Shown here: in pieces, positions 1 through 64,000 of the stretch
Layout of the letters: each line of letters starts with the position of its first letter
Position numbering within the stretch: the stretch's first letter is position 1
NCBI GenBank assembly: GCA_028554795.2
Contig: CM068825.1
Span: 95,597,451-95,661,450, forward strand
DNA length: 64,000 bases
Direction: 5' to 3'
From: Sinohyriopsis cumingii
Taxonomy: Eukaryota; Mollusca; Bivalvia; Unionida; Unionidae
The notes under the pieces: model-generated
Seen by the model: the letters and a program-made list of their open reading frames with translations, nothing else
What the model was told of the DNA's origin: nothing
The model's database searches: none
Made by a program: the position numbers and the translations under genes

Positions 1-1313
1 TAGTAATCTAGGATGACTTCTCTCAAACTGTTGATTTCTATGGTATTATCGAATTCTGCATACAGGATGACGTTCACCGTTTCATCAGGGTCTCGGTCTT
101 TAAACTGAATTTCCACACGGATCTGGCCGGATTTTGTAGGGTGGAAATGTCCCTCGTCGCTGCCTTGGTCTGGAGTGAAATCGAAAGCCCACAAAGCGTA
201 GCCTCCTGCATAATCCTCGTACGTAATACCGTGACTGGTATTGGTTCCTAACTGTCCGGTGGCTTCGTACAGGGACAAGTACGATCTCAAGTAATTCTTC
301 TTGGTAAAGTCAGGTTCGAAAGGTCGGGTACACAAGGTCTTGCCATCGCGACTGACTTCGATCTTGGACACGCCAAAGTGTTGAAAGTAGAAAGGATTTT
401 TTTCGGCAGCTCCGTTGAAGGCTGTATTCTCGACGATACCAACGATCAAACGTTTGGGTAACTGTCCTTGGAACAGATGATCTTCGATCATGGATCGCTG
501 TCCCTTGGGAATGGTGAAGGTTTTCACTTCCACGCGTCGTATGGGATACTTGGCAGTCGTTCTGCTCAACGTCTGACTGATGTCGTTTCCCACTTTAGGT
601 AACACTTCCACACGGCGTACATAGAGTCTGGCTTCTAGGATTTTGGTTTTGTAACCGTCACTATCAGCCATCAAATGGAAAGCGGCACTGCTACGATTCA
701 GTCTCAGGCGGACATCCACCCCGTTCAGCAAATACTTTTCTTGCAACCACATGTCCAAATGCAAACGATCCATCAGTTCTAAACTTGTGTCGGCTCCCGT
801 GATTCTCTTTCTTCGTTCTACAAATCCATCATTGTTGTCTTTCTTTTCATCAGTTTCCAATATTTCAAACTTGGTAGGTTCGTCAGCTTCCCATACCACA
901 CAGGCATTGAGATGAGTGTTCTTGGCATCTATTCCGTACGTCAAGAGATTTTCCAGGTAGGCACGATAAGGGTAAGTATCCATGCTGCTACTGACCAGTT
1001 TGTTATTCAAGTACAAGTCCACTCCACTGAACAAGGAATGCATGAAATTGTTGACGGGAGCTACTGCTTCATCGTCTAAAGCACCTCCAGTCTTATCTAG
1101 AATTTTGACTTTCAGGTACAAGTAACTGCTATTCAGATCGATGTAATCTTCGGGCTGTCCTTTGATTTCAAACTCGATGGGAGCGGAATCGGTCAGTGAG
1201 GAGACGGGGTGAAATTCCACCCACTGGGATTCTTGCATCGTCATCATCGTGGGGGGCATGGCAAACAGATCCAGTTCCGTCTTGGAACAAGCGCAAGATT
1301 CTCGGTGCATCAT
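1..1313 (-). CDS. Major capsid protein (hexon-like, F54H12.2-type), 3' end cut by window edge
   Basis: An uninterrupted minus-strand frame runs from the ATG at 1313 (a second ATG follows directly) to base 1, at least 437 residues. The N-terminus has the Cys-rich MMHRESCACSKTELDLF start followed by WVEFHPVSSL, and the C-terminal part has VNVILYAEFDNTIEI. This is the protein family usually annotated as F54H12.2-like in invertebrate genomes, and the Polinton candidate for the double jelly-roll major capsid protein. The last visible residues (LREVILDY) resemble the family C-terminus and the next codon begins TA, so the stop may lie at the window edge. Only 16 bp separate it from the upstream pVI-like gene and no TATA box is seen directly before it, so it may be expressed from a longer message. 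The family match is strong; the capsid role is from published work on Polintons. Confidence 0.85.
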   Translation of the reverse strand, partial: MMHRESCACSKTELDLFAMPPTMMTMQESQWVEFHPVSSLTDSAPIEFEIKGQPEDYIDLNSSYLYLKVKILDKTGGALDDEAVAPVNNFMHSLFSGVDLYLNNKLVSSSMDTYPYRAYLENLLTYGIDAKNTHLNACVVWEADEPTKFEILETDEKKDNNDGFVERRKRITGADTSLELMDRLHLDMWLQEKYLLNGVDVRLRLNRSSAAFHLMADSDGYKTKILEARLYVRRVEVLPKVGNDISQTLSRTTAKYPIRRVEVKTFTIPKGQRSMIEDHLFQGQLPKRLIVGIVENTAFNGAAEKNPFYFQHFGVSKIEVSRDGKTLCTRPFEPDFTKKNYLRSYLSLYEATGQLGTNTSHGITYEDYAGGYALWAFDFTPDQGSDEGHFHPTKSGQIRVEIQFKDRDPDETVNVILYAEFDNTIEINSLREVILDY

Positions 1314-1329
1314 TTTTTTGTCTCTTTTC

Positions 1330-1746
1330 TCAATAATCGAAAACGTCTAAGTCTCGAACGGTTCTTCTTTTCTTGGCCTTTCTCGCTTGAAGTCTGGTGA
1401 AAGGGTGTTTTCTTCGTCGTCTCTTTCTGCCTTGTCCTTGCTGAATGCCTGACTCGGTAGCGTGCAGGGCATTTATAGGTGTTTCTCGTTGGCCTAAAAT
1501 GTCTTTGCCCGTTTGCAGCAAGACATTTTTGCCTGCCCTCATGAAGGCTTCTTTGGGGTTTTGTTTGTCGATGATGACATTTTGGAGAAATTCTTTGCCT
1601 TGCGTCAGTGCCGCATCTTTCAAGGCGTGCAATCCGCGTGTCACCATCGGTTTCAACACCGGGGCCACCGAACGAAAGGCCGATTTTAACATATCTCCTA
1701 AGCCGTGTCCTCGCTGTCGAGCAACCCCTCGGTACACTGGATACAT
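1330..1746 (-). CDS. pVI-like basic minor capsid/membrane-active protein
   Basis: 138 residues from a true ATG at 1746. The N-terminal third (GHGLGDMLKSAFRSVAPVLK and following) is predicted from its pattern to form amphipathic helices rich in Ala and Leu. The C-terminus is strongly basic (GRKRRRRKHPF, RKAKKRRTV) and looks like a nuclear localisation or DNA-binding tail. A small protein of this kind beside the capsid genes is common in Polintons and adintoviruses, where it has been compared with adenovirus protein VI, which lines the capsid interior. It starts 3 bp after the stop of the penton C-terminal frame and ends 16 bp before the major capsid ATG, so the three capsid genes form a tight block. 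The pVI analogy rests on position and composition, not on a motif. Confidence 0.6.
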   Translation of the reverse strand: MYPVYRGVARQRGHGLGDMLKSAFRSVAPVLKPMVTRGLHALKDAALTQGKEFLQNVIIDKQNPKEAFMRAGKNVLLQTGKDILGQRETPINALHATESGIQQGQGRKRRRRKHPFTRLQARKAKKRRTVRDLDVFDY

Positions 1747-1749
1747 GAC

Positions 1750-2262
1750 TTAAGAGTCGTGAGAGAATTGTTTTCGAAAATGGAGTTTCACCGTGACTTT
1801 TCCTTTGGTGAATGGAATATTTTGTCCCAGATCTCCTTTTATAGCAATGTTGACCGTGTCCAAATACGACTTGCTGACAGGCAAATAGTGAGGATGGACA
1901 AATTCGCGGTGGACGTGGTAAGTGTTTCCACCTTCCTCGTCAGCGCCCGTGGCAGAATCTACTTTGAAAGGAATGACACGCAGTAACGGTACGGAGGTGT
2001 GTCCCACCACGTTGTACTCCACCACATCGGAATACACGAACATCAAATTCAGTCCTTGGTTCAGTTCTACCGGGGCATGAAATAACTTGCTAAAAGACTC
2101 GTTGTCGTAAACGATGGGTAATTCGTTTTTCTTGAGCATGGCCTTTCTCATGTCCATGTCTCCGCCCAACATGTCAAACAATTCAGGACAAAATAAAATG
2201 GACACGATTTTACTTCGTTCAAATTTCATCAAGAAGCGACGAGCTGCTTTGTGGTACTCCAT
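1750..2262 (-). CDS. Penton-like minor capsid protein, C-terminal part (second frame)
   Basis: 170 codons open in a frame shifted by one relative to the frame at 2229-2678, which it overlaps by 34 bp. It contains LFCPELFDMLGGD, then LNLMFVYSDVVEYNVVGH and a C-terminal block VPFTKGKVTVKLHFRK-like segment, the pattern of the second half of the Polinton penton/minor capsid protein. It opens with an ATG at 2262, but the first residues already match the middle of the family, so an independent protein is less likely than the C-terminal half of a broken gene. No other stop is seen. The break lies within roughly 2229-2330, where both frames are open. A one-base indel, an assembly error or recoding could each explain it. 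Confidence 0.75.
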   Translation of the reverse strand: MEYHKAARRFLMKFERSKIVSILFCPELFDMLGGDMDMRKAMLKKNELPIVYDNESFSKLFHAPVELNQGLNLMFVYSDVVEYNVVGHTSVPLLRVIPFKVDSATGADEEGGNTYHVHREFVHPHYLPVSKSYLDTVNIAIKGDLGQNIPFTKGKVTVKLHFRKQFSHDS

Positions 2263-2678
2263 GGTGACACTTTGTTGACATGCTCCAAAGCTTTCAGAAA
2301 CACGACATTAAACCTGGAGGCTATGGTGCTGACCAAATGTTGACCACTAAAATAATAGCCTGGGGGAATGAACAAGTGATAGGTGGTGTACTTTTGATTT
2401 TGTGTACGGGTTTTCTTGTCATATTTGACATTGCTATCCATCCACTGTTGCATTTGCTCGTCATGAACTTCCACATCAAAAAAATTTTGATTGGGAAGGA
2501 CATTGAGGACTTGGGTCGGGTGAATCATTTCTACTAAAGCCACTTCCCAATGGGCTTCGTGATCTAACTGGATGGCCTGAGGTAATTTGGCCGTGTAACA
2601 GCACAACGTGTTCTTGGGAAACACCTCCATGGAACTGTCACTGGGTAAAGTTAAGTAAAATTGGTTTTGGTGACTCAT
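2229..2678 (-). CDS. Penton-like minor capsid protein, N-terminal part (first frame)
   Basis: 149 codons from the ATG at 2678. The start QFYLTLPSDSSMEVFPKNTL and the later HWEVALVEMIHPTQ and FIPPGYYFSG are typical of the Polinton penton-like protein (single jelly-roll vertex protein). The frame leaves the family pattern near its end (WSTTKQLVAS then stop), while the homologous sequence continues in the neighbouring frame at 1750-2262. The ATG overlaps the stop of the upstream two-span membrane protein as ATGA (2675-2678), an arrangement that suggests co-expression from one message. No canonical X-XXY-YYZ slippery heptamer was found in the overlap, so a simple indel is the first explanation. 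Confidence 0.8.
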   Translation of the reverse strand: MSHQNQFYLTLPSDSSMEVFPKNTLCCYTAKLPQAIQLDHEAHWEVALVEMIHPTQVLNVLPNQNFFDVEVHDEQMQQWMDSNVKYDKKTRTQNQKYTTYHLFIPPGYYFSGQHLVSTIASRFNVVFLKALEHVNKVSPWSTTKQLVAS

Positions 2679-3088
2679 AATTCCAGAGTTCTGTGGCTGT
2701 CCGAGGGGTTACTGGACGTCAGAGGCGTGTCTCCGTCTAAAATGGGGTTCTGGTTGTGGTTGAAGTGGTGACTGGCACTGGCACTGGACACAAGGTTCCC
2801 GGGGTTCCCGTTCGAGGTGAATTTCAGGGAGGGATTAGGAAGCAGGTAACCGATGCAACTGCTCAATAAAATGGTCCACAATTGTTTGTCTCCTTGTTGC
2901 AAACTCAAATTGGCGATGGCTGCCCCGATGACACAATACACCACGAAGATTTGGCAGAAAAAGACGATTTGCGTTTTAGGCACACGTTCTCCACACCACA
3001 CCCACAAGGGTTGTTTTTGTAAATCTTGCACAGAAGAACTGGGTGAAGGAGGAGTGGTCGACGTAGCTGCGTCTGTATGAAAAGGCAT
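2675..3088 (-). CDS. Two-span membrane protein conserved in Polintons
   Basis: 137 residues from the ATG at 3088 (the open frame extends three codons further up, without an ATG). After a Ser/Thr/Pro-rich N-terminal tail comes WVWCGERVPKTQ and a hydrophobic span of about 23 residues (FFCQIFVVYCVIGAAIANLSL, about 39-61), a short polar loop, then a second span (LWTILLSSCIGYLLPNP, about 67-83) and a polar Asn/Ser-rich tail. The family is widespread in Polintons and of unknown function; an internal-membrane or envelope role is possible. It follows the integrase chromodomain by 5 bp, and its stop overlaps the penton ATG. The TATA-like box at 3101-3108 lies only about 13 bp before this ATG, too close to drive it in the usual way. 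Confidence 0.75.
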   Translation of the reverse strand: MPFHTDAATSTTPPSPSSSVQDLQKQPLWVWCGERVPKTQIVFFCQIFVVYCVIGAAIANLSLQQGDKQLWTILLSSCIGYLLPNPSLKFTSNGNPGNLVSSASASHHFNHNQNPILDGDTPLTSSNPSDSHRTLEL

Positions 3089-3093
3089 GATGG

Positions 3094-3438
3094 TCACTTC
3101 TTTTTATAGTCGATGACTTGCGAAGCGTCAATCCAAGAATCAAAACTGGGCGGATATCCTTTCCAACGTACTTTGACTTCTTTGACACGTCGTTTGCCCA
3201 CTTTACGGGTTCTGCGTTCGAGAATGCTTTCGATGTCGTACACGTCGTCTTCTTTTTTGGTGACACGTTGTAACTCGGGCAAATAAAACGTTCCTTTGAG
3301 CACTTCTCCGTTCATGTCTTCCAATTTATAGACGGCAGGATGACGGCCATGCACTCGTCCAGTGACGCGAAACAGTTCGGTCGTCCAGTTAGGTAAGTAA
3401 CCTTTGTCAAAAGTGCGTTTGGTTTTGCCAATGCGCAC
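3094..3438 (-). CDS. Integrase C-terminal part: SH3-like region and chromodomain, cut off by in-frame TGA
   Basis: 114 codons in the same frame as the integrase catalytic part and separated from it only by the TGA at 3439-3441. There is no ATG at its start, so it is not an independent gene in a eukaryote. The first part (GKTKRTFDKGYLPNWTTELF) is the SH3-like DNA-binding region of Polinton and chromovirus-type integrases. The last part (VYDIESILERR, then VKVRWKGYPPSFDSWID) is a canonical chromodomain with the aromatic Y and W positions expected to read methyl-lysine on histones, which would bias the target site. Without readthrough, the integrase would lose both modules. The last codons (DYKKK) overlap a TATA-like sequence. 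Confidence 0.9.
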   Translation of the reverse strand: MRIGKTKRTFDKGYLPNWTTELFRVTGRVHGRHPAVYKLEDMNGEVLKGTFYLPELQRVTKKEDDVYDIESILERRTRKVGKRRVKEVKVRWKGYPPSFDSWIDASQVIDYKKK

Positions 3439-4203
3439 TCAATCTCCTACGGCCAACTCTCCACTTTTCTTGGGGACAGCCCTCGTCGGGGACGTACCAA
3501 ACAGACGCTCAAACACCAGCACTTCGCTGTCGGGAGTCACTTCTTGCGGGGCACGTCCGATGCTTCGATGGTAAGATTGGTTGTACGCTTGCACCAGGTG
3601 CGGTAAGATGTCGATGTACTTCAGAGTGTGGTGATGCGTAAAATATTTCCACATGCGTTCTTTCAAAGTGCGTTGAAAACGTTCCACGATGCTGGCTTTG
3701 GTTTCGGGATTCTCGGTGGTAAAAAAATGAATGTCACGTTTCTTTAATTCTTTTTGGAAAGCTTGGTTCAGAAATTCGGTGCCTTTGTCCGTTTGCCATC
3801 GAAGAGGGTGACGACCGCTTTGTTTCAACACCCGTTGCAGGGCTCGCACTAACTCGCTGCTGGATTTGGAAGTCAAGGGCACGACCCAGGCAAATTTGGA
3901 AAAGACGTCGATGACACAAAACAAATATTTGTAGCCACGATTGTAGCTGGCCAAATGAGAGACATCGGCTAAATCGGCTTGCCATTGATGATCGATGCCT
4001 TCCACTCGGGTGCGACTTCTGGCAAACTTGCGTCGAATGGGTTTGTGTAAAGTGTAGGTAGCTTGTTCTTGTAACCATCGTTGCACTTGAGGTAAACGGA
4101 GACTTTTCAGTCGCGTTTTGGCAGCACGATACAATTTTTGAACTCCTGCGTAACCTGCAGGATGGGAGGGATCGTAGTAAATGCTGGCTAAGACTTTTTC
4201 CAT
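3439..4203 (-). CDS. Polinton integrase (rve, DDE), catalytic part ending at premature TGA
   Basis: 254 residues from the first true ATG (4203); the frame is open further up to 4239 but without an ATG. MEKVLASIYYDPSHPAGYAG is the usual start of these integrases, and YTLHKPIRRKF is the N-terminal DNA-binding part. The catalytic triad is visible: Asp in QWQADLADVS (about residue 77), Asp in WQTDKGTEFLN (about 139), and Glu in KASIVERFQRTLK (about 174). The protein would join the element into chromosomal DNA. It stops at TGA 3439-3441, right after SGELAVGD, in the middle of the linker to the SH3 and chromodomain part, which continues in frame. The 5' end overlaps the end of the 212-aa gene on the same strand. 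No TATA box was seen before it. The nonsense codon would be consistent with CpG deamination of an Arg codon (inference). Confidence 0.93.
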   Translation of the reverse strand: MEKVLASIYYDPSHPAGYAGVQKLYRAAKTRLKSLRLPQVQRWLQEQATYTLHKPIRRKFARSRTRVEGIDHQWQADLADVSHLASYNRGYKYLFCVIDVFSKFAWVVPLTSKSSSELVRALQRVLKQSGRHPLRWQTDKGTEFLNQAFQKELKKRDIHFFTTENPETKASIVERFQRTLKERMWKYFTHHHTLKYIDILPHLVQAYNQSYHRSIGRAPQEVTPDSEVLVFERLFGTSPTRAVPKKSGELAVGD

Positions 4204-4223
4204 TTTTTGTGTTGGTTGGTGTG

Positions 4224-4862
4224 TTAATAAGACACCCACTCTTGGAGGATGCTACTCTTTTTCTCTTGGGGTATTTTCTTGGATTGCAATGCTTTGCGTG
4301 TGCGGCCAGCAATACGTGTCGAAGAGGAGAAGGATGTCTGAGCGGGGGATATCGGTTCTTGTTTCACTTCTGTCTTCACTTCTGTCTTCACTTTCTTTTT
4401 CTCTTGTGAGGAAGAAGGGGTGGCCATCATCTTTTTAATCCATCCAATTCTGGAGGTAGGTGGTGTTGTTAACTTGCGTACTTTTTCTGGTGGAGTTTGA
4501 AACCCTTCCTCTTCTTCTCCTTTTTCTGTCTTGGTCACGGGTACTGGTGGTACTGGTACTGGTACTGGTACTGGTGCTGGACTTTTCATCAAGGTCTTAA
4601 AATCTTTCAGAGTGGGTAGAGCTGTTTCGTCTAAAGCTTTCTGGTGAAAGAGTTGCAGTCGTTGCAAGAGTTGACCGTACTTTTGCGATTTTTCTGTTTC
4701 GGACAAATCTTGGCGATCCATCAAGGACTGCAATTCGTGTTGTAACTGGGACATCTCGCTCAAATGGGGATTGGGAGGTAAATGCGGGGTGTGTTGTTCT
4801 TGCCACCGATGGTATTCCATCCATCGTTTGTAAGGCACTAAAGCTAGTTTTCGTCCTTCCAT
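4224..4862 (-). CDS. 212-aa acidic/basic mosaic protein with proline repeat and SUMO-type motifs
   Basis: Starts at a true ATG (4862) with MEGRKLALVPYKRWMEYHRW, a start seen in a Polinton protein family of unknown function. Residues about 35-90 look helical and coiled-coil-like (Gln/Leu-rich). A (Pro-Val)n repeat follows at about 94-108, encoded by GGTACT-type DNA repeats. Next comes an acidic patch (EKGEEEEGF) and Thr-Pro sites (QTPPEK, TTPPTSR). A stretch with three consecutive Val-Lys-x-Glu motifs follows, the last in VKQEPISP, which fits the phosphorylation-dependent SUMO motif. The C-terminus is Lys/Arg-rich. A TATA-like box lies at 4907-4914, 45 bp upstream and inside the preceding gene. 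The 3' end overlaps the open frame leading to the integrase. The function is unknown; a nuclear, virion-core or regulatory protein is plausible. Confidence 0.75.
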   Translation of the reverse strand: MEGRKLALVPYKRWMEYHRWQEQHTPHLPPNPHLSEMSQLQHELQSLMDRQDLSETEKSQKYGQLLQRLQLFHQKALDETALPTLKDFKTLMKSPAPVPVPVPVPPVPVTKTEKGEEEEGFQTPPEKVRKLTTPPTSRIGWIKKMMATPSSSQEKKKVKTEVKTEVKQEPISPAQTSFSSSTRIAGRTRKALQSKKIPQEKKSSILQEWVSY

Positions 4863-4906
4863 GGGGTTGTCAGGGGTCGATTCTGAGATCTTGGAACTTC
4901 CGAGGC

Positions 4907-4914
4907 CTTTTTAT
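4907..4914 (-). promoter_or_regulatory. TATA-like box of the 212-aa gene
   Basis: The minus strand reads GATAAAAAGGCC about 45 bp before the ATG at 4862. It matches the extended form of the other boxes of the element (TATAAAAAAGGCC at 5352-5360). It overlaps the last codons of the upstream 128-aa gene. Confidence 0.55.
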
Positions 4915-5297
4915 CTTGCTCCCATCAGTCCTCCCAACATGGTTCCCAAGACTCCTTTCAGTATGGGGCCTAACAAGAGAGGTAAAATACCTCCACGTTG
5001 CACTAACATCTTCTTTTTTTGACGAATGGGAATTTTCTTTTGAACCATTTGGCGAAGAACGTGACGATGTTTGCCTAAGCATTGTTTCTGGTGTTTGGAC
5101 AAAGGGATCGTGCCTTTCAAAACGTTCAAACAACATTCGCACACGGTATCGATGACCTCTTTGGAGGCTGTTTGAATGAGTTTATTTCGTAGGGGTGGAG
5201 AAGCTTTGGACAGGACAGATAACATGTCCCCATGTTTGACTAAACGTGGTGGCAGTCCTTTCCTTTTCTTTCCTTGGGGTTTTCTGGAGGGTGACAT
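4911..5297 (-). CDS. 128-aa basic protein with glycine-rich hydrophobic C-terminus
   Basis: The start is set at the ATG 5297; the frame is open to 5327 but only with GTG. A basic N-terminus (SPSRKPQGKKRKG) is followed by a helical middle with paired cysteines (DTVCECCLNVLKGTIPL), a second basic stretch (KIPIRQKKKMLVQRGG), and a hydrophobic Gly/Leu-rich end (ILPLLLGPILKGVLGTMLGG). This layout recurs in a small protein that accompanies most Polintons and adintoviruses and has been likened to adenovirus core proteins. The role is unproven: a DNA-binding membrane-tethering or core protein is possible. Its own TATA box is at 5352-5360. The 123-aa protein at 5905-6276 has the same layout and may be a diverged paralogue. 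Confidence 0.75.
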   Translation of the reverse strand: MSPSRKPQGKKRKGLPPRLVKHGDMLSVLSKASPPLRNKLIQTASKEVIDTVCECCLNVLKGTIPLSKHQKQCLGKHRHVLRQMVQKKIPIRQKKKMLVQRGGILPLLLGPILKGVLGTMLGGLMGAR

Positions 5298-5351
5298 CTT
5301 TGAGTCTTCAGGAGCACCAAAAAACACTGATACCCGACTTGGTCACAGGCC

Positions 5352-5360
5352 TTTTTTATA
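5352..5360 (-). promoter_or_regulatory. TATA box of the 128-aa gene
   Basis: The minus strand reads TATAAAAAAGGCC, 55 bp before the ATG at 5297. About 27 bp downstream is a TCAGT initiator-like sequence, the expected transcription start. Confidence 0.7.
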
Positions 5361-5391
5361 CTGGAACGCGTCGCCACTGATTGTCTTTACG

Positions 5392-5904
5392 TCATATTAG
5401 TTTGAGGACAGGCATGACACGTCGTGCAGGGGTACGTAACGGACTAAATCGAGCCAGTTCTTGCTTGGACAAATCCAGTAAACTTTGTAACATGCCCGAT
5501 CTTTCTTGAACTTTGATTTTGGGAGAAGGTACTTTGTGAGCAGCAGCCACTGCCACTAAATTGGAAGGTCCTGCCACTGGGGAAGTTCTTTTGGGGGTCA
5601 TCAACGGAGAAGTTCTTGGTGTGATCAACGTCTCCAAGTACTCTTCAGTTCTGGGTGTCATTAACGGAGAAGTGGACAAACGTGAAGCTGCCGGAGACGC
5701 AGTCACCGCCGTGGCAGGTCGTGGTTTGCGAGTGTAAGGTTGCGTCCTGGCCGAAGTGCCTCTCTTGCGACTAGTTTTCTGTGGACTTTTCTTTTTCTGG
5801 GGGCTTCTTTTCTTTTTCCGGGGTGTTGGTGGTGTCTGGTCAGAGGAGGGTCCTGCCACTGGAGAAGTTCTCCTTGGGGACCTGGTCTTTTTCTTCTTGG
5901 GGCT
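5392..5904 (-). CDS. Basic, repeat-rich core-like protein with disrupted start
   Basis: About 170 open codons rich in Lys, Arg, Ser, Pro and Thr. Motifs include RKKKRSPQKKK, two SPLMTP repeats and two TSPVAGPS repeats, the composition of a virion DNA-condensing core protein (pVII-like; inference). The frame begins immediately after the TGA of the 123-aa gene and has no in-frame ATG until the first SPLMTP. Two readings are possible. It may be an in-frame extension of the 123-aa gene interrupted by TGA 5905-5907. Or it may be a separate gene starting at the ATG 5908 that overlaps this TGA (ATGA), with a one-base indel in the four-base homopolymer at 5899-5902, because the ATG frame as it stands ends after about 22 codons. 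The second reading puts the basic tract right at the start of the protein and seems slightly better. Confidence 0.65.
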   Translation of the reverse strand, partial: SPKKKKTRSPRRTSPVAGPSSDQTPPTPRKKKRSPQKKKSPQKTSRKRGTSARTQPYTRKPRPATAVTASPAASRLSTSPLMTPRTEEYLETLITPRTSPLMTPKRTSPVAGPSNLVAVAAAHKVPSPKIKVQERSGMLQSLLDLSKQELARFSPLRTPARRVMPVLKLI

Positions 5905-6276
5905 TCATTGGACTTTTGTCTTGGGTATAACTTTGGGGGCATTAGGATCCCATCTTAAGAGTGAGCGAATGATGACCCCTCCTAGAGTACCGCTTCCTCC
6001 AGGTTTCAAAATGATTTGTTTTTTGGTTTGAGTGTCGATGCGGGGATCGGCCAGTTGGACCAAAGCCACTTTGTTTCGATCGAAAAAGCGTTTGGTTTGA
6101 TGAGGAATCTGAATGATTCCTTGGAGTAATTGACGTGCCGTCACCGTGAACCATCGTAAGACTTCTTTGAGACTAGCTTCTAAGACACGAGCTCGTGTTT
6201 GGGGATCTTTTTCTCGACTGATGCCATACAAGGCACGAATCAATTTGACGGGAAGATGCGACTGAAGGGACGTCAT
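5905..6276 (-). CDS. 123-aa capsid/core-type protein of unknown function
   Basis: The start is set at ATG 6276 (MTSLQSHLPVKLIRALYG); the frame is open to 6432 but crosses the TATA box, so the upstream part is leader. A helical N-terminal half (LLQGIIQIPHQTKRFFDRNK) is followed by DPRIDTQTKKQI and a Gly-rich hydrophobic end (GGSGTLGGVIIRSLLRW). This resembles, in order and spacing, the 128-aa protein at 4911-5297. No enzyme motif is seen. A TATA box lies at 6317-6324. It ends with a TGA that overlaps an ATG, and an open frame for a basic protein continues directly after it. Confidence 0.65.
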   Translation of the reverse strand: MTSLQSHLPVKLIRALYGISREKDPQTRARVLEASLKEVLRWFTVTARQLLQGIIQIPHQTKRFFDRNKVALVQLADPRIDTQTKKQIILKPGGSGTLGGVIIRSLLRWDPNAPKVIPKTKVQ

Positions 6277-6316
6277 GTTCGCACTGAGAGTGAGACAGAC
6301 GAAAAAGGGTCTGAGG

Positions 6317-6324
6317 TTTTTATA
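6317..6324 (-). promoter_or_regulatory. TATA box of the 123-aa gene
   Basis: The minus strand reads CTATAAAAACC, 41 bp before the ATG at 6276, with an initiator-like TCACTCTCAGT near the expected start. It lies just inside the 3' end of the ATPase open frame region (stop at 6332). Confidence 0.65.
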
Positions 6325-6331
6325 GATTTTT

Positions 6332-7075
6332 TTATGTGGAGTGAAATGAAGTCGAGGACGGAGACGTGTACAGGACAGCCCCTCCGTCTTGGCACCAGTG
6401 GTGAAACAAGTGGGTACAAAATCGCAAGTCATCGGGAGTCGTAGGTTTCAAATCGACGAGTAAATAGGCCTGTGGAGTTTGAGTGGCATCGTCGTACGCC
6501 TGAGTCAGCCAAGGCGTTCCTAACTGTTTGGCTAAGACTTGCACTTGCGATTTATCTCGAGGGCTTTTAAACAAGACCACGTAATGCGCATTGAGACTGA
6601 TGGTGCGATGGGCTTTACTTTGTTGAAACAAATTTTGGGTGATGTAAACGACACTGGCATTACGGTGATGCCCTTTGCGCGTGAACCACAGTTTAATTTC
6701 TTCTTCGTCTTCTCCTAACATGTCGTCAAAAATGACCAAATGGGTTTGACGGGAGTCAGAGACGATGCCGTCGTCTTCTTTAGGAATGCCTTCCACAAAC
6801 ACGATGGAATCGCCTTGACTTTCTCGCAAGAGGCTGTACGCCGATTGCCACTCTTTGTAACACCACACGATTCGTTGAGGTGGTCGATCGATCAAATGAT
6901 GTTTATGTTCGATCAAACGTTTGACGAATTCGGTTTTGCCAGAACCGCTAGGTCCAGCAATGAGCATGTTAAAGGGATGGCGAAGATACAAAGCCTCCCA
7001 ACTGGCACGATCTAAGTGTTCGTCGATGACTTTGACAGTAGAGGAAGAGGGAGCAGAGACAGCAGAGGTAGCCAT
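6332..7075 (-). CDS. FtsK/HerA-type genome-packaging ATPase
   Basis: 247 residues from the ATG 7075; the frame is open upstream only with TTG. The Walker A motif GPSGSGKT (41-48) sits in HPFNMLIAGPSGSGKTEF. The Walker B motif is THLVIFDDML (about 111-120), and a Gln-containing sensor follows in VVYITQNLFQQSK (about 142-154). This is the A32/HerA-like packaging ATPase found in Polintons, virophages and adintoviruses, which pumps the genome into the capsid. All motifs look intact. It has its own TATA box at 7123-7130, immediately downstream of the poly(A) signal of the preceding gene, so a new transcription unit starts here. Confidence 0.93.
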   Translation of the reverse strand: MATSAVSAPSSSTVKVIDEHLDRASWEALYLRHPFNMLIAGPSGSGKTEFVKRLIEHKHHLIDRPPQRIVWCYKEWQSAYSLLRESQGDSIVFVEGIPKEDDGIVSDSRQTHLVIFDDMLGEDEEEIKLWFTRKGHHRNASVVYITQNLFQQSKAHRTISLNAHYVVLFKSPRDKSQVQVLAKQLGTPWLTQAYDDATQTPQAYLLVDLKPTTPDDLRFCTHLFHHWCQDGGAVLYTSPSSTSFHST

Positions 7076-7122
7076 TGTGTGAGGAATGTCACTTGTGACA
7101 CGAAAAACAAACAAGACAAGAG

Positions 7123-7130
7123 TTTATATA
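7123..7130 (-). promoter_or_regulatory. TATA box of the ATPase gene
   Basis: The minus strand reads AGTATATAAACTC, 48 bp before the ATG at 7075. It lies about 15 bp beyond the AATAAA of the upstream unit, so the end of one unit and the start of the next are fused. Confidence 0.7.
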
Positions 7131-7145
7131 CTTTTTCAGAACACG

Positions 7146-7151
7146 TTTATT
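7146..7151 (-). terminator. Poly(A) signal AATAAA for the tail-anchored protein/polymerase unit
   Basis: The plus strand TTTATT reads AATAAA on the minus strand, 12 bp after the stop of the 116-aa membrane protein (7164). It is followed by GTGTTCTG, a G/U-type downstream stretch. Confidence 0.5.
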
Positions 7152-7163
7152 GAATGTTTTTTT

Positions 7164-7514
7164 TCAAACATGAATACGAAAGACAAAAATACATAAAAGC
7201 CAAAGGCTTAAGTACAAGAATAAAAGGCACATGATAACCATGAACGTGGAATAAAAACAAGTGTCTGTACAACAACCACATGTTTTGGGTAAAGTTCTAA
7301 TCAGTTCTATAGTAGGGGGTAAGGTCACACAAGTGTCCTCCCGAAAGGGTCTTTCAGGCCTGTCCACGACAGTCCTGTCCTGGGTGACGGATTCTTCTGG
7401 CACCGTCACTAACACAGGTTGAAAAGTAACTTTTTTCCTTGAATAACTCTCGTGCATACTGGGCCACCTCTTGTGTCCAAGCCTCAAAACCCTGGTCTCG
7501 TAGATGTCCAACAT
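7164..7514 (-). CDS. Tail-anchored Cys-rich membrane protein
   Basis: 116 residues from the first ATG (7514); the frame is open up to 7577, close to the polymerase stop, but without an ATG. The N-terminal part is soluble and basic (RVLRLGHKRWPSMHESYSRKK). A cysteine cluster CGCCTDTC sits directly before one hydrophobic span of about 25 residues (FMVIMCLLFLYLSLWLLCIFVF) at the very C-terminus. This is the layout of a tail-anchored membrane protein; the cysteines could be palmitoylated or bind metal (inference). No family is recognised. It follows the polymerase gene closely and ends just before AATAAA, so the two genes may share a 3' end. Confidence 0.6.
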   Translation of the reverse strand: MLDIYETRVLRLGHKRWPSMHESYSRKKVTFQPVLVTVPEESVTQDRTVVDRPERPFREDTCVTLPPTIELIRTLPKTCGCCTDTCFYSTFMVIMCLLFLYLSLWLLCIFVFRIHV

Positions 7515-7581
7515 TTTACTCCTAACCAATCTGGTTTCTTCTTCGTCAACGACATGGTAAGTTACTTCAATGAACAATGAA

Positions 7582-10500
7582 CTATCGATCTTGCCTAGGG
7601 TTCCTTTTCATATACAGACCAATACCGACGTGACCATACGGCAACGTAAAGTGATTGGGAAGTCTCACTCGCTTCTGGTACACGATTTGATAGATTTTTT
7701 CTAGGGGCCGACTGACGATGTGGTGAGTGGGTAAACGTACAATCTTGTTCGGTTGATAAGTGGTCACTTTAAAGTTTCCATCCTCTCCCGATTGCAAGGC
7801 TTCTTTCAATACCCCAAAGTTGACCACTCGACTGGTACGATGATTCAGAGTCAGTCCTTTCACTTTGCACGTCGTGTGCACTTCTCCTTGTTTGTCCCGG
7901 TATTCGTAGCCGTAATTTTTGGGACCACCACTGACGAAACTTAGAATCTTGTCGTCGGGATGCTCGTCTGTCCAGGCTCCTAAACGGTCTCCTTCGATGT
8001 CAGGGTGATGTTGACTCGGGTGATGGATGTAAATGCAACTGTCCGTGTCAAAGTACAGGACGCGTTCTTCTAACAGTTCTAAAGCTTCGTACAATTTTAA
8101 GCGAGCATGAGCTGTCACGTAAGCCGCAATGATGACATTTCCAAAAGGGTCGTCTTGTACAAAGTCCAGATCTTCTTCGTAATTGACCAAGATCAAATCC
8201 TCTCGAACGACGTCCACGTGTTTCATGTATTTGGTTTTGTCGTGAATCATCTGGAAGTAGCGGGAAGGTTCTGTCAAAAATTCCGTCTTGGGTAAACACG
8301 GTCGTTGTGCCATTTTACCCCACAAGCAATTTAACATCACTTTGGCAAACGATCGCCTGCCTTCGTTTTTTTCGATGTGGTCTAAAGAGATGCCTTCTTG
8401 TTCGTAGTATTTCTCTTTGAATTGTATTTGGTCTTCGGGAGTGTGACACCAGGAAGGATAGCCGCTGGCTTCTTGTTTCAGTTTCAAAAAGGCATCCACG
8501 TAGTCGGCGAAAATGCCTTTCTGAGTAGGGTCACCCTTGTGGTACTGTTGTGTCTTGGGAAAGTGGCAAATTTCGTACACTTCTAACAGTTGGTATCCCA
8601 TGTACAGAGCTTTGAACAATTCCACGCTGACCCAGGTTCCCATCAAGGCACGTTCTTCCTGGATGTGATGGCAAGGTTGGTCCTGGTTGCACGTTTCGGC
8701 ACAAGTACGGCACAAGGGAAACATCAGTTTGCCTTGACAATGGTGAGGTAAGACGGGATGGTATAGGTTCGTGGGAGGCAAAACTTTACACTTGATCAAG
8801 CCTTCGTATTGTCGAATGTTTTTCAGGTCGATGTGTTCCGTCAACAATTGCGGGTGCCCTACAGGAAAGCGACAATATCTGCACACGTAGGGATACAGCG
8901 AACACACGTCCAAGTATTTGATTTCTTCTCCTTTCTCTTCGTCGGCTTGGTACAGCAAACAGGTGGCATTGGTCCTTCCTCCGTACAAACTATCCCTCGG
9001 GTTCAGCGGGTCCATGAACTGGTAACTTTCCACGAGGCGTTTAAACTCGGGATCGGTTTTCAAACGGTGATCGTACTCGTGTTCCCACATTTCCACCACT
9101 TGGTATCCTTGCTGTTCTAACTTTAGGCGTCGCTGACAAGTGTTCTGGTACAAGTCTTCCATGGTTCGTTGCAAAAACTGATTTTTAGTGTCACGGTCAG
9201 GGTAACAGACGGGACATCCATGAAATAAGCAACCGTTAAACTCGTACACGATCTTGGGGTTTTCTAAGTCCCAGCCATCGACCGAATACGTTCCGATGGT
9301 CTTTTCGCCTCCTCCGTTGCGGGCATGCTGAATCCATTTGTCTTCCTTGTCGCACAAGTAATGTAACCAGCGTAGGGCTTTGACCGAGTATTGACGTTTG
9401 ACAAAGTGGGTCGTTTGAGGACTGATGACAGCCACGGTCTTTTCAGGCATGAATCGTTGGCGGTACACTAAGGAACACGCTTTGGCAATGGTGCAAGCTT
9501 CTTTCAAAGGATCGACCCCTCCGTGTTCCATGAACAGTTCTCGAAATTTTCCACAGCAACGTCGTAAAATGTCCACGTCGGAACGACAATACTTTAGCAT
9601 TTCTTCCTGAAAGTCGAAGGGGTCAGAGGCATGAGCCTGGTACCAAGCGTAGAAAGCTTCTCGTTGTTCGGTACGCATGTTGTCGGGGTCGTAATAGTGA
9701 GCCTCAGGCAAATGGGGTAGAACGGCATGTTGATTGGCTTCCGTATTGAAAAAGTGTGGAAAGTACCCTTTAGCCATTTCTGTCATTCCAAACGTTTTAG
9801 GCATTCGGCTCAAAGGCATGGCCAAGTAACTCATCGAATCTTTAAACTGCACTTGTCCCACTTGCATGAAAATGATTTTGGCTCCGTTCAAAGTGACTTT
9901 AGGACGTTCGGTGCCTTGTTCCGTATAGTATCTCAAAAGAAACTGTCCATCGTATCCGGAGAAATTGTGAGCCATCACCGTGGCATGACGATGACAATCT
10001 CCGTAACGTTCGATGTCCTCTTGGCTCCACGTCTTGTCGATGGGGTCTAAGACCCATTGGGCAAAATCGGCTAACGTGTTCGGTCCCCGAAATATTTTTT
10101 CACGTCCTCCAGGAATCTTGCTGCAGTGAGGGCAATGACTGAAGATAGGTTCTTGAATGCACTTCTCGCACGCTCGATGAGCCACGCAGAAATTAGGAAT
10201 GTGAATGCCAGTCTCTTGCATGCATTCGAAATCGAAAAAGATGAAATTGCCTTTCTTCTTGTGACCGTCGTCTTTCTCTGGTGGGGGTTGGTATTTTTGC
10301 ACGTAGCATTCGTGTTCCAAGTCCACGATGTGGTGACAAATGTGACATTTTTTCTTTCCTTGACATACGTGTGCCTTGGTACTATTGGTACGTATGCCTT
10401 GTCCACAGGTAGGGCACATTCTCAGCACTTGACAAGCACATTTCTTCTGTGAACCTTGTGTTTTCAAATGTTGTTGGTAACAGGTAGGACTGACAAACGT

Positions 10501-11646
10501 GCGCAGACAAGTTGAACAAGGCACTGGTTCTTCGCTCAGACAGGGTGGAGAGGCTAAACATCCTGGGCATTTCCATCCACAATGTTTGTGTTGCTCTCGA
10601 TTGTTATAACCATAGTCACATTTCTCACAATAATAAACATATCCCAGGAATCCGGTGATACTGGTAATGGTATCGAAATGTTCATCGTGATGATAGACAT
10701 GAATGTATTTTCCGTCCTTAAAATCTTGGCCTCGAAACAACAGAGACCCACGCATTTCTTGAGGGTGCACTTTCAAGGTGTAGCGTGGGGCTAGGGCATC
10801 TTGCAATTTTTGCATCTCAGGAATGCCACAGGGTGTGTCTTTGGACAGTCCGGCTTGTTGTAACAGGAGTTCTGCTTCGTTTCGTTGTTTGGCTCGGTCC
10901 GATCGTTGAATAGTTTTCCAGGTTCTTTTCCATTCTACCGTGTCGTTCTTGTTGGCATAGGTTCGTCCCACCACGATGGCACGGGCTAAACACATCTGGT
11001 CTTGAGGGTTGTGAATTCGGACGAGACTTGTTTTGGTGTTGCGAAGGTCGTCCACCAATAACATCTTTTTGCGTCCTGTCCCTTGAAGAAGAGAGACGTG
11101 GGCCATTTTCAGTGTGGCTTTACCATCGGTGATGTCAAACTGGTCATTAGATTGTTGTACGTGTTGAATCTTGTCCATGATTTTGGAAGGGGTTAGTTCT
11201 GCGGGTCTGCTAAATTCGATCCAAACAGGGGATTTCAAACCGTCGTGATCTATGGACAGTGTCAAGCGATCGTCTTCTTTGGGTTGACATTGTCGCTTGA
11301 GTGCGGTGAGCAAAGAATCCCACATCTCGGTGATAAACCCTTCTGCTTTCTCCAAGGGTACGTCGGCCTTGAAATCTTTAAACTTCACCGTGTAGGTGTA
11401 AGCCGTGGTTCTAAATTTTCTAGAGGAGCGCTTTTCCGTCTCTCGAATGGAATAGTACTTTTCAGGGTTGACTAAGGGTGGTGAACTTGGTTTAGAGGTT
11501 TCGGATTCTGGTTCACTCATGTCCTCTTCAAAATCACTGGCATGAATTTGTGCCAAGATTTCAGCCCTGGTACGAGGCGATAGATCACGTTTCTGCCTCT
11601 TACTTTCTTCTTCTTCTTTCTTCTCGAATGAATAGGATCGTTTCAT
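7582..11646 (-). CDS. Protein-primed family B DNA polymerase (pPolB)
   Basis: 1,354 residues from the ATG 11646, uninterrupted. Exonuclease motifs: FDFE (471-474), HNFSGYDGQF (about 560-569) and YCRSDVDIL (686-694). Polymerase motifs: A, DVCSLYP (913-919); B, KVMLNCLWG (1102-1110); C, YFDTDS (1198-1203). The N-terminal third is Lys/Glu-rich, then a Cys/His-rich block (about 340-447) carries many CxxC pairs and probably several zinc fingers. A YEFNGCLFHGCPVC segment (801-814) resembles the Cys/His motif seen in many Polinton polymerases between the exonuclease and palm. The enzyme would replicate the element from a terminal protein primer. All catalytic residues look intact although integrase and penton are broken. 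It is divergent from the zinc-knuckle gene, with its own TATA box. Confidence 0.97.
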   Translation of the reverse strand: MKRSYSFEKKEEEESKRQKRDLSPRTRAEILAQIHASDFEEDMSEPESETSKPSSPPLVNPEKYYSIRETEKRSSRKFRTTAYTYTVKFKDFKADVPLEKAEGFITEMWDSLLTALKRQCQPKEDDRLTLSIDHDGLKSPVWIEFSRPAELTPSKIMDKIQHVQQSNDQFDITDGKATLKMAHVSLLQGTGRKKMLLVDDLRNTKTSLVRIHNPQDQMCLARAIVVGRTYANKNDTVEWKRTWKTIQRSDRAKQRNEAELLLQQAGLSKDTPCGIPEMQKLQDALAPRYTLKVHPQEMRGSLLFRGQDFKDGKYIHVYHHDEHFDTITSITGFLGYVYYCEKCDYGYNNREQHKHCGWKCPGCLASPPCLSEEPVPCSTCLRTFVSPTCYQQHLKTQGSQKKCACQVLRMCPTCGQGIRTNSTKAHVCQGKKKCHICHHIVDLEHECYVQKYQPPPEKDDGHKKKGNFIFFDFECMQETGIHIPNFCVAHRACEKCIQEPIFSHCPHCSKIPGGREKIFRGPNTLADFAQWVLDPIDKTWSQEDIERYGDCHRHATVMAHNFSGYDGQFLLRYYTEQGTERPKVTLNGAKIIFMQVGQVQFKDSMSYLAMPLSRMPKTFGMTEMAKGYFPHFFNTEANQHAVLPHLPEAHYYDPDNMRTEQREAFYAWYQAHASDPFDFQEEMLKYCRSDVDILRRCCGKFRELFMEHGGVDPLKEACTIAKACSLVYRQRFMPEKTVAVISPQTTHFVKRQYSVKALRWLHYLCDKEDKWIQHARNGGGEKTIGTYSVDGWDLENPKIVYEFNGCLFHGCPVCYPDRDTKNQFLQRTMEDLYQNTCQRRLKLEQQGYQVVEMWEHEYDHRLKTDPEFKRLVESYQFMDPLNPRDSLYGGRTNATCLLYQADEEKGEEIKYLDVCSLYPYVCRYCRFPVGHPQLLTEHIDLKNIRQYEGLIKCKVLPPTNLYHPVLPHHCQGKLMFPLCRTCAETCNQDQPCHHIQEERALMGTWVSVELFKALYMGYQLLEVYEICHFPKTQQYHKGDPTQKGIFADYVDAFLKLKQEASGYPSWCHTPEDQIQFKEKYYEQEGISLDHIEKNEGRRSFAKVMLNCLWGKMAQRPCLPKTEFLTEPSRYFQMIHDKTKYMKHVDVVREDLILVNYEEDLDFVQDDPFGNVIIAAYVTAHARLKLYEALELLEERVLYFDTDSCIYIHHPSQHHPDIEGDRLGAWTDEHPDDKILSFVSGGPKNYGYEYRDKQGEVHTTCKVKGLTLNHRTSRVVNFGVLKEALQSGEDGNFKVTTYQPNKIVRLPTHHIVSRPLEKIYQIVYQKRVRLPNHFTLPYGHVGIGLYMKRNPRQDR

Positions 11647-11779
11647 CTTGAGTGCAAAACGTCAAATGACTCAAGTTCAAACACCATAGACTAATTTATA
11701 GTCATGGCAAACCAGCGTATATAAAAAGGGTGTGTCTTGTCCTTTCACTATTCATTTCACTCTCAAACCGAGGAGAACG
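11647..11779. promoter_or_regulatory. Divergent promoter: pPolB (-) and zinc-knuckle gene (+)
   Basis: The intergenic 133 bp holds two TATA boxes in opposite directions. TATAAATT on the minus strand (11693-11700) lies 47 bp before the polymerase ATG. TATATAAAAAGGG on the plus strand (11718-11727) lies 53 bp before the zinc-knuckle ATG, followed by a TTCACTATTC initiator-like sequence. An AP-1-type TGACTCA (11667-11673) lies in the polymerase leader. The two boxes are so close that the two pre-initiation complexes could compete. Confidence 0.7.
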
Positions 11780-12250
11780 ATGGAAGAGACTACCCAGATG
11801 GAACGTTTCGTCAGAGCTTTGCGAGGGGTCATTAGAAAATTCCCTTCAGACCAGCCGACGGACTACTCTCCTTCCTTTCGAGATAAAAGTCAAGATACTT
11901 GCTATATCTGTCAGAAGAAAGGGCATTGGTCTTCAGAGTGTCCAGACCGTGAAAAAAGAAAAAAAACAGGGGCTAAAAAAGACAAAAGTCAAGATACCTG
12001 TTATTATTGTAAAGAAAAAGGACATTGGTCTCCAGATTGCCCAAAAAAGAAACAAGAGGAGTCAGAAGAAAAGAAGGATTCTTCAGAAGAAGAGAGGGAT
12101 TCTTCGAAAGAAGAGAGGGATTCTTCAGAGGAAGAAGAGGAAGAAAGAAGACAATTCTATTTAAAAGAGGCAAAGAAACAGGAGAAGAAAAGAAGAAATG
12201 AAGAAAATGAGGAAAAAACGGTGAAGAAATTCAAAAAAGAGAGAGACTAA
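11780..12250 (+). CDS. CCHC zinc-knuckle protein with charged tail
   Basis: 156 residues from the ATG 11780; the frame is open to 11732 only with GTG. It has two zinc knuckles C-x2-C-x4-H-x4-C, CYICQKKGHWSSEC (41-54) and CYYCKEKGHWSPDC (74-87). Each follows the same DKSQDT lead, so the unit of about 33 residues is duplicated. The rest is a highly charged tail with DSSEEER/DSSKEER repeats (casein-kinase-like sites) and a basic end (KKFKKERD). Zinc knuckles of this type bind single-stranded nucleic acid (retroviral nucleocapsid, CNBP). In a DNA element, a single-strand-binding or RNA-binding role in replication or expression is plausible. It is one of only two plus-strand genes. ATTAAA at 12283-12288 may be its poly(A) signal. 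Confidence 0.8.
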   Translation: MEETTQMERFVRALRGVIRKFPSDQPTDYSPSFRDKSQDTCYICQKKGHWSSECPDREKRKKTGAKKDKSQDTCYYCKEKGHWSPDCPKKKQEESEEKKDSSEEERDSSKEERDSSEEEEEERRQFYLKEAKKQEKKRRNEENEEKTVKKFKKERD

Positions 12251-12282
12251 ACAAGGAGAAAGAAGAAGTCAATGAACTTTTA

Positions 12283-12288
12283 ATTAAA
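12283..12288 (+). terminator. Poly(A) signal ATTAAA of the zinc-knuckle gene
   Basis: ATTAAA lies 33 bp after the stop and is followed by a GT-rich stretch (GTGTTCTGTTGTG). The gene therefore seems to use ordinary polyadenylation, unlike the neighbouring pair with histone-type ends. Confidence 0.45.
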
Positions 12289-12478
12289 GTGTTCTGTTGT
12301 GAATTGTGAATTGGATTGTAACTATGGAGAAAAGAATACATTAATGATATAAGGTAAGTGTCTTTGAGTTTTGATTTTAAAATAAGAAGCTACACTCACG
12401 CACTCATACACAGACACGTACTATAAGGGTAAAATGGGTGGGGTTTATTTTTGAGTTATTGGCAAATTGAAATTGTAT

Positions 12479-12517
12479 TTCTTTTCGAGAAATGTGGGTG
12501 GCCCTGAAAAGGGCCTT
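12479..12517 (-). terminator. Histone-type mRNA 3' end signal (stem-loop plus downstream element) of the Gln-rich gene
   Basis: On the minus strand, 27 bp after the stop of the Gln-rich gene, stands GGCCCTTTTCAGGGCC (12500-12515): a perfect 6-bp stem with the TTTC loop. It has the A-rich 5' flank and ACCCA 3' flank of metazoan replication-dependent histone mRNAs. About 14 nt further on is CGAAAAGAAATA, a purine-rich histone downstream element able to pair with the UCUUUU-type 5' end of U7 snRNA. No AATAAA is seen between stop and stem-loop. The sequence match is direct; function as a processing site is inference. Confidence 0.85.
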
Positions 12518-12542
12518 TTTTCTTTATGGTGTAGGAGTGAGT

Positions 12543-13103
12543 TTAACCAATCAACTTTAACTGCCTTAAGCCTTTGCCACGGCCAAGGCCTACTTCTGAT
12601 GATTGGGTTGAAATCACTAAGGGTGGTACGATAGGCTTAGTCACAGGGTTGGCGTGTTTAGCTCGGGAAGGTCGTATTCTCTTCGGTCGTGATAAAGAAG
12701 TCTGATACATTTGTTTCAGACTTCTTAACTCCGCTAAAATGTCCAACAGTACCGTAGCCGTTTGATTTTCACTCTCTTGTTTATTTGCTGCTACTTCTTC
12801 TTGCTGTTGTTGCTGTTGTTTTTTTCTTACCTCTTCTTGTTGCTGTTGCTGTTGCTGTAGGAGAAAAGCTTGTTCCGCTTCCTTTTGTCGTTGCATAAAT
12901 TTCTCCAATTCTTCTTTCTGTCTCTGTCTAAAATTCTCCACTTGCGGTAATGAAGAAGGTAACGAAGGTTCCGGAACAAATTCTTGCGAGGTAAGAAAAT
13001 CCACAAAATCCCAATGTACCTCTTCTGAAAGTAAGTCCGGGTTCCCTTGGGCAGTCTCCCCTGCTGGTGCACCCCAATGGATCGTTTTCTGAGTTTCCGT
13101 CAT
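12543..13103 (-). CDS. Gln-rich coiled-coil protein, member of histone-like divergent pair
   Basis: 186 residues from a true ATG (13103). An acidic, aromatic N-terminal part (HWDFVDFLTSQEF) and Pro/Ser linker are followed by a long Glu/Gln/Lys helix, probably a coiled coil (about 55-135), with two Gln runs of 7 and 6 residues (83-89 and 96-101). Next comes a basic patch SRPKRIRPSRAKH (138-150) and a Gly/Lys end. No family is recognised; it is not a histone. The Gln runs are coded by mixed codons (CAG and CAA) plus the GCT/TGT-type repeats seen on the plus strand. The gene has a TATA box (13152-13158) in a promoter shared with the 78-aa gene, and its 3' end is a histone-type stem-loop rather than a poly(A) signal. 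A DNA-binding or scaffold role in early or replicative phase is possible. Confidence 0.7.
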   Translation of the reverse strand: MTETQKTIHWGAPAGETAQGNPDLLSEEVHWDFVDFLTSQEFVPEPSLPSSLPQVENFRQRQKEELEKFMQRQKEAEQAFLLQQQQQQQEEVRKKQQQQQQEEVAANKQESENQTATVLLDILAELRSLKQMYQTSLSRPKRIRPSRAKHANPVTKPIVPPLVISTQSSEVGLGRGKGLRQLKLIG

Positions 13104-13322
13104 GTTGAATCACTGTCGCATAGATTGACTGCACACAAGCGCTAACGAATCTATATAGACCACGTGACGTCACAGACTGCTCTCTTCGGATTGGATGCGA
13201 GCTGACTGAATTTTGTAACGCGTGTTCGGATTGGTGAATGAATTCAATCTGTTTCAATCCTTCCTGTACCTATAAATAAGCGCAGTTCACTGCATTGATT
13301 CACCTATTCTCGTCGCTTCAAG
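13104..13322. promoter_or_regulatory. Shared histone-like divergent promoter
   Basis: This 219-bp region lies between two head-to-head genes. Minus-strand TATA: TCTATATAG (13152-13158), 49 bp before the Gln-rich ATG. Plus-strand TATA: TATAAATA (13271-13278), 45 bp before the 78-aa ATG. Between them is CACGTGACGTCAC (13161-13173), an E-box (CACGTG) overlapping a full CRE-type palindrome (GTGACGTCAC). Two identical TTCGGATTGG sequences (13185-13194 and 13225-13234) are inverted CCAAT boxes about 40 bp apart. CCAAT, CRE and TATA elements in a short divergent spacer are typical of metazoan H2A-H2B gene pairs. Confidence 0.75.
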
Positions 13323-13559
13323 ATGTGGACCACAGTTGAGTCATCCACCCTTGTGTCTTCCATGATGTTTAGGACGGACATGCTCATGTATGTCAGGTCC
13401 AAGTGGACTGTTGTTGATAGGACAGATACTAGTCAATGGATGAGGAGAGTTTACATAGAAAGACAAGGATGTCTCAAGAGGGTACTTGTGTATGGACCGG
13501 CAGTTAGAAGGAGTTTAAGAAGAAGAAGAAGAAGATGTGACAGATGCCATCTATGTTAA
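13323..13559 (+). CDS. 78-aa Arg-rich protein, member of histone-like divergent pair
   Basis: 78 residues from the ATG 13323, the first ATG after a good TATA box. The N-terminal half is mixed (SSTLVSSMMFRTDMLMYVRSK). The C-terminal half is strongly basic (RRVYIERQGCLKRVLVYGP, then RRSLRRRRRR) and ends in a CDRCHLC cysteine cluster. The Arg run recalls protamines or an Arg-rich RNA/DNA-binding motif; no family is recognised. The stop (TAA) is only 18 bp before a histone-type stem-loop, as in histone genes. Short length lowers certainty that it is coding. However, promoter, start, stop and 3' processing signal are all in register, which a chance ORF would not show. Confidence 0.65.
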   Translation: MWTTVESSTLVSSMMFRTDMLMYVRSKWTVVDRTDTSQWMRRVYIERQGCLKRVLVYGPAVRRSLRRRRRRCDRCHLC

Positions 13560-13570
13560 TATTAACATAA

Positions 13571-13616
13571 ACCCAAAGGCCCTTTTCAGGGCCAGCCATA
13601 TTTCTCGAAAAGAGAT
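13571..13616 (+). terminator. Histone-type mRNA 3' end signal of the 78-aa gene
   Basis: CCCAAA then GGCCCTTTTCAGGGCC (13578-13593): perfect 6-bp stem, TTTC loop, 3' flank AGCCA. AAAAGAGATA follows at 13608, a downstream element of the U7-pairing type 14 nt after the stem. It is nearly identical over about 45 bp to the copy at 12479-12517 on the other strand, including the non-consensus ATTTCTCG spacer, so the two ends share an origin. Confidence 0.85.
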
Positions 13617-13636
13617 AGCCTTTCCATTGCCTACCC

Positions 13637-13690
13637 TTTTTTTAAATTTAAATTTAAATTTAAATTTAAAAAATTTAAAAAATAAAAAAA
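13637..13690. repeat. AT-rich TTTAAA palindromic repeat
   Basis: A run of T, then about five tandem AAATTT units and A-rich sequence, almost perfectly self-complementary. It lies between the histone-type 3' end and the 45-bp repeat array, so it could be an unwinding element near the element's terminus. Confidence 0.6.
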
Positions 13691-13697
13691 TCCCATA

Positions 13698-13968
13698 TTC
13701 AATTCCCCTTGTCCCTAGACAGACCCAAACTCTATTCCCCATTTTCAATTCCCCTTGTCCCTAGAGTGACCCACGATTTTTCTCCATGTTCAATTCCCCT
13801 TGTCGCCAGAGTGACCCACGATTTTTCTCTATGTTAAATTTCCCTTGTCACCAGAGTGACCCACGATTTTTCTCCATGTTAAATTTCCATTGTCGCTAGA
13901 GTGACCCAGGGGTCTCTGTAATGCTAATTCCCATTGTCGCTAGGGTGACCCCATTTACTACTTATAGC
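13698..13968. repeat. Terminal array of about six 45-bp repeats with internal dyads
   Basis: Units start at about 13698, 13744, 13789, 13834, 13879 and 13924. A typical unit is TTCAATTCCCCTTGTC followed by CTAGAGTGACCCACG and an AT-rich spacer. In each unit the GTC(A/C/G)C and GTGAC arms flank a 4-bp centre (TAGA or CAGA); the unit at 13834 is a perfect GTCAC-CAGA-GTGAC dyad. The array sits where the element ends and is likely part of its terminal inverted repeat. The partner would be beyond the left edge. Confidence 0.75.
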
Positions 13969-14126
13969 TATGTTTGAATAACATGAATGACTCACCACAG
14001 TGTCTAAGAAACTTCCCTAAATGCAAAACTTACCCAAGGTTGGATGGATGCTGTGTATGGGACAGAGAGGTGGACAGTGGTGCAACTAATGCCTCTGCTA
14101 CATGTGTAATCTGGATATAAAACATC

Positions 14127-14906
14127 TTTGCTAGCCAAGGTTCTGATATGTCAACTCTAACAATATCTTGGCACAATTGATCAGATATTCTAGTCCTTTG
14201 TCCTAGCCACATCTCCTGGATCTCAAGAGTTGCCTCCCTTAGTATGTAATGCCAACTAACCATCAGCATGTAATAGAAGTGCATTGTACATTAGTCTAAA
14301 ATGATGTAGGCTATTGACTTCTAAAGGATACTTTAATAAGTTTAACATCAAAAGTATGATTATGTACCAGAGAGAAGCCATTACAAGTGTATCTGAGTGA
14401 AAAGTATTTGTACAAACATAGACCTGCAGTGGAAAATTGCCTATTTATGAATCCATTCAAGTTGTGTGCTCCCCTTGTCTTGATCAAGCAGGAACAGTGT
14501 TAAGATGATCATGTTGTTGTTGTTGTTGTTGTTGTTGTAGGGTTTAATGCCATTTTTCAGCACACGATAGGCTATACATGGCGGCCAGTATTAATGGTGG
14601 AGGAAGAACCTGGAAAACCCCCAGAAAGAACCACTGACCTACGAGAAGCTACTGGCAAGCTTTCTCACATACCCACATTAGCCGAATCCGAGACTCAAAC
14701 CCATGCAGACAGAGGTGAGATGGCAGTGATCCGTAACAGAGAGCGCTTTAGACCACTCGGCCACTCAGGGCCCCTTAAGATGATCAACTTAGTTGTGATT
14801 GGGTGTGGTGACTTACCGCTGCATCCACAGACCCCAAGCAAAGAAATATCTAATCGATTCAGCAAGGTGTAGATAGGGTTAAAATATCAGAACCTTGGCT
14901 AGCAAA
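14127..14906. repeat. Perfect 23-bp inverted repeat flanking a SINE
   Basis: The sequence beginning TTTGCTAGCCAAGG at 14127-14149 recurs exactly as its reverse complement at 14884-14906. The arms are 734 bp apart. They may be parts of a DNA-transposon remnant or a foldback that later received the SINE. Confidence 0.55.
14512..14774 (-). mobile_element. SINE family A, tRNA-derived, copy 1
   Basis: Read on the minus strand, it begins with a tRNA-like head (GGCCGAGTGGTCTAAAGCG A box; GGTTTGAGTCT-type B box), has a body of about 150 bp, and ends in an AAC repeat tail (GTT repeats on plus). A perfect 12-bp target-site duplication TTAAGATGATCA stands at 14500-14511 and 14775-14786. Confidence 0.9.
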
Positions 14907-15234
14907 GACTGGCATAAAAAAAAAAAAAACTAATCACATTTCATTTAGATCCTGTCAAGTAATGACAACAATATCCTGAAGGCAATTTATGAGGCTATGA
15001 TGATAATCCTATCTGCTAATACTGAAGTCAAATAGAGGAACTGATGATTTAAAAAGAACCTTAAAACTAAGTGTTCTAATACCTGCTAAACACTGACTCA
15101 ACAAAAACTGAGTAGATCTTTTTCAGATGTCAATTAAAATGTACCTGATAAAATGAATAATAATAAGTGCATCAAATGAAAAATTCATGTAAAAAGTTTA
15201 ATTTACAAAATCAAAACAATGCACAAAAACCTAC

Positions 15235-15364
15235 CCTCACTTCCACTGGCAATGAAATTTTGATCTAGACCCCCAAAACAGGAGTGTATTGTGTAAAAGC
15301 CTTGCGTCACACCCTGGTACCTGCGTACTAAACATTTGTCCTTCAGATCCCATAGATGTAATCC
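15235..15364 (-). CDS. WDR26: WDR26 exon: WD40 blade with [15 protein letters not shown]
   Basis: AG acceptor at 15365-15366, GT donor at 15234-15233. 130 bp, phase 0 in and phase 1 out. It encodes [32 protein letters not shown] and FIASGSE. This is the last exon visible; the next codon is split, so at least one more coding exon must follow. Confidence 0.95.
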
Positions 15365-18300
15365 CTGTATAAGTAAAAACAAGATGTTTACTCCTAACAC
15401 AAATACCCTCACTAACAGGAGCTCGTTAGTAGCAGCCCATAATATATAGACTGGTATGGAGAACTGATGCAGCGGCAAGGATAGTTAAGAGCCCTGCAAA
15501 GAGATATGGCATGACAGTTAATACAGGCGGATTTGGACAGCATTCAAACCTGTTACCCACTGGATGCAAGTCTAAAAACAGAAAGATATTAATTGTATTA
15601 ATTGACAACATTTAAAGTTTTATATTTTACATTTACTTGTCCCCAAAAAAATCATATTTCTCCTTTCGTTACCATTTTTACTTTTTAACTGGAAAATGCA
15701 TTGCTGAAACCAGTCCAATTTATCAAATTTAAATGACGATTACAGAATACAATTTTAACAAAATAATTTCTGTTTGGTATGGATCAATATACCGAAATTG
15801 CACAAGTTTTTAGGTCTCATCTAATTACAATGATTATGCTCTCATTGCATGATGTCATGTTGACTTGCACCCAATATGCATGAATGGCTTCAACAATACC
15901 TAAACCAATGACAAAGGTAATATGCCCATTAAAAGGGTCAACAACAAAATTTGACAAGCAAATGAAAATAAAAAAAATTCCAAATTGCAATGTGATACCT
16001 TTCTCTTTCAAATATTACTGCATCATATTATGCCTACAATGCATCAATAATATTTCATCAGTGCAAGGGTGAAACAAATTTGATTTCTCTAGATTTGATA
16101 GGGTTACAGATATAAAGGGTGAAACATGCAACTGGCTTAAAACAAAAATTCTCACCATCTAATGAACAAATACATAACCACTCAATCATGCACAGGTAAA
16201 TGTGATCTTGCTTTGGTATGGTAGAGTTACTCTTTATAAGATGTGCTTAAAGACTAATTTTTCTAAGAATAGACATAGTTGGGTCCAAGATATTTTGGGT
16301 GTATAGAAAGGTCAGTGATTAATTTCCATCCATCCAATCGTCTGTCCCTCCATCCATCCATCCATGGATGGATACATACATACATACATACATGCAGACA
16401 GACAGTGTGTGTGTGTGTGTGATTTGGATATTTAATGTAGCTTTAACAATGTTTAAGCCATATCGCTATGATGTCTGCAGTGTGGCAGTTTATAGTGATG
16501 TCTAGTACTGGGGCATCATGCCACAGATATATAGCATGATGTCCTCCCAAAGTCACATTATCCTGACACCAGGCTGACCAGTCCTAACACTAACCTCTTA
16601 ATGCTGAGTGCCAAGCGAGGCGGCTGTTAGTATCATTTTTATAAGTCTTTGGTATGACTCAGCCGGGGATTGAACCCATGACCTCCCACATCAGAGGCGG
16701 ACACTGAAGCAGTCTCCAATCAATCTGAAATATCACTGAAACCAACAAGTAACATAAAAAGTGTATTATCATCTAACTGAACATAGCAATCACGGTAAAT
16801 CTCTGAAGGCATATAAGACAGTAGATTTTCCATCAAGAGGGTGAGAAAGAAGAAAGAAAGAGACAGGTATGCAGAATTTACCTGAGTAGCAACATTGAGT
16901 AATGCTAATCTTCCTGTGTCATTCAATGTGAAAGACATTATTGGGTGCTTCTCCTCAATTCTGAAAGTTAAAAGTTACATACCAGACAATAAAAAAAAAA
17001 CTTACAATTTGTAGTTTTTGAAGTTTGAAACTTCCTCACACTAAAACAATATGCAACAATTAGGAAGATCTGGCAATTCTTTAAATTTTTGGGTACACTG
17101 TAAAATTAATTATGTCTCACTATACATGTATGGCACAGAACTTAATAACCAAGCCAATGAGTGAAGACAGAATTGGAAAGGTCTCAATCTTCAGTTGCTA
17201 ATTACTTAAACAGCACAAATATTTATCCCTCACCTGGTTTACTAATAGAAATTTCACTGTCTGATGATATATAAATAGAGGATATTTGCTTGAAACGAGT
17301 GAATAACGGATATATTTCATTGAGTGGATGAAAAACTCAGCATTGTCACAAGTGGCAAAGCTACGAGTGAAAATACTAGAGTTTTTCACCCACGAGATGA
17401 AATGTATCCGTTATTCACTCATTTCAAGCAAATATTCTTTTTATTTTATGCTCATATACGTTGGCTACCTAAAGTTTGTGACACAGTGAATTAGCAGATT
17501 TCTTAGGTAATGTCAGCTGTTTACCGAACATGTTCTGCTGTGCTATGTGTACCTGCATACAAAATTAGTTCCACATCAGATTAATAAAAATTAACTGATA
17601 TTTCCAGAATAACAAACTACAACTTTCAAGGATAACAGAGAGGGATTATTAATAAGAAAACAACCATAAGCAAAAAGTAGTTCACTGACAGAAAATCAAA
17701 GGGAGGTAAGTATGTACTGACACAAAAAAGTAGTTCCTGTAGTGAAAAAATATTGTTATTTTTCACTACAGTGAAATATCAATCATATTTTAATTAGAAA
17801 ATCAAGTAATTCACTGCTTAGCATAAAATAAAATAGAACTAAAAAAAATGTTCTCACTTCAACCACCATTTTGATCCCAAACAAAAATAAATCTTAATAT
17901 GCAGAAAACATAAACAAAATGAATTCTCACAATTTGATTTCCCGGAGTTCATCAAAGTTGTAACCTCTTATTCTATGATGTGTATCTGCAGCATAAACTA
18001 TTTTTCCATCAGGCTGACATGCTAAACACTGAACCCTGACTCCCTCCCAAGAGTCCAACACGTTGCCATCTAAATCCTGAAATTTTAAGAGGTTACAAAG
18101 GCATAGTTCTTTTTATTCAGTACTGAGATTTGTACCCAGTGCTTAATCTAACATTCAAGAGACTCACCTACAAAATGGCTAAAAAAGGGAGACAATTTTA
18201 TTAAACTACATGCATTCATGTGATGTGACAGAACAGAGATTATGTTAGGGCTGTTCCAGTAAAACATACCTGGGACTCAGGGAAGGTACTTTTCTCACCC

Positions 18301-21300
18301 ATCGATGCAATTTAGAATTTTCTTATTATTTTAATGTCAGTGTTTGAAATCAAAGCACCATGGCATATATTTTTTTAAAACTGCCTTCCCTCAGTAATAT
18401 CCATGTTTAAATGGAACAGCCCTTATGAGTTTTGGTTTCAAATCAGGAGTATTTTCACCAACCTGATTTTCAGCATGCAAATGGACAAAAATGATGAACA
18501 ACTGATCAAATGTTATGTTTTTTTTTATTAAAATATGTACATCATCTCATCACATGAGTTTTTCTCAGTAACATATAACACTGTCCTTTTAGGTAGCACA
18601 GGCATTCGCAGCCTTTCTTTGTAAATCTTTACCTGGATCATATTTGTAGCAATCCTCATCACTGCGGATCTCAACACTTCAACTGCCTGTTGGGGTAGAT
18701 TTAGGTTGTTGACTACCGGCCAGAACTACCTATGATTGGTGCTATCTGGGTGAAAATTTTGGAATTCCTCTTAAAATAAACTTTACAAGAATGTTCAGAA
18801 TGTGTATTCATGTTCCTTTGAACTTATTACAAATGTTTCCAGCCATTATTGAACCAGCCATTATTGAATTTCATGCAACATTCAGGTTGTTTAGGTTATG
18901 GTGTTCTAGCTTTGGGAGAAAATGCATGCTCAGATATCTTGACAAACTTCAATACCAAAGCCAAACTGACCTGGTTCATGTCACTTGAGCTCTTTAATAA
19001 TGACTCATCCAACCATAAACCATTAAACTTCAAACTTTCCCTCATTACTTCTGATCACACATAGTATATTTCATCCCAACAAACTTTAAACAATAAAGAC
19101 AAATCAATCCTGCCAAAAGAATCCAAATAATAGTGTTTTCTGTTGCTGTGAATCATTAGTAATTCAACCATATTCCCTTCCCATCTTTAATCCTTGTCAA
19201 TTTACTACTGACCACACATAGTACAATCCAATGATTATTTTAGGTTCCTGTCTGTAGAATTAGAAATTAAAGTATCATCCTTACCTGCTTAAGACAGGTC
19301 AGTCACATGGTCACAGAAAGCCTTAGTGAAAATATACAAAAATGGAAGCAACATGTATTTTAAAAAATTCAGGTTTTGAAAAATATAATTTTGGATATGC
19401 AAATTTTGATTACTGATGGGAAGGACAGGAGACACCTCTCAACCTACAAGAAAATCTTACACACGTACATCCATTTTCAGTTGTTAATGCCATAATTACA
19501 TAAAAAGGAGAAATCTGATTGCCTGTAAAGGTAAATTATACTCTTAATGTTATAGGTGCACTCCAGTTGGCAGTTGTTTTTTTATCTACTAAGGATTCAC
19601 AAGTTCTAAGCATCAGTCTACCTTCTAGACACTCAGCATCCCTGCATAAACATATTGTTTTGATTTATGAATAGTTTGCTTACTTTTAAATTAATGTTTG
19701 AGAAAAATTGAGTTTGCACAGGGCAGTACTAATCAGAATGCCTAATGCCTAGGATGAATTCAAGTTTGGATCGAACAAGTGGATGACAGCAATAGTTTAG
19801 TCATGGAGAAGTACACTTCTTGAAAAACAACAAGTCAAAATTATTGTTTGCATGGTTGACTTTTTTCAGCACATTAACTTCCAGATCAGCATTTTCTCTC
19901 TATCCATATCCATGCTGCATAAAGTCCTGATTTTGTTTTTAAATGATTCCAATATTGCGCAGAAAATTTAAATTTCCAAAACTTAAACAATGCTTGTTTG
20001 CAGACACATAAAGGCTTTTATTTTATAGCAATTAGAATAATTCAGTGTTTCAACTAAGCATAGGTAATTCAATCAATTTGTAGTGATTGTGTCCAGGGTC
20101 AGATTTCTTCATAACTACTGGCAGTAAGCCAGATCAGTAATAATGTGGTTCATTCAAGCATTCAAAGTAGCGAAAGGCTTGAGCCTAAAAATCCCACTTG
20201 TCACTTTAATCATTCCCCCTCCCTTCCTAATTTATTAACATATTAAAATCCATTCTCAAATTCATATGTGGAATGTTTTATGTTTTCTAAAGTCCCAAGA
20301 TGACACGAACCCTGGTTTAATCATAACACATATACATGAAGCAAATTCCACTAACTAGTGGAAAGTAGTTTTGTAGAGAAAATGGTTAGGTGACAGTGTG
20401 GATAATCTAAATGAGTTAAGTACATTTTTGAAATGGAAGACACAGACACAGAACACTTAAGGTGGAATCCAGACAAGATCTCTGCAAAATAATCTGGCTC
20501 CAACATTCAGCAGAATTCATTCCACTAAACAATTATATTGGCTGCTGATACTCAAATTCTGCTGAGTTTATATCAATACAGAGCTGCATATAATATTCCT
20601 AAAAAAAATCGAATAATAATTAAAGAAATTATTATGTGGAAACAAAAAGTGGCTGGGTCCAACAATCAGGGGCAATAACTCAGCTAAATGATGATGCAGA
20701 CAGAATGTTGACAAATCAAAGTTAAACTTGGGCAAATTGTAATCAGTATAAAGTTGCATAAAAAGGGAGTTATTGAGAAGAAAGGAAAAATGATCAGTCT
20801 GACAATACAAGGCCATAACTCCACTACAATACCAACAATCAAATGAACCGAATCTCATTAATATCAACCTGCCCAATAAATTCATTTGAAATTCAATAAA
20901 GACTTGTTCATGTTTAGATAAAATAGCAGGTGGGTAGGACAATCAGGAGCCATAACTTTGCTAAATGATAAAGAAAGCTGACAAGTGATCTCTGTCAAGG
21001 ATTCATCAATATCAATCTGCAAACCAAATCTGATTTGAATCAGTGTTCTCTCCAATGAGACAGAAAAGGGTGGCATAAAAATGATGTCATCTTTGGTGGT
21101 GGTGGGGTCTTTCCTGTTTCTCTGATCTCTCATCAGACACAAGATTTGGAAGAAAGAGGATGAGACATATGATTGTTTCTCAGGAGAGTAGATGTGCAGA
21201 GAAAGGCATCTCTTTCTACACACTGCAGATTCACAGACACTGCTATAGCATTGGAAGTGTTGAGATGCTCTTTTATACACACCATATAAGTGACTGACTT

Positions 21301-24300
21301 CAGAGATTGCCCATCAGATGGAAAGGTTCAGGCTATGTTCAAGCTGGTGAAAAATGGCCAAGTTGACCATGGATCCTATTGCTATGAAATTCCAAACTAA
21401 ATGTTGTGCATCAAGGAAGGACTTTTGGTCCATACATACAGAGAAAGGTTTGGGCATTTCCAGAAAGGTCTGTTGACACTTGCTTCATCAAACTAACCCT
21501 ATTCACTATGACACTGACAGTCTGGGACTGCTACTGTTGGTCTGGGAATGGGGCATCAATCTCCAAGACCAATTCATAACAGAATCAGGACTGGTGATAT
21601 TTCCATAAGTCTGGTACTCAGAAATGGGAGATGACTCACTGATTCCAATGTAAGTCATAAAAGATACTGGAATCAGAGCTGGGGCTGGAACAGACAATCA
21701 AATGTAGGTACTATCTATGCCTTAAAGTCAATAATGGGTATACCTGAACACACATATTTAAGTTGTAGATAGAATTCTGCTAGATATGGTGTGGTCTGTA
21801 GTTGACATCTGGTTGTGAAAATCTGGTACTTGCTCTCCTAAAACCAGACTTGCATATTTGGGTGTACCTATCTTACCATACATATATGATTTGTCTAGCT
21901 GTCCACCCTACACTAATAATGACCAGGATTACTCAAATTTCTTTTGGACAAGCCAGTTTTCTGCCTTCCAGGATTCAGTCAAAGGACACTATCATCATGC
22001 ACTTCTTCGCTCTCTCAAATGTCTTATCTAGTCGTTTGACAGTGTCAATCTCTCATAGATCCTCAAAGCAGCACAAGCACAAATTACATGTATGGTCTGA
22101 ATTGCACCAAATACAATCTGCACAGGCTGAGTGATTGTCTTCAGCCAGCTTAGACAGCTTTAACACTTCCTACCCCAACCTGACTATGGAAGAGTATGCA
22201 CATCTGCTCCAGTAGTGGATTTGCAAGGAGGTAGATGAACTCACTAATGTTTTATGATTGGTAATGTATTTGAAGAAACAGAAATAGCATGAAACGTATA
22301 CCTGAACACATTACACATACATAAACTTGCACATAATTACAATAGTCATAACCACATAATTACAGATGTTACCCTTGCTAGATTCTAGCCTAAGGATTAA
22401 ATAATGAAAATTGCAGAAAATTATAATAAAAACAGAACAAGTAAAAATTTTGTCAGAAAAAGTTAATGAGAATTTTTTTTATACAACCCAGTTGCAACTT
22501 CTGACACAGAACAACTTTCAGCTACTAGTCAGTGCAACAACTACATTATAAATGTTCATTTATTTCAAAACTTGAGTTGTGTTTTACATTTATGAGCATA
22601 ACATAAAGAATGGTTTGTAATTAGTATGGCTGTTGCAATTATGTGTAAATAACAATTTTGTTTTTATATAAATGTGTACAAAAACTGAGCGGTGTTTTTC
22701 ATTTTATGAGCATAAAATTAATGTTTTGTAATTAGTAGGGCTCTCACATTTAGATGTGCAAATATCACAATTTAATGTTGTCTTATAAACATTAAAAAAA
22801 AACTACTGAGTTTTTTTTATACTTTATGAACACAAAAATGGTTTGTAATTTGTGCAGGGCTGTCATATTAACAGGTGTAAACAACTGCATGTTGTCCTTA
22901 AAGCATGTACAAAATCAATCTTGTTTAAATATGTAAAGTATGTGACCCTTTTATAGTAAAAAAGTCTGTCATGCTGCTAAAAGCAAAATGGCTAACAAAA
23001 TCTATTATGAAGTTTATAAATATTTTACTGTTGAAGAAACTAATTCAAAAAAGATTAACAAAATTTATTCAATAACCAATTAAAGATTTCAAAATTCTGA
23101 CACTTTCTTCCAAGTCAAAAGGAAAGTGGAACAAGTGCACCATAAAACAAGCTATGATTTTTGCATAAGACCCCAAAACCCGTCAGAAAAGTGGAGGGGA
23201 AAGCTTAAATTTTGCATTCAGCTAAATTGCATATATGGTTTTCTAAATCATGTTTTGAATGTTCATGTTGATACATGGTAAATTATGATAAAGCTTTATG
23301 TTGTGAATGTTAGCATTGTAGGTCTTAACTATGAGTGCTTCTAAATCTTCTAAGCTTCACGTGCCATTTTTATTAATCAAAAAGATGGATGTTATGCCAG
23401 GAATGTTTCTCAAACAAATGCATAAAATTAATTAACTTTAGCAAACGATATAGTTATTCTTTATCATCAATGGTAAGGAGACTATGTATCAATTTGAATT
23501 TTCTTTCCAAGATATCCACCTTCATTATAGTCAACAATGAAAATAAAAATATAAGACTGACACTGAAAGAGATTCATTTAAACATTTACATTTTTTGGAA
23601 ACTGTGACAGCCCATATGATAGACACCATTTTAGGGGATTTTGTTTTTCTTGTCAAAATCATGCACTGAATACAAACTTCAAATGTGGTTTTAAAAAGAC
23701 TCTTGGAGAACCATGTACCAATACACACTTTTGTACATTTTCTACCATTACCTTCATGACAACTTTCATTTTTCTTCAAGCTATGTTTTTCTTTTTTGCA
23801 ACCCTCTCAAAATCTAAAAATACAATTCTATTAAAGTCATAGACATCTCAGTAAAATGTCATTTATTGTTAACTTTTACTTCTGTATATTAATGTTTTAT
23901 AATTCACTGAATCTTTTCAAGTAACTGAACTTAAAATAAATGAAACATGAAATTTCATACAAAGACAAATAAACATGTTTATACAATGCTAAAATCAGTT
24001 TGATACACAGGTGAAATGATAATGTCATGAAAGATGTCACAGGATAAATATGACATCATAAAGAATAAAGTCTGGAAAGTAACAGACAATAAAGCCAAGA
24101 GGTAGACAATGGTAAAATTCTCTTAATGATGAAGCAAGAAACTTCTGCTTAAGATTACTAGAGGCAAACTATCAGAAAGTTGAACAATGTATTTATTCCC
24201 CATAGGATATTATGACTGAATGAAAAATATCTTACTTAAATTTGATAGGAAATATTCCTGATGCAAGACATCCTAAGTACTAAATTTGGGTCTGTATAAC

Positions 24301-27300
24301 AAGTATGCACCCAATGCAGACCAAAACATCCAAGTCCACTAAATTTGAAAAATGTAGAAAACTGGAAATATTATTCTAATAGTGCAAAAATATGCATATC
24401 AATGTTCATTTATTGATCTGAAGTGATTTTTACTTAAACATGGTAATAATGTTACTTATAAAAAAGTGAACAAGTTTACAAATGCATAAAAAAAGTAAAA
24501 TCTTATAGTGTGTGTGTGTGTGATTTGGATTTTTAACGTAGCTTTAAAAAAAAATTCAGTCGTATCACTACGATGTCTGCAGTGTGGCAGTTTATAATGA
24601 TGTCTAGCACTGAGGCATCATGCCACAGGCATGTAGCATGATGTCCCACCCAGTCACATTATCCTGACACCACGCCCACCAGTCCTAACAGTAACCTCTT
24701 AATACTGTGCACCGAACAAGGCAGCTGTTTGTACCATTTTTGTAAGTCTTTGGTATGACTCAGCCGGGGATTGAACCCACGACCTCCCGCATCCGAGGCA
24801 GACACTCTAACCACTAGGCCACCGGAGTGGTACAAATCTTATAGTAAAAACAAACTTGCCAATAAAATTTTATTTATGTACTTAAAGTGTTTGTTGCCTA
24901 CCTGTGCTAACAAGACTTTTGTCAACAAAATTCAAGGCCCAAAAATTCCAACAAGTACGAAAAATAAAAATTGCTGCAATGACCTGAAAATCTAATGTGG
25001 TCATGAACATACGGAATATGCATAAGCATACAAATATGCTCGATGAATTTAATTATACTATTTATAGTGGTTTTTGCACAACCTTGCAATTAAGCTTCTC
25101 AGGATGGACATCACTAAATCAAAATGCACCCCCACAATAAGAAATTACTGGTGGGTACGTTCAAGTTTTATTTGGATAGGAGTGTTTAACATACCATTTG
25201 GTCTGTTTATAACAACCCCAAATAATGAAAAAAATTTATAAAAGCAAATAATAACTTTTTACGTTTTACTGAATATCAAATCAAAAATATTTCTCCCGTT
25301 TAAATGAAATTCTATTTAAAATAAAAAAATTTACATGTCCCCTTAGAGTTTCACTACATTTCTGTGATGTCCTTACGCAGTGATAGAACTGTCCTCTGGA
25401 TCCCCCTGTAACAAATTTCTTGCCATCTGTATGCCAGGCAGCACTGGTAAGACTGTCCTCTGGTGAGTGGCTCATCTTCACCTTTAGTTCCTCAGTCTGC
25501 AGTGAGAAAATGGCTCAACCATTACTGCATGGCCAATTTACTAAAATTAAAAATTTTGGTGGACAATGGTGAAAATCAAAACTCACTTAGCTCTTCTTAA
25601 TTTAAAACCATTAAAAAAATTAAATTTGATTTCCATCAATGAAGTCCTTCAATTTTTTTTTAGCAGAACTCACATACATGATATAATGGGGGCATTGTGG
25701 ACATGGGTAATGACTTAAATCCCTCCACAACTATCTTCCATTTTTTAAAACAACAATAATACAAAAAATAACTCTATAAACAGTTCCTGAGCAGAAATAA
25801 AATCTTTTATGTGAGGGAAATGAACAATACATGATGGATATGGGTAACACTATATACCTCCTCCATGGATATTGGGGGGAGGCAAAAATATGTTACTTAA
25901 TTTCTTGATGAAACATTACATGATAGATATGGGTAAAACTAAATGCCTCTTCCATGGATACAATGGGGGCAAGTGGCAAACAGTACATGAGCTTACCTCT
26001 ACATTCCACAGCCAAAGATCAGAGCAGTCGTCTGGACCACAGGCTATAATGTATTTACTGTCTGGACTCCAGGCAATGTAGGACACACCATAGGAATGGT
26101 TCTCAAATGTTTTCTTGTGTCTCAGTTCATGAGTGTTCTAGTGAAGTAAAATCATCAATTTACATACTATATGATCTACCTGAATCATAAGGGAAAGAAA
26201 AAGATTAACAAAGAAATTGTTAAGTGCATGCTTCTTATACAAGAGAAAAAGCCTGTTCAATGAATCATTCCCTATTACTATGATGCAAGTTTACAAGATA
26301 ATAGAAGATAAATTAGGGTGATGAACAGTATAAATGTTGGTTAAAAAACTCAAAGGAAATAAGACTGCACACAGGCTATATTTTAGAATAAATGTTCACT
26401 TCCTTCAAGAAATTTTAACTGCAAGTCACATTTCCTGTATCAAAACGTTCCTTCATGTTATGAACACTGAAGTGACAAACACATACAGGTGAGAGATCAA
26501 AACAACCTATCATAAAATGTTTTATGGTGAACCATTGCAAGAAATGCACTCAGAAAGGTCTTAGTCCTTTAATATGTAGAAGTGGGTTATATAAGTATGA
26601 CCAATTTTAAATTTTGACTGCTGTATCCATAGAGATGGTTCTGTAGGAAGGAGGTTATTTGGCTAAGGTAGGTTTGTTCATATGGAACTTGTTATTGACA
26701 ACATCATTCCATGATGCCTGCCATTTACTAAGAATTTTTTTATACAAGGTTTAAAATCAGTGTATGATTTTTTAAAATCAGATGGCTGTAGAGCCAAGGA
26801 TTTTTTGCAGCATGGTCTGCTTCTGAATAAACTTCAATATGAAATGTACAGTTTGACCCCGCTATAGCATGCTCCGTTATAACACATATTGTAGTGTGGC
26901 TCCAGAAATTTCATATTCATGTATTTTTCTCATACGCAAAAAAAGACTTTCTTAAAAGTATGAACAAAAAAAGGTAAAAAGTTTATTTTCATTTGGAGGG
27001 AGAAGAGATCACTATGAATATTACAAGACGATCGTGGCATGGCTCCTGAAATTTTATATGTATTTTTCACATACACGAAACATATATTCTTAAAAATACG
27101 AAAAATAACGTATAAAAAGTTTATTCAGTGATCGCGTAGGGCTTTGCCAATGTTGCAAACTTGGACTTTTTAACCCTTATTGGTGGCAAAATATAACATC
27201 TGGTGGGTTTTTTTATTGGTGACATTGTTGGCTGTTTAAACTTGCATATACAACCATTGGTTTGGAGTGGCAAAATTCAGAGGCCTCATGAAAGGAAGCC

Positions 27301-30300
27301 GCAAACTGGATATAAAATGCACTGAAATTAATCTACTGTTACATAAACAAATTCTTTGTCCATATTGACAAACCATCTAAACAGTGCAGTTATATCACAA
27401 TCTGCTTATCTTGACATCTAGCATGACTACTGTATGTTGTAAGATATCTGCTTTTTTGTTGCTGACATTTCTGGTAACGGAGATCAACCAGACAAGGCAT
27501 TATTTTGTAAACTATCTTTCGTTGGGTTTTTGGCCGCTCGCTAGTAATTAATATATTTACAAAGACTGACATTTGAATGTGGATGGTAAGTAAAATTCCT
27601 CTTCTTTTCACTCAGTATTAAATCTTTCAGAACACTCACATTATCTGTAATAATCCCTGTCATCAGACCAGAACACCTGCATCTCTATCGTCCTTTGACC
27701 CTTTGTTAAACATCTGATGCATGCGTGGAAGGCAGCATCACGATGCTACCACAAATGTAAAAGAAATTTACTTACTGGTTTATTCAATAGGCAGGGAGAA
27801 ACAGTAAATAAATGGTCCAACCAACGGCCCATTCCTTTTTAAAAATATACCCAGATAAAATAGTTTGCTGTTATTTCAAAGGAAACAGATTACATTTGAA
27901 GCACCAATTGTTATGAAAACATACTCAGCAAATGGAAATAAAATCAGTCTCAATCATGCAATACAATTATTTGATGTTGCTGCCACAATAAGAAATGGGC
28001 ATTTGTTTGGTTCTCCAAAGCTGGCCTTTAGCAGTGACTTCAATAACACATGCACCCTTCAAAGAAAGCCGACTACAATCTTCAATAAAAACAAAGAACT
28101 TTTATTCAAAGGAAGTCAGTATCAAACTTAAATAAAAGTAATGGAATCTGATGGATTTTTGCATTTTCCAATGTGACTGGAACACACTAACAGAGCCGTG
28201 AAAGTTTCTTTTTTGTTGGGAAAAACTTTATGCTTACGAACACTACCAATGGCGGCTTAAAACACAAACCAACTTTTACCGACTTGGGACGTACTGAAAA
28301 GTAAATGTGCTTCTTCATTCCTTACTGGACTGTGTTATGTTTTTCCACTGGATTCAGACCAATATGACCTGTGACAAAATTATTGAATATTTTAAATGTG
28401 TGTGTGTGTGCATATTTTCAATGGAATCGCTTGTATTGTGGATTCAATATATATGATGAGATTCGCGGGTGAGTATACTGTGTTGATACTCTATTCGTGC
28501 TATACATTAGACATGTATATATAAACAGTATTCACATACATGTACCAATTCATGGTTATCTAAATAAAGTATTATATTTGCCATCTCTGTTTTCACTACA
28601 TGTCTTATTTGTCATTTAATATGCATCGATTTAAGATGTAACTGTGCCAATGAAGCACGTATTTTACTGCCCCATTTATTACCTACCCCCCCCCCAGCAA
28701 TTTTTCAGGGTACATGCACCATTTTCTTCAGCTAACTGACCTGGTTGCTTATAACATGGTTCGGTCTATAACACATTCAGGTTCTATGGCTCCCAACTAC
28801 TGTGTTATAGCAGGGTCACACTGTATAAGCATTTCAGTGAATACAATGCTTGTTATAAAGTTGATGTATGAACAATTGTACAATAACATATATTATAGTG
28901 ATAATATATTTGCATGTAAATTAATCTACAACCAGGTACTGTTAATAAACTGATTGAATGAACTGTGTTGTTTGGTCTCCAATGTTAAAAAGAAGCTGGC
29001 CTGAAGGTTATAAAACTATGAGTATACTTGAGATCAAGTTTTCATTTTCAGTCAATTGGACATGACATTACAAATGTCAGATTTTTGCGTTCAGCTGACC
29101 AATTAATTCAATCTGATTAAAATCAGATCTCCACTGTCTTATGTGAAGATCTGACAGTAACTCTTTAGGGATTATGTTCTGGTGACCCGTGAATTAACCA
29201 ATGGAAATGTAGCTTTCAGAAATTTTAAAGTGAAAATGTTTGGAACATGTTGGTTCTCTTCAGCCATACTGCTCAATCTTCCAAACATGAAGATATAAGA
29301 CTTCATCTAACTGGCTGACAAAATTAGTGATTATGGTAATAATATAGGTCACCATAATATGACACATATGCAGCAGCTATCAGATCTTCATCTAGAAAGC
29401 TGAACATCTGATTTTAATCAGACTGAAATGAATTTAAACTCAAACTCAGTCTTCCAAAGTTTTATGAATTCTAGACCAGACCTTTGAATAGGTATCCAAC
29501 GAGTCAACTGCTTGCCTGCTCGTTTTAATAGTTCCATACTCTACAAATACTAATCTAGTGTCACACCTATCAAAGCCTTGCAGGCTGGTTTTCTGGTTTG
29601 AAAACCATGGTTGTAATGGGTACTACTTTATACATGGACTTGATCATTAAAACTATAGTTATGCCGTTAGAACCTTGTCCATCCCCTTTATGTGGCAAAT
29701 TAAGATGCATTTTGTGTCTGTACAGAAAAAAGTTTAAAAAGATGGAATGAACAGCTTACAAGATCTACAATCCAGATCATAATAGAACCATTCTTTGATC
29801 CTGTTGCCAGCTTCATACCATCTGGAGAAAAACGACAGAACCAGACTTCATCACAGTGGTTGCTCAGAAGTTGGGTTGTAACTGATGGAAATTCTTCTCT
29901 GAAATAATACCAATAAAAAAAACATTTAGCTTATCTTAAAAACAAATGTCCCTCAAGGGAACTGATGCTTTACTAGCTGAATTGAAATTCCAGAAAATCA
30001 TGAAAAGTATATTTCTCCGCTCATTTTATTATTTTTAACTGCAAGTATTGAAACCATCTCAGACATTCTTAAGAAACTCACAGTGAAATACAAAAATTCA
30101 AGCAACAACCTTTGACTTTAAACCCAAGAGAAGTCAGGTCTGGTTTTCAAACCAATTCTCAAAAGTGCAGATAAGTATGGTGCTTAGAGCTGCAAAAATT
30201 TTATTCAGAAAAATAAAATATTGCATGAAGTGTTTGAACTAAAAGACCAATGTCAATGCCACCATTTATGCAAGAGTGACAAAATAGATTGAGATCACCA

Positions 30301-33300
30301 CTATGGTGGCATCATCAAGGTCAGATTAGCACCATTTTCATTCAGAAACAGCTGCGTCATGTTTTAGTGAAAACTACATGGCAGTGCCACCATTGCAAGA
30401 AAAGTAGTGATAATAAGATTTGTTCTGATGGCCACTATGGTGCCATGCCGGAGGTCAGAGCAACTATATATTACTATATTACTAAAAGTGTTTGAATGAA
30501 AACATTCAGGAGAAGTAACCATATAATGAATTTCATGATGGCTGTCAAGGCAGTCATTTCAGAGGTTAGATCAGCATTTTTTAAGCTAGGAACAACTACA
30601 TACTGCAATAAAGTAAAGCCTTTTCTTGTATTTTTTATTGTCAGTATGGCCTTCTGTTTTGAAGGAAGTAGATGTTACATAATCTTTCAAATAACAGATC
30701 ACAATGGCTTCTTTTAATGCAGGACCAATTACATAGTGATAAGAGTTTTTCTAACACAACCATCAATTTAAGAAGAGTAGTGTTAAGTTGTTAAGACAGT
30801 CACCATAGCCATCATGTTGAAGATCTGATCAGCACATTTTTCTGTAAGATCAACAAAACATTACAAGTCTTTCCATAAAACCCATGTCTATATCAAGCTA
30901 CTGAAGATGGCAACCAAGGTGGTCATATTGGAGGTCTGATCTGCACCATTGTAATATAGAACCAATGTATCATGTGATATTCATGTCTCTATGACAAAGA
31001 TTTTCAAGCTGGCCAACATCAAGGTCTGATTGGCAGCATTTTCATTCAGGATCTAAATTAAGTATTTCTGAATTAAAATTGTTCAAATTTAATGCTAAAT
31101 TATATTTCTGGACATTTCTTTCATCAAAAACTGAGTTGTTCCTTTTTTGATCAATTTGACCTAAAAATTAAATTACCATAGTGGCTCACAGTCCAACTCT
31201 GAAAATGACATGATAAATGAGGAAATTATAAATCAAAAAAAAATTTTCTTTAAAAAGACAGAATTTATCTTAAATATTACATCTACATTTCCAAATTTAG
31301 TGGCCACTATTGCAAACATGACTTTGCTTAACCAAGTAACAGTTGCTTCCTCATTGGACTTTACCATTTAACGCTGTAGTCACTGTGCAATATGGCAGGC
31401 ATAGCGAGCATTTTCACCTTAATCAAGAATGAACAGTCTGTATTGATGTTATATGCTTAAGTTATTTTTATATTAAAATGAACTTCATATTTTCTATGGC
31501 ATAATGTCTGGAGCAACTGACTCTCCGAAAAACCTGCAGGACATTTGTTAATGCACATGACCATCAGACTTTATTCTTCATAAATATCAAGTGCAATGGC
31601 AGTTTTCACAAATCTGGAACTTCTGATCAGAATAAGTTTCAACCCATGCCTTAATGTGGGATCTACATCTATATACAGGATGCAAAATATATTTTTTTTA
31701 TCTACTCATAAAACATACCACTAATAATAACACTCCCTTAATCACTGTACATTCAGATTACAGTGGAAGGACAGATGTATGTACAGACACACAGAGATAG
31801 ATGGACAGGGCCATCAAGATACATACACCATGATTTCCAATTTAATGTGGAAGAAGAACTGTTTGTCTTACAACAATGAAACTGGGAATCCAAAAAGCTA
31901 ACTATTACATATTAAAGCGCCTCTTCTGAGCTACTGAATTTAACCATGGCTAAATCATTCCCTTCCAGAATTTGAAATAAAGCTGACCCTGAAATGGGTC
32001 TATTAAAGACTTTATGGAACAGCATGAAGAATGAAATGAAACTCCTTTGCACTGATTTTCACTGCAAGCCCCAAAACAGTCCAAGTGTAACCCACACCGA
32101 ACCCCACACTGGGGCTGCTGTCAGAATTTGAAACCTCAGTCATTACTAGTATTTGTGAAACATAATACTGTACTGAACATGATCAACCTCCCTTGACTAG
32201 TAAAGCTGGAGCTGATGTTACAAAGAAGTGACCATAGTATCTATGAAAAGGACTTTAAAAAAAAAAAATGTTTCTCAGAGAATATTCATGTTTGGAACTT
32301 AACTTCCATCACCTTCTAGTAGAGCTCCCATAGAAAGACACAACAAATCAGACTTTTCCTTCTGCATACTAAGAAAAAAGAAACAATTAGATGAAACTAG
32401 AGTGACACATCGGCAAGGATGCTCACATTTGTGGAAAAGTGTAGGGGGCTAATCCATAATGTAACTGGACATGTGTTTCGGAAGGAAGATAGTAACAATT
32501 AAAATTTCCCTTCTCCACTGAATACATTAACCAAGCACATTCAAATTAGATGAATAGGTACGAGAAGGAAATGCATGAGCATCCAACAAGATCCTAAACT
32601 GCTGGGTAAGACCATCATTCTTAGAAAAGATGCAATCACTATTAAAGTATGTACACTTTTCCCTTGATAACTCATGCACAATGGGGTACACTTTTCCCTT
32701 GATAACTCATGCACAATGAGGTACACTTTTCCCTTGATAACTCATGCACAATGGGGTACACTTTTCCCATGACAACTCATGCACAATGGGGTACACTACT
32801 TTTCCCTTGATAACTCATGCACAATGGGGTCCCAAAACAGTCCACAGTGTAAGTGAGGGTTTGTGTTACTGATGGACCTTTAAATGATTAAGAGATGGTC
32901 ATCAACAGTGGGAAAAGGTGGGGTTAAGTGGTTGGATACTCATCTAATAATTGCATTGGAGTAATTGTCAATAAATAGCTTTTTCTTATAAAGTCCTTTG
33001 CTTTACTGTATAAACTACCTTTATTTTCAATATATACAATCTCTGAAAGCTCAGTTAAAGCATTATTCCTGATGGTTTTAATGCACATCACATGTACACC
33101 AGCAAAAACAATGTGTATTATGTCACTGATTTTTGGCATGTAAATATTTATACATTCAATGATTGAAAATAAAACAAGGTTCTTTTTTTCTTTCTTCAAA
33201 AATGATATTTATTTATAAGAAACAAAACACTGAAAAACATTTTTGTATTGTCATATTAGTAAAATACTGATGCAGTGATTTCAATGCAAGTTAAAGTGAC

Positions 33301-33941
33301 ATTTCTGATCCTCTTTGAGCAAACATGAGTGTAAATTTAGGAAATTTTAATTCACTGTAGATTTTGGAACTCACTTCTGCATAATGAACCCTATATATAA
33401 AACAGCTATTCATGCACTTAGTACAATTTTTTGCTTAATTCCGTTGCTGTTGTTGATCACACTAAAGTATGATACTCAAGGTAGAAATAGTTAACTAAAA
33501 TGAGTTAACATAACTATGAACACTAGCTCTTTTGTGGGTAAGATTTGCATGCATTTTAAAATGCCCTTTTAGCTGATTTGCTACAAAAGATTAATGAACA
33601 CAATACAATCAAGGCAAACTTATAACTGACTGTAACAATGCAACCAAAACTTCCAATAGTCAGAAATCAAAACAGTCTGTACTTAATTAGGTTCTCACAG
33701 AAATGCTCATAGGCATCACTGGCCACTACAACCTGGCCAATAAAATTGTTCCAAGGCTGCACCAGTTGTGCATCACAAAGGTATTGAGAATATTATATTA
33801 TAGCTTGTTAACTGTAATATTCTATGGATTTAAATGACAGTAACATGGGGAAAAACATGTGTACAACCTTTAAATATTTATTGTGATGTTACATCTGTAG
33901 TACATTGTGATTGCTGGATTAATGCCAACTTTCTTTTTTGC

Positions 33942-34036
<95 letters not shown>

Positions 34037-37000
34037 ATAATCATAATGTATAATTATAAATGAAATATTTATGGCACAAAAAATTAATAATTATTTCCAA
34101 TTCAGGGCGCCACACAACTCTCTGACCTTAAAGTGGATATGCACAAATCATATGACAGTCACAAAAGCACCAATGAATTCCAGCAGTCATTGGCCGATGT
34201 TTTAGTTGATGAGATGGCTACCAAGGTCAAGGAATCTCATGTTTACATTATCATGCTTGATGAGAGCACAGATGTTTCAGTACATCAGAATTTAATTGTT
34301 TATGTTGCATACTTAACTAGTCTCGTTGGCAGTGTTGAACCAGTTACACAATTTCTAGGTATTTGTCAGCTTCAAACTGCAAACACATAATCAGTATATT
34401 CAGAGTTGTTAGGTTTAATTAAGTCATTTGGTTTAAGTCTGGACAATCTGATTGGTGTATCAACTGATGGTGATGCAGTCATGTTGGGTTGCAAGAGTAG
34501 TGTTGTTATCAGATTGAAGGAGGCTACAAAAGGTTTGCTTGCAATTCACTGCATTGCACATAGGTTAGCTCTTGGTACAGGTGCTGCAGCTGACAAGCTT
34601 AGATACATGGTCAAGTTTCAAGATATAGTGAATAATAGGTACAAGTATTTTGCATATTCCCCCCCCCCCCCCCCGTAATATGTGTAGGCTTGAGGCTATT
34701 CAGTGTTGGTGGCTTCTCACACTTGTTTGCATCAGGTATTCCACACAAGGTGGCTGAGTTTTGAAGGTAGTGTGCAGGCAGTTGTTGATAATTTTCCAGC
34801 CCTAGTTAGTGTCTTCTTGGAACACAAATCTGCAAAGGCTCTTGCACTGTATAAACCCAATGATTGTTTCAAATTTGTTTATACAGCACACTATATGGCT
34901 GACATTCTGAGGCCTTTGGCAGTTCTGTGTCAAGTTTATCAGCGACCTGATATTCACTTTACAGAGGTTAATCCCCTTCTCCACTCCTGAGGTTTTTGAA
35001 AGTCTGAGGTCCGAGGCTGGGAGTAATATTTCTAGGTTTCTTTGAGATTCCAGCAGAACCAAATTTAAATTCATTAGGTTTGTGTACTTTTGAGTACAAA
35101 AGGCCATACAATTAGTGATGGTGCTAAGCAATGGTCAGAGGCTGCATGGTCTTGTGCCAAATTTGAAGATACTGTTATAGACAATCTAAAGGCAAGGTTC
35201 ACTGGGGGGGGGGGGGGGTTCGAGAGTTTTAAGTGCTCTAACCAAGTTGTTTGATCCCTATTTGTATGGCTCACAGACTAACAGTTCCATTCTTTCTGAG
35301 GTTTCAGGTATTGTTTCAGATTACTTGTCTACTTGTGGGTTAGGTAATCAGTCAGAGGTTAGTCAGAAGTTGGCTGGCTTTGTGGCTTATGCTAGGGTTC
35401 AAGTTCTCAGGAATGGTAAAGTGTATAGGTGTAAAGGACTTGATTCAGTTGGCAGTGAGATCCAGAGCAATATATCCTTGCACATCTGTGGCTGCTGAGA
35501 GACTACTGGTGTCACCTGTCAGCACTGTAGACTGTGAATGTGGATTCAGAAAGATAAACATCATAAAAAAAAGACATCAGAAATAAACTCGGCATCTCAA
35601 CTCTAGAGAATTTAATGAGAACAGCATGTACTGATGCGAAGAATTAGACTTCAAAACTGCATTCAACAAGTGGGCAGCCCTAAAATCACGACGGATCATC
35701 ATGAGACATTCTATTACATTTTAATAGTGCAAAACAGTAATGTAATGATTTATTTTGTAATATTACAGCTGTATTGCTTGTTGTTAATTAAGTAATAACT
35801 ATCCCATTTTTTGCAATTTTCATTGCCTATTACATTAATAGACATGGAAAAATATTCACTACTTATTCTGGTGACATTTTTTGAAAACTGGCGACAAAAT
35901 ATTGAGGTTAGCGATTTTTTGGGCAACAACTTTTTTAAAAGCCAGGACCATCCCTTGATACTTATTATTTTTGAATACATGAATGAGTATGACATTTATG
36001 ATAATTACAGCGAAATTTAATTAAAAGATAAAAACTGAATATGAACTTCACTTGACAAGACTTATTTAACTGGCAATTCATAAAGCACTGCCACCACTGG
36101 GCAATGCTATTTTAACTGATCAGTATTTTTGTAATATAGTTATTTACAGTGTATTAAGTAAAACCCGTTGACAAAGTGTAATAAATCCAACAAGTTCAAG
36201 GCTCATCAAGAGACACACAAATTGCACCTTGCATGTACAAAATGATTTGAGTTATTGCCCTTTGTCTACATGAGATAAAAAGATGAATTTTCATCTTTTT
36301 AGTAAGGTTGGATTCAGGAGGTAGGAGGCTTATATACTAACATTAAGATAATAATGGAACGTATTTGATGGAGAAATGTGACCTCCGCTACCACCCTCTT
36401 CTCACTCTGGGATGGACAGCATCCAGGGATATGACCACCTTCCCACAGTGAAGTTCGAGTTCAGGTTAAAAAGAAGATAGTAATAGATAGACACATAGAT
36501 GACTGATGGACAGACAAGACTAATCACACAATAATGAAGAGCAGATATAAATGCATGTTTCCATTCAAAGATAGTATTCAGTGCATTTAATACACTATCA
36601 ATTTGAATTCCTTAAGTCAATAATATTCATCTTAAAACACTTCCTAACATCAAGAATATTTTAGGAAGTCGTGACTCATACTATCAATATATTACAAACA
36701 TGTAAAGCCACATCATGACACTACAAATGGTATGTATACAATGTCTGCAATGTCGAATTGTAAATCTAATCATATGTACAGTGTATTAAAAAAATATTTT
36801 TTCCAAAAAATACTAACAAAATATGACTTTTTAAAATAAAAACTTGTTAATTTTATGATACTAATGCTAAATTTCCATGCATGTAAAAATAAACTTTGGA
36901 TTCTGATTATGATTTTCTTCACATTCAACAAGTAGGGGCAAATTCTTTTGGTGTGTTCTCATTATGGCCTAAGCTTGTGTCTGAAAGGATATGCACAAAT

Positions 37001-40000
37001 GCTGCCACCAGAATTTTCTTATGAGAGGAATGTCATCTGATCACATTAATACTAGGGATATTAGATTGCTATCTCCTGAATCCAGCCCTACTAAAAAGAT
37101 GAAAATGGGTCTTTTCTGTCCATCTCATGTAGACAAGGGCAATAGCTCTTGTCCATTACTTCTCCTTAATACCAGAAGTAATGCTAGGTTTTAAGCTTAA
37201 CTTCCATACAATGCTATGGGACACCTCCTGTGAATCCAAAGCCTAATTTATCTTAAATTAAACTATCCACACAGGATTTTGCATTGATATTGATTAATAT
37301 CTATTCATTTTCAGGTTGTAAATATTATTTTTTCGAAATTTGCAAGTATCTTGTAAAATTATATACTGCCTTTGACTTAGGCAATTTTGTGACCACATGG
37401 TACAACATGCTATCATTGATACATGTTGCTATTCACGGTTTGCACACCACTCCCCCAGTAAGTAACAGGTGCTGTTTTAGTGACTTCTTAACATGTAGCA
37501 TTGTTAATTTATACATTACTGTGTTTTATCTTGTCATTTCAGTAAAACCCGTTGACAAAGTATAATAAATCCAACAAGCTCAAGGCTCATCAAGAGACAC
37601 AAGCTGCACCTTGCGTGTACAAAATGACTTGAGCTATTGCCCTTTGCCTACATGAGATAAAAAAGATGAATTTTCATCTTTTTAGTAAGGTTGGATTCAG
37701 GAGGTAGGAGGCTTATATACTAATATAAAATAATAATGGAATATATCTGATGGAGAAATGTGACCTCTGCTAACACCCTCCTCTCACTCTGGGATGGACA
37801 GCGTCCAGGATCCAAAAAATCATCATTGTCATCTGCTCATCCTCATAAAACATCATACTAAATAGGATCACAGTAAAGTTTGAGTTTAGGTTACAAAGAA
37901 GATAGTAACAGATAGACACACAGATGCCTGATGGACAGACAAGACTAATCACACAATAATGAAGAGCAGATATAAATGCATGCATTCCATTCAAAGATAG
38001 TGTTCAGTGCATTTAATACACTATCAGTTTGAATTCCTTAAGTCAATAATTTTCATCTTAAAACACTTCCTAACATCAATAATATTTTATGAAGTCGTGA
38101 CTCATACTATCAATATATTACAAACATGTAAAGCCACATCATCACATTATAAATGGTATGTATACAATGTCTTCAGTGTTGAATTGTAAATCAAATCACG
38201 GTGAATGAACAGTATGTTAGATAATGAACAGAATTTTTGGGTTGTTTTCCTTTGTACTAAATTTATGACACACAAAAAAAAATCATTTCAATGTTTTTCC
38301 CATCAAAGCTTGCATTCATTAGCTAATTTAAAATTAGCACACCTGTAATATTTTCAACTTATCATATAATTGAAAAATGTGCAGCATTGCAGGAAGGCTA
38401 ACTCCTATCTGTACCTGCTGCAAAGATGGTCAATTAGAAGAGACACAGCATCCAAGTTGTTGTCAAACCTAACGTTGTGTAGAGGACATTTGTCTTTCTG
38501 CAGTTCCACTGCTTGTTCCAGTAAGGTGAGCAATCTTCTTGGTGGTAGCATCACAGAAGGAGGTAGAAAGGCTAAAATAAACATGGATGAACACAGTAAA
38601 CAAACACATAATTTAAAATGTATGTAGAACTTAAGTCAATATATGTGACTTGTGCAGGATTATTTTGATTTAGGATTAGTATTTAGACATGATGGAAATA
38701 TATCAACTCAATTTTTTTATATCAACAAGTAGTAATTATTCTGGAAAGGCTGAACAAGAGCAGCCACCACCTGTATTTTGTTTCCTGACTGGATTCAACA
38801 AACCCTACATGGATGGGAATCGAAAGTAAATGGGACCATGCATTGTTGAACTGAAATTCACAACAGCACTTCAACATCAAAATATAATTGGACAACAGGA
38901 TATGATTAAGTTATGAACCTATCAAAATGACTATCTACAAGATTATGTGCAAGAAATGGCCACGTTCCTAATCAATGCATTCTTTAAATTTATAAGCTCA
39001 CAGAAGATCGCAGCAAACTGGATATACCGTAACAAAGTCGTTTCAAGTGCAAGTAGATTAATAACTGAACAAATAGATGAAATATCAATGGGCAAGTCTA
39101 CTTACTCTGCAACTTCTCAATTAGTTTTTGTCTGGATTCTGACCCCTTACCCTCCCAGTTAGACATTTCCTGAAGATCTTTTGGATTACTGCACATCATA
39201 TACCTAGAAAGAGAAAGCAAAAATGCTACTATTTCTTCTTTAATTTCCAATAGAACCATATATTGATTACATTAAATATTACTATATAACTGCAGTTTTA
39301 TTTGTAATAAACCATTTGTTTCTTATTCCGGGGATCTTTTGATCCATTTACTACTGTACATAATTACAGGCCATATTCTCACAAGTGACAATTACCTACA
39401 AAATACTACTCACTCCATATGTGACTGGCTTTTAAAACTTTGTTAAATGAAAAAGCCTGATTGCTACCACTCCAGTGGAAAAGCAAGGTGTTTATGAATA
39501 TATTAAGCATCTTGTATTTGTTAAGACCATCTTGGCAGACACAAAACATAGCAATAACTTTGACATCCATGTGTCCACACCCGAGATTAAACCCATTATT
39601 AAAGTTCTTTACTTTCATGTAATGGTTGGGCTAGACAAATTTGGGTTCCATTGATCTGCTGTTAGTTAATAAAAAAATTATTTTATGGCTACATATGGAA
39701 CAGATCAAACTTTTTGCCCCTCACTGCTATAAACACCTAGTGGCAAATAGTTTGATCTGTTCTATGCATAGCCATGAAATAACCGTATACTGTTATCTGA
39801 TGTACACTCGTTAATCCGGACTCTGTTTGTTTATCCAGAAACATCTCTATCCAGACATAATTCAACAGGAACGGAATTCCTAAACATTAATTTGTTCTGT
39901 TAATCAAGAAATCCACATTCCAGATCCAGAAATCAAAATTGAGGACTAAAGTGTAAAATTACTTTAAAACTTGCATCGATAATCTGGAAATAGTGTCCAA

Positions 40001-43000
40001 AAATAAGAAAATTAAAAAAACTGTATATGAAAATACGGTCGGCCAGATAATACAGATTCACCTGCACAAATCTGGAGGTGTATCAATGTATGTTGTTGTT
40101 CCTGGAGGGTTTAACGCCATTTTTCTGCACAAGATAGGCTATACATGAGGGCCAGTATAATTGGTGGAGGAAGAACCTGGGAAAACCCCCAGAAGAACCA
40201 CCGACCCACAATAAGCTACTGGCAGGCTTTCTCACGTACCAACGTTAGCCGAGCCTGAGACTCGAACTCACGCAGACAGAGGTGAGATGGCAGTGATCTG
40301 GTGAGCGCTTTAGACCACTCGGGGCCCCTGTGTGTCAATGTATCAATCTCTGATTGGTCAAATTCTAGTGGTATGTTAAAGTTATCAATTGATCACGTGA
40401 TCATGTGTGGAAAAACTAAGTAGCGTGACCATATTGTAACCAGCAATTGTATAAACAATGTCTGTTTTAGCTAGTCGCTGACAGGGGTGTTAGTAATTAA
40501 ATAAACACACTGGGATCAAATCGCCCACACTTTTGACATAACATATAGTAAATAAATTAAGTGTGTCATTAAGCCTCTTTGTTCTTTACCAATTATCACA
40601 GTTTATTGATTACTGTACAAATACAGTTGCTTGATTTAAGCTGTGGACAGTACAGGGCTTCATGTCCAAATAAAATGGGGATGTCAATTATCTGCTCATT
40701 AGTAGCTATAACAACTGTAAAATACGACTTATAAAAATGACTGCATTTTATTAGCATAGCAACATTAATTTCATATTTTGAGTAGACATCAGCAATATTC
40801 ACCAGAGATGATGTAAAACACAATAGTGAAGACCTGAGAATCTATGGCCCTTATCAATAATCACTGCAGATAGATCCACCAAAGAATCCAGGCAAACAAA
40901 GGTTACAGATTGAAATTGACATAATAAATGTATGTACAGTACATAGTGTGATGTGTTCGTTGTGTAAATTGTCTAAACTTATATTTACTGTGCATGTATG
41001 TACAAGTGCATGTATTAATAATGTGAAATAAACATGTCAATAGATGTATTCATTAATTTATTTCAACCATTATTGAATACACAGTGCATTTACAGCTAGC
41101 ATATACATGTATATGTATACGATGTGATGACATTGTAAAATAAAAATGTGTATGATTCAATTATCTGGAAAACTCGTTAATCCAGACATATTCACTGGGA
41201 ACGAATGTGTCCAGATTAACAAGGCTCCACTGTAAATGAATTTGTTTAGAACACCTTGTCTCCCATGAAATTATGAACCCTTCATGTATGTAACTTTCAG
41301 ACACTTGAAAATAAAAAACAATATTAAGACAAATCTTCACTTCAGTGATTCTTCTCTACTGCTGTACCAAGAAAAGTGATACCCACATCTGCTGATGCAC
41401 ACAAAACAATAAAAGTACATATTTTTGCCACAAATGCCAAGTCAACTGTAAATAAAAACAAGTGTTCTTCAGAATGCAAAGTCTCACATGTGAAAGTCAT
41501 TATCCTGATACAGAAAACAGATTTATAATCCTGGTATATCAGGGTACAAACTTTAGGCATATAATAATATTTTATCAGCTTTTCAGATGAATACAATAAT
41601 TTAAAATAAATAAAAAATTAATTTTTTACAAGTGACCTTAATGATGCTGGTGATGCTGGCCCAACTGAAACCTTTCACTATGAGTGTCATGAAAGGTTTC
41701 TTCGATAACCATCATAATGTTAGTTTTCTCCTGGAACCTCTACTGCTTGTACCCCTATTTAGGTCTGACTAAACAAATGCAAAATGTTGCTAAAACAGAA
41801 TATGAATGATTCAATTCTTTTCAGTATTTAAAATATACAAACCAACTTTCATTTATCTCAATGCTATGATTGACATATCCATTACTACTCACACTGACAG
41901 GCTTTCATAATGTTAATCCTGTTCCATTCAAAAGGATCTCAGCATACCTCCTAATGATCACGACTAGCCTCAACTGCATTTATGTTGGATGACTCTATAT
42001 ATGATAATGGGTGCTTGCTATAGAAATGACCCAATTTAATATACAGCCACACAAAGGTATGCACCAGAACTGACTGAACAGTATAAAACCACTCCTGCAT
42101 TCACCCATCTCAAAATAAAAGTGCATGAGGAATCTCACTCCAGCATTCAAAAACTGATTCACTCATCTCAAAAACAAAGTGCATGAGGAATCTCTATCTT
42201 TAACAGCAGTCTGAGAAACCAGGATCAGAAGGCACAGAATTAACACTGGAAATGGCTATGCAAGTCTTGGCATCGAGATATGGAATGCTAGTTTGCAATT
42301 CAAATTCAAAAGAACCCAATAAATTTTCATCTAACTTAAATAAATATTGTGATTTTTATCTAGTCAGATCTACAGGGTGCAAAGAGTGCAGAATCCAGTA
42401 AAAATTAGAGCTGCAGATCCATTACGTCCCAAGCTAAGAAAGACGTTTTCCTTATCTTTCAGTTTTTCAAAGTTTTTTCAAAAGCAACAAGAAGTGCCAA
42501 GGAGTCATCTGCTTGCTGAGATGGAAGTCAGACAAATGTAGCCTCCCAGTATAACCAAGGAATGGCACCAAATCCTGACAATCAACAGTTACTACTTGCA
42601 AGGCTGTGAACTCATCCAGGGATGTAACTGTGGAGTAGGGCTTGAAAAGGTGTATCTGTACCTCTCTCTCTACAACTTTTAAGTGACAATTTCCATAAAC
42701 ATCAACCTCAGCTTATGTAACAGCACAAGAGAGGGATAGAGACTCCAATTTTGACCTACGTGGGAGAAATGGGGGTGGAGTAATAGTAAATTTTGCTGGT
42801 CATGCACAAGGGTTATAATCTCCAATGTCCACCATAAATATTCATCTAATGGATATTAATATTTATGGATATTAGATCTGAAGAAGTCAGTTAAAGTTAA
42901 TGAACTGACAAGAGACTTTTAGTTTTGTAAATTAAGGTTACATGCAATACTCACAACTGCATGTATCAGTGAAGCTGGAGTTGCTTCCCTTTTAAGGCAA

Positions 43001-46000
43001 GCCCATATGTATCCATCATAAGCAAGCAAAAATGAACTAAAGCTTCATAGCTAGAAATCCTCAAAGTAAATGCCTGAAGGCAGATTTTAAAAAAAGTTCT
43101 CTCCCTCATGTCAATAGTAAACTGCTGAAAGACCATGAAAGGTAGACTGCAGCACTGCTGATATTGATCACACCAGGTTCAAGCAAGCTCTTTATGATAA
43201 GAGGTCTGTGAGGTAAAAGCAAGAGACAATCATTTCTTTTGTCCACCACTTGGCTCAAATGATGGTAGTCTGAGAACAGTTGTGCTCAAATGCTATGTTA
43301 TGGGGTAACAAAGAAACCTCCCTCAAGTAGCAACAAATCAACTAGCAAAGCAGGGGTATGATGATGATGATATACAAAGCTGGGAGTTCATCTACGCTGG
43401 AACAAAGTGATCTCCAGCTGATCATACTGAGTGTCATGAAAGGTCTGAGACTGGTACCAGGTATCTAAGAACAGAAAGTCTTTGGAGCAGATACTGGGTT
43501 CTAATGGTGCTGGAGTTACAGTACTACAAGGTAATATTCAAAACTATGCCAAAGCTGAAATAGAAATGGTATGCAGCAAAATAATGTCTGGTGCTGAAGT
43601 GAGAATGATCACCACAACCAGTACTTGAATAAGATGGATTGTCCAGGACTGATCCAAGCAGGCCATTGTACCATGTCAGTACTGACCTAACAGTCTGTTC
43701 TTTGCTGGTATGATGTTTGTAATAATGTGGACAACAGTGGAGCTGTGACTATGGAAGGCCCCTGACAGATTGTTCTCTAAATATGCCATCTTTCCACCTC
43801 AACTGACTCAGTCACAAGTGGGCAAGTGAGGCAACAGCATCAGCAATACTTATGGATGTGAAGTGTATGGATGATGATAAATGCCATAAAATGAGTACAA
43901 AAATGAACCTTATAGGTGTCAATAAGGCTGAGAGGAATGTTAGGAAATGCGGCCCATCGGGTAGGCAATTAAGATAGCACCAATTAGCTTATTCTTGGCG
44001 TATTGTATGATGAAGTTTGACAACATAGGTGTAAAATATTATTCTACAATAATAACTGAGTTTTAGAAGAAAATAGATGTATTTTATATAAGACTTCCAT
44101 GTGTTGAGAAAACTTGAAAGGATCACTCAAATTGGTGACAATGCACAAAGTGGAATGTGTTTGTGAGGCATATTTTGACAGCATGAAGATACACATAACC
44201 AGAGGTAGTGACAATTGATAGAATTTGATGCCATTCCTTATATCCAGGGGGACATCACTCTCATATGACATCTGTTTTGGCAAGGAGACCAATGCTAAAA
44301 CATGTTAAAGATATGGTGAATGTCTTTCCAAGTTCCAGAGTTGTAAGGCAGTTGATAAATCATTAATATGTTATGATCAGATAATGTATCTGAGAAAAAA
44401 AGTGATATAACAACATATCAACTATAATGATCTGGTGTTTGCAACAGATCAATGTTTTCCAGTAAGTATAATATGATGTCATATGCAAAGACAAGTAATA
44501 AAATTAGTCTTCATAAATATTGTGACAAGTGACTGTAAAAAATCTTATTATAAATAAGCCTGCAGCCACACCAAGCTGAATATACAAGTAAACACTCTTA
44601 TATGAAACCAAGTATGCACTATTACAATTTTTTCAAAAAACAACCCACATGAACATTCAAAAGGCTCTGTCTTGCCTGTGAACTACACAATGATGTATGT
44701 AGTCTTACTCATCAGGACTAAAAAATGGATCTACAAGATCTCCAAAATACATGATGCTGCTAAAATGCTTCATTTAAAGATGTTACCAATAGAAGCTGCT
44801 TTTCACTATCTCAAAAATGATCCATTCATACTTTCTAAAATCATTCATGCCAGAATTCTATTGTAAGCATCAAAGAACAGTATAAACCATCAATTTGTAA
44901 AAAGACACCAGTACTGGATGCATTTCAAACGGCTGAAACTGTCCACGTTACTGTGAAACATGACTTCTTGTTATTACAATGACATATTATAACACCTCAT
45001 CTCACTTTTTACAAAAATAATTTGGGACAGCAGTGCTCTGACAAGGAAAACATCATTAAACAAAGATCTAATTGAGACATGCAAGAGGTCTTGTTGAACA
45101 AGACTTTAATGCATGTTCTATAAATTCAGAAACTTAAATTCCATTCCTTAGTACAAATTCTTAACACTTTTTACATGAATATTTGCAGCTCCAACACCAC
45201 TGGAAAAGTCCCGCTATCTGCTAACACACAAGACAAAAATAAGATTTTGAATATAAACTTACGAGCTGAGCTCATGCACCCGTTCAGTGTTGTGTTTCAG
45301 TGGTGTCAGCTCATTTCTCAGACAGTGAAGGGCATCCATCACAAAACCATCTTCCAAGAATTCCAGGTACTTCTGTTCCAGCAACAAGAATTTCATTTTC
45401 TGCAGAAAACATGAATACTCACTTAATGACCCCTGTTAATCACCTAATTTTAATGACACCAAATTTACCAGAACAAAATGTAAAAAGAGTAATATGAATG
45501 TCATACTGTAGTATCATATTTTCATTGGGCTCAATTTTTGTATAAAAAAGGCATTTTCGTGGGTACTTAAATTTGTGGTTTTACCTGTCAAAGTTTGCAT
45601 ATCAGTTGGTATTTAATTTTATGGTTTAACCTTTTAAAATACCCAAAATAAAGAATACAAAAGAATAAAACTATGCAGATCCAAACAGCGGTCACATCAA
45701 TGTTTAAAACAAGACTACCTGCTGTTTAAGCACAAATCAAAGACCTGGCAAGTTCAATACTTACACAGTGTTTTCGACCAAGTGAATAACATAAGTCGAA
45801 GCCGATGCAGCCAATAACACAAAAACAATCACTTTCACCATGTTTTCATTTGAGTGCTCAACATCAAAGGAAGCCAACGCAGCCAACAACACCAGACCAA
45901 TTGGTTATTAAAGTACACATGAATGATTTCTTATTTAAACCACTGTCCATCAAGTTGCACCACTGATACTTGCTGACAATCATGGCATTAACACAGTGGT

Positions 46001-49000
46001 TAAGAGTGGTAAAATTCAACTTAGACCCCCCCTCGGTTCCTGGACTTCCTAACCCGTCAGAAGCTGCAAACATGGTGCAGGTGCTTGCTTACCAGGCAGC
46101 AATTTGGGGATTATTTATCTGAGAAGCATTTGTGAGTACCATGAGGCTTGATTGACATGATGTTGATACAGTGGTTTTGTCCAGTAATCTGTGAAGTCTG
46201 AGCTTTAATACTCTGCTGTAATTAGTGTATATACAAAGTGTTTCATTGATAACAGTGTTTCAATAAATAGTTATAGTATTTTACAGGACTGTTGTTCTTT
46301 GGATCAAAAATGCATGGATAAAATTAAATGTGCTTTCAGAAGGATTTAAATATTTCAACAACAGTTGTACTCGAATGAAGGACTGATCTGAAAAAAGTAT
46401 TAAATTTAATTTTCATATACTGTTATTTTGTATCATTTTTTCTTTCATTTCAGTATTACTATTGTTTGAATGCTTATGCTTTTTCTCTATTTTCTCTCTA
46501 TCCTTACTTACCTCACATATTGATTGAAGGCAGTGAGTGTAAAATTACAGATATACCTTATCGAACGTGTGCACTGAAACAATATAAAATGATGTATAAT
46601 TCTTGTTTCAAAAAGTTAAAATACAAAATAAAACACACACATGTAAAAGCTAATATTTAATTACCAGATTACAGCATTGACCTTGATTTATCAAATGCTA
46701 GTAGCTGTGTTAATCTCTAGGAATGAAACATTGTAAGAAAATGGGCGGGGCGTCATCATCCTATGTGGCCCATTTTTTGTTGGAGATTTAAACCACGAAA
46801 ATTGGTCCCCAACAAAAATTGATGATACTACAGTATTATATGCTTACCCTGTGTGAAACAGTCATCTGTAAAGGTTCATGATAGTATGGATGACTTTGAA
46901 GATTACAGACCAATGACTTGGGCATTCATTCAAGGTATGCAGTCTTGCACTGTATTTACTTTGCTGCAAACCATTATTTTGTTTCTTGACTTACCATGAC
47001 CATGACCCAAAAATATATAGGGTTTTCTTTATTACCCTAACTGCAAGTCATCCACAAAGTTTAGTCAAAGAACTTAATAACAGGGTCCCCAAATTGGGTT
47101 GATGCTCTATTGGGCAAAAACAGTTTAAAGGAATTTCAAGACAAGACCATTTCTTCCATTTAACTGTCAAGTGTTAAACCATCTCTCAAGTTCTTCTGCA
47201 ATAACAAGATTTTCAAATTTGCTGCTGTGGTACACATACTAGATATCAGCTTGGCACCTTTTTATTTAGGATAAAGTGGACATCATTAGAAGTCTTTTGC
47301 TAAAAACCACATATAATAATGATCATCCACTGAGGATGGAGTAGTGACAAGATTTGTAAGACATTCATCATGGCAGCCATAACTGATGTATACTGGCACC
47401 ATTTTCATGTAGGATCAACTAAGTATTATAAAAAGTCTATTGTTGAAAGCCCCATGTTAATATAGCCATCCATTAGAAAAGGGGTATAAATACTTTCAAG
47501 ATATGATCATTCAATCAGGAGTAGCAAGATTTTCAAAGGCAGCTGCTGCAGAAGCAACAATGGACATCAGGTGGTCATCATTTTCATTTAAGACCAACTG
47601 GACATCACAAGAAGACTTCTGGTGAAAACCTCACATCCATATGAATTTCTGTTCAAGCAGAGTTGTGATTACAAGACTTTTAAGATGGCTGCCATGGTGG
47701 CCATACTGTCTACCAGACTGACATTATTTCCATTTAACACCAACTAGACATCATAAGAAGTCATTTAGTGAAAACATGTTGATATAATCATTGAATTCAA
47801 GAGTTGCATCAAGTAGAAGTCATTTACTGAAAAACCCCATGCTGATATGACCATCTCTTCAGGAGTAGCCATAACAAGAATTTCAATATGGCTGCCCTGC
47901 AGATTTCCATGAATTTTCTAAAACTTTTCCTGGGCCGTTTAACAAAACTCAAGAGCCACAATATCAATTTTAATTGTGTCACAATCGAAACAATTTTTTC
48001 AATCAGTACTTGGCACTCTATGAAATTAGCAGGTATCAATTTTTTTTAAAACTCCATTGTTAGCAATTCCATGAAATTTCCAAGATCTTGAGAAATCCAC
48101 AAAATTTTGAAGGCCACTGAAATTTATTTTTTAAATTCCAAAACTTTTCCAGAATTCAAGGTCCTGCAGTAACCCTGGCCTTGGCAGCCATACTGTATGT
48201 CAGATCTGCACCAGTTTCATTTAGGACCACCTAGACATAAAAAGTCATTTTAGTGAAACCCCATTCTGCTCAAGGATCAATGACAGACATCTGGCCTTGG
48301 AATAATTTATATTGTCTACAGAAACCACAAGTCAGTTTCACACCTATTGCAATGAACATCTTTCTTATAAGATGAGGTCAATATCCATGTATGAATTATC
48401 AAGTCTGACTATGAGTATACTATGGCTTAGTAGAATATCCAAATGACTGATTTGGACATTTTAATATAGCTCAAAAGATCTGTCATATCAGTCAAGTTAG
48501 GCATATGCTTGAATGATGAATCTGAAGACATGCAATCAATATGTCCTTATATATTTTATGCCCTTTACTGTCCAGCTTCAGCACTAAAAGAATATTGTCA
48601 ATCCAAGACATAAAGTAAGTTTTATCTTCAAGTTTTACCAATTTTAAAAACATGTAAAGAAACAGTTTCTGATTATTAATTGACTTATATTTTCTTTATT
48701 TCTCCAACAATATGCCTATACTGCAATCTGTGCATACAGCTGCTAGAAAAAAATCACTTTAAACTTCTGAACATGTTAGTTATCCAACAATGAGGAAATT
48801 AAACGATAACAAACATACTGATATAATTCTGTTCCCAATGGAAAAGATTGTTCTAGTAGTTATCTTTAAAACATTCCACTGTCTTATGAATTATAAATCC
48901 TTAGTAGTTCACTTTATTAGCAATCAAGAATTTTTTTATTCTTTTCTAACATCCATTAACAAACTTTCTATTCCCTTTTTTTTCTTCTGTGAAAGGTCCA

Positions 49001-52000
49001 TTTCAACAATGACCATGAAAAAGAGTGTGCTGAAGAACAGGCTCACACAGGGTGCTCAATCACATTGTAACCATCAGCACAGGAAGATTCTCCCTCAACG
49101 ATTCAGACTATTATGCAGCAGAAAAGAGATATGGGAAGTGAAGAAAAAAAAGGATATTCAAAGACTGGAATGTGCTGGGGCATGAGAAACTATGTCAAAT
49201 ATATGCACTTTCTTTTATATTCTTCATTGATTTTTTTAATTTGTATGATAATAATGCACGTCTTTTAGAACATATTGTGACACTAACATGCAATAGCCCC
49301 AATGCTATTGAAAATTCCCTGTGAGGTGTGTACTTAATTATCATTAATTTTGGGGCCTACAACATCTACACACACACAAACTTGGTTTCCAAATAAATAC
49401 ATGATAAAACATTCTTGGACTTTCCAGTACATACTGGCAATATGATTCTTTCTAGGTTCATAAATAAAGGACACTCAAGAAGAAAAGATAACCATCTTTA
49501 AGTACATGTATTACCAATACTTATATTTTCTATTCCATCTAAAATCAATTTAATACATTTATTGACTTGCTTCCAACTTAAAATATTCTTTAAGAATGGC
49601 TCAAAACCCAAACTATCTAAATTTCCATTGTGCTTCAAAATATATACAGGGTACTTTTTATTTTCAATACATTAGTACAAGTACACAGCTCCCTTGATAA
49701 CTTGCAAACCCACTTATAATATGGTGACTGGCGTGGATCCATTTTTTTAAAATAAGAAAATATTTTAAAAAACTGGCCCCTTTTTGTTGAATGTGAAGAA
49801 AATCGTAACCAAAATTGGTAAATGAAACATTAATATCTCTCATTTTATCATAAAAAATGGCAGTTAATGCCCTAAATGTTAGAATCAAATCATTAAATTT
49901 GATAGTTTTTAATAAGAAATTATATATTTTGTTAGATTATAATAGAAAAATACTTTCTCAATACACTGTAAATAATAATATAGGGAAAAATAGCAATGAA
50001 ATATTCTGGTAAATGCTAACATGTGGCAACACTGAAAGAAATAAACACCAATTAAATTCATGGATTATATTTTTTAATCTGTTTCATTGTCAACAGTATA
50101 ATCATGACATGTTCTCTTCTATTTAAAACATGAAAACTCAATCAACCATCACAATGATACCTGCAAGAACCTATGTTTTGACCTACAACTTGGGGAAGTA
50201 TTTGTTGCATGATAAAAATCGATTAAAGGAGGCCAGTGTGTTTTATCTCAGTAAGTATATCTTTCATATCAAATCACGAGATACAATAAAATAGTTAAAA
50301 GGCATGCAAATATTACTTGCATAAGCTCTTGTGGTCACTGCTGTGTTTCAAAATTAATCCACTTTACTTGAACATGGTCAAGTTTGTAGTGAACTAAAAA
50401 TTACTGAGTCAAAACTAACAGGTTCAGTCAAGGATGAGCAGAAATTTTTATATTACTTGCATAATGCTGATTCTGATCATGGATGTAATTAAAAACAGGG
50501 CATGGACTGCATGCAATATAGAATTAAGTGATGCAGCATACAGATGGTTCACACTGCAACATGGACAAGGTATTCCTATGTCTGGAACAATTCTCAAGGC
50601 CCAGGCAGAGAAAATGGCAAAAAGAATGGATAATGACTCCGATTTCATGGCATGTTAGTTATGACTTTGGATAACCCAGCACCAACACAGAATAAAACAA
50701 AAATCATCAGGATAGATTCACTTTGATAATCCGGCAGTGAAATGTGAAGTGATACTTGACAAGTGTCGCAAGCTGCATATAGTATCATGTACTCAACAGC
50801 ATTTTTGTTTAAATTTAGACCCATAAAATTAATATATTTTTTTCATCCTAGCACAACTAAATCAACCAATCAATCTTCATCGTCATCATCATCATCATCA
50901 AAACCATCAATCATTCCACCCACCCATCCAATGACAAAAGAATCCAAAAAGGACAACACAAGTTCTGACATTGTTGTTTCTCAAAATGAGTAATCTTTTC
51001 TGAAAAAAGAAATTGTTTAATTCTGAAAAACAATAAAACTAGAATGTATTCAATTCTAGAAAAAAAATCAGTGATGTGATACACATTGTGTTTAGCAGTG
51101 TATATGTTAAATGTACAGAAACCATGTGGAATAATGTTTTTAATGATCTCTTCAATAAAGTTTATCCTTAAACAAAAGGTAATTTATGAAAATGAACAAT
51201 ACCATCTTAAAGAGATATTTATTGACAGTTAACTTCAACACAATTATAAAATAAGTATTCAAACATATATCCATGCACCCACCCCCATACATTCAATTCC
51301 CTCCATCAATGTCCATCCCTCTTTTAGTTTTGTATAGGTCCCTCAGTAACTTGTACCCTCCTTTATAGTGCAATCAAAGTTTTTGGACCCCATCATGTGC
51401 GAGTTATCAAGGGAGTGCTGTACTTAGATTTTCAGAGTTCCTGAGTACAGTGTACTCCAACCCATACCTGATTAAACAAAACAAGAAGTGTAACATGAAT
51501 GGCACATTTTACAACCATCATGTGCTTAATAATCCACATGCAGAAAACTGAAATTTCTGAGCAGTAAGCACTTTTTATTTTTCAGTCTCAGTGACCATTC
51601 AGAATTTGACCAATTTTTTCTCTCGAGTAAGACATCCACAAAGTCTGGTCCAGGTCTGGAAGCAATGGTAGATCAGTTCTACAAGCTATCAACATATAAT
51701 CCAAGAGTTGCAAATTCAATATCAACCTAAAACAGACTGGTCAACTACCTGCTGCCTTGGTACCTAGCTCCCATTTCCTCTCCATCATATAGCAAATAAT
51801 GTGTTAAAAGAGATGTGAAACCAATAAAACCAAACAAACAAACATTACTCCTATGGTCTGTGAGATGGAACCAGTGTTAGTGTGCAGAACCATTTTCCCT
51901 CTTTCAGTCAATGAACTTCTCTCCTGACCTTTCAATCCAAAAATTTACAGGTTTCTTCCTTAACCTGAGTCCAAGCCTTTCACAAAGCTTAGTTTATGTA

Positions 52001-55000
52001 TGTGAATACAGAAATAATGTTATTATGATTAAACTTTTTTTTTTATATCTTTGTCAGTGTCTTTGAACTTTGACCATCTGAAAGATCATTTGGGTTTTTC
52101 CTTACCCCAAGTTCAACCTATTCACAAAGTGTCAAACCACAGATGGTTAAAGTTATTGTGCAGATCCTATTTTTCTCATTTCAATCAGTGAGATCTTAAA
52201 CTTTTACTTTTGGACCCAAAAATCAAGTTTTTTTTCCCAAATGGCAATCCATCCACAAGGTCTGGTAACTGTTGATGGTGACGAATTCAAGTCATTGTGG
52301 GCAATCTTTTTTTCTCAGTCACAGTGCCTTCAACATATGACCCTCTGATCACAAAATCAACAAGGGTCTCCCATATCCCAACTGCAATCCATCCACAAAA
52401 TCTGGTAACCAGTGAAAGTTGACAATTCAAATTATTATGTGGAAATTAAGAAGTTGATATGCAGATGCACAGACTGACAGCATAATACATTTTGTCTTTT
52501 TGTGGGCATATCAAAACTAAGCAAAAGGGCTACCTCCCTAATTTTGATCTACTTTTATGTCAAATTTGAGTTCTATTTACAAGTAACTGTCACATCACAA
52601 TTTCTTTTCTAACAAATGTTTTTCATATCTAGCCCACACTTATCAAAATAAATAGCTATTACACTGACCAGCAAATTATACTTATGTGCAATCTGAAAGA
52701 ATGCATAGACTGTGGTAAATACATTTGTCACACAAGAAATATGATAGATTAAAAGAGTCACCAGAAGGCCATCAGGACACTCAATCAAAAGCTTAAGTTC
52801 CTGGAGATCTGCTTCAGCCTGAAAAAAAAAAAAAGATGAACAGATTACAACGATCAACATAACCTTTGTGTACAAATATTGTTTCCAACTAAGGTGACCA
52901 TAAACTATTTACATCTTGAAATAAAACCACCAACACAGATACATAAAAGCACTTATTTTCACCCCTGCTGACTCTGGGATGTACAAAAGCTAAAATGTAC
53001 CCTCCTGCAAGTTGTAAGAAGTGAATAAGTACAGTAAAAGTCACATGGGTCATGTATATGCATTTACCCATTTTAAATAAATTGTTCTTTTAAAATGTAA
53101 TTTTCTTTACCCAAAGTCAATCCTGATTACTGAATGTTCTGCACCTTAACTGTCATGAAGAAACTTCCAGACAAAAACTATTGATCTCTATTGTCTTTTA
53201 CAATAATGGCAATGTACTAAACTTTGGTCAAGAAAAAAATCATGTCAAGTGGAAGTGTAATGATAAAGGGTAGTATGAATTTGTTTATCAATATGCTTAG
53301 CTCTTGTTGTGATATCACAGCATGCAACATTCAATCCAGATTGTACTGGATCAAACCTTTAGGTTAATTTCGTCCAAAAATGTCTCTGTAGTTTAACATT
53401 ATTTTTGTCATATGCACTTCTCAGGGAGCCTAAATAATAATAATAATAATAATGATGACTTTGTATAGCACCTAATCTTTAGAAGCTCTAAGCGCTTTAC
53501 AACATTAGACAACACCTATAAGATAAAATAAATATATAATGATATGATTACAAACACAAACACCATGAAATTAGAAAACATAAAAAACATGCCGAGAATA
53601 TTTAAGGTAGGAAACATTATTAGGTCTTTAAGTTTGTTCTTGCAGTCAAAATAAGTGAGTTTTGAGAGCACTCTTGAATGGGATCACTGTCTTTGTGTCT
53701 AAGTTCAGTGGGCAATTCATTACATGTTGCTGGACCCTGGTATGCAAAAGAACGCTGTCCATATGACTTTGTTTTCATAGTGGGAATAATGAGTATACGA
53801 TTGTCAGAAGATGAGTGTAAGTATCTTGCTGGTGTGTACACATGAGCGAGGTCAGATGGGTATGTTGGACTAGAGTCCGTCAGTGAAACGTAGCACAGAG
53901 AACAAATTTTGTGTTTGATTCTGGATCGAATGGATAGCCAGTGTAGGGTACAGAGCAGCAGGGAGGTGTGCTCTGATCGTGGTACTCTAAATATGGTCCA
54001 AGCAGCTGTGTTTTGAACTTTTTAAAGTTTCTGGAGTAGATACTGAGATGAACCAGACAGAATTGAGTTACAATAGTCCAATCTTGAAAGTACTAATGAA
54101 CATACAAGATTTTTAGTGGTATCAAGTGAAAGATATTTGTGAATGGAGCTGATGCGTCGCAGCTCAAGATATGCAGCCTTGCATATGTTAATGACATGTT
54201 CGTGCAATGTGAGAGTACTGTCCAGAGTAACACCTTGGTTTCATACTAACTGTGTGAATTTAATGTTGGTGTTGCTGATATTTATTGTTTGAGGTAAAGG
54301 ATGTAAATGAGAAAGTCTTTGTGTTGTGATCAGAATGGCCTCCGTTTTATCATCATTCATCTGCAGCTTGTTACATGTCATCCATGATTTCACATCAGAT
54401 GCACCTCTCTACACCTTGGATGGTAGCATCAACTTCAATTGGGTGGCTAGATTTGTATATTTGGGTGTCATCAATAATGACCTCCCAAAGGAATATGTAT
54501 GTATAAGAATTCAAATGAATAAAATACTTGCCACTTGAAGGTATGTAGAATCAAATTCTAAAAAATTACATCCATTTCTAAAATAGTGGGTGTTAAATGC
54601 ATACATGACCTGTATGACTTTTACTATAATAACCATAATGACCTGGGATACATCCTGTGATGCTGTTTATGCAGGAAAGTTCTTTTTTTTACAGACTTAA
54701 GTTTTTATTTTTTTTATTTTAAGGATTATCCTTTTTGCTTTTATTTTTTATGCATGCTTTTTTTAAAGAATTACTAACCTTACTCATCACTCTTCAGAAA
54801 GGATTGTGATGTGCCATTAATTTCTAAACATCAGGGTATGACTGGGGCTATTGGTCTGGGATGGATGGACAGGCAGTACAAATTATATGGCCAGTCTTCT
54901 AGATGAATTTATGACTGGGACAGTCAGAAAGACATATCCTGCTTGTCCAAGAATTTCAAACACTAAACACAAAAGTAGGTTGGTCAGACTACCGAACCAG

Positions 55001-56483
55001 TTTGTTGGCAGCAGGAACTGCATATAGCATATGTTATTAGACTTGTGAGAAACTAGTCTGATAAACCAAATCCCCAAGTCTGTGTTGATACTAATAGACA
55101 ATATGTCAGTCTGGTGTCACCTGTTTATTAAGATATGCAATTTTGCTGCATGCAAATCGTTCCAAAACACGCCTGCATACAGTTTAGACATTTACTGGTA
55201 TTTGGTAACAGCCATAGCTCAAACTTCAAAATAGCCACAGGACAGAGGGTTGTGCTATTCCACATGAATTTCCAAGTCACCAAACATAGGATTTTATCAG
55301 AAAATAATAGGTACGTATTGTCAAAAGAACCCTTCAACAAACAGTAGTTCAACAGCCACAAGAAATACTGGTAAGTGTATAAAATTTACACCAATGTGTG
55401 CAGGCAAAAGTGTCTACAGATTTTTTTTACAGGTTTTCATGAATCGACAATATCAGCCTAGTGGGCAACCTGCTGGTAAAAGTAAATTGCATTCCCACAT
55501 GCATAGTATCACTGGCATTAAGGCCATGCAAAGATGGGGACATAAAACAGTCATTAATAAATACATCATAAACCAAACCACATAGAGCATAATACCAATC
55601 AAAACTATGAAGTCTTCAAGTGAAAGCTTAGAGTGGTAAACATATACAATATATGTGGATACAAAGAGCAGATGATGGTGAGATAGTAGGTAAGAGTTAC
55701 TGGGGGGGGGGGGTACAGCTTTCAGGAAGAGCTGGATTCTGGAGGTAAAAGGCTATTTTCCAAATGTTAATCCTAATATCATTGGGCAATGTATCTGATT
55801 CAGAAATTAGATGAGTATACTTCCCTTCGAAAGCAAACTGAAAAGCATTGTTTATACTGATGAGAAGACAGTAAATGGAAGGTATCTACTGGGTCTCTTC
55901 TGACAGCCTGTTGAAAACTGAAGGGATGTTGAGCGATTCCCTCTATACATGGGAAGACCACTCTAGTCTGACTTTTATCTTGGCGAGCAGATGACTTTTA
56001 ATCTGTTGGTAAAACAAACCAAAAGACATGGTTAACATTTTTTTCAGCTGGAGAGGGTGGGATCTGCAAGGTGGTGGATACTATCCCAATGAATATTATG
56101 ACTGAATAATGTATCTAAAGAAGAAATGCATACTGGAATTAACCCTCCCACTACTTGTTGGTAAAAGTCTTGCTGTCCTCTGCCATAGCCAAAACACAAG
56201 CGGAGACACTTAACAGTGGCCTTCCAACTTTCTCTTCCATCATCCACTAATTCTTCACCAATTTCATAAAATAAATATCCACAAAGTTCTTGGTGGCAAA
56301 TTACTCATACTCTGAGGTATTTCCACTGACAGTTCTGACACATTTTCCCTCTCATTTCTTCAATAGCAACACATTTTACAAACCTTTGTCCAGTCTCCGT
56401 CCATGACATGACTTCGGAACTTTTCTGCAGATGGGTGCTCCAGCATACATCCTGATTCTGCAATAAGCTCTTCTGCTGTACGG
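15235..56483 (-). CDS. WDR26: WDR26 orthologue (CTLH/GID ubiquitin ligase subunit), 11 exons, both ends missing
   Basis: Eleven minus-strand exons with AG acceptors and GT donors join in consistent phases, from 56384-56483 to 15235-15364 (about 1,304 coding bases). They encode the end of a LisH motif, the CTLH domain and most of a WD40 propeller. The sequence follows vertebrate WDR26 closely, for example [94 protein letters not shown] and [18 protein letters not shown]-like segments. WDR26 scaffolds the CTLH E3 ligase and recruits substrates. The first exon (N-terminus and LisH start) would be right of 64,000. The last WD40 blade is absent down to the Polinton end, so its exon should lie left of the element. 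Introns are large and repeat-filled. Confidence 0.93.
16316..16430. repeat. Composite microsatellite (ATCC, ATAC, GT)
   Basis: CCAT/ATCC repeats, then ATAC repeats, a CAGA pair and a GT run, directly abutting the tail of SINE family B copy 1. Confidence 0.8.
16408..16706 (-). mobile_element. SINE family B, tRNA-derived, copy 1 (5' truncated)
   Basis: It matches the copies at 24510 and 61344. On the minus strand it has the B-box region (GGTTCAATCC) and the CA-repeat tail, but the first part of the tRNA-like head (A box) is missing. No clear target-site duplication was found. Confidence 0.8.
16882..16960 (-). CDS. WDR26: WDR26 exon: WD40 ([11 protein letters not shown])
   Basis: 79 bp; acceptor TTTCAG before 16960, donor GTAAAT after 16882. 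It encodes [20 protein letters not shown] and LNVATQ; phase 2 in, 0 out. Confidence 0.95.
17280..17437. repeat. Long foldback (inverted repeat arms of about 58 bp)
   Basis: The left arm, from GATATTTGCTTGAAACGAGT, and the right arm, ending TCATTTCAAGCAAATATTC, are near-perfect reverse complements around a spacer of about 40 bp. No ORF lies inside. It probably is a foldback/MITE-type insertion in the WDR26 intron. Confidence 0.75.
17737..17771. repeat. Short hairpin
   Basis: The perfect 13-bp arms CTGTAGTGAAAAA and TTTTTCACTACAG are separated by 9 bp. Confidence 0.6.
17931..18076 (-). CDS. WDR26: WDR26 exon: WD40 ([18 protein letters not shown])
   Basis: 146 bp; acceptor TTTCAG before 18076, donor GTGAGA after 17931. 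It encodes [34 protein letters not shown] and EIK; phase 0 in, 2 out. Confidence 0.95.
22555..22915. repeat. Degenerate tandem repeat, about 115-bp unit, three copies
   Basis: Each unit has the core TTTATGAGCATAA or TTTATGAACACAA, then GGTTTGTAATT, GGGCTGTCA-type and GTGTAAATAAC-type segments. Confidence 0.65.
24510..24833 (-). mobile_element. SINE family B, tRNA-derived, copy 2 (full length)
   Basis: The minus-strand head reads TGGCCTAGTGGTTAGAGTG (A box) and GTGGGTTCAATCCC (B box), then a unique body of about 230 bp and a CA-repeat tail. The 12-bp target-site duplication AAATCTTATAGT stands at 24498-24509 and 24834-24845. Confidence 0.9.
25377..25496 (-). CDS. WDR26: WDR26 exon: WD40 (DSLTSAAW)
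   Basis: 120 bp; acceptor CTGCAG before 25496, donor GTAAGG after 25377. It encodes [20 protein letters not shown] and [14 protein letters not shown]; phase 0 in and out. Confidence 0.95.
25997..26137 (-). CDS. WDR26: WDR26 exon: WD40 ([15 protein letters not shown])
   Basis: 141 bp; acceptor CACTAG before 26137, donor GTAAGC after 25997. It encodes [20 protein letters not shown] and [14 protein letters not shown]; phase 0 in and out. Confidence 0.95.
26138..29759. other. WDR26 intron, 3.6 kb
   Basis: Most of it is occupied by a pogo/Tigger-like element with terminal inverted repeats (26849-28823). No other gene is supported. Confidence 0.6.
26849..28823. mobile_element. Pogo/Tigger-like DNA transposon remnant, about 2 kb, non-coding
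   Basis: The left end CAGTTTGACCCCGCTATAGC and the right end (reverse complement CAGTGTGACCCTGCTATAAC) form imperfect terminal inverted repeats starting with CAG. TA dinucleotides flank both ends (26847-26848, 28824-28825). This CAG...GACC...CTATA form is typical of pogo-group ends. No transposase frame remains inside, so it is a non-autonomous or decayed copy. Confidence 0.75.
29760..29898 (-). CDS. WDR26: WDR26 exon: start of WD40 propeller
   Basis: 139 bp; acceptor TTTCAG before 29898, donor GTAAGC after 29760. It encodes [35 protein letters not shown] and IMIWIVDL; phase 2 in, 0 out. Confidence 0.95.
30250..31050. repeat. Degenerate dispersed repeat (ATGGTGGC...GGTCAGAT...ACCA core)
   Basis: Units of about 130-170 bp repeat phrases like 'atggtggccat', 'gaggtcagatcagcaccattttcatt' and 'gaccaacta'. 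Similar phrases recur at 47,330-47,880, 48,180-48,270, 57,400-57,500 and 58,880-59,100. Old and poorly conserved. Confidence 0.5.
32651..32830. repeat. 35-bp minisatellite, five copies
   Basis: The unit TACACTTTTCCCTTGATAAC plus TCATGCACAATGGGG repeats five times with few changes; the last copy has a 3-bp insertion. The TTGATAACTC core recurs near 49,690 and inverted near 51,400. Confidence 0.85.
33944..34033. repeat. (AT)n microsatellite
   Basis: About 45 uninterrupted AT dinucleotides directly upstream of the hAT-like remnant. Confidence 0.98.
34100..35640 (+). pseudogene. Decayed hAT-superfamily transposase (ZNF862/DUF4371-like)
   Basis: Plus-strand fragments in several frames give, in order, [20 protein letters not shown] (34.2 kb), [17 protein letters not shown] and [12 protein letters not shown] (34.5 kb), [20 protein letters not shown] (34.75 kb), and a C-terminal [20 protein letters not shown] (35.5 kb). 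This is the order of a hAT-type RNase H-like domain and the hATC dimerisation motif. Frameshifts, stops and two homopolymers (poly-C near 34,660 and poly-G near 35,205) break it, so it is a pseudogene. The terminal inverted repeats were not found. Confidence 0.75.
36158..36773. repeat. 0.65-kb direct repeat, copy 1
   Basis: Begins GTAAAACCCGTTGACAAAG and ends near GAATTGTAAATC. It contains a small hairpin AAAAGATGAA/TTCATCTTTT and a GGATTCAGGAGGTAGGAGGC segment. It is nearly the same as 37542-38198; a diverged relative of the middle part occurs near 55,700-55,850. Confidence 0.8.
37542..38198. repeat. 0.65-kb direct repeat, copy 2
   Basis: The same order of segments as copy 1, about 1.38 kb further on, with small indels. 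The same orientation points to a tandem duplication or to two insertions of one repeat family. Confidence 0.8.
38415..38571 (-). CDS. WDR26: WDR26 exon: end of CTLH/CRA region
   Basis: 157 bp; acceptor TTTTAG before 38571, donor GTACAG after 38415. It encodes [28 protein letters not shown] and [16 protein letters not shown]; phase 1 in, 2 out. Confidence 0.95.
39106..39203 (-). CDS. WDR26: WDR26 exon: CTLH domain, second part
   Basis: 98 bp; acceptor TTCTAG before 39203, donor GTAAGT after 39106. It encodes [20 protein letters not shown] and [10 protein letters not shown]; phase 2 in, 1 out. Confidence 0.95.
39805..41232. mobile_element. Pogo/Tigger-like DNA transposon remnant, interrupted by a SINE
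   Basis: The left end has CTCGTTAATCCGGACTCTG and TTTATCCAGA. The right end, reversed, has CAGTGGAGCC then TTGTTAATCTGGACA. TA flanks both ends. A second inner AACTCGTTAATCCAGACAT motif lies at about 41,170. The 'GTTAATCCGGAC' style is characteristic of pogo-group ends. There is no transposase frame. SINE family A copy 2 is nested at 40091-40329. Confidence 0.65.
40091..40329 (-). mobile_element. SINE family A, tRNA-derived, copy 2
   Basis: Same body as copy 1, with small deletions in the tRNA-like head. Target-site duplication GTGTATCAATGTAT (40077-40090) / GTGTGTCAATGTAT (40330-40343), one mismatch. It inserted into the pogo-like element, so it is younger. Confidence 0.85.
45263..45399 (-). 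CDS. WDR26: WDR26 exon: CTLH domain, first part
   Basis: 137 bp; acceptor CTGCAG before 45399, donor GTAAGT after 45263. It encodes [20 protein letters not shown] and [17 protein letters not shown]; phase 0 in, 2 out. Confidence 0.95.
47330..47880. repeat. Degenerate tandem/dispersed repeat, about 170-bp period
   Basis: Three to four units with 'aagattttcaaatggc(t/a)gc', 'cattttcatttaggaccaact' and 'agacatcataagaagtc' phrases, related to 30,250-31,050. Confidence 0.5.
50434..50658 (+). pseudogene. CENP-B/pogo (Tigger/jerky)-type HTH fragment
   Basis: The open stretch contains [20 protein letters not shown] followed by [13 protein letters not shown] and DFMAC, the pattern of the second helix-turn-helix (CENPB-type) of pogo/Tigger/jerky transposases. 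The region before and after is degenerate, and no DDE domain follows. A Ser-rich open stretch at 50,763-50,993 may or may not belong to it. Confidence 0.5.
52762..52818 (-). CDS. WDR26: WDR26 exon: short linker exon after LisH
   Basis: 57 bp; acceptor TTTCAG before 52818, donor GTGACT after 52762. It encodes [19 protein letters not shown]; phase 0 in and out. Its place between the LisH-end exon and the CTLH exon agrees with the protein order. Confidence 0.93.
52819..56383. other. WDR26 intron, 3.6 kb
   Basis: Holds a 5'-truncated CR1/L2-like LINE (53431-54490), a poly-G run near 55,700, and a diverged copy of the 36,158 repeat. Nothing else is recognised. Confidence 0.55.
53431..54490 (-). 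mobile_element. CR1/L2-like LINE, 5'-truncated, decayed reverse transcriptase end
   Basis: The minus strand encodes, in slightly broken frames, [15 protein letters not shown] (54.3 kb), [19 protein letters not shown] (54.0 kb), then [19 protein letters not shown] (53.7 kb). These are the C-terminal part of a CR1/L2/Jockey-type reverse transcriptase ORF. The 3' end is a short untranslated part ending in an ATT repeat (TAATAATAATAA on plus). A stop interrupts the frame at about 54,240. The same 3' end recurs at 63,633-64,000. Confidence 0.85.
56384..56483 (-). CDS. WDR26: WDR26 exon: LisH end
   Basis: 100 bp; acceptor TGTCAG before 56483, donor GTTTGT after 56384. It encodes [33 protein letters not shown]. 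First exon visible; the split first codon shows that an upstream exon is missing. Confidence 0.95.
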
Positions 56484-59400
56484 CTGACAAGGAAATAAAG
56501 AAAATATTAGAGGTATACTTTAATCATGGGCAAAGAAAATTTTTACAAAAAACCTAAAACTGGGTGAAAAAGGTGAATATGAATACATAGTGAAGTGACT
56601 CCAATGCTTTTACAGATATCACTATATTAACTATGCTAATCTTCTGTTACTGCATCCTATTGTTACAAAGTAGACTCTAAGAAAATGATTAACATCATTC
56701 CTCTAAATGTCCTTGGAATTTGTTAACCAGTAAAGACTGTTACTTGCATTTAACTAATTTTCCAGTGATTATTTTCTTTTTCACCTGAAATGGGGATCGG
56801 AAACATGATTATATCCAACCTCATCTACTTCAGATTTTATTTGCCAGATATTCAGATTTACTCTCTCGCCCATGCATAAGCAGATAGGTAACAACCATTG
56901 AGGTTTTCTTTGCTTATCCAATTTTCATGTCTTGACCCATTTTTACTCTGAATCTCAATCTTACCCTACTTTTTACAGATTCTAATCTGTCCATGTGTTG
57001 TCCAGACCTGTCTAATTTAGATCTAATGGTAGGAAGTATAAAATCCAAACAAGAACTCTGGTCCAGACCATGTAATTTTCTGTCTTTAAAAATATCTTAT
57101 CTCAAAAATGGAGTTTTTTCAGCTGTATTTTGTAATGCAAGCAGAAAGCCAATATTGTCTGGTGTTACTGTAGCTCTACGTTTTCTCACATTTTTGTTGT
57201 ACCACCATCGCAACCACCTACTATGGTGTAAAATGAATTATGAAGCCAGAGCTTGGAACAAGGGTACAACCACATGACACATAAAAGGTGATACGCAGGG
57301 ATAATGAGTTGAAAATGAAGCATTAAAGCACAAAAAGAAAATGAAATATATATATTTCATACAAAGTCTTGGTGAAAACCGTATCAATATGTCTATTCAT
57401 CAAGGAAGAGGAGCAATAACAAGATTTTCAAAATGACTGCCATGTCAGTATGCTGGTTGTCCAAGGGTGACAAATTTCATTTAGGACCACCTAGACCTGT
57501 AAAGAACGTGTTTGTAAAGTTTCAATGTATTCCAACCAGTAGTTTCTTCGTTGAAGAATAACCAGGTTTCGATGACACCAAATGGTGGACAAATGGGCAT
57601 CTGAGAAGCCTGTCTGGTCCATGAACAGAAGAACTATTTAAAAACGATTTGTGCAATGGGTCATACTTGAAATTTTAAATAAACCCATTTTGCACAATAG
57701 TTAACTGCCCAAATAAAAGACAGCATGTCAAACACCCACTACTTCCAGAAAATCCAAGAGATCAGTGAGCGAGGAGAGAAAGCACAAAACTTAGACCTCA
57801 AAAACATATGCAAGCATAAAACTATAAGCCATCTGTACATAAAACCAGGTATACCATATAATAAGCTATGACAAAGAATGAAAGCAATGAATGTAAACAA
57901 TCATGCACTACAGTAGTATGAATCCTTTCACCACAGGTTAATTAATTTATTCTTGTGTCATCAATATCAATACAAATGATCAATATTCATAATCAAATAT
58001 TTTACAATACTGGGGAGAACAACTCATGAGGTGTCTGAATATCTGGGAAATTCAAGGATAATTTTGAATTGCAAATATAGAATTGAAGAAGCAGCTGTAT
58101 TGTATGATTAATTTATAATGAAAATAGTTTCTCAGCAACAAAAGCAGTTTAATAAAATATATGCAATGCTTTTTTGTACTAAATTTGACAGCCAAAGTTA
58201 TTGTGAAAAAATATATTCATACAAAATGAGAAGTGTATGTCTTCTCATTACAAATAACTATTAAAACATGTCCTATAGAGCAAATAGTCTAAATGGTTTG
58301 ATATGTAAACCCACCCCCATCCTCCAACCCTATGAAGGGATGTATGTATTTGATCTAATGACAGTTGATGCCGAAAAACTTTTAAATGAACTTTCACAAT
58401 CTCTAAAAGTGTATCCAACTGTAATTTGTGTTATTTCTGTAATTCTCACAACATTATCTTGCCAACATACATCCATGTTTCATACCCTCATTTGGACCAT
58501 CACCTTTTTACTTGGCCAAAATAAAAAAGTTTGAAAAATTCTAAGGTGGACATAACAATGAGATGGAAATAAATCAATATTTAGCCGTGACTCAGAAACT
58601 ACTAGATTCCTCCACAACTACTGTTAAATTCAAATGAACAACATTATAACATTCATACTATTAATGCACATTCAACTTTGAGAACAACAAAATTATTAAG
58701 ACCCACAATCTTACAACCAACACACCATTTTAATTAACAGTTTCCGTCCTAGACACTGGTTGAAAAGTAAAACCAGGAATCCAAGGTAAGACCTCTTCTT
58801 TTCTTTGACTGCTGTGTGTTTAAACCATGTCAGGAATTCTTGAGCAACATTTTCAAGCTGGCCAAACAAGAGTATGAAGGTCTTTATAATGGGTGTAAAA
58901 TCAGCATTACTTTCTCTTAGGACCAACCATTCACCATAAAAAGCCTTCTGGAAAAACTAAATGTTGATATAACTTTAAGAGTAGTCATAAGATTTTTAAG
59001 ATGAATATCTTGGCAGCTCAAATGAATACTAGATCAGCACCATTCTGGTTAAAAACCAACTAAATATCACAAGACTTTTGATGAAAATGCTATATCAATA
59101 TGACCCATGGATTGAAAAATCCATTACCCTGAGCCCAGATCAATTAAAAATTAATGCAAGGCAATCATTTTTTTCCAATCTGAAAGCCCAGTTCTGTAAC
59201 CTAAAAATATTATTAGAAAATTGAATGTGTTATAATAATTATAATGACATTTCATATATTTCTGAGTGCCAAACATTCATCATTGAATTGTTCCTCTGAG
59301 TATCAACATCATGGTGCCTGAATTATCTTCGTATACTTATAAAGCTGGGTGTTTAGTGTTGGTAAGAGACCATACTAATTGAAATATGTCTGCAACTCAT

Positions 59401-60931
59401 ATGATTAAGTAATCACAGTCCATACTAATTGCCCATCATGGAAAACCCTTAAAGAAACAAGACTCATGAATGTTCATGTTTTGTCAACACCAACATATGG
59501 TTGCAGTTTTTTTTATCTGAGGCTAGACACACTGACTGCCTATAATTTAGTACATGTATCATGCTTTCTCACTTGTCTCCTGTTTCAACAGGCATTCACT
59601 GAAGATCGTGTGACACTTGCTCCTGCTGGCTAACTTTAACTAAAGGTATATTAAAGTTTAATTAACTGAACAAAATATGAAAGTTTAAGTAATCAAAACA
59701 AACACAACTGTTTGTTACATACTTTGTTGGCTTTTGGGCAATGTCTAAAAAAAAATCCCATATGAAATTTTAACAGCTCTCTGACAAATCAGACATGACA
59801 TTAATAATATCTAATTAACAATAACAAACTGTAATTATATAAGATGGGATAAACATAACATTTGGTGGCCAACTACAAAAAAACTAAAGATGAAGAAGAC
59901 ACTGCCAAAATAGGAAAATTGTTATATCATCTTTCATTAGATGATCTCAAATACATTAAATATGTGCGTAAAATTGTGTGTGATTAGAACTACCAATATG
60001 ACAATTTTGGTTAAAAAAAATGTTCATTACAGGAACCATAGAGACAGCTGCAATAATTTACCGGGCACCAGAAAAATCTCCTGGGTATCCAGATTTTCAA
60101 AACTGGTTGTCTAGGGACAACCAATGATTTGCACAATTTTTCTAACTTGTTACTATCCATCAAGTAAGAGTTGTGATAACTAGATATTCTCAATGGCCAC
60201 AACAGTGGCCATAATGAAGGTCAAATCATCGACAACTACCTGCTCAGCTGCTGCATGAACCACAAACCAAGCAGTCAGATCAACAGAAAAGTAGGTCAAT
60301 ATGACTTAATATTGGTCCATTAAATAAATGCACTTGTCACAAATCTGATGACTACATGCAACAATAAGAAACTGAGCCAAATACAAAAACCATAACGGAT
60401 TCAACATAAAAAATTAATGAGGGTTCTCCATAGGATTATGAAAGTTGCAGCCCAGGACCTCACTTACAATAGAGTCCCTGCCATAAAATTAATTCAGAAT
60501 AGGATAGTATTTCAAGTATCAATTACCTCAATAACAGTCTTTCATTATAAAACATTTTGTCCTAAATGGCAGATAATACATTACTTCATTCTTTTAGAAG
60601 ACATTAGAGTAAATCTACAGCTCATTTTTAATGTATACTTATTATCACTGACAGGGCTTTAAAAATCGTATAAAAGCTGATTGAGATATTGAAATTGCCC
60701 TTGGGGGATTGGAGTCTGTCTCAAAATATGACAAGGTATCACAGCAAAAGTATTTTAAATAATCTAGGAACAAACAGTGGATGTTTGCAGAAATCACATA
60801 TTTTCTTTACAAATATAGAACTTTTATCATTTTTTTATATTTTTATTTGCACCTGAAAACAATGTCAACGAATGAAGTTAACAAAAAATATACATGCAAA
60901 TAGTGCATGTAGTTAAATGTGTACATGAGGA

Positions 60932-61184
60932 TTTTTTGTTGTTGTTATAGGGTTTAACGCCATTTTTCAGCACAAGATAGGCTATACATGGCGGCCAGTA
61001 TTAATGGTGGAGGAAGAACCCGGGAAAACCCCGGAAAGAACCACCGACCCATGAGAAGCTACCGGCAAGCTTTCTCACATATCCACATTGGCTGAGCCCA
61101 AGACTCGAACCTATGCAGACAGAGGTGAGATGGCAGTGATCCGTGACGGAGAGCGCTTTAGACCACTCGGCCACTCGGGGCCCC
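60932..61184 (-). mobile_element. SINE family A, tRNA-derived, copy 3 (best preserved)
   Basis: The minus-strand head GGCCGAGTGGTCTAAAGCGC (A box) and TAGGTTCGAGTCT (B box) are intact; the tail is an AAC-type repeat. The perfect 12-bp target-site duplication TGTACATGAGGA stands at 60920-60931 and 61185-61196. Confidence 0.92.
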
Positions 61185-61343
61185 TGTACATGAGGAAAGA
61201 AGAGCTAGAATGTTGATATATTATAAGAGCAAATACTGACATTTACATGTAAACAGATATAAATGGATAGACATGTAGATATGGGTTTTGGAAATGGATA
61301 GATTTGTAAGTAGAGTGCTGTTTAAGGTAAAAGACCATAAATT

Positions 61344-61666
61344 GTGTATGTGTGTGTGATTTGGATTTTTATTGTAGCTTTAACAATTTTTCAGTTATAT
61401 CGTTACGATGTCTGCAGTGTGGCAGTTTATAGTGATGTCTAGCCCTGGAACACACGCCACAGACATGCATCATGATGTCCCACCCAGTCACATTATCCTG
61501 ACACCAGGCCAACCAGTCCTAACATTAACCTCTTAATGCTGAGCACCTAGCAAGGCAGCTGGTAGTAACATTTTTGTAAGTTTTTGGTACAACTCTGCTG
61601 GGTGTCGAACCCGCAACCTCCTGCATCTGAAGCGGAAGCTCTAACTACTAGGTTACCAGAGCGGTT
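61344..61666 (-). mobile_element. SINE family B, tRNA-derived, copy 3
   Basis: Full length with A and B box regions (some changes: GGTAACCTAGTAGTTAGAGC; GGTTCGACAC) and a CA-type tail. The perfect 12-bp target-site duplication AGACCATAAATT stands at 61332-61343 and 61667-61678. Confidence 0.9.
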
Positions 61667-63632
61667 AGACCATAAATTTAAAATATGTACTAGGTAAAAG
61701 ACCATGAAAAATATGTACAAATATACACTGTAGATATTAAAATATCACTGACAAATTAAAATATAAATATTTCATTTCTGTCAATTTGCTTCAAATAGTA
61801 CACTCAAATTATTATGCGAGATTGACCATGACAATGACTATCAGGAAATAACAGACTCAGTATATCATGTGGAATAAAGGATGAACAGATAAAAGAAGCT
61901 GCAGGCAGTTATGTATTTGAAGAAGGTGGTACAAATAATTACAAAATAATGGGGCTGATATATCTATTGTGATTAGATTGCTGAGTATAAAACTTCCTGA
62001 ACATGGAACCGAACATGACTCTTCTCTTTATCTCAGAATCTGCAAACATGAGCTAGCCAAAGCCACATTTTCAGCTTGACCAAGGAGTCAGGCAACTGGA
62101 TTTGTACAAATCTGTCTTTGTGATTCTGCCAAATAAATGTTAACTCATCACATTCTGGTATCTTCATGATTTGCTTTGCTACTCAGAAGCATCTTAACCA
62201 ACTGAACACTTATGTCCATGTGGATTCATGTCTCAGGTTTGGACTGTGTTCCCAGGTTCTTTCTCCAACAGTTAAATTGGCCACTATTTATAGACTCTCA
62301 TGTGCTAAACAATTTCATTAATTCAACATCAAGAACAAGCAATGATTTTAATTTTCCAGTGACAAAGTTGCTCATGATATTTGCTTCATACTGATATTAA
62401 TCTGGTCAAGGCAAATGAAAGCATCCAGTATCCTTCTCATTTATTTTGCCATTCCAATAACTATCATGCAGGAAAATGTGAGCCAGCAGCATATATTTTG
62501 GGCTTCCCTTAGGATTTGAAACTGAAAGCTTATTGATCCCTGGGCTCAAATTTCCACAAATAAAAATCCTAAAACCCAGGATAATGAGTATGATGTGGAG
62601 AAAGTAAACACATATTTATAACTGTTGTCAAACAAAAAGCATCAGTCTTCTTTAACATACAAACAACATAATTATAGCATAAAATCTCAAGAGGAGACTA
62701 AATGGAAATTTGAGCATTGTATATTGAACTGGAATGCATTATTTATAAACCACTTTAGAAAATTATCTGGCATTAGTGATAATTTGTTAGCACAAATTTT
62801 GTTTCATACCACAATACACTACAATCACTCATCAATTTTCTTCCAAGCATTGCTGGATTTTCATGTGCATTGTGAAGAAAATTCTGTTTCTTACAACGTT
62901 TGTTTTCATAGTTTGAGTCAGTTTCCTTGAGAAAACAAGACAATTATTTCTCTAAGCCATGGTATTTATATATAATACTTACAGTTGACAAACAAATTGA
63001 TAAACCAAGGATAAGAAATCAACAACAAAACAATGTACACCACATAGTGTAACAGTAATGTTAATGAATGTCAAACAAGAAATAATTCAATTCTATATTA
63101 AAAGTGTGACCAATTAACAGAGAATAAATTGGAAACATTAATGGCATAAAAAAAATTGTGGATCGTTTAACATCATCAAAACAAATAAATGTTATTTAAG
63201 CCATCAGTTCTCTTGACTTCTGTCAGTGATGCTCTAATCTCATAGCCCAACATCCAGGACTATACATTTTCCAAGTCAGACAAGTAACATTTTCCAAAGC
63301 ACTTGTCCAGGACAAGTGCTATTTTTCTATTTTAAAACAACTTGGGCAAGTGCTCATTTTTATACTTTAATCACTTTATCTATCTTTATCGTGCCATTCA
63401 TACCCTCTGGTGGTATGAACACTTGTAATGTATATCCATTTATTCATTCATATCCAATGTACTATAGTAAGTGGCAATTAATAACTGTTGCAAGTGCACG
63501 AGTTCTGTTGCTGTTTGACTGGAATAAGTGACAAAATTATCAACCAATAAAAACACTTCAAATAAATCAGACATGACTGAAATGATCTTGTTAATATTCA
63601 ATTTACTCAACAAAAATACTCATGAGCAGATA

Positions 63633-64000
63633 ACAATAATAATAATAATGAGGACTTTGTATAGTACCTAATCTTTAGAAGATCTAAGTGCTTTACAACA
63701 TTTGACAACACCTATAACGTAAAAAACCCATATATAATGATATTATTACAAAAGCCAAACACCATGAAATAAAAAACATAAAAAACATGCTGTAAATATT
63801 TAAGGTAGGGAATATTATTAGGTCTTTAGGTTTTTTCTTGCAGTCGAAATAGGTGAGTTTTAAGAGCACTCTTGATTGGGATCACTGTGGCTATGTGTGT
63901 AAGTTCAGTGGGCAATTCATTCCACGTTGTTGGGCCCTGGTATGCAAAAGAACGTTCTCCATATGACTTTGTTTTCGTAGTGGGAATAATGAGTATACAA
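63633..64000 (-). mobile_element. CR1/L2-like LINE, 3' end, cut by window edge
   Basis: Closely matches 53431-53810: the same TAA/ATT repeat end, untranslated region and the [11 protein letters not shown]-type coding end. It continues past the window. Confidence 0.85.

What the first reader, a model, noticed from the sequence alone, without database searches (positions are those of the whole stretch)
12479..13616. Two virus-like element genes end in histone-mRNA-type 3' stem-loops
Both genes of the divergent pair next to the terminus stop 18-27 bp before a perfect GGCCCT-TTTC-AGGGCC stem-loop, at 12500-12515 (-) and 13578-13593 (+). The A-rich 5' flank, ACCCA/AGCCA 3' flank and a purine-rich downstream element 14 nt later are all in place. 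This is the metazoan replication-dependent histone mRNA signature (SLBP and U7 snRNP). Neither product is a histone. The likely meaning is that the element makes non-polyadenylated messages stabilised in S phase, which would couple its replication or integration step to host DNA synthesis. I know of no description of this for Polintons.
Basis: partly seen in the sequence, partly recalled or inferred. Interest (0 to 1): 0.92.

Follow-up and report, generated by a model that had tools for sequence, protein, structure and literature searches.

The report
Polinton genes with histone-type mRNA ends
A virus-like Polinton element, present in at least 150 copies in what is probably a mollusc genome, ends five small non-histone genes with the same RNA stem-loop and downstream element, at essentially the same spacing, as its host's histone genes, so it likely makes messages without poly(A) tails that would be timed to host DNA synthesis.

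Summary
Confirmed, and larger than stated. Rfam RF00032 passes its cut-off at 12476-12520(-) and 13573-13618(+). The element is a 17,173-bp Polinton with 394-bp terminal repeats and a TATAGC target duplication. Its left arm, outside the window, holds three more small genes ending in the same signal: one hairpin in the terminal repeat, two of a variant with an A-U outer pair, which score below the cut-off. None of the five products matches a histone. Host H3 and H2B genes carry the same hairpin with GAAAAGA at the same 13 nt. In copies not chosen for it the hairpin is exact in 38/45, 31/33, 9/13 and 6/9 for four of the genes. The polymerase, integrase and virion part has none. AATAAA is not conserved, gene 1 partly excepted. 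SLBP/U7 processing and S-phase timing are inferred; no RNA was examined. Flanks are also fairly conserved, so recombination may contribute. My searches of open papers found only a bare count of six such motifs in a Polinton-like virus/virophage set (PMC12220804).

The parts
12543..13103 (-). gene 1, 186-aa non-histone protein (long predicted helix, basic C-terminal part)
   Evidence: open frame; at least 150 genomic copies at 98-100%; 20 database relatives; helix 53-137 in the model; no histone match
12500..12515 (-). hairpin GGCCCT-TTTC-AGGGCC, 27 nt after the stop of gene 1
   Evidence: RF00032 41.2 bits; spacing
12480..12486 (-). downstream element GAAAAGA, 13 nt after the hairpin
   Evidence: same spacing in host H3 and H2B
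13323..13559 (+). gene 2, 78-aa basic protein ending RRRRRRCDRCHLC
   Evidence: open frame; 2 database relatives; no Pfam match
13578..13593 (+). hairpin GGCCCT-TTTC-AGGGCC, 18 nt after the stop of gene 2, inside the terminal repeat
   Evidence: RF00032 35.6 bits
13607..13613 (+). downstream element GAAAAGA, 13 nt after the hairpin
13104..13322 (.). intergenic region between the divergent genes, with TATA-like sites (13152, 13271), two ATTGG (13190, 13230), CACGTG (13161) and TGACGTCA (13165)
   Evidence: motif scan; role as a two-way promoter is inferred
13569..13962 (.). right terminal inverted repeat (394 bp); the left one lies in L064 from 6790 on
   Evidence: alignment of the two ends
13963..13968 (.). 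target duplication TATAGC, also found left of the element
7582..11646 (-). DNA polymerase B, 1354 aa
   Evidence: PF03175 E 2.2e-42
3094..4239 (-). integrase plus chromodomain, cut by an in-frame stop at 3439-3441
   Evidence: PF00665 E 1.9e-14; PF00385 E 3.1e-8; frames
6332..7114 (-). packaging-type ATPase
   Evidence: PF04665 E 8.2e-8

Best explanation
Five small non-histone genes in the two arms of a Polinton end in the host's histone-type 3' signal and are likely processed by the host's stem-loop-binding protein and U7 snRNP into messages without poly(A) tails. Shown: the hairpin, the ACCCA-like flank and GAAAAGA at the host's own 13-nt spacing; their presence in most sister copies; their absence from the polymerase, integrase and virion part; no AATAAA conserved across the copies (gene 1 in part excepted). 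Inferred: cleavage just after the ACCCA-like site by the SLBP/U7/CPSF73 machinery. Inferred further: since this machinery works mainly in S phase (recalled knowledge), the outer genes, which look regulatory or DNA-binding, would be expressed while host DNA is replicated and so help set the time at which the element copies itself.
For: RF00032 at 41.2 and 35.6 bits, a third at 35.6 in the left terminal repeat, two variants at 31.0, E 3.3e-6. All five lie 18-29 nt after a stop codon. Host H3 and H2B 3' ends have the same hairpin (H2B identical, H3 one loop base off) and GAAAAGA at the same 13 nt. Outer stem pair changed on both sides (G-C to A-U) in the variant. Exact hairpin in copies not chosen for it: gene 1 38 of 45, gene 2 31 of 33, 125-aa gene 9 of 13, 118-aa gene 6 of 9; GAAAAGA (at most 1 mismatch) at 13 nt in 43, 32, 13 and 5 of these (9 of 9 at 12-14 nt for the last). 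All 30 RF00032 places cut out of the genome lie in this family. Two database relatives that lost their stop read through hairpin and GAAAAGA. No RF00032 elsewhere in window 1-14000 at E up to 1.
Against: No RNA data. The two variants score below Rfam's gathering score (31.0 against 34). Gene 1 has no recognisable hairpin in 2 of 45 copies. With gaps allowed the flanks are 0.75-0.93 identical against 0.94-0.95 for the hairpin, so the excess is modest. The double-sided pair change is one event: 51 of 500 shuffles reach it. In gene 1, 26 of 46 copies have AATAAA within 130 nt after the hairpin and 18 of 46 within 60 nt before it. The two database relatives each imply one stem mismatch. The U7 model found nothing, but rang in none of the control genomes either; SLBP was never searched successfully. 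This copy's integrase is broken.
Confidence: 0.8

Rival explanations
1. Passenger: an ancestor captured host histone 3' regions once; they were duplicated inside the element and are kept alike by homogenisation of the terminal repeats and by conversion, without being needed for 3' ends.
For: Two hairpins lie inside the terminal repeat, which is homogenised between ends; the 125- and 118-aa genes share a long stretch of 3' sequence; flanks are also well conserved; host H2B has the identical 16 bases.
Against: GAAAAGA is the best conserved block (0.98-1.0) and the hairpin next (0.94-0.95) in the three genes outside the repeats. Left-end genes that differ in sequence (129 aa, 182 aa, 204 aa) all end in it. 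6 of 10 diverged copies of the 125-aa gene are exact where about 0.05 would be expected at their 4-fold-site divergence (rows deduplicated and summed by hand). AATAAA is not conserved as an alternative signal outside gene 1.
Confidence: 0.12
2. The hairpins act as DNA or nascent-RNA barriers (terminator, replication or packaging signal at the ends) rather than as histone-type processing sites.
For: Outward-facing position next to the termini; inverted arms of 54 nt, 87% alike, flank the divergent pair.
Against: Does not explain GAAAAGA at the host's exact 13 nt, the ACCCA-like flank, or the placement 18-29 nt after stop codons of left-arm genes 1.2-2.1 kb inside the terminal hairpin.
Confidence: 0.05
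3. The transcripts are mainly polyadenylated downstream; SLBP binding serves only stability, export or translation, or works only in some tissues.
For: This copy has AATAAA 50 and 87 nt past the hairpins; 26 of 46 gene-1 copies have one within 130 nt.
Against: Only 6 of 47 gene-2, 1 of 13 125-aa, 2 of 9 118-aa, 1 of 3 129-aa and 1 of 6 182-aa-type copies have AATAAA there, against 0.19 expected by shuffling, while GAAAAGA, needed for cleavage rather than for SLBP binding, is conserved.
Confidence: 0.15

Closest known systems
Metazoan replication-dependent histone genes (Rfam RF00032 Histone3)
   Same: Hairpin, A-rich 5' flank, ACCCA-like 3' flank, purine element at 13 nt, small open frames in tandem or divergent pairs; tested against this host's own H3 and H2B.
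   Different: None of the five products is a histone; two of the five hairpins have an A-U outer pair; the genes lie in a mobile element.
Polintons/Mavericks and adintoviruses
   Same: Polymerase B, integrase with chromodomain, packaging-type ATPase, terminal repeats, 6-bp target duplication.
   Different: I found no description of histone-type 3' ends in these elements (open-licence papers).
Histone 3' UTR stem-loops counted in a Polinton-like virus/virophage collection (PMC12220804, section 16 read)
   Same: Same Rfam-type motif reported in the same broad group of elements (n = 6).
   Different: Only a count, none in the cryptophyte elements of that study, no gene, spacing or conservation given; its supplement was not read.
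RF00032 call in SARS-CoV-2 (PMC7786107, passages read)
   Same: RF00032 named in a viral genome.
   Different: 14.7 bits and inside a coding region; here 31-45 bits at gene ends.
Histoid genes of adomaviruses (PMC11071296, passages read)
   Same: Animal DNA viruses with a link to histones.
   Different: There the protein resembles a histone; here only the 3' signal does.

Membership tests
Histone 3' UTR stem-loop (RF00032) | Match above the curated gathering score | tested here: met
   Met for the two in the window and the left terminal one; not met for the 125- and 118-aa genes (31.0 against 34).
Histone 3' UTR stem-loop (RF00032) | 6-bp stem, 4-nt loop, ACCCA-like flank | tested here: met
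   All five genes of this element.
Histone 3' UTR stem-loop (RF00032) | Purine-rich downstream element at the host's spacing | tested here: met
   GAAAAGA at 13 nt in all five genes and in host H3 and H2B.
Histone 3' UTR stem-loop (RF00032) | Processing by SLBP and U7 to a poly(A)-free end | not testable with these tools
   No RNA data; U7 model uninformative; SLBP search did not complete.
Replication-dependent histone gene | Encodes a histone | tested here: not met
   No PF00125 match for any of the five products.
Polinton/adintovirus | Protein-primed-type DNA polymerase B | tested here: met
   PF03175, E 2.2e-42; protein priming itself not tested.
Polinton/adintovirus | Retrovirus-like integrase | tested here: met
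   PF00665 and PF00385; frame broken by a stop in this copy.
Polinton/adintovirus | Terminal inverted repeats and 6-bp target duplication | tested here: met
   394 bp and TATAGC.
Polinton/adintovirus | Packaging ATPase, capsid proteins, adenain-like protease | tested here: inconclusive
   ATPase met; protease only a weak match below cut-off in a sister copy, L065; the 437-aa frame at 3-1313, taken as major capsid protein by size and position, has no Pfam, PDB or PHROGs match.

The most novel reading that the evidence does not exclude
A whole class of Polinton/adintovirus-type elements has taken over the histone 3'-end pathway for its outer, early-type gene set, splitting its genome into an S-phase, poly(A)-free regulon in both arms and an ordinary replication and virion block in the middle, and so times its copying to host or germline DNA synthesis.
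Probability: 0.55. Interest if true: 0.92.

Novelty: new variant of a known kind. Interest (0 to 1): 0.88.

Why it matters
Histone-type 3' ends are regarded as the mark of replication-dependent histone genes. A virus-like element that carries them on five non-histone genes, in at least 150 copies, would be a natural case of a mobile element using this pathway, would give an S-phase switch written in RNA, and would explain why poly(A)-selected RNA data could miss the outer genes of such elements. It makes the question of how Polintons time their replication in animals directly testable.

Tried and rejected
Considered and rejected: chance; insertion of histone-cluster DNA; a conserved poly(A) backup signal (looked likely, not borne out over copies except partly for gene 1).

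Led nowhere: viral-contig scans for polymerase, 186-aa protein and hairpin patterns gave no relative; the 3 pattern hits look like bacterial phage DNA by their frames and have no RF00032 match. The AlphaFold model of the 78-aa protein is poor (pLDDT 54); no fold search was run. PDB sequence searches gave nothing useful. The U7 model found no match, but rang in none of the 14 control genomes either. A genome-wide count of the hairpin, a search for SLBP and searches for diverged copies by protein (P0016, 78-aa) were asked and never answered. The ungapped conservation figures overstate the contrast with the flanks, with gaps, is fairer and is the one cited. One search counted loci fetched twice: its 17 rows (expected 0.07, 10 exact) are 10 distinct copies (6 exact, about 0.05 expected by my hand sum). 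Copies of gene 1 are too alike (4-fold divergence at most 0.11) for that test.

Full report
1. Observation. The two hairpins are at the stated places. A consensus scan gave only these two sites, each read on both strands, against 0.27 matches expected. Rfam RF00032 passes its cut-off at both: 41.2 bits, E 9.6e-9, and 35.6 bits, E 1.2e-6. Stop codons end 27 and 18 nt before them, and GAAAAGA starts 13 nt after them. In window 1-14000 a lax search (E up to 1) found no other RF00032 match.

2. The element. Polymerase B (PF03175), integrase (PF00665), packaging-type ATPase (PF04665) and a zinc-knuckle gene were identified by Pfam, and a chromodomain behind the integrase. The two named polymerase relatives are from oysters at 43% identity, so a mollusc host is likely but inferred. 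The left end lies outside the window, in L064. Terminal repeats of 394 bp and a TATAGC duplication give an element of 17,173 bp (G000:C2:95594240-95611412). This copy is decayed: the integrase frame has an in-frame stop, and the frames at 1750-2678 look like one gene split by a frame change (the latter is my reading, with no family match). The 437-aa frame at 3-1313 is taken as the major capsid protein by size and position only (no match).

3. Five genes, not two. In the left arm three genes read outward: 129 aa (L064:7199-7588), 125 aa (8435-8812) and 118 aa (9311-9667). The first ends at GGCCCT-TTTC-AGGGCC inside the terminal repeat (35.6 bits). The other two end at AGCCCT-TTTC-AGGGCT (31.0 bits each, E 3.3e-6, below the gathering score of 34), with the outer pair changed on both sides. 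All five hairpins lie 18-29 nt after the stop codon. The three left genes share a 30-base motif (1 mismatch each) that starts 90-92 nt before the ATG; none was found in window 1-14000. None of the five products matches a histone.

4. The host's own histone genes. PF00125 finds histone genes in tandem arrays of about 8.3 kb. I fetched four short 3' ends: one H3 and three H2B, named by their C-termini as I recall them. All have the RF00032 hairpin (35.9 and 38.2 bits). H2B has the identical 16 bases; H3 differs at one loop base. In all, GAAAAGA starts 13 nt after the hairpin, as in the five element genes. The surrounding sequence differs, so this is not histone-cluster DNA.

5. Conservation. RF00032 in the 2.9-Gb genome gave 75 scored places; the list is a lower bound and lacks even the window's own two. 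The 30 that were cut out all lie in this family: 18 with gene 1 or 2, 12 with left-arm genes. The other 45 were not read. Gene 1 has at least 150 copies at 98-100% identity, the list being capped there. Of the best 30, chosen by protein, 29 have the exact hairpin after gene 1 and 27 after gene 2. Counting only copies not chosen for the hairpin in question, each locus once and this element included: gene 1 38 of 45 exact, 2 without; gene 2 31 of 33; 125-aa gene 9 of 13 although its protein falls to 41% identity; 118-aa gene 6 of 9. GAAAAGA with at most one mismatch at exactly 13 nt: 43 of 45, 32 of 33, 13 of 13 and 5 of 9 (9 of 9 at 12-14 nt). The 129-aa gene could not be counted: its other copies had been chosen by the hairpin. 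Against 4-fold sites, 6 of 10 diverged copies of the 125-aa gene are exact where about 0.05 were expected (deduplicated by hand). This is not a clean test: with gaps allowed the flanks are 0.75-0.93 identical against 0.94-0.95 for the hairpin and 0.98-1.0 for GAAAAGA, so recombination of whole 3' regions may contribute, and for gene 2 the terminal repeat may be homogenised. The pair change is a single event and by itself weak (51 of 500 shuffles).

6. Beyond this genome. P0011 and P0041 have lost the usual stop and read on as WPISGPPTSLEKRYY and QKPFSGPLTLLEN, which match the window's frames through hairpin and GAAAAGA (RPFSGPPTFLEKKY, QRPFSGPAIFLEKR). Back-translation implies one stem mismatch in each. 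The hosts of these contigs are unknown.

7. Poly(A) signals. This copy has AATAAA 50 and 87 nt past the two hairpins. Over copies it is present within 130 nt in 26 of 46 (gene 1), 6 of 47 (gene 2), 1 of 13 (125 aa), 2 of 9 (118 aa), 1 of 3 (129 aa) and 1 of 6 (182-aa type), with 0.19 expected by shuffling; and within 60 nt before the hairpin in 18 of 46 gene-1 copies and 1 of 6 of the 182-aa type. So it is not a conserved 3' signal, gene 1 partly excepted.

8. Mechanism. Most likely SLBP binds the hairpin, U7 pairs with the purine element, and cleavage after the ACCCA-like site leaves a message without poly(A). This is the established route for histone messages (recalled knowledge) and is inferred here. 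The S-phase step follows from SLBP's known cell-cycle control and is a further inference. That the proteins are early or regulatory is inferred from position, small size, basic tails and predicted helix.

9. Print. Searches for adintovirus or Polinton with histone and stem-loop, for histone stem-loop with transposable element and SLBP, and for SLBP or U7 with viral terms (open-licence papers only) gave no description. PMC12220804 (passages and section 16 read; supplement not read) counts six histone 3' UTR stem-loops in a Polinton-like virus/virophage set without comment. PMC7786107 (passages) reports a 14.7-bit call inside a coronavirus coding region. PMC11071296 (passages) describes histone-like proteins in adomaviruses. 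PMC6713331 (passages) only cites an SLBP paper. PMC12166091 (listing and start of abstract) concerns SLBP and ribosomal frameshifting, a different matter.

Noticed in passing
L064:7678, 7747, 8903, 9759 (- strand): A 30-base promoter-like motif (GGGGGATGTTTTCCTTCACGTCCGCGCTTT) before each of the three left-arm genes, 90-92 nt before the ATG (twice before the 129-aa gene); absent from window 1-14000.
   Followed up: partly
L065:4436-4984, L066:4487-5101 against L064:7199-7588: The left-end gene differs between sister elements (129-aa type, 182/204-aa type) while the hairpin behind it stays: gene swapping at a fixed 3' end.
   Followed up: partly
window 13693-13955: Tandem 45-bp units make up most of the terminal repeat.
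   Followed up: no
window 11780-12250 (+): Zinc-knuckle (CCHC) gene convergent with gene 1; it has no hairpin, only ATTAAA 32 nt after its stop.
   Followed up: partly
window 14690-14775 (-): Looks by eye like a tRNA-derived SINE; not tested.
   Followed up: no
L051:3505: A further exact hairpin with GAAAAGA at 13 nt behind a 182-aa-type gene (52% identity), beyond the end of the neighbouring element.
   Followed up: no
L068 (G000:C6:10198000-10207999): Two polymerase matches of this family in opposite directions within 10 kb, so elements are nested or side by side.
   Followed up: no
L065:1873-2433: Adenovirus-type protease-like frame in sister elements (weak, below cut-off); no such frame of 60 aa or more from an ATG was seen in L064 6700-10000.
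   Followed up: no
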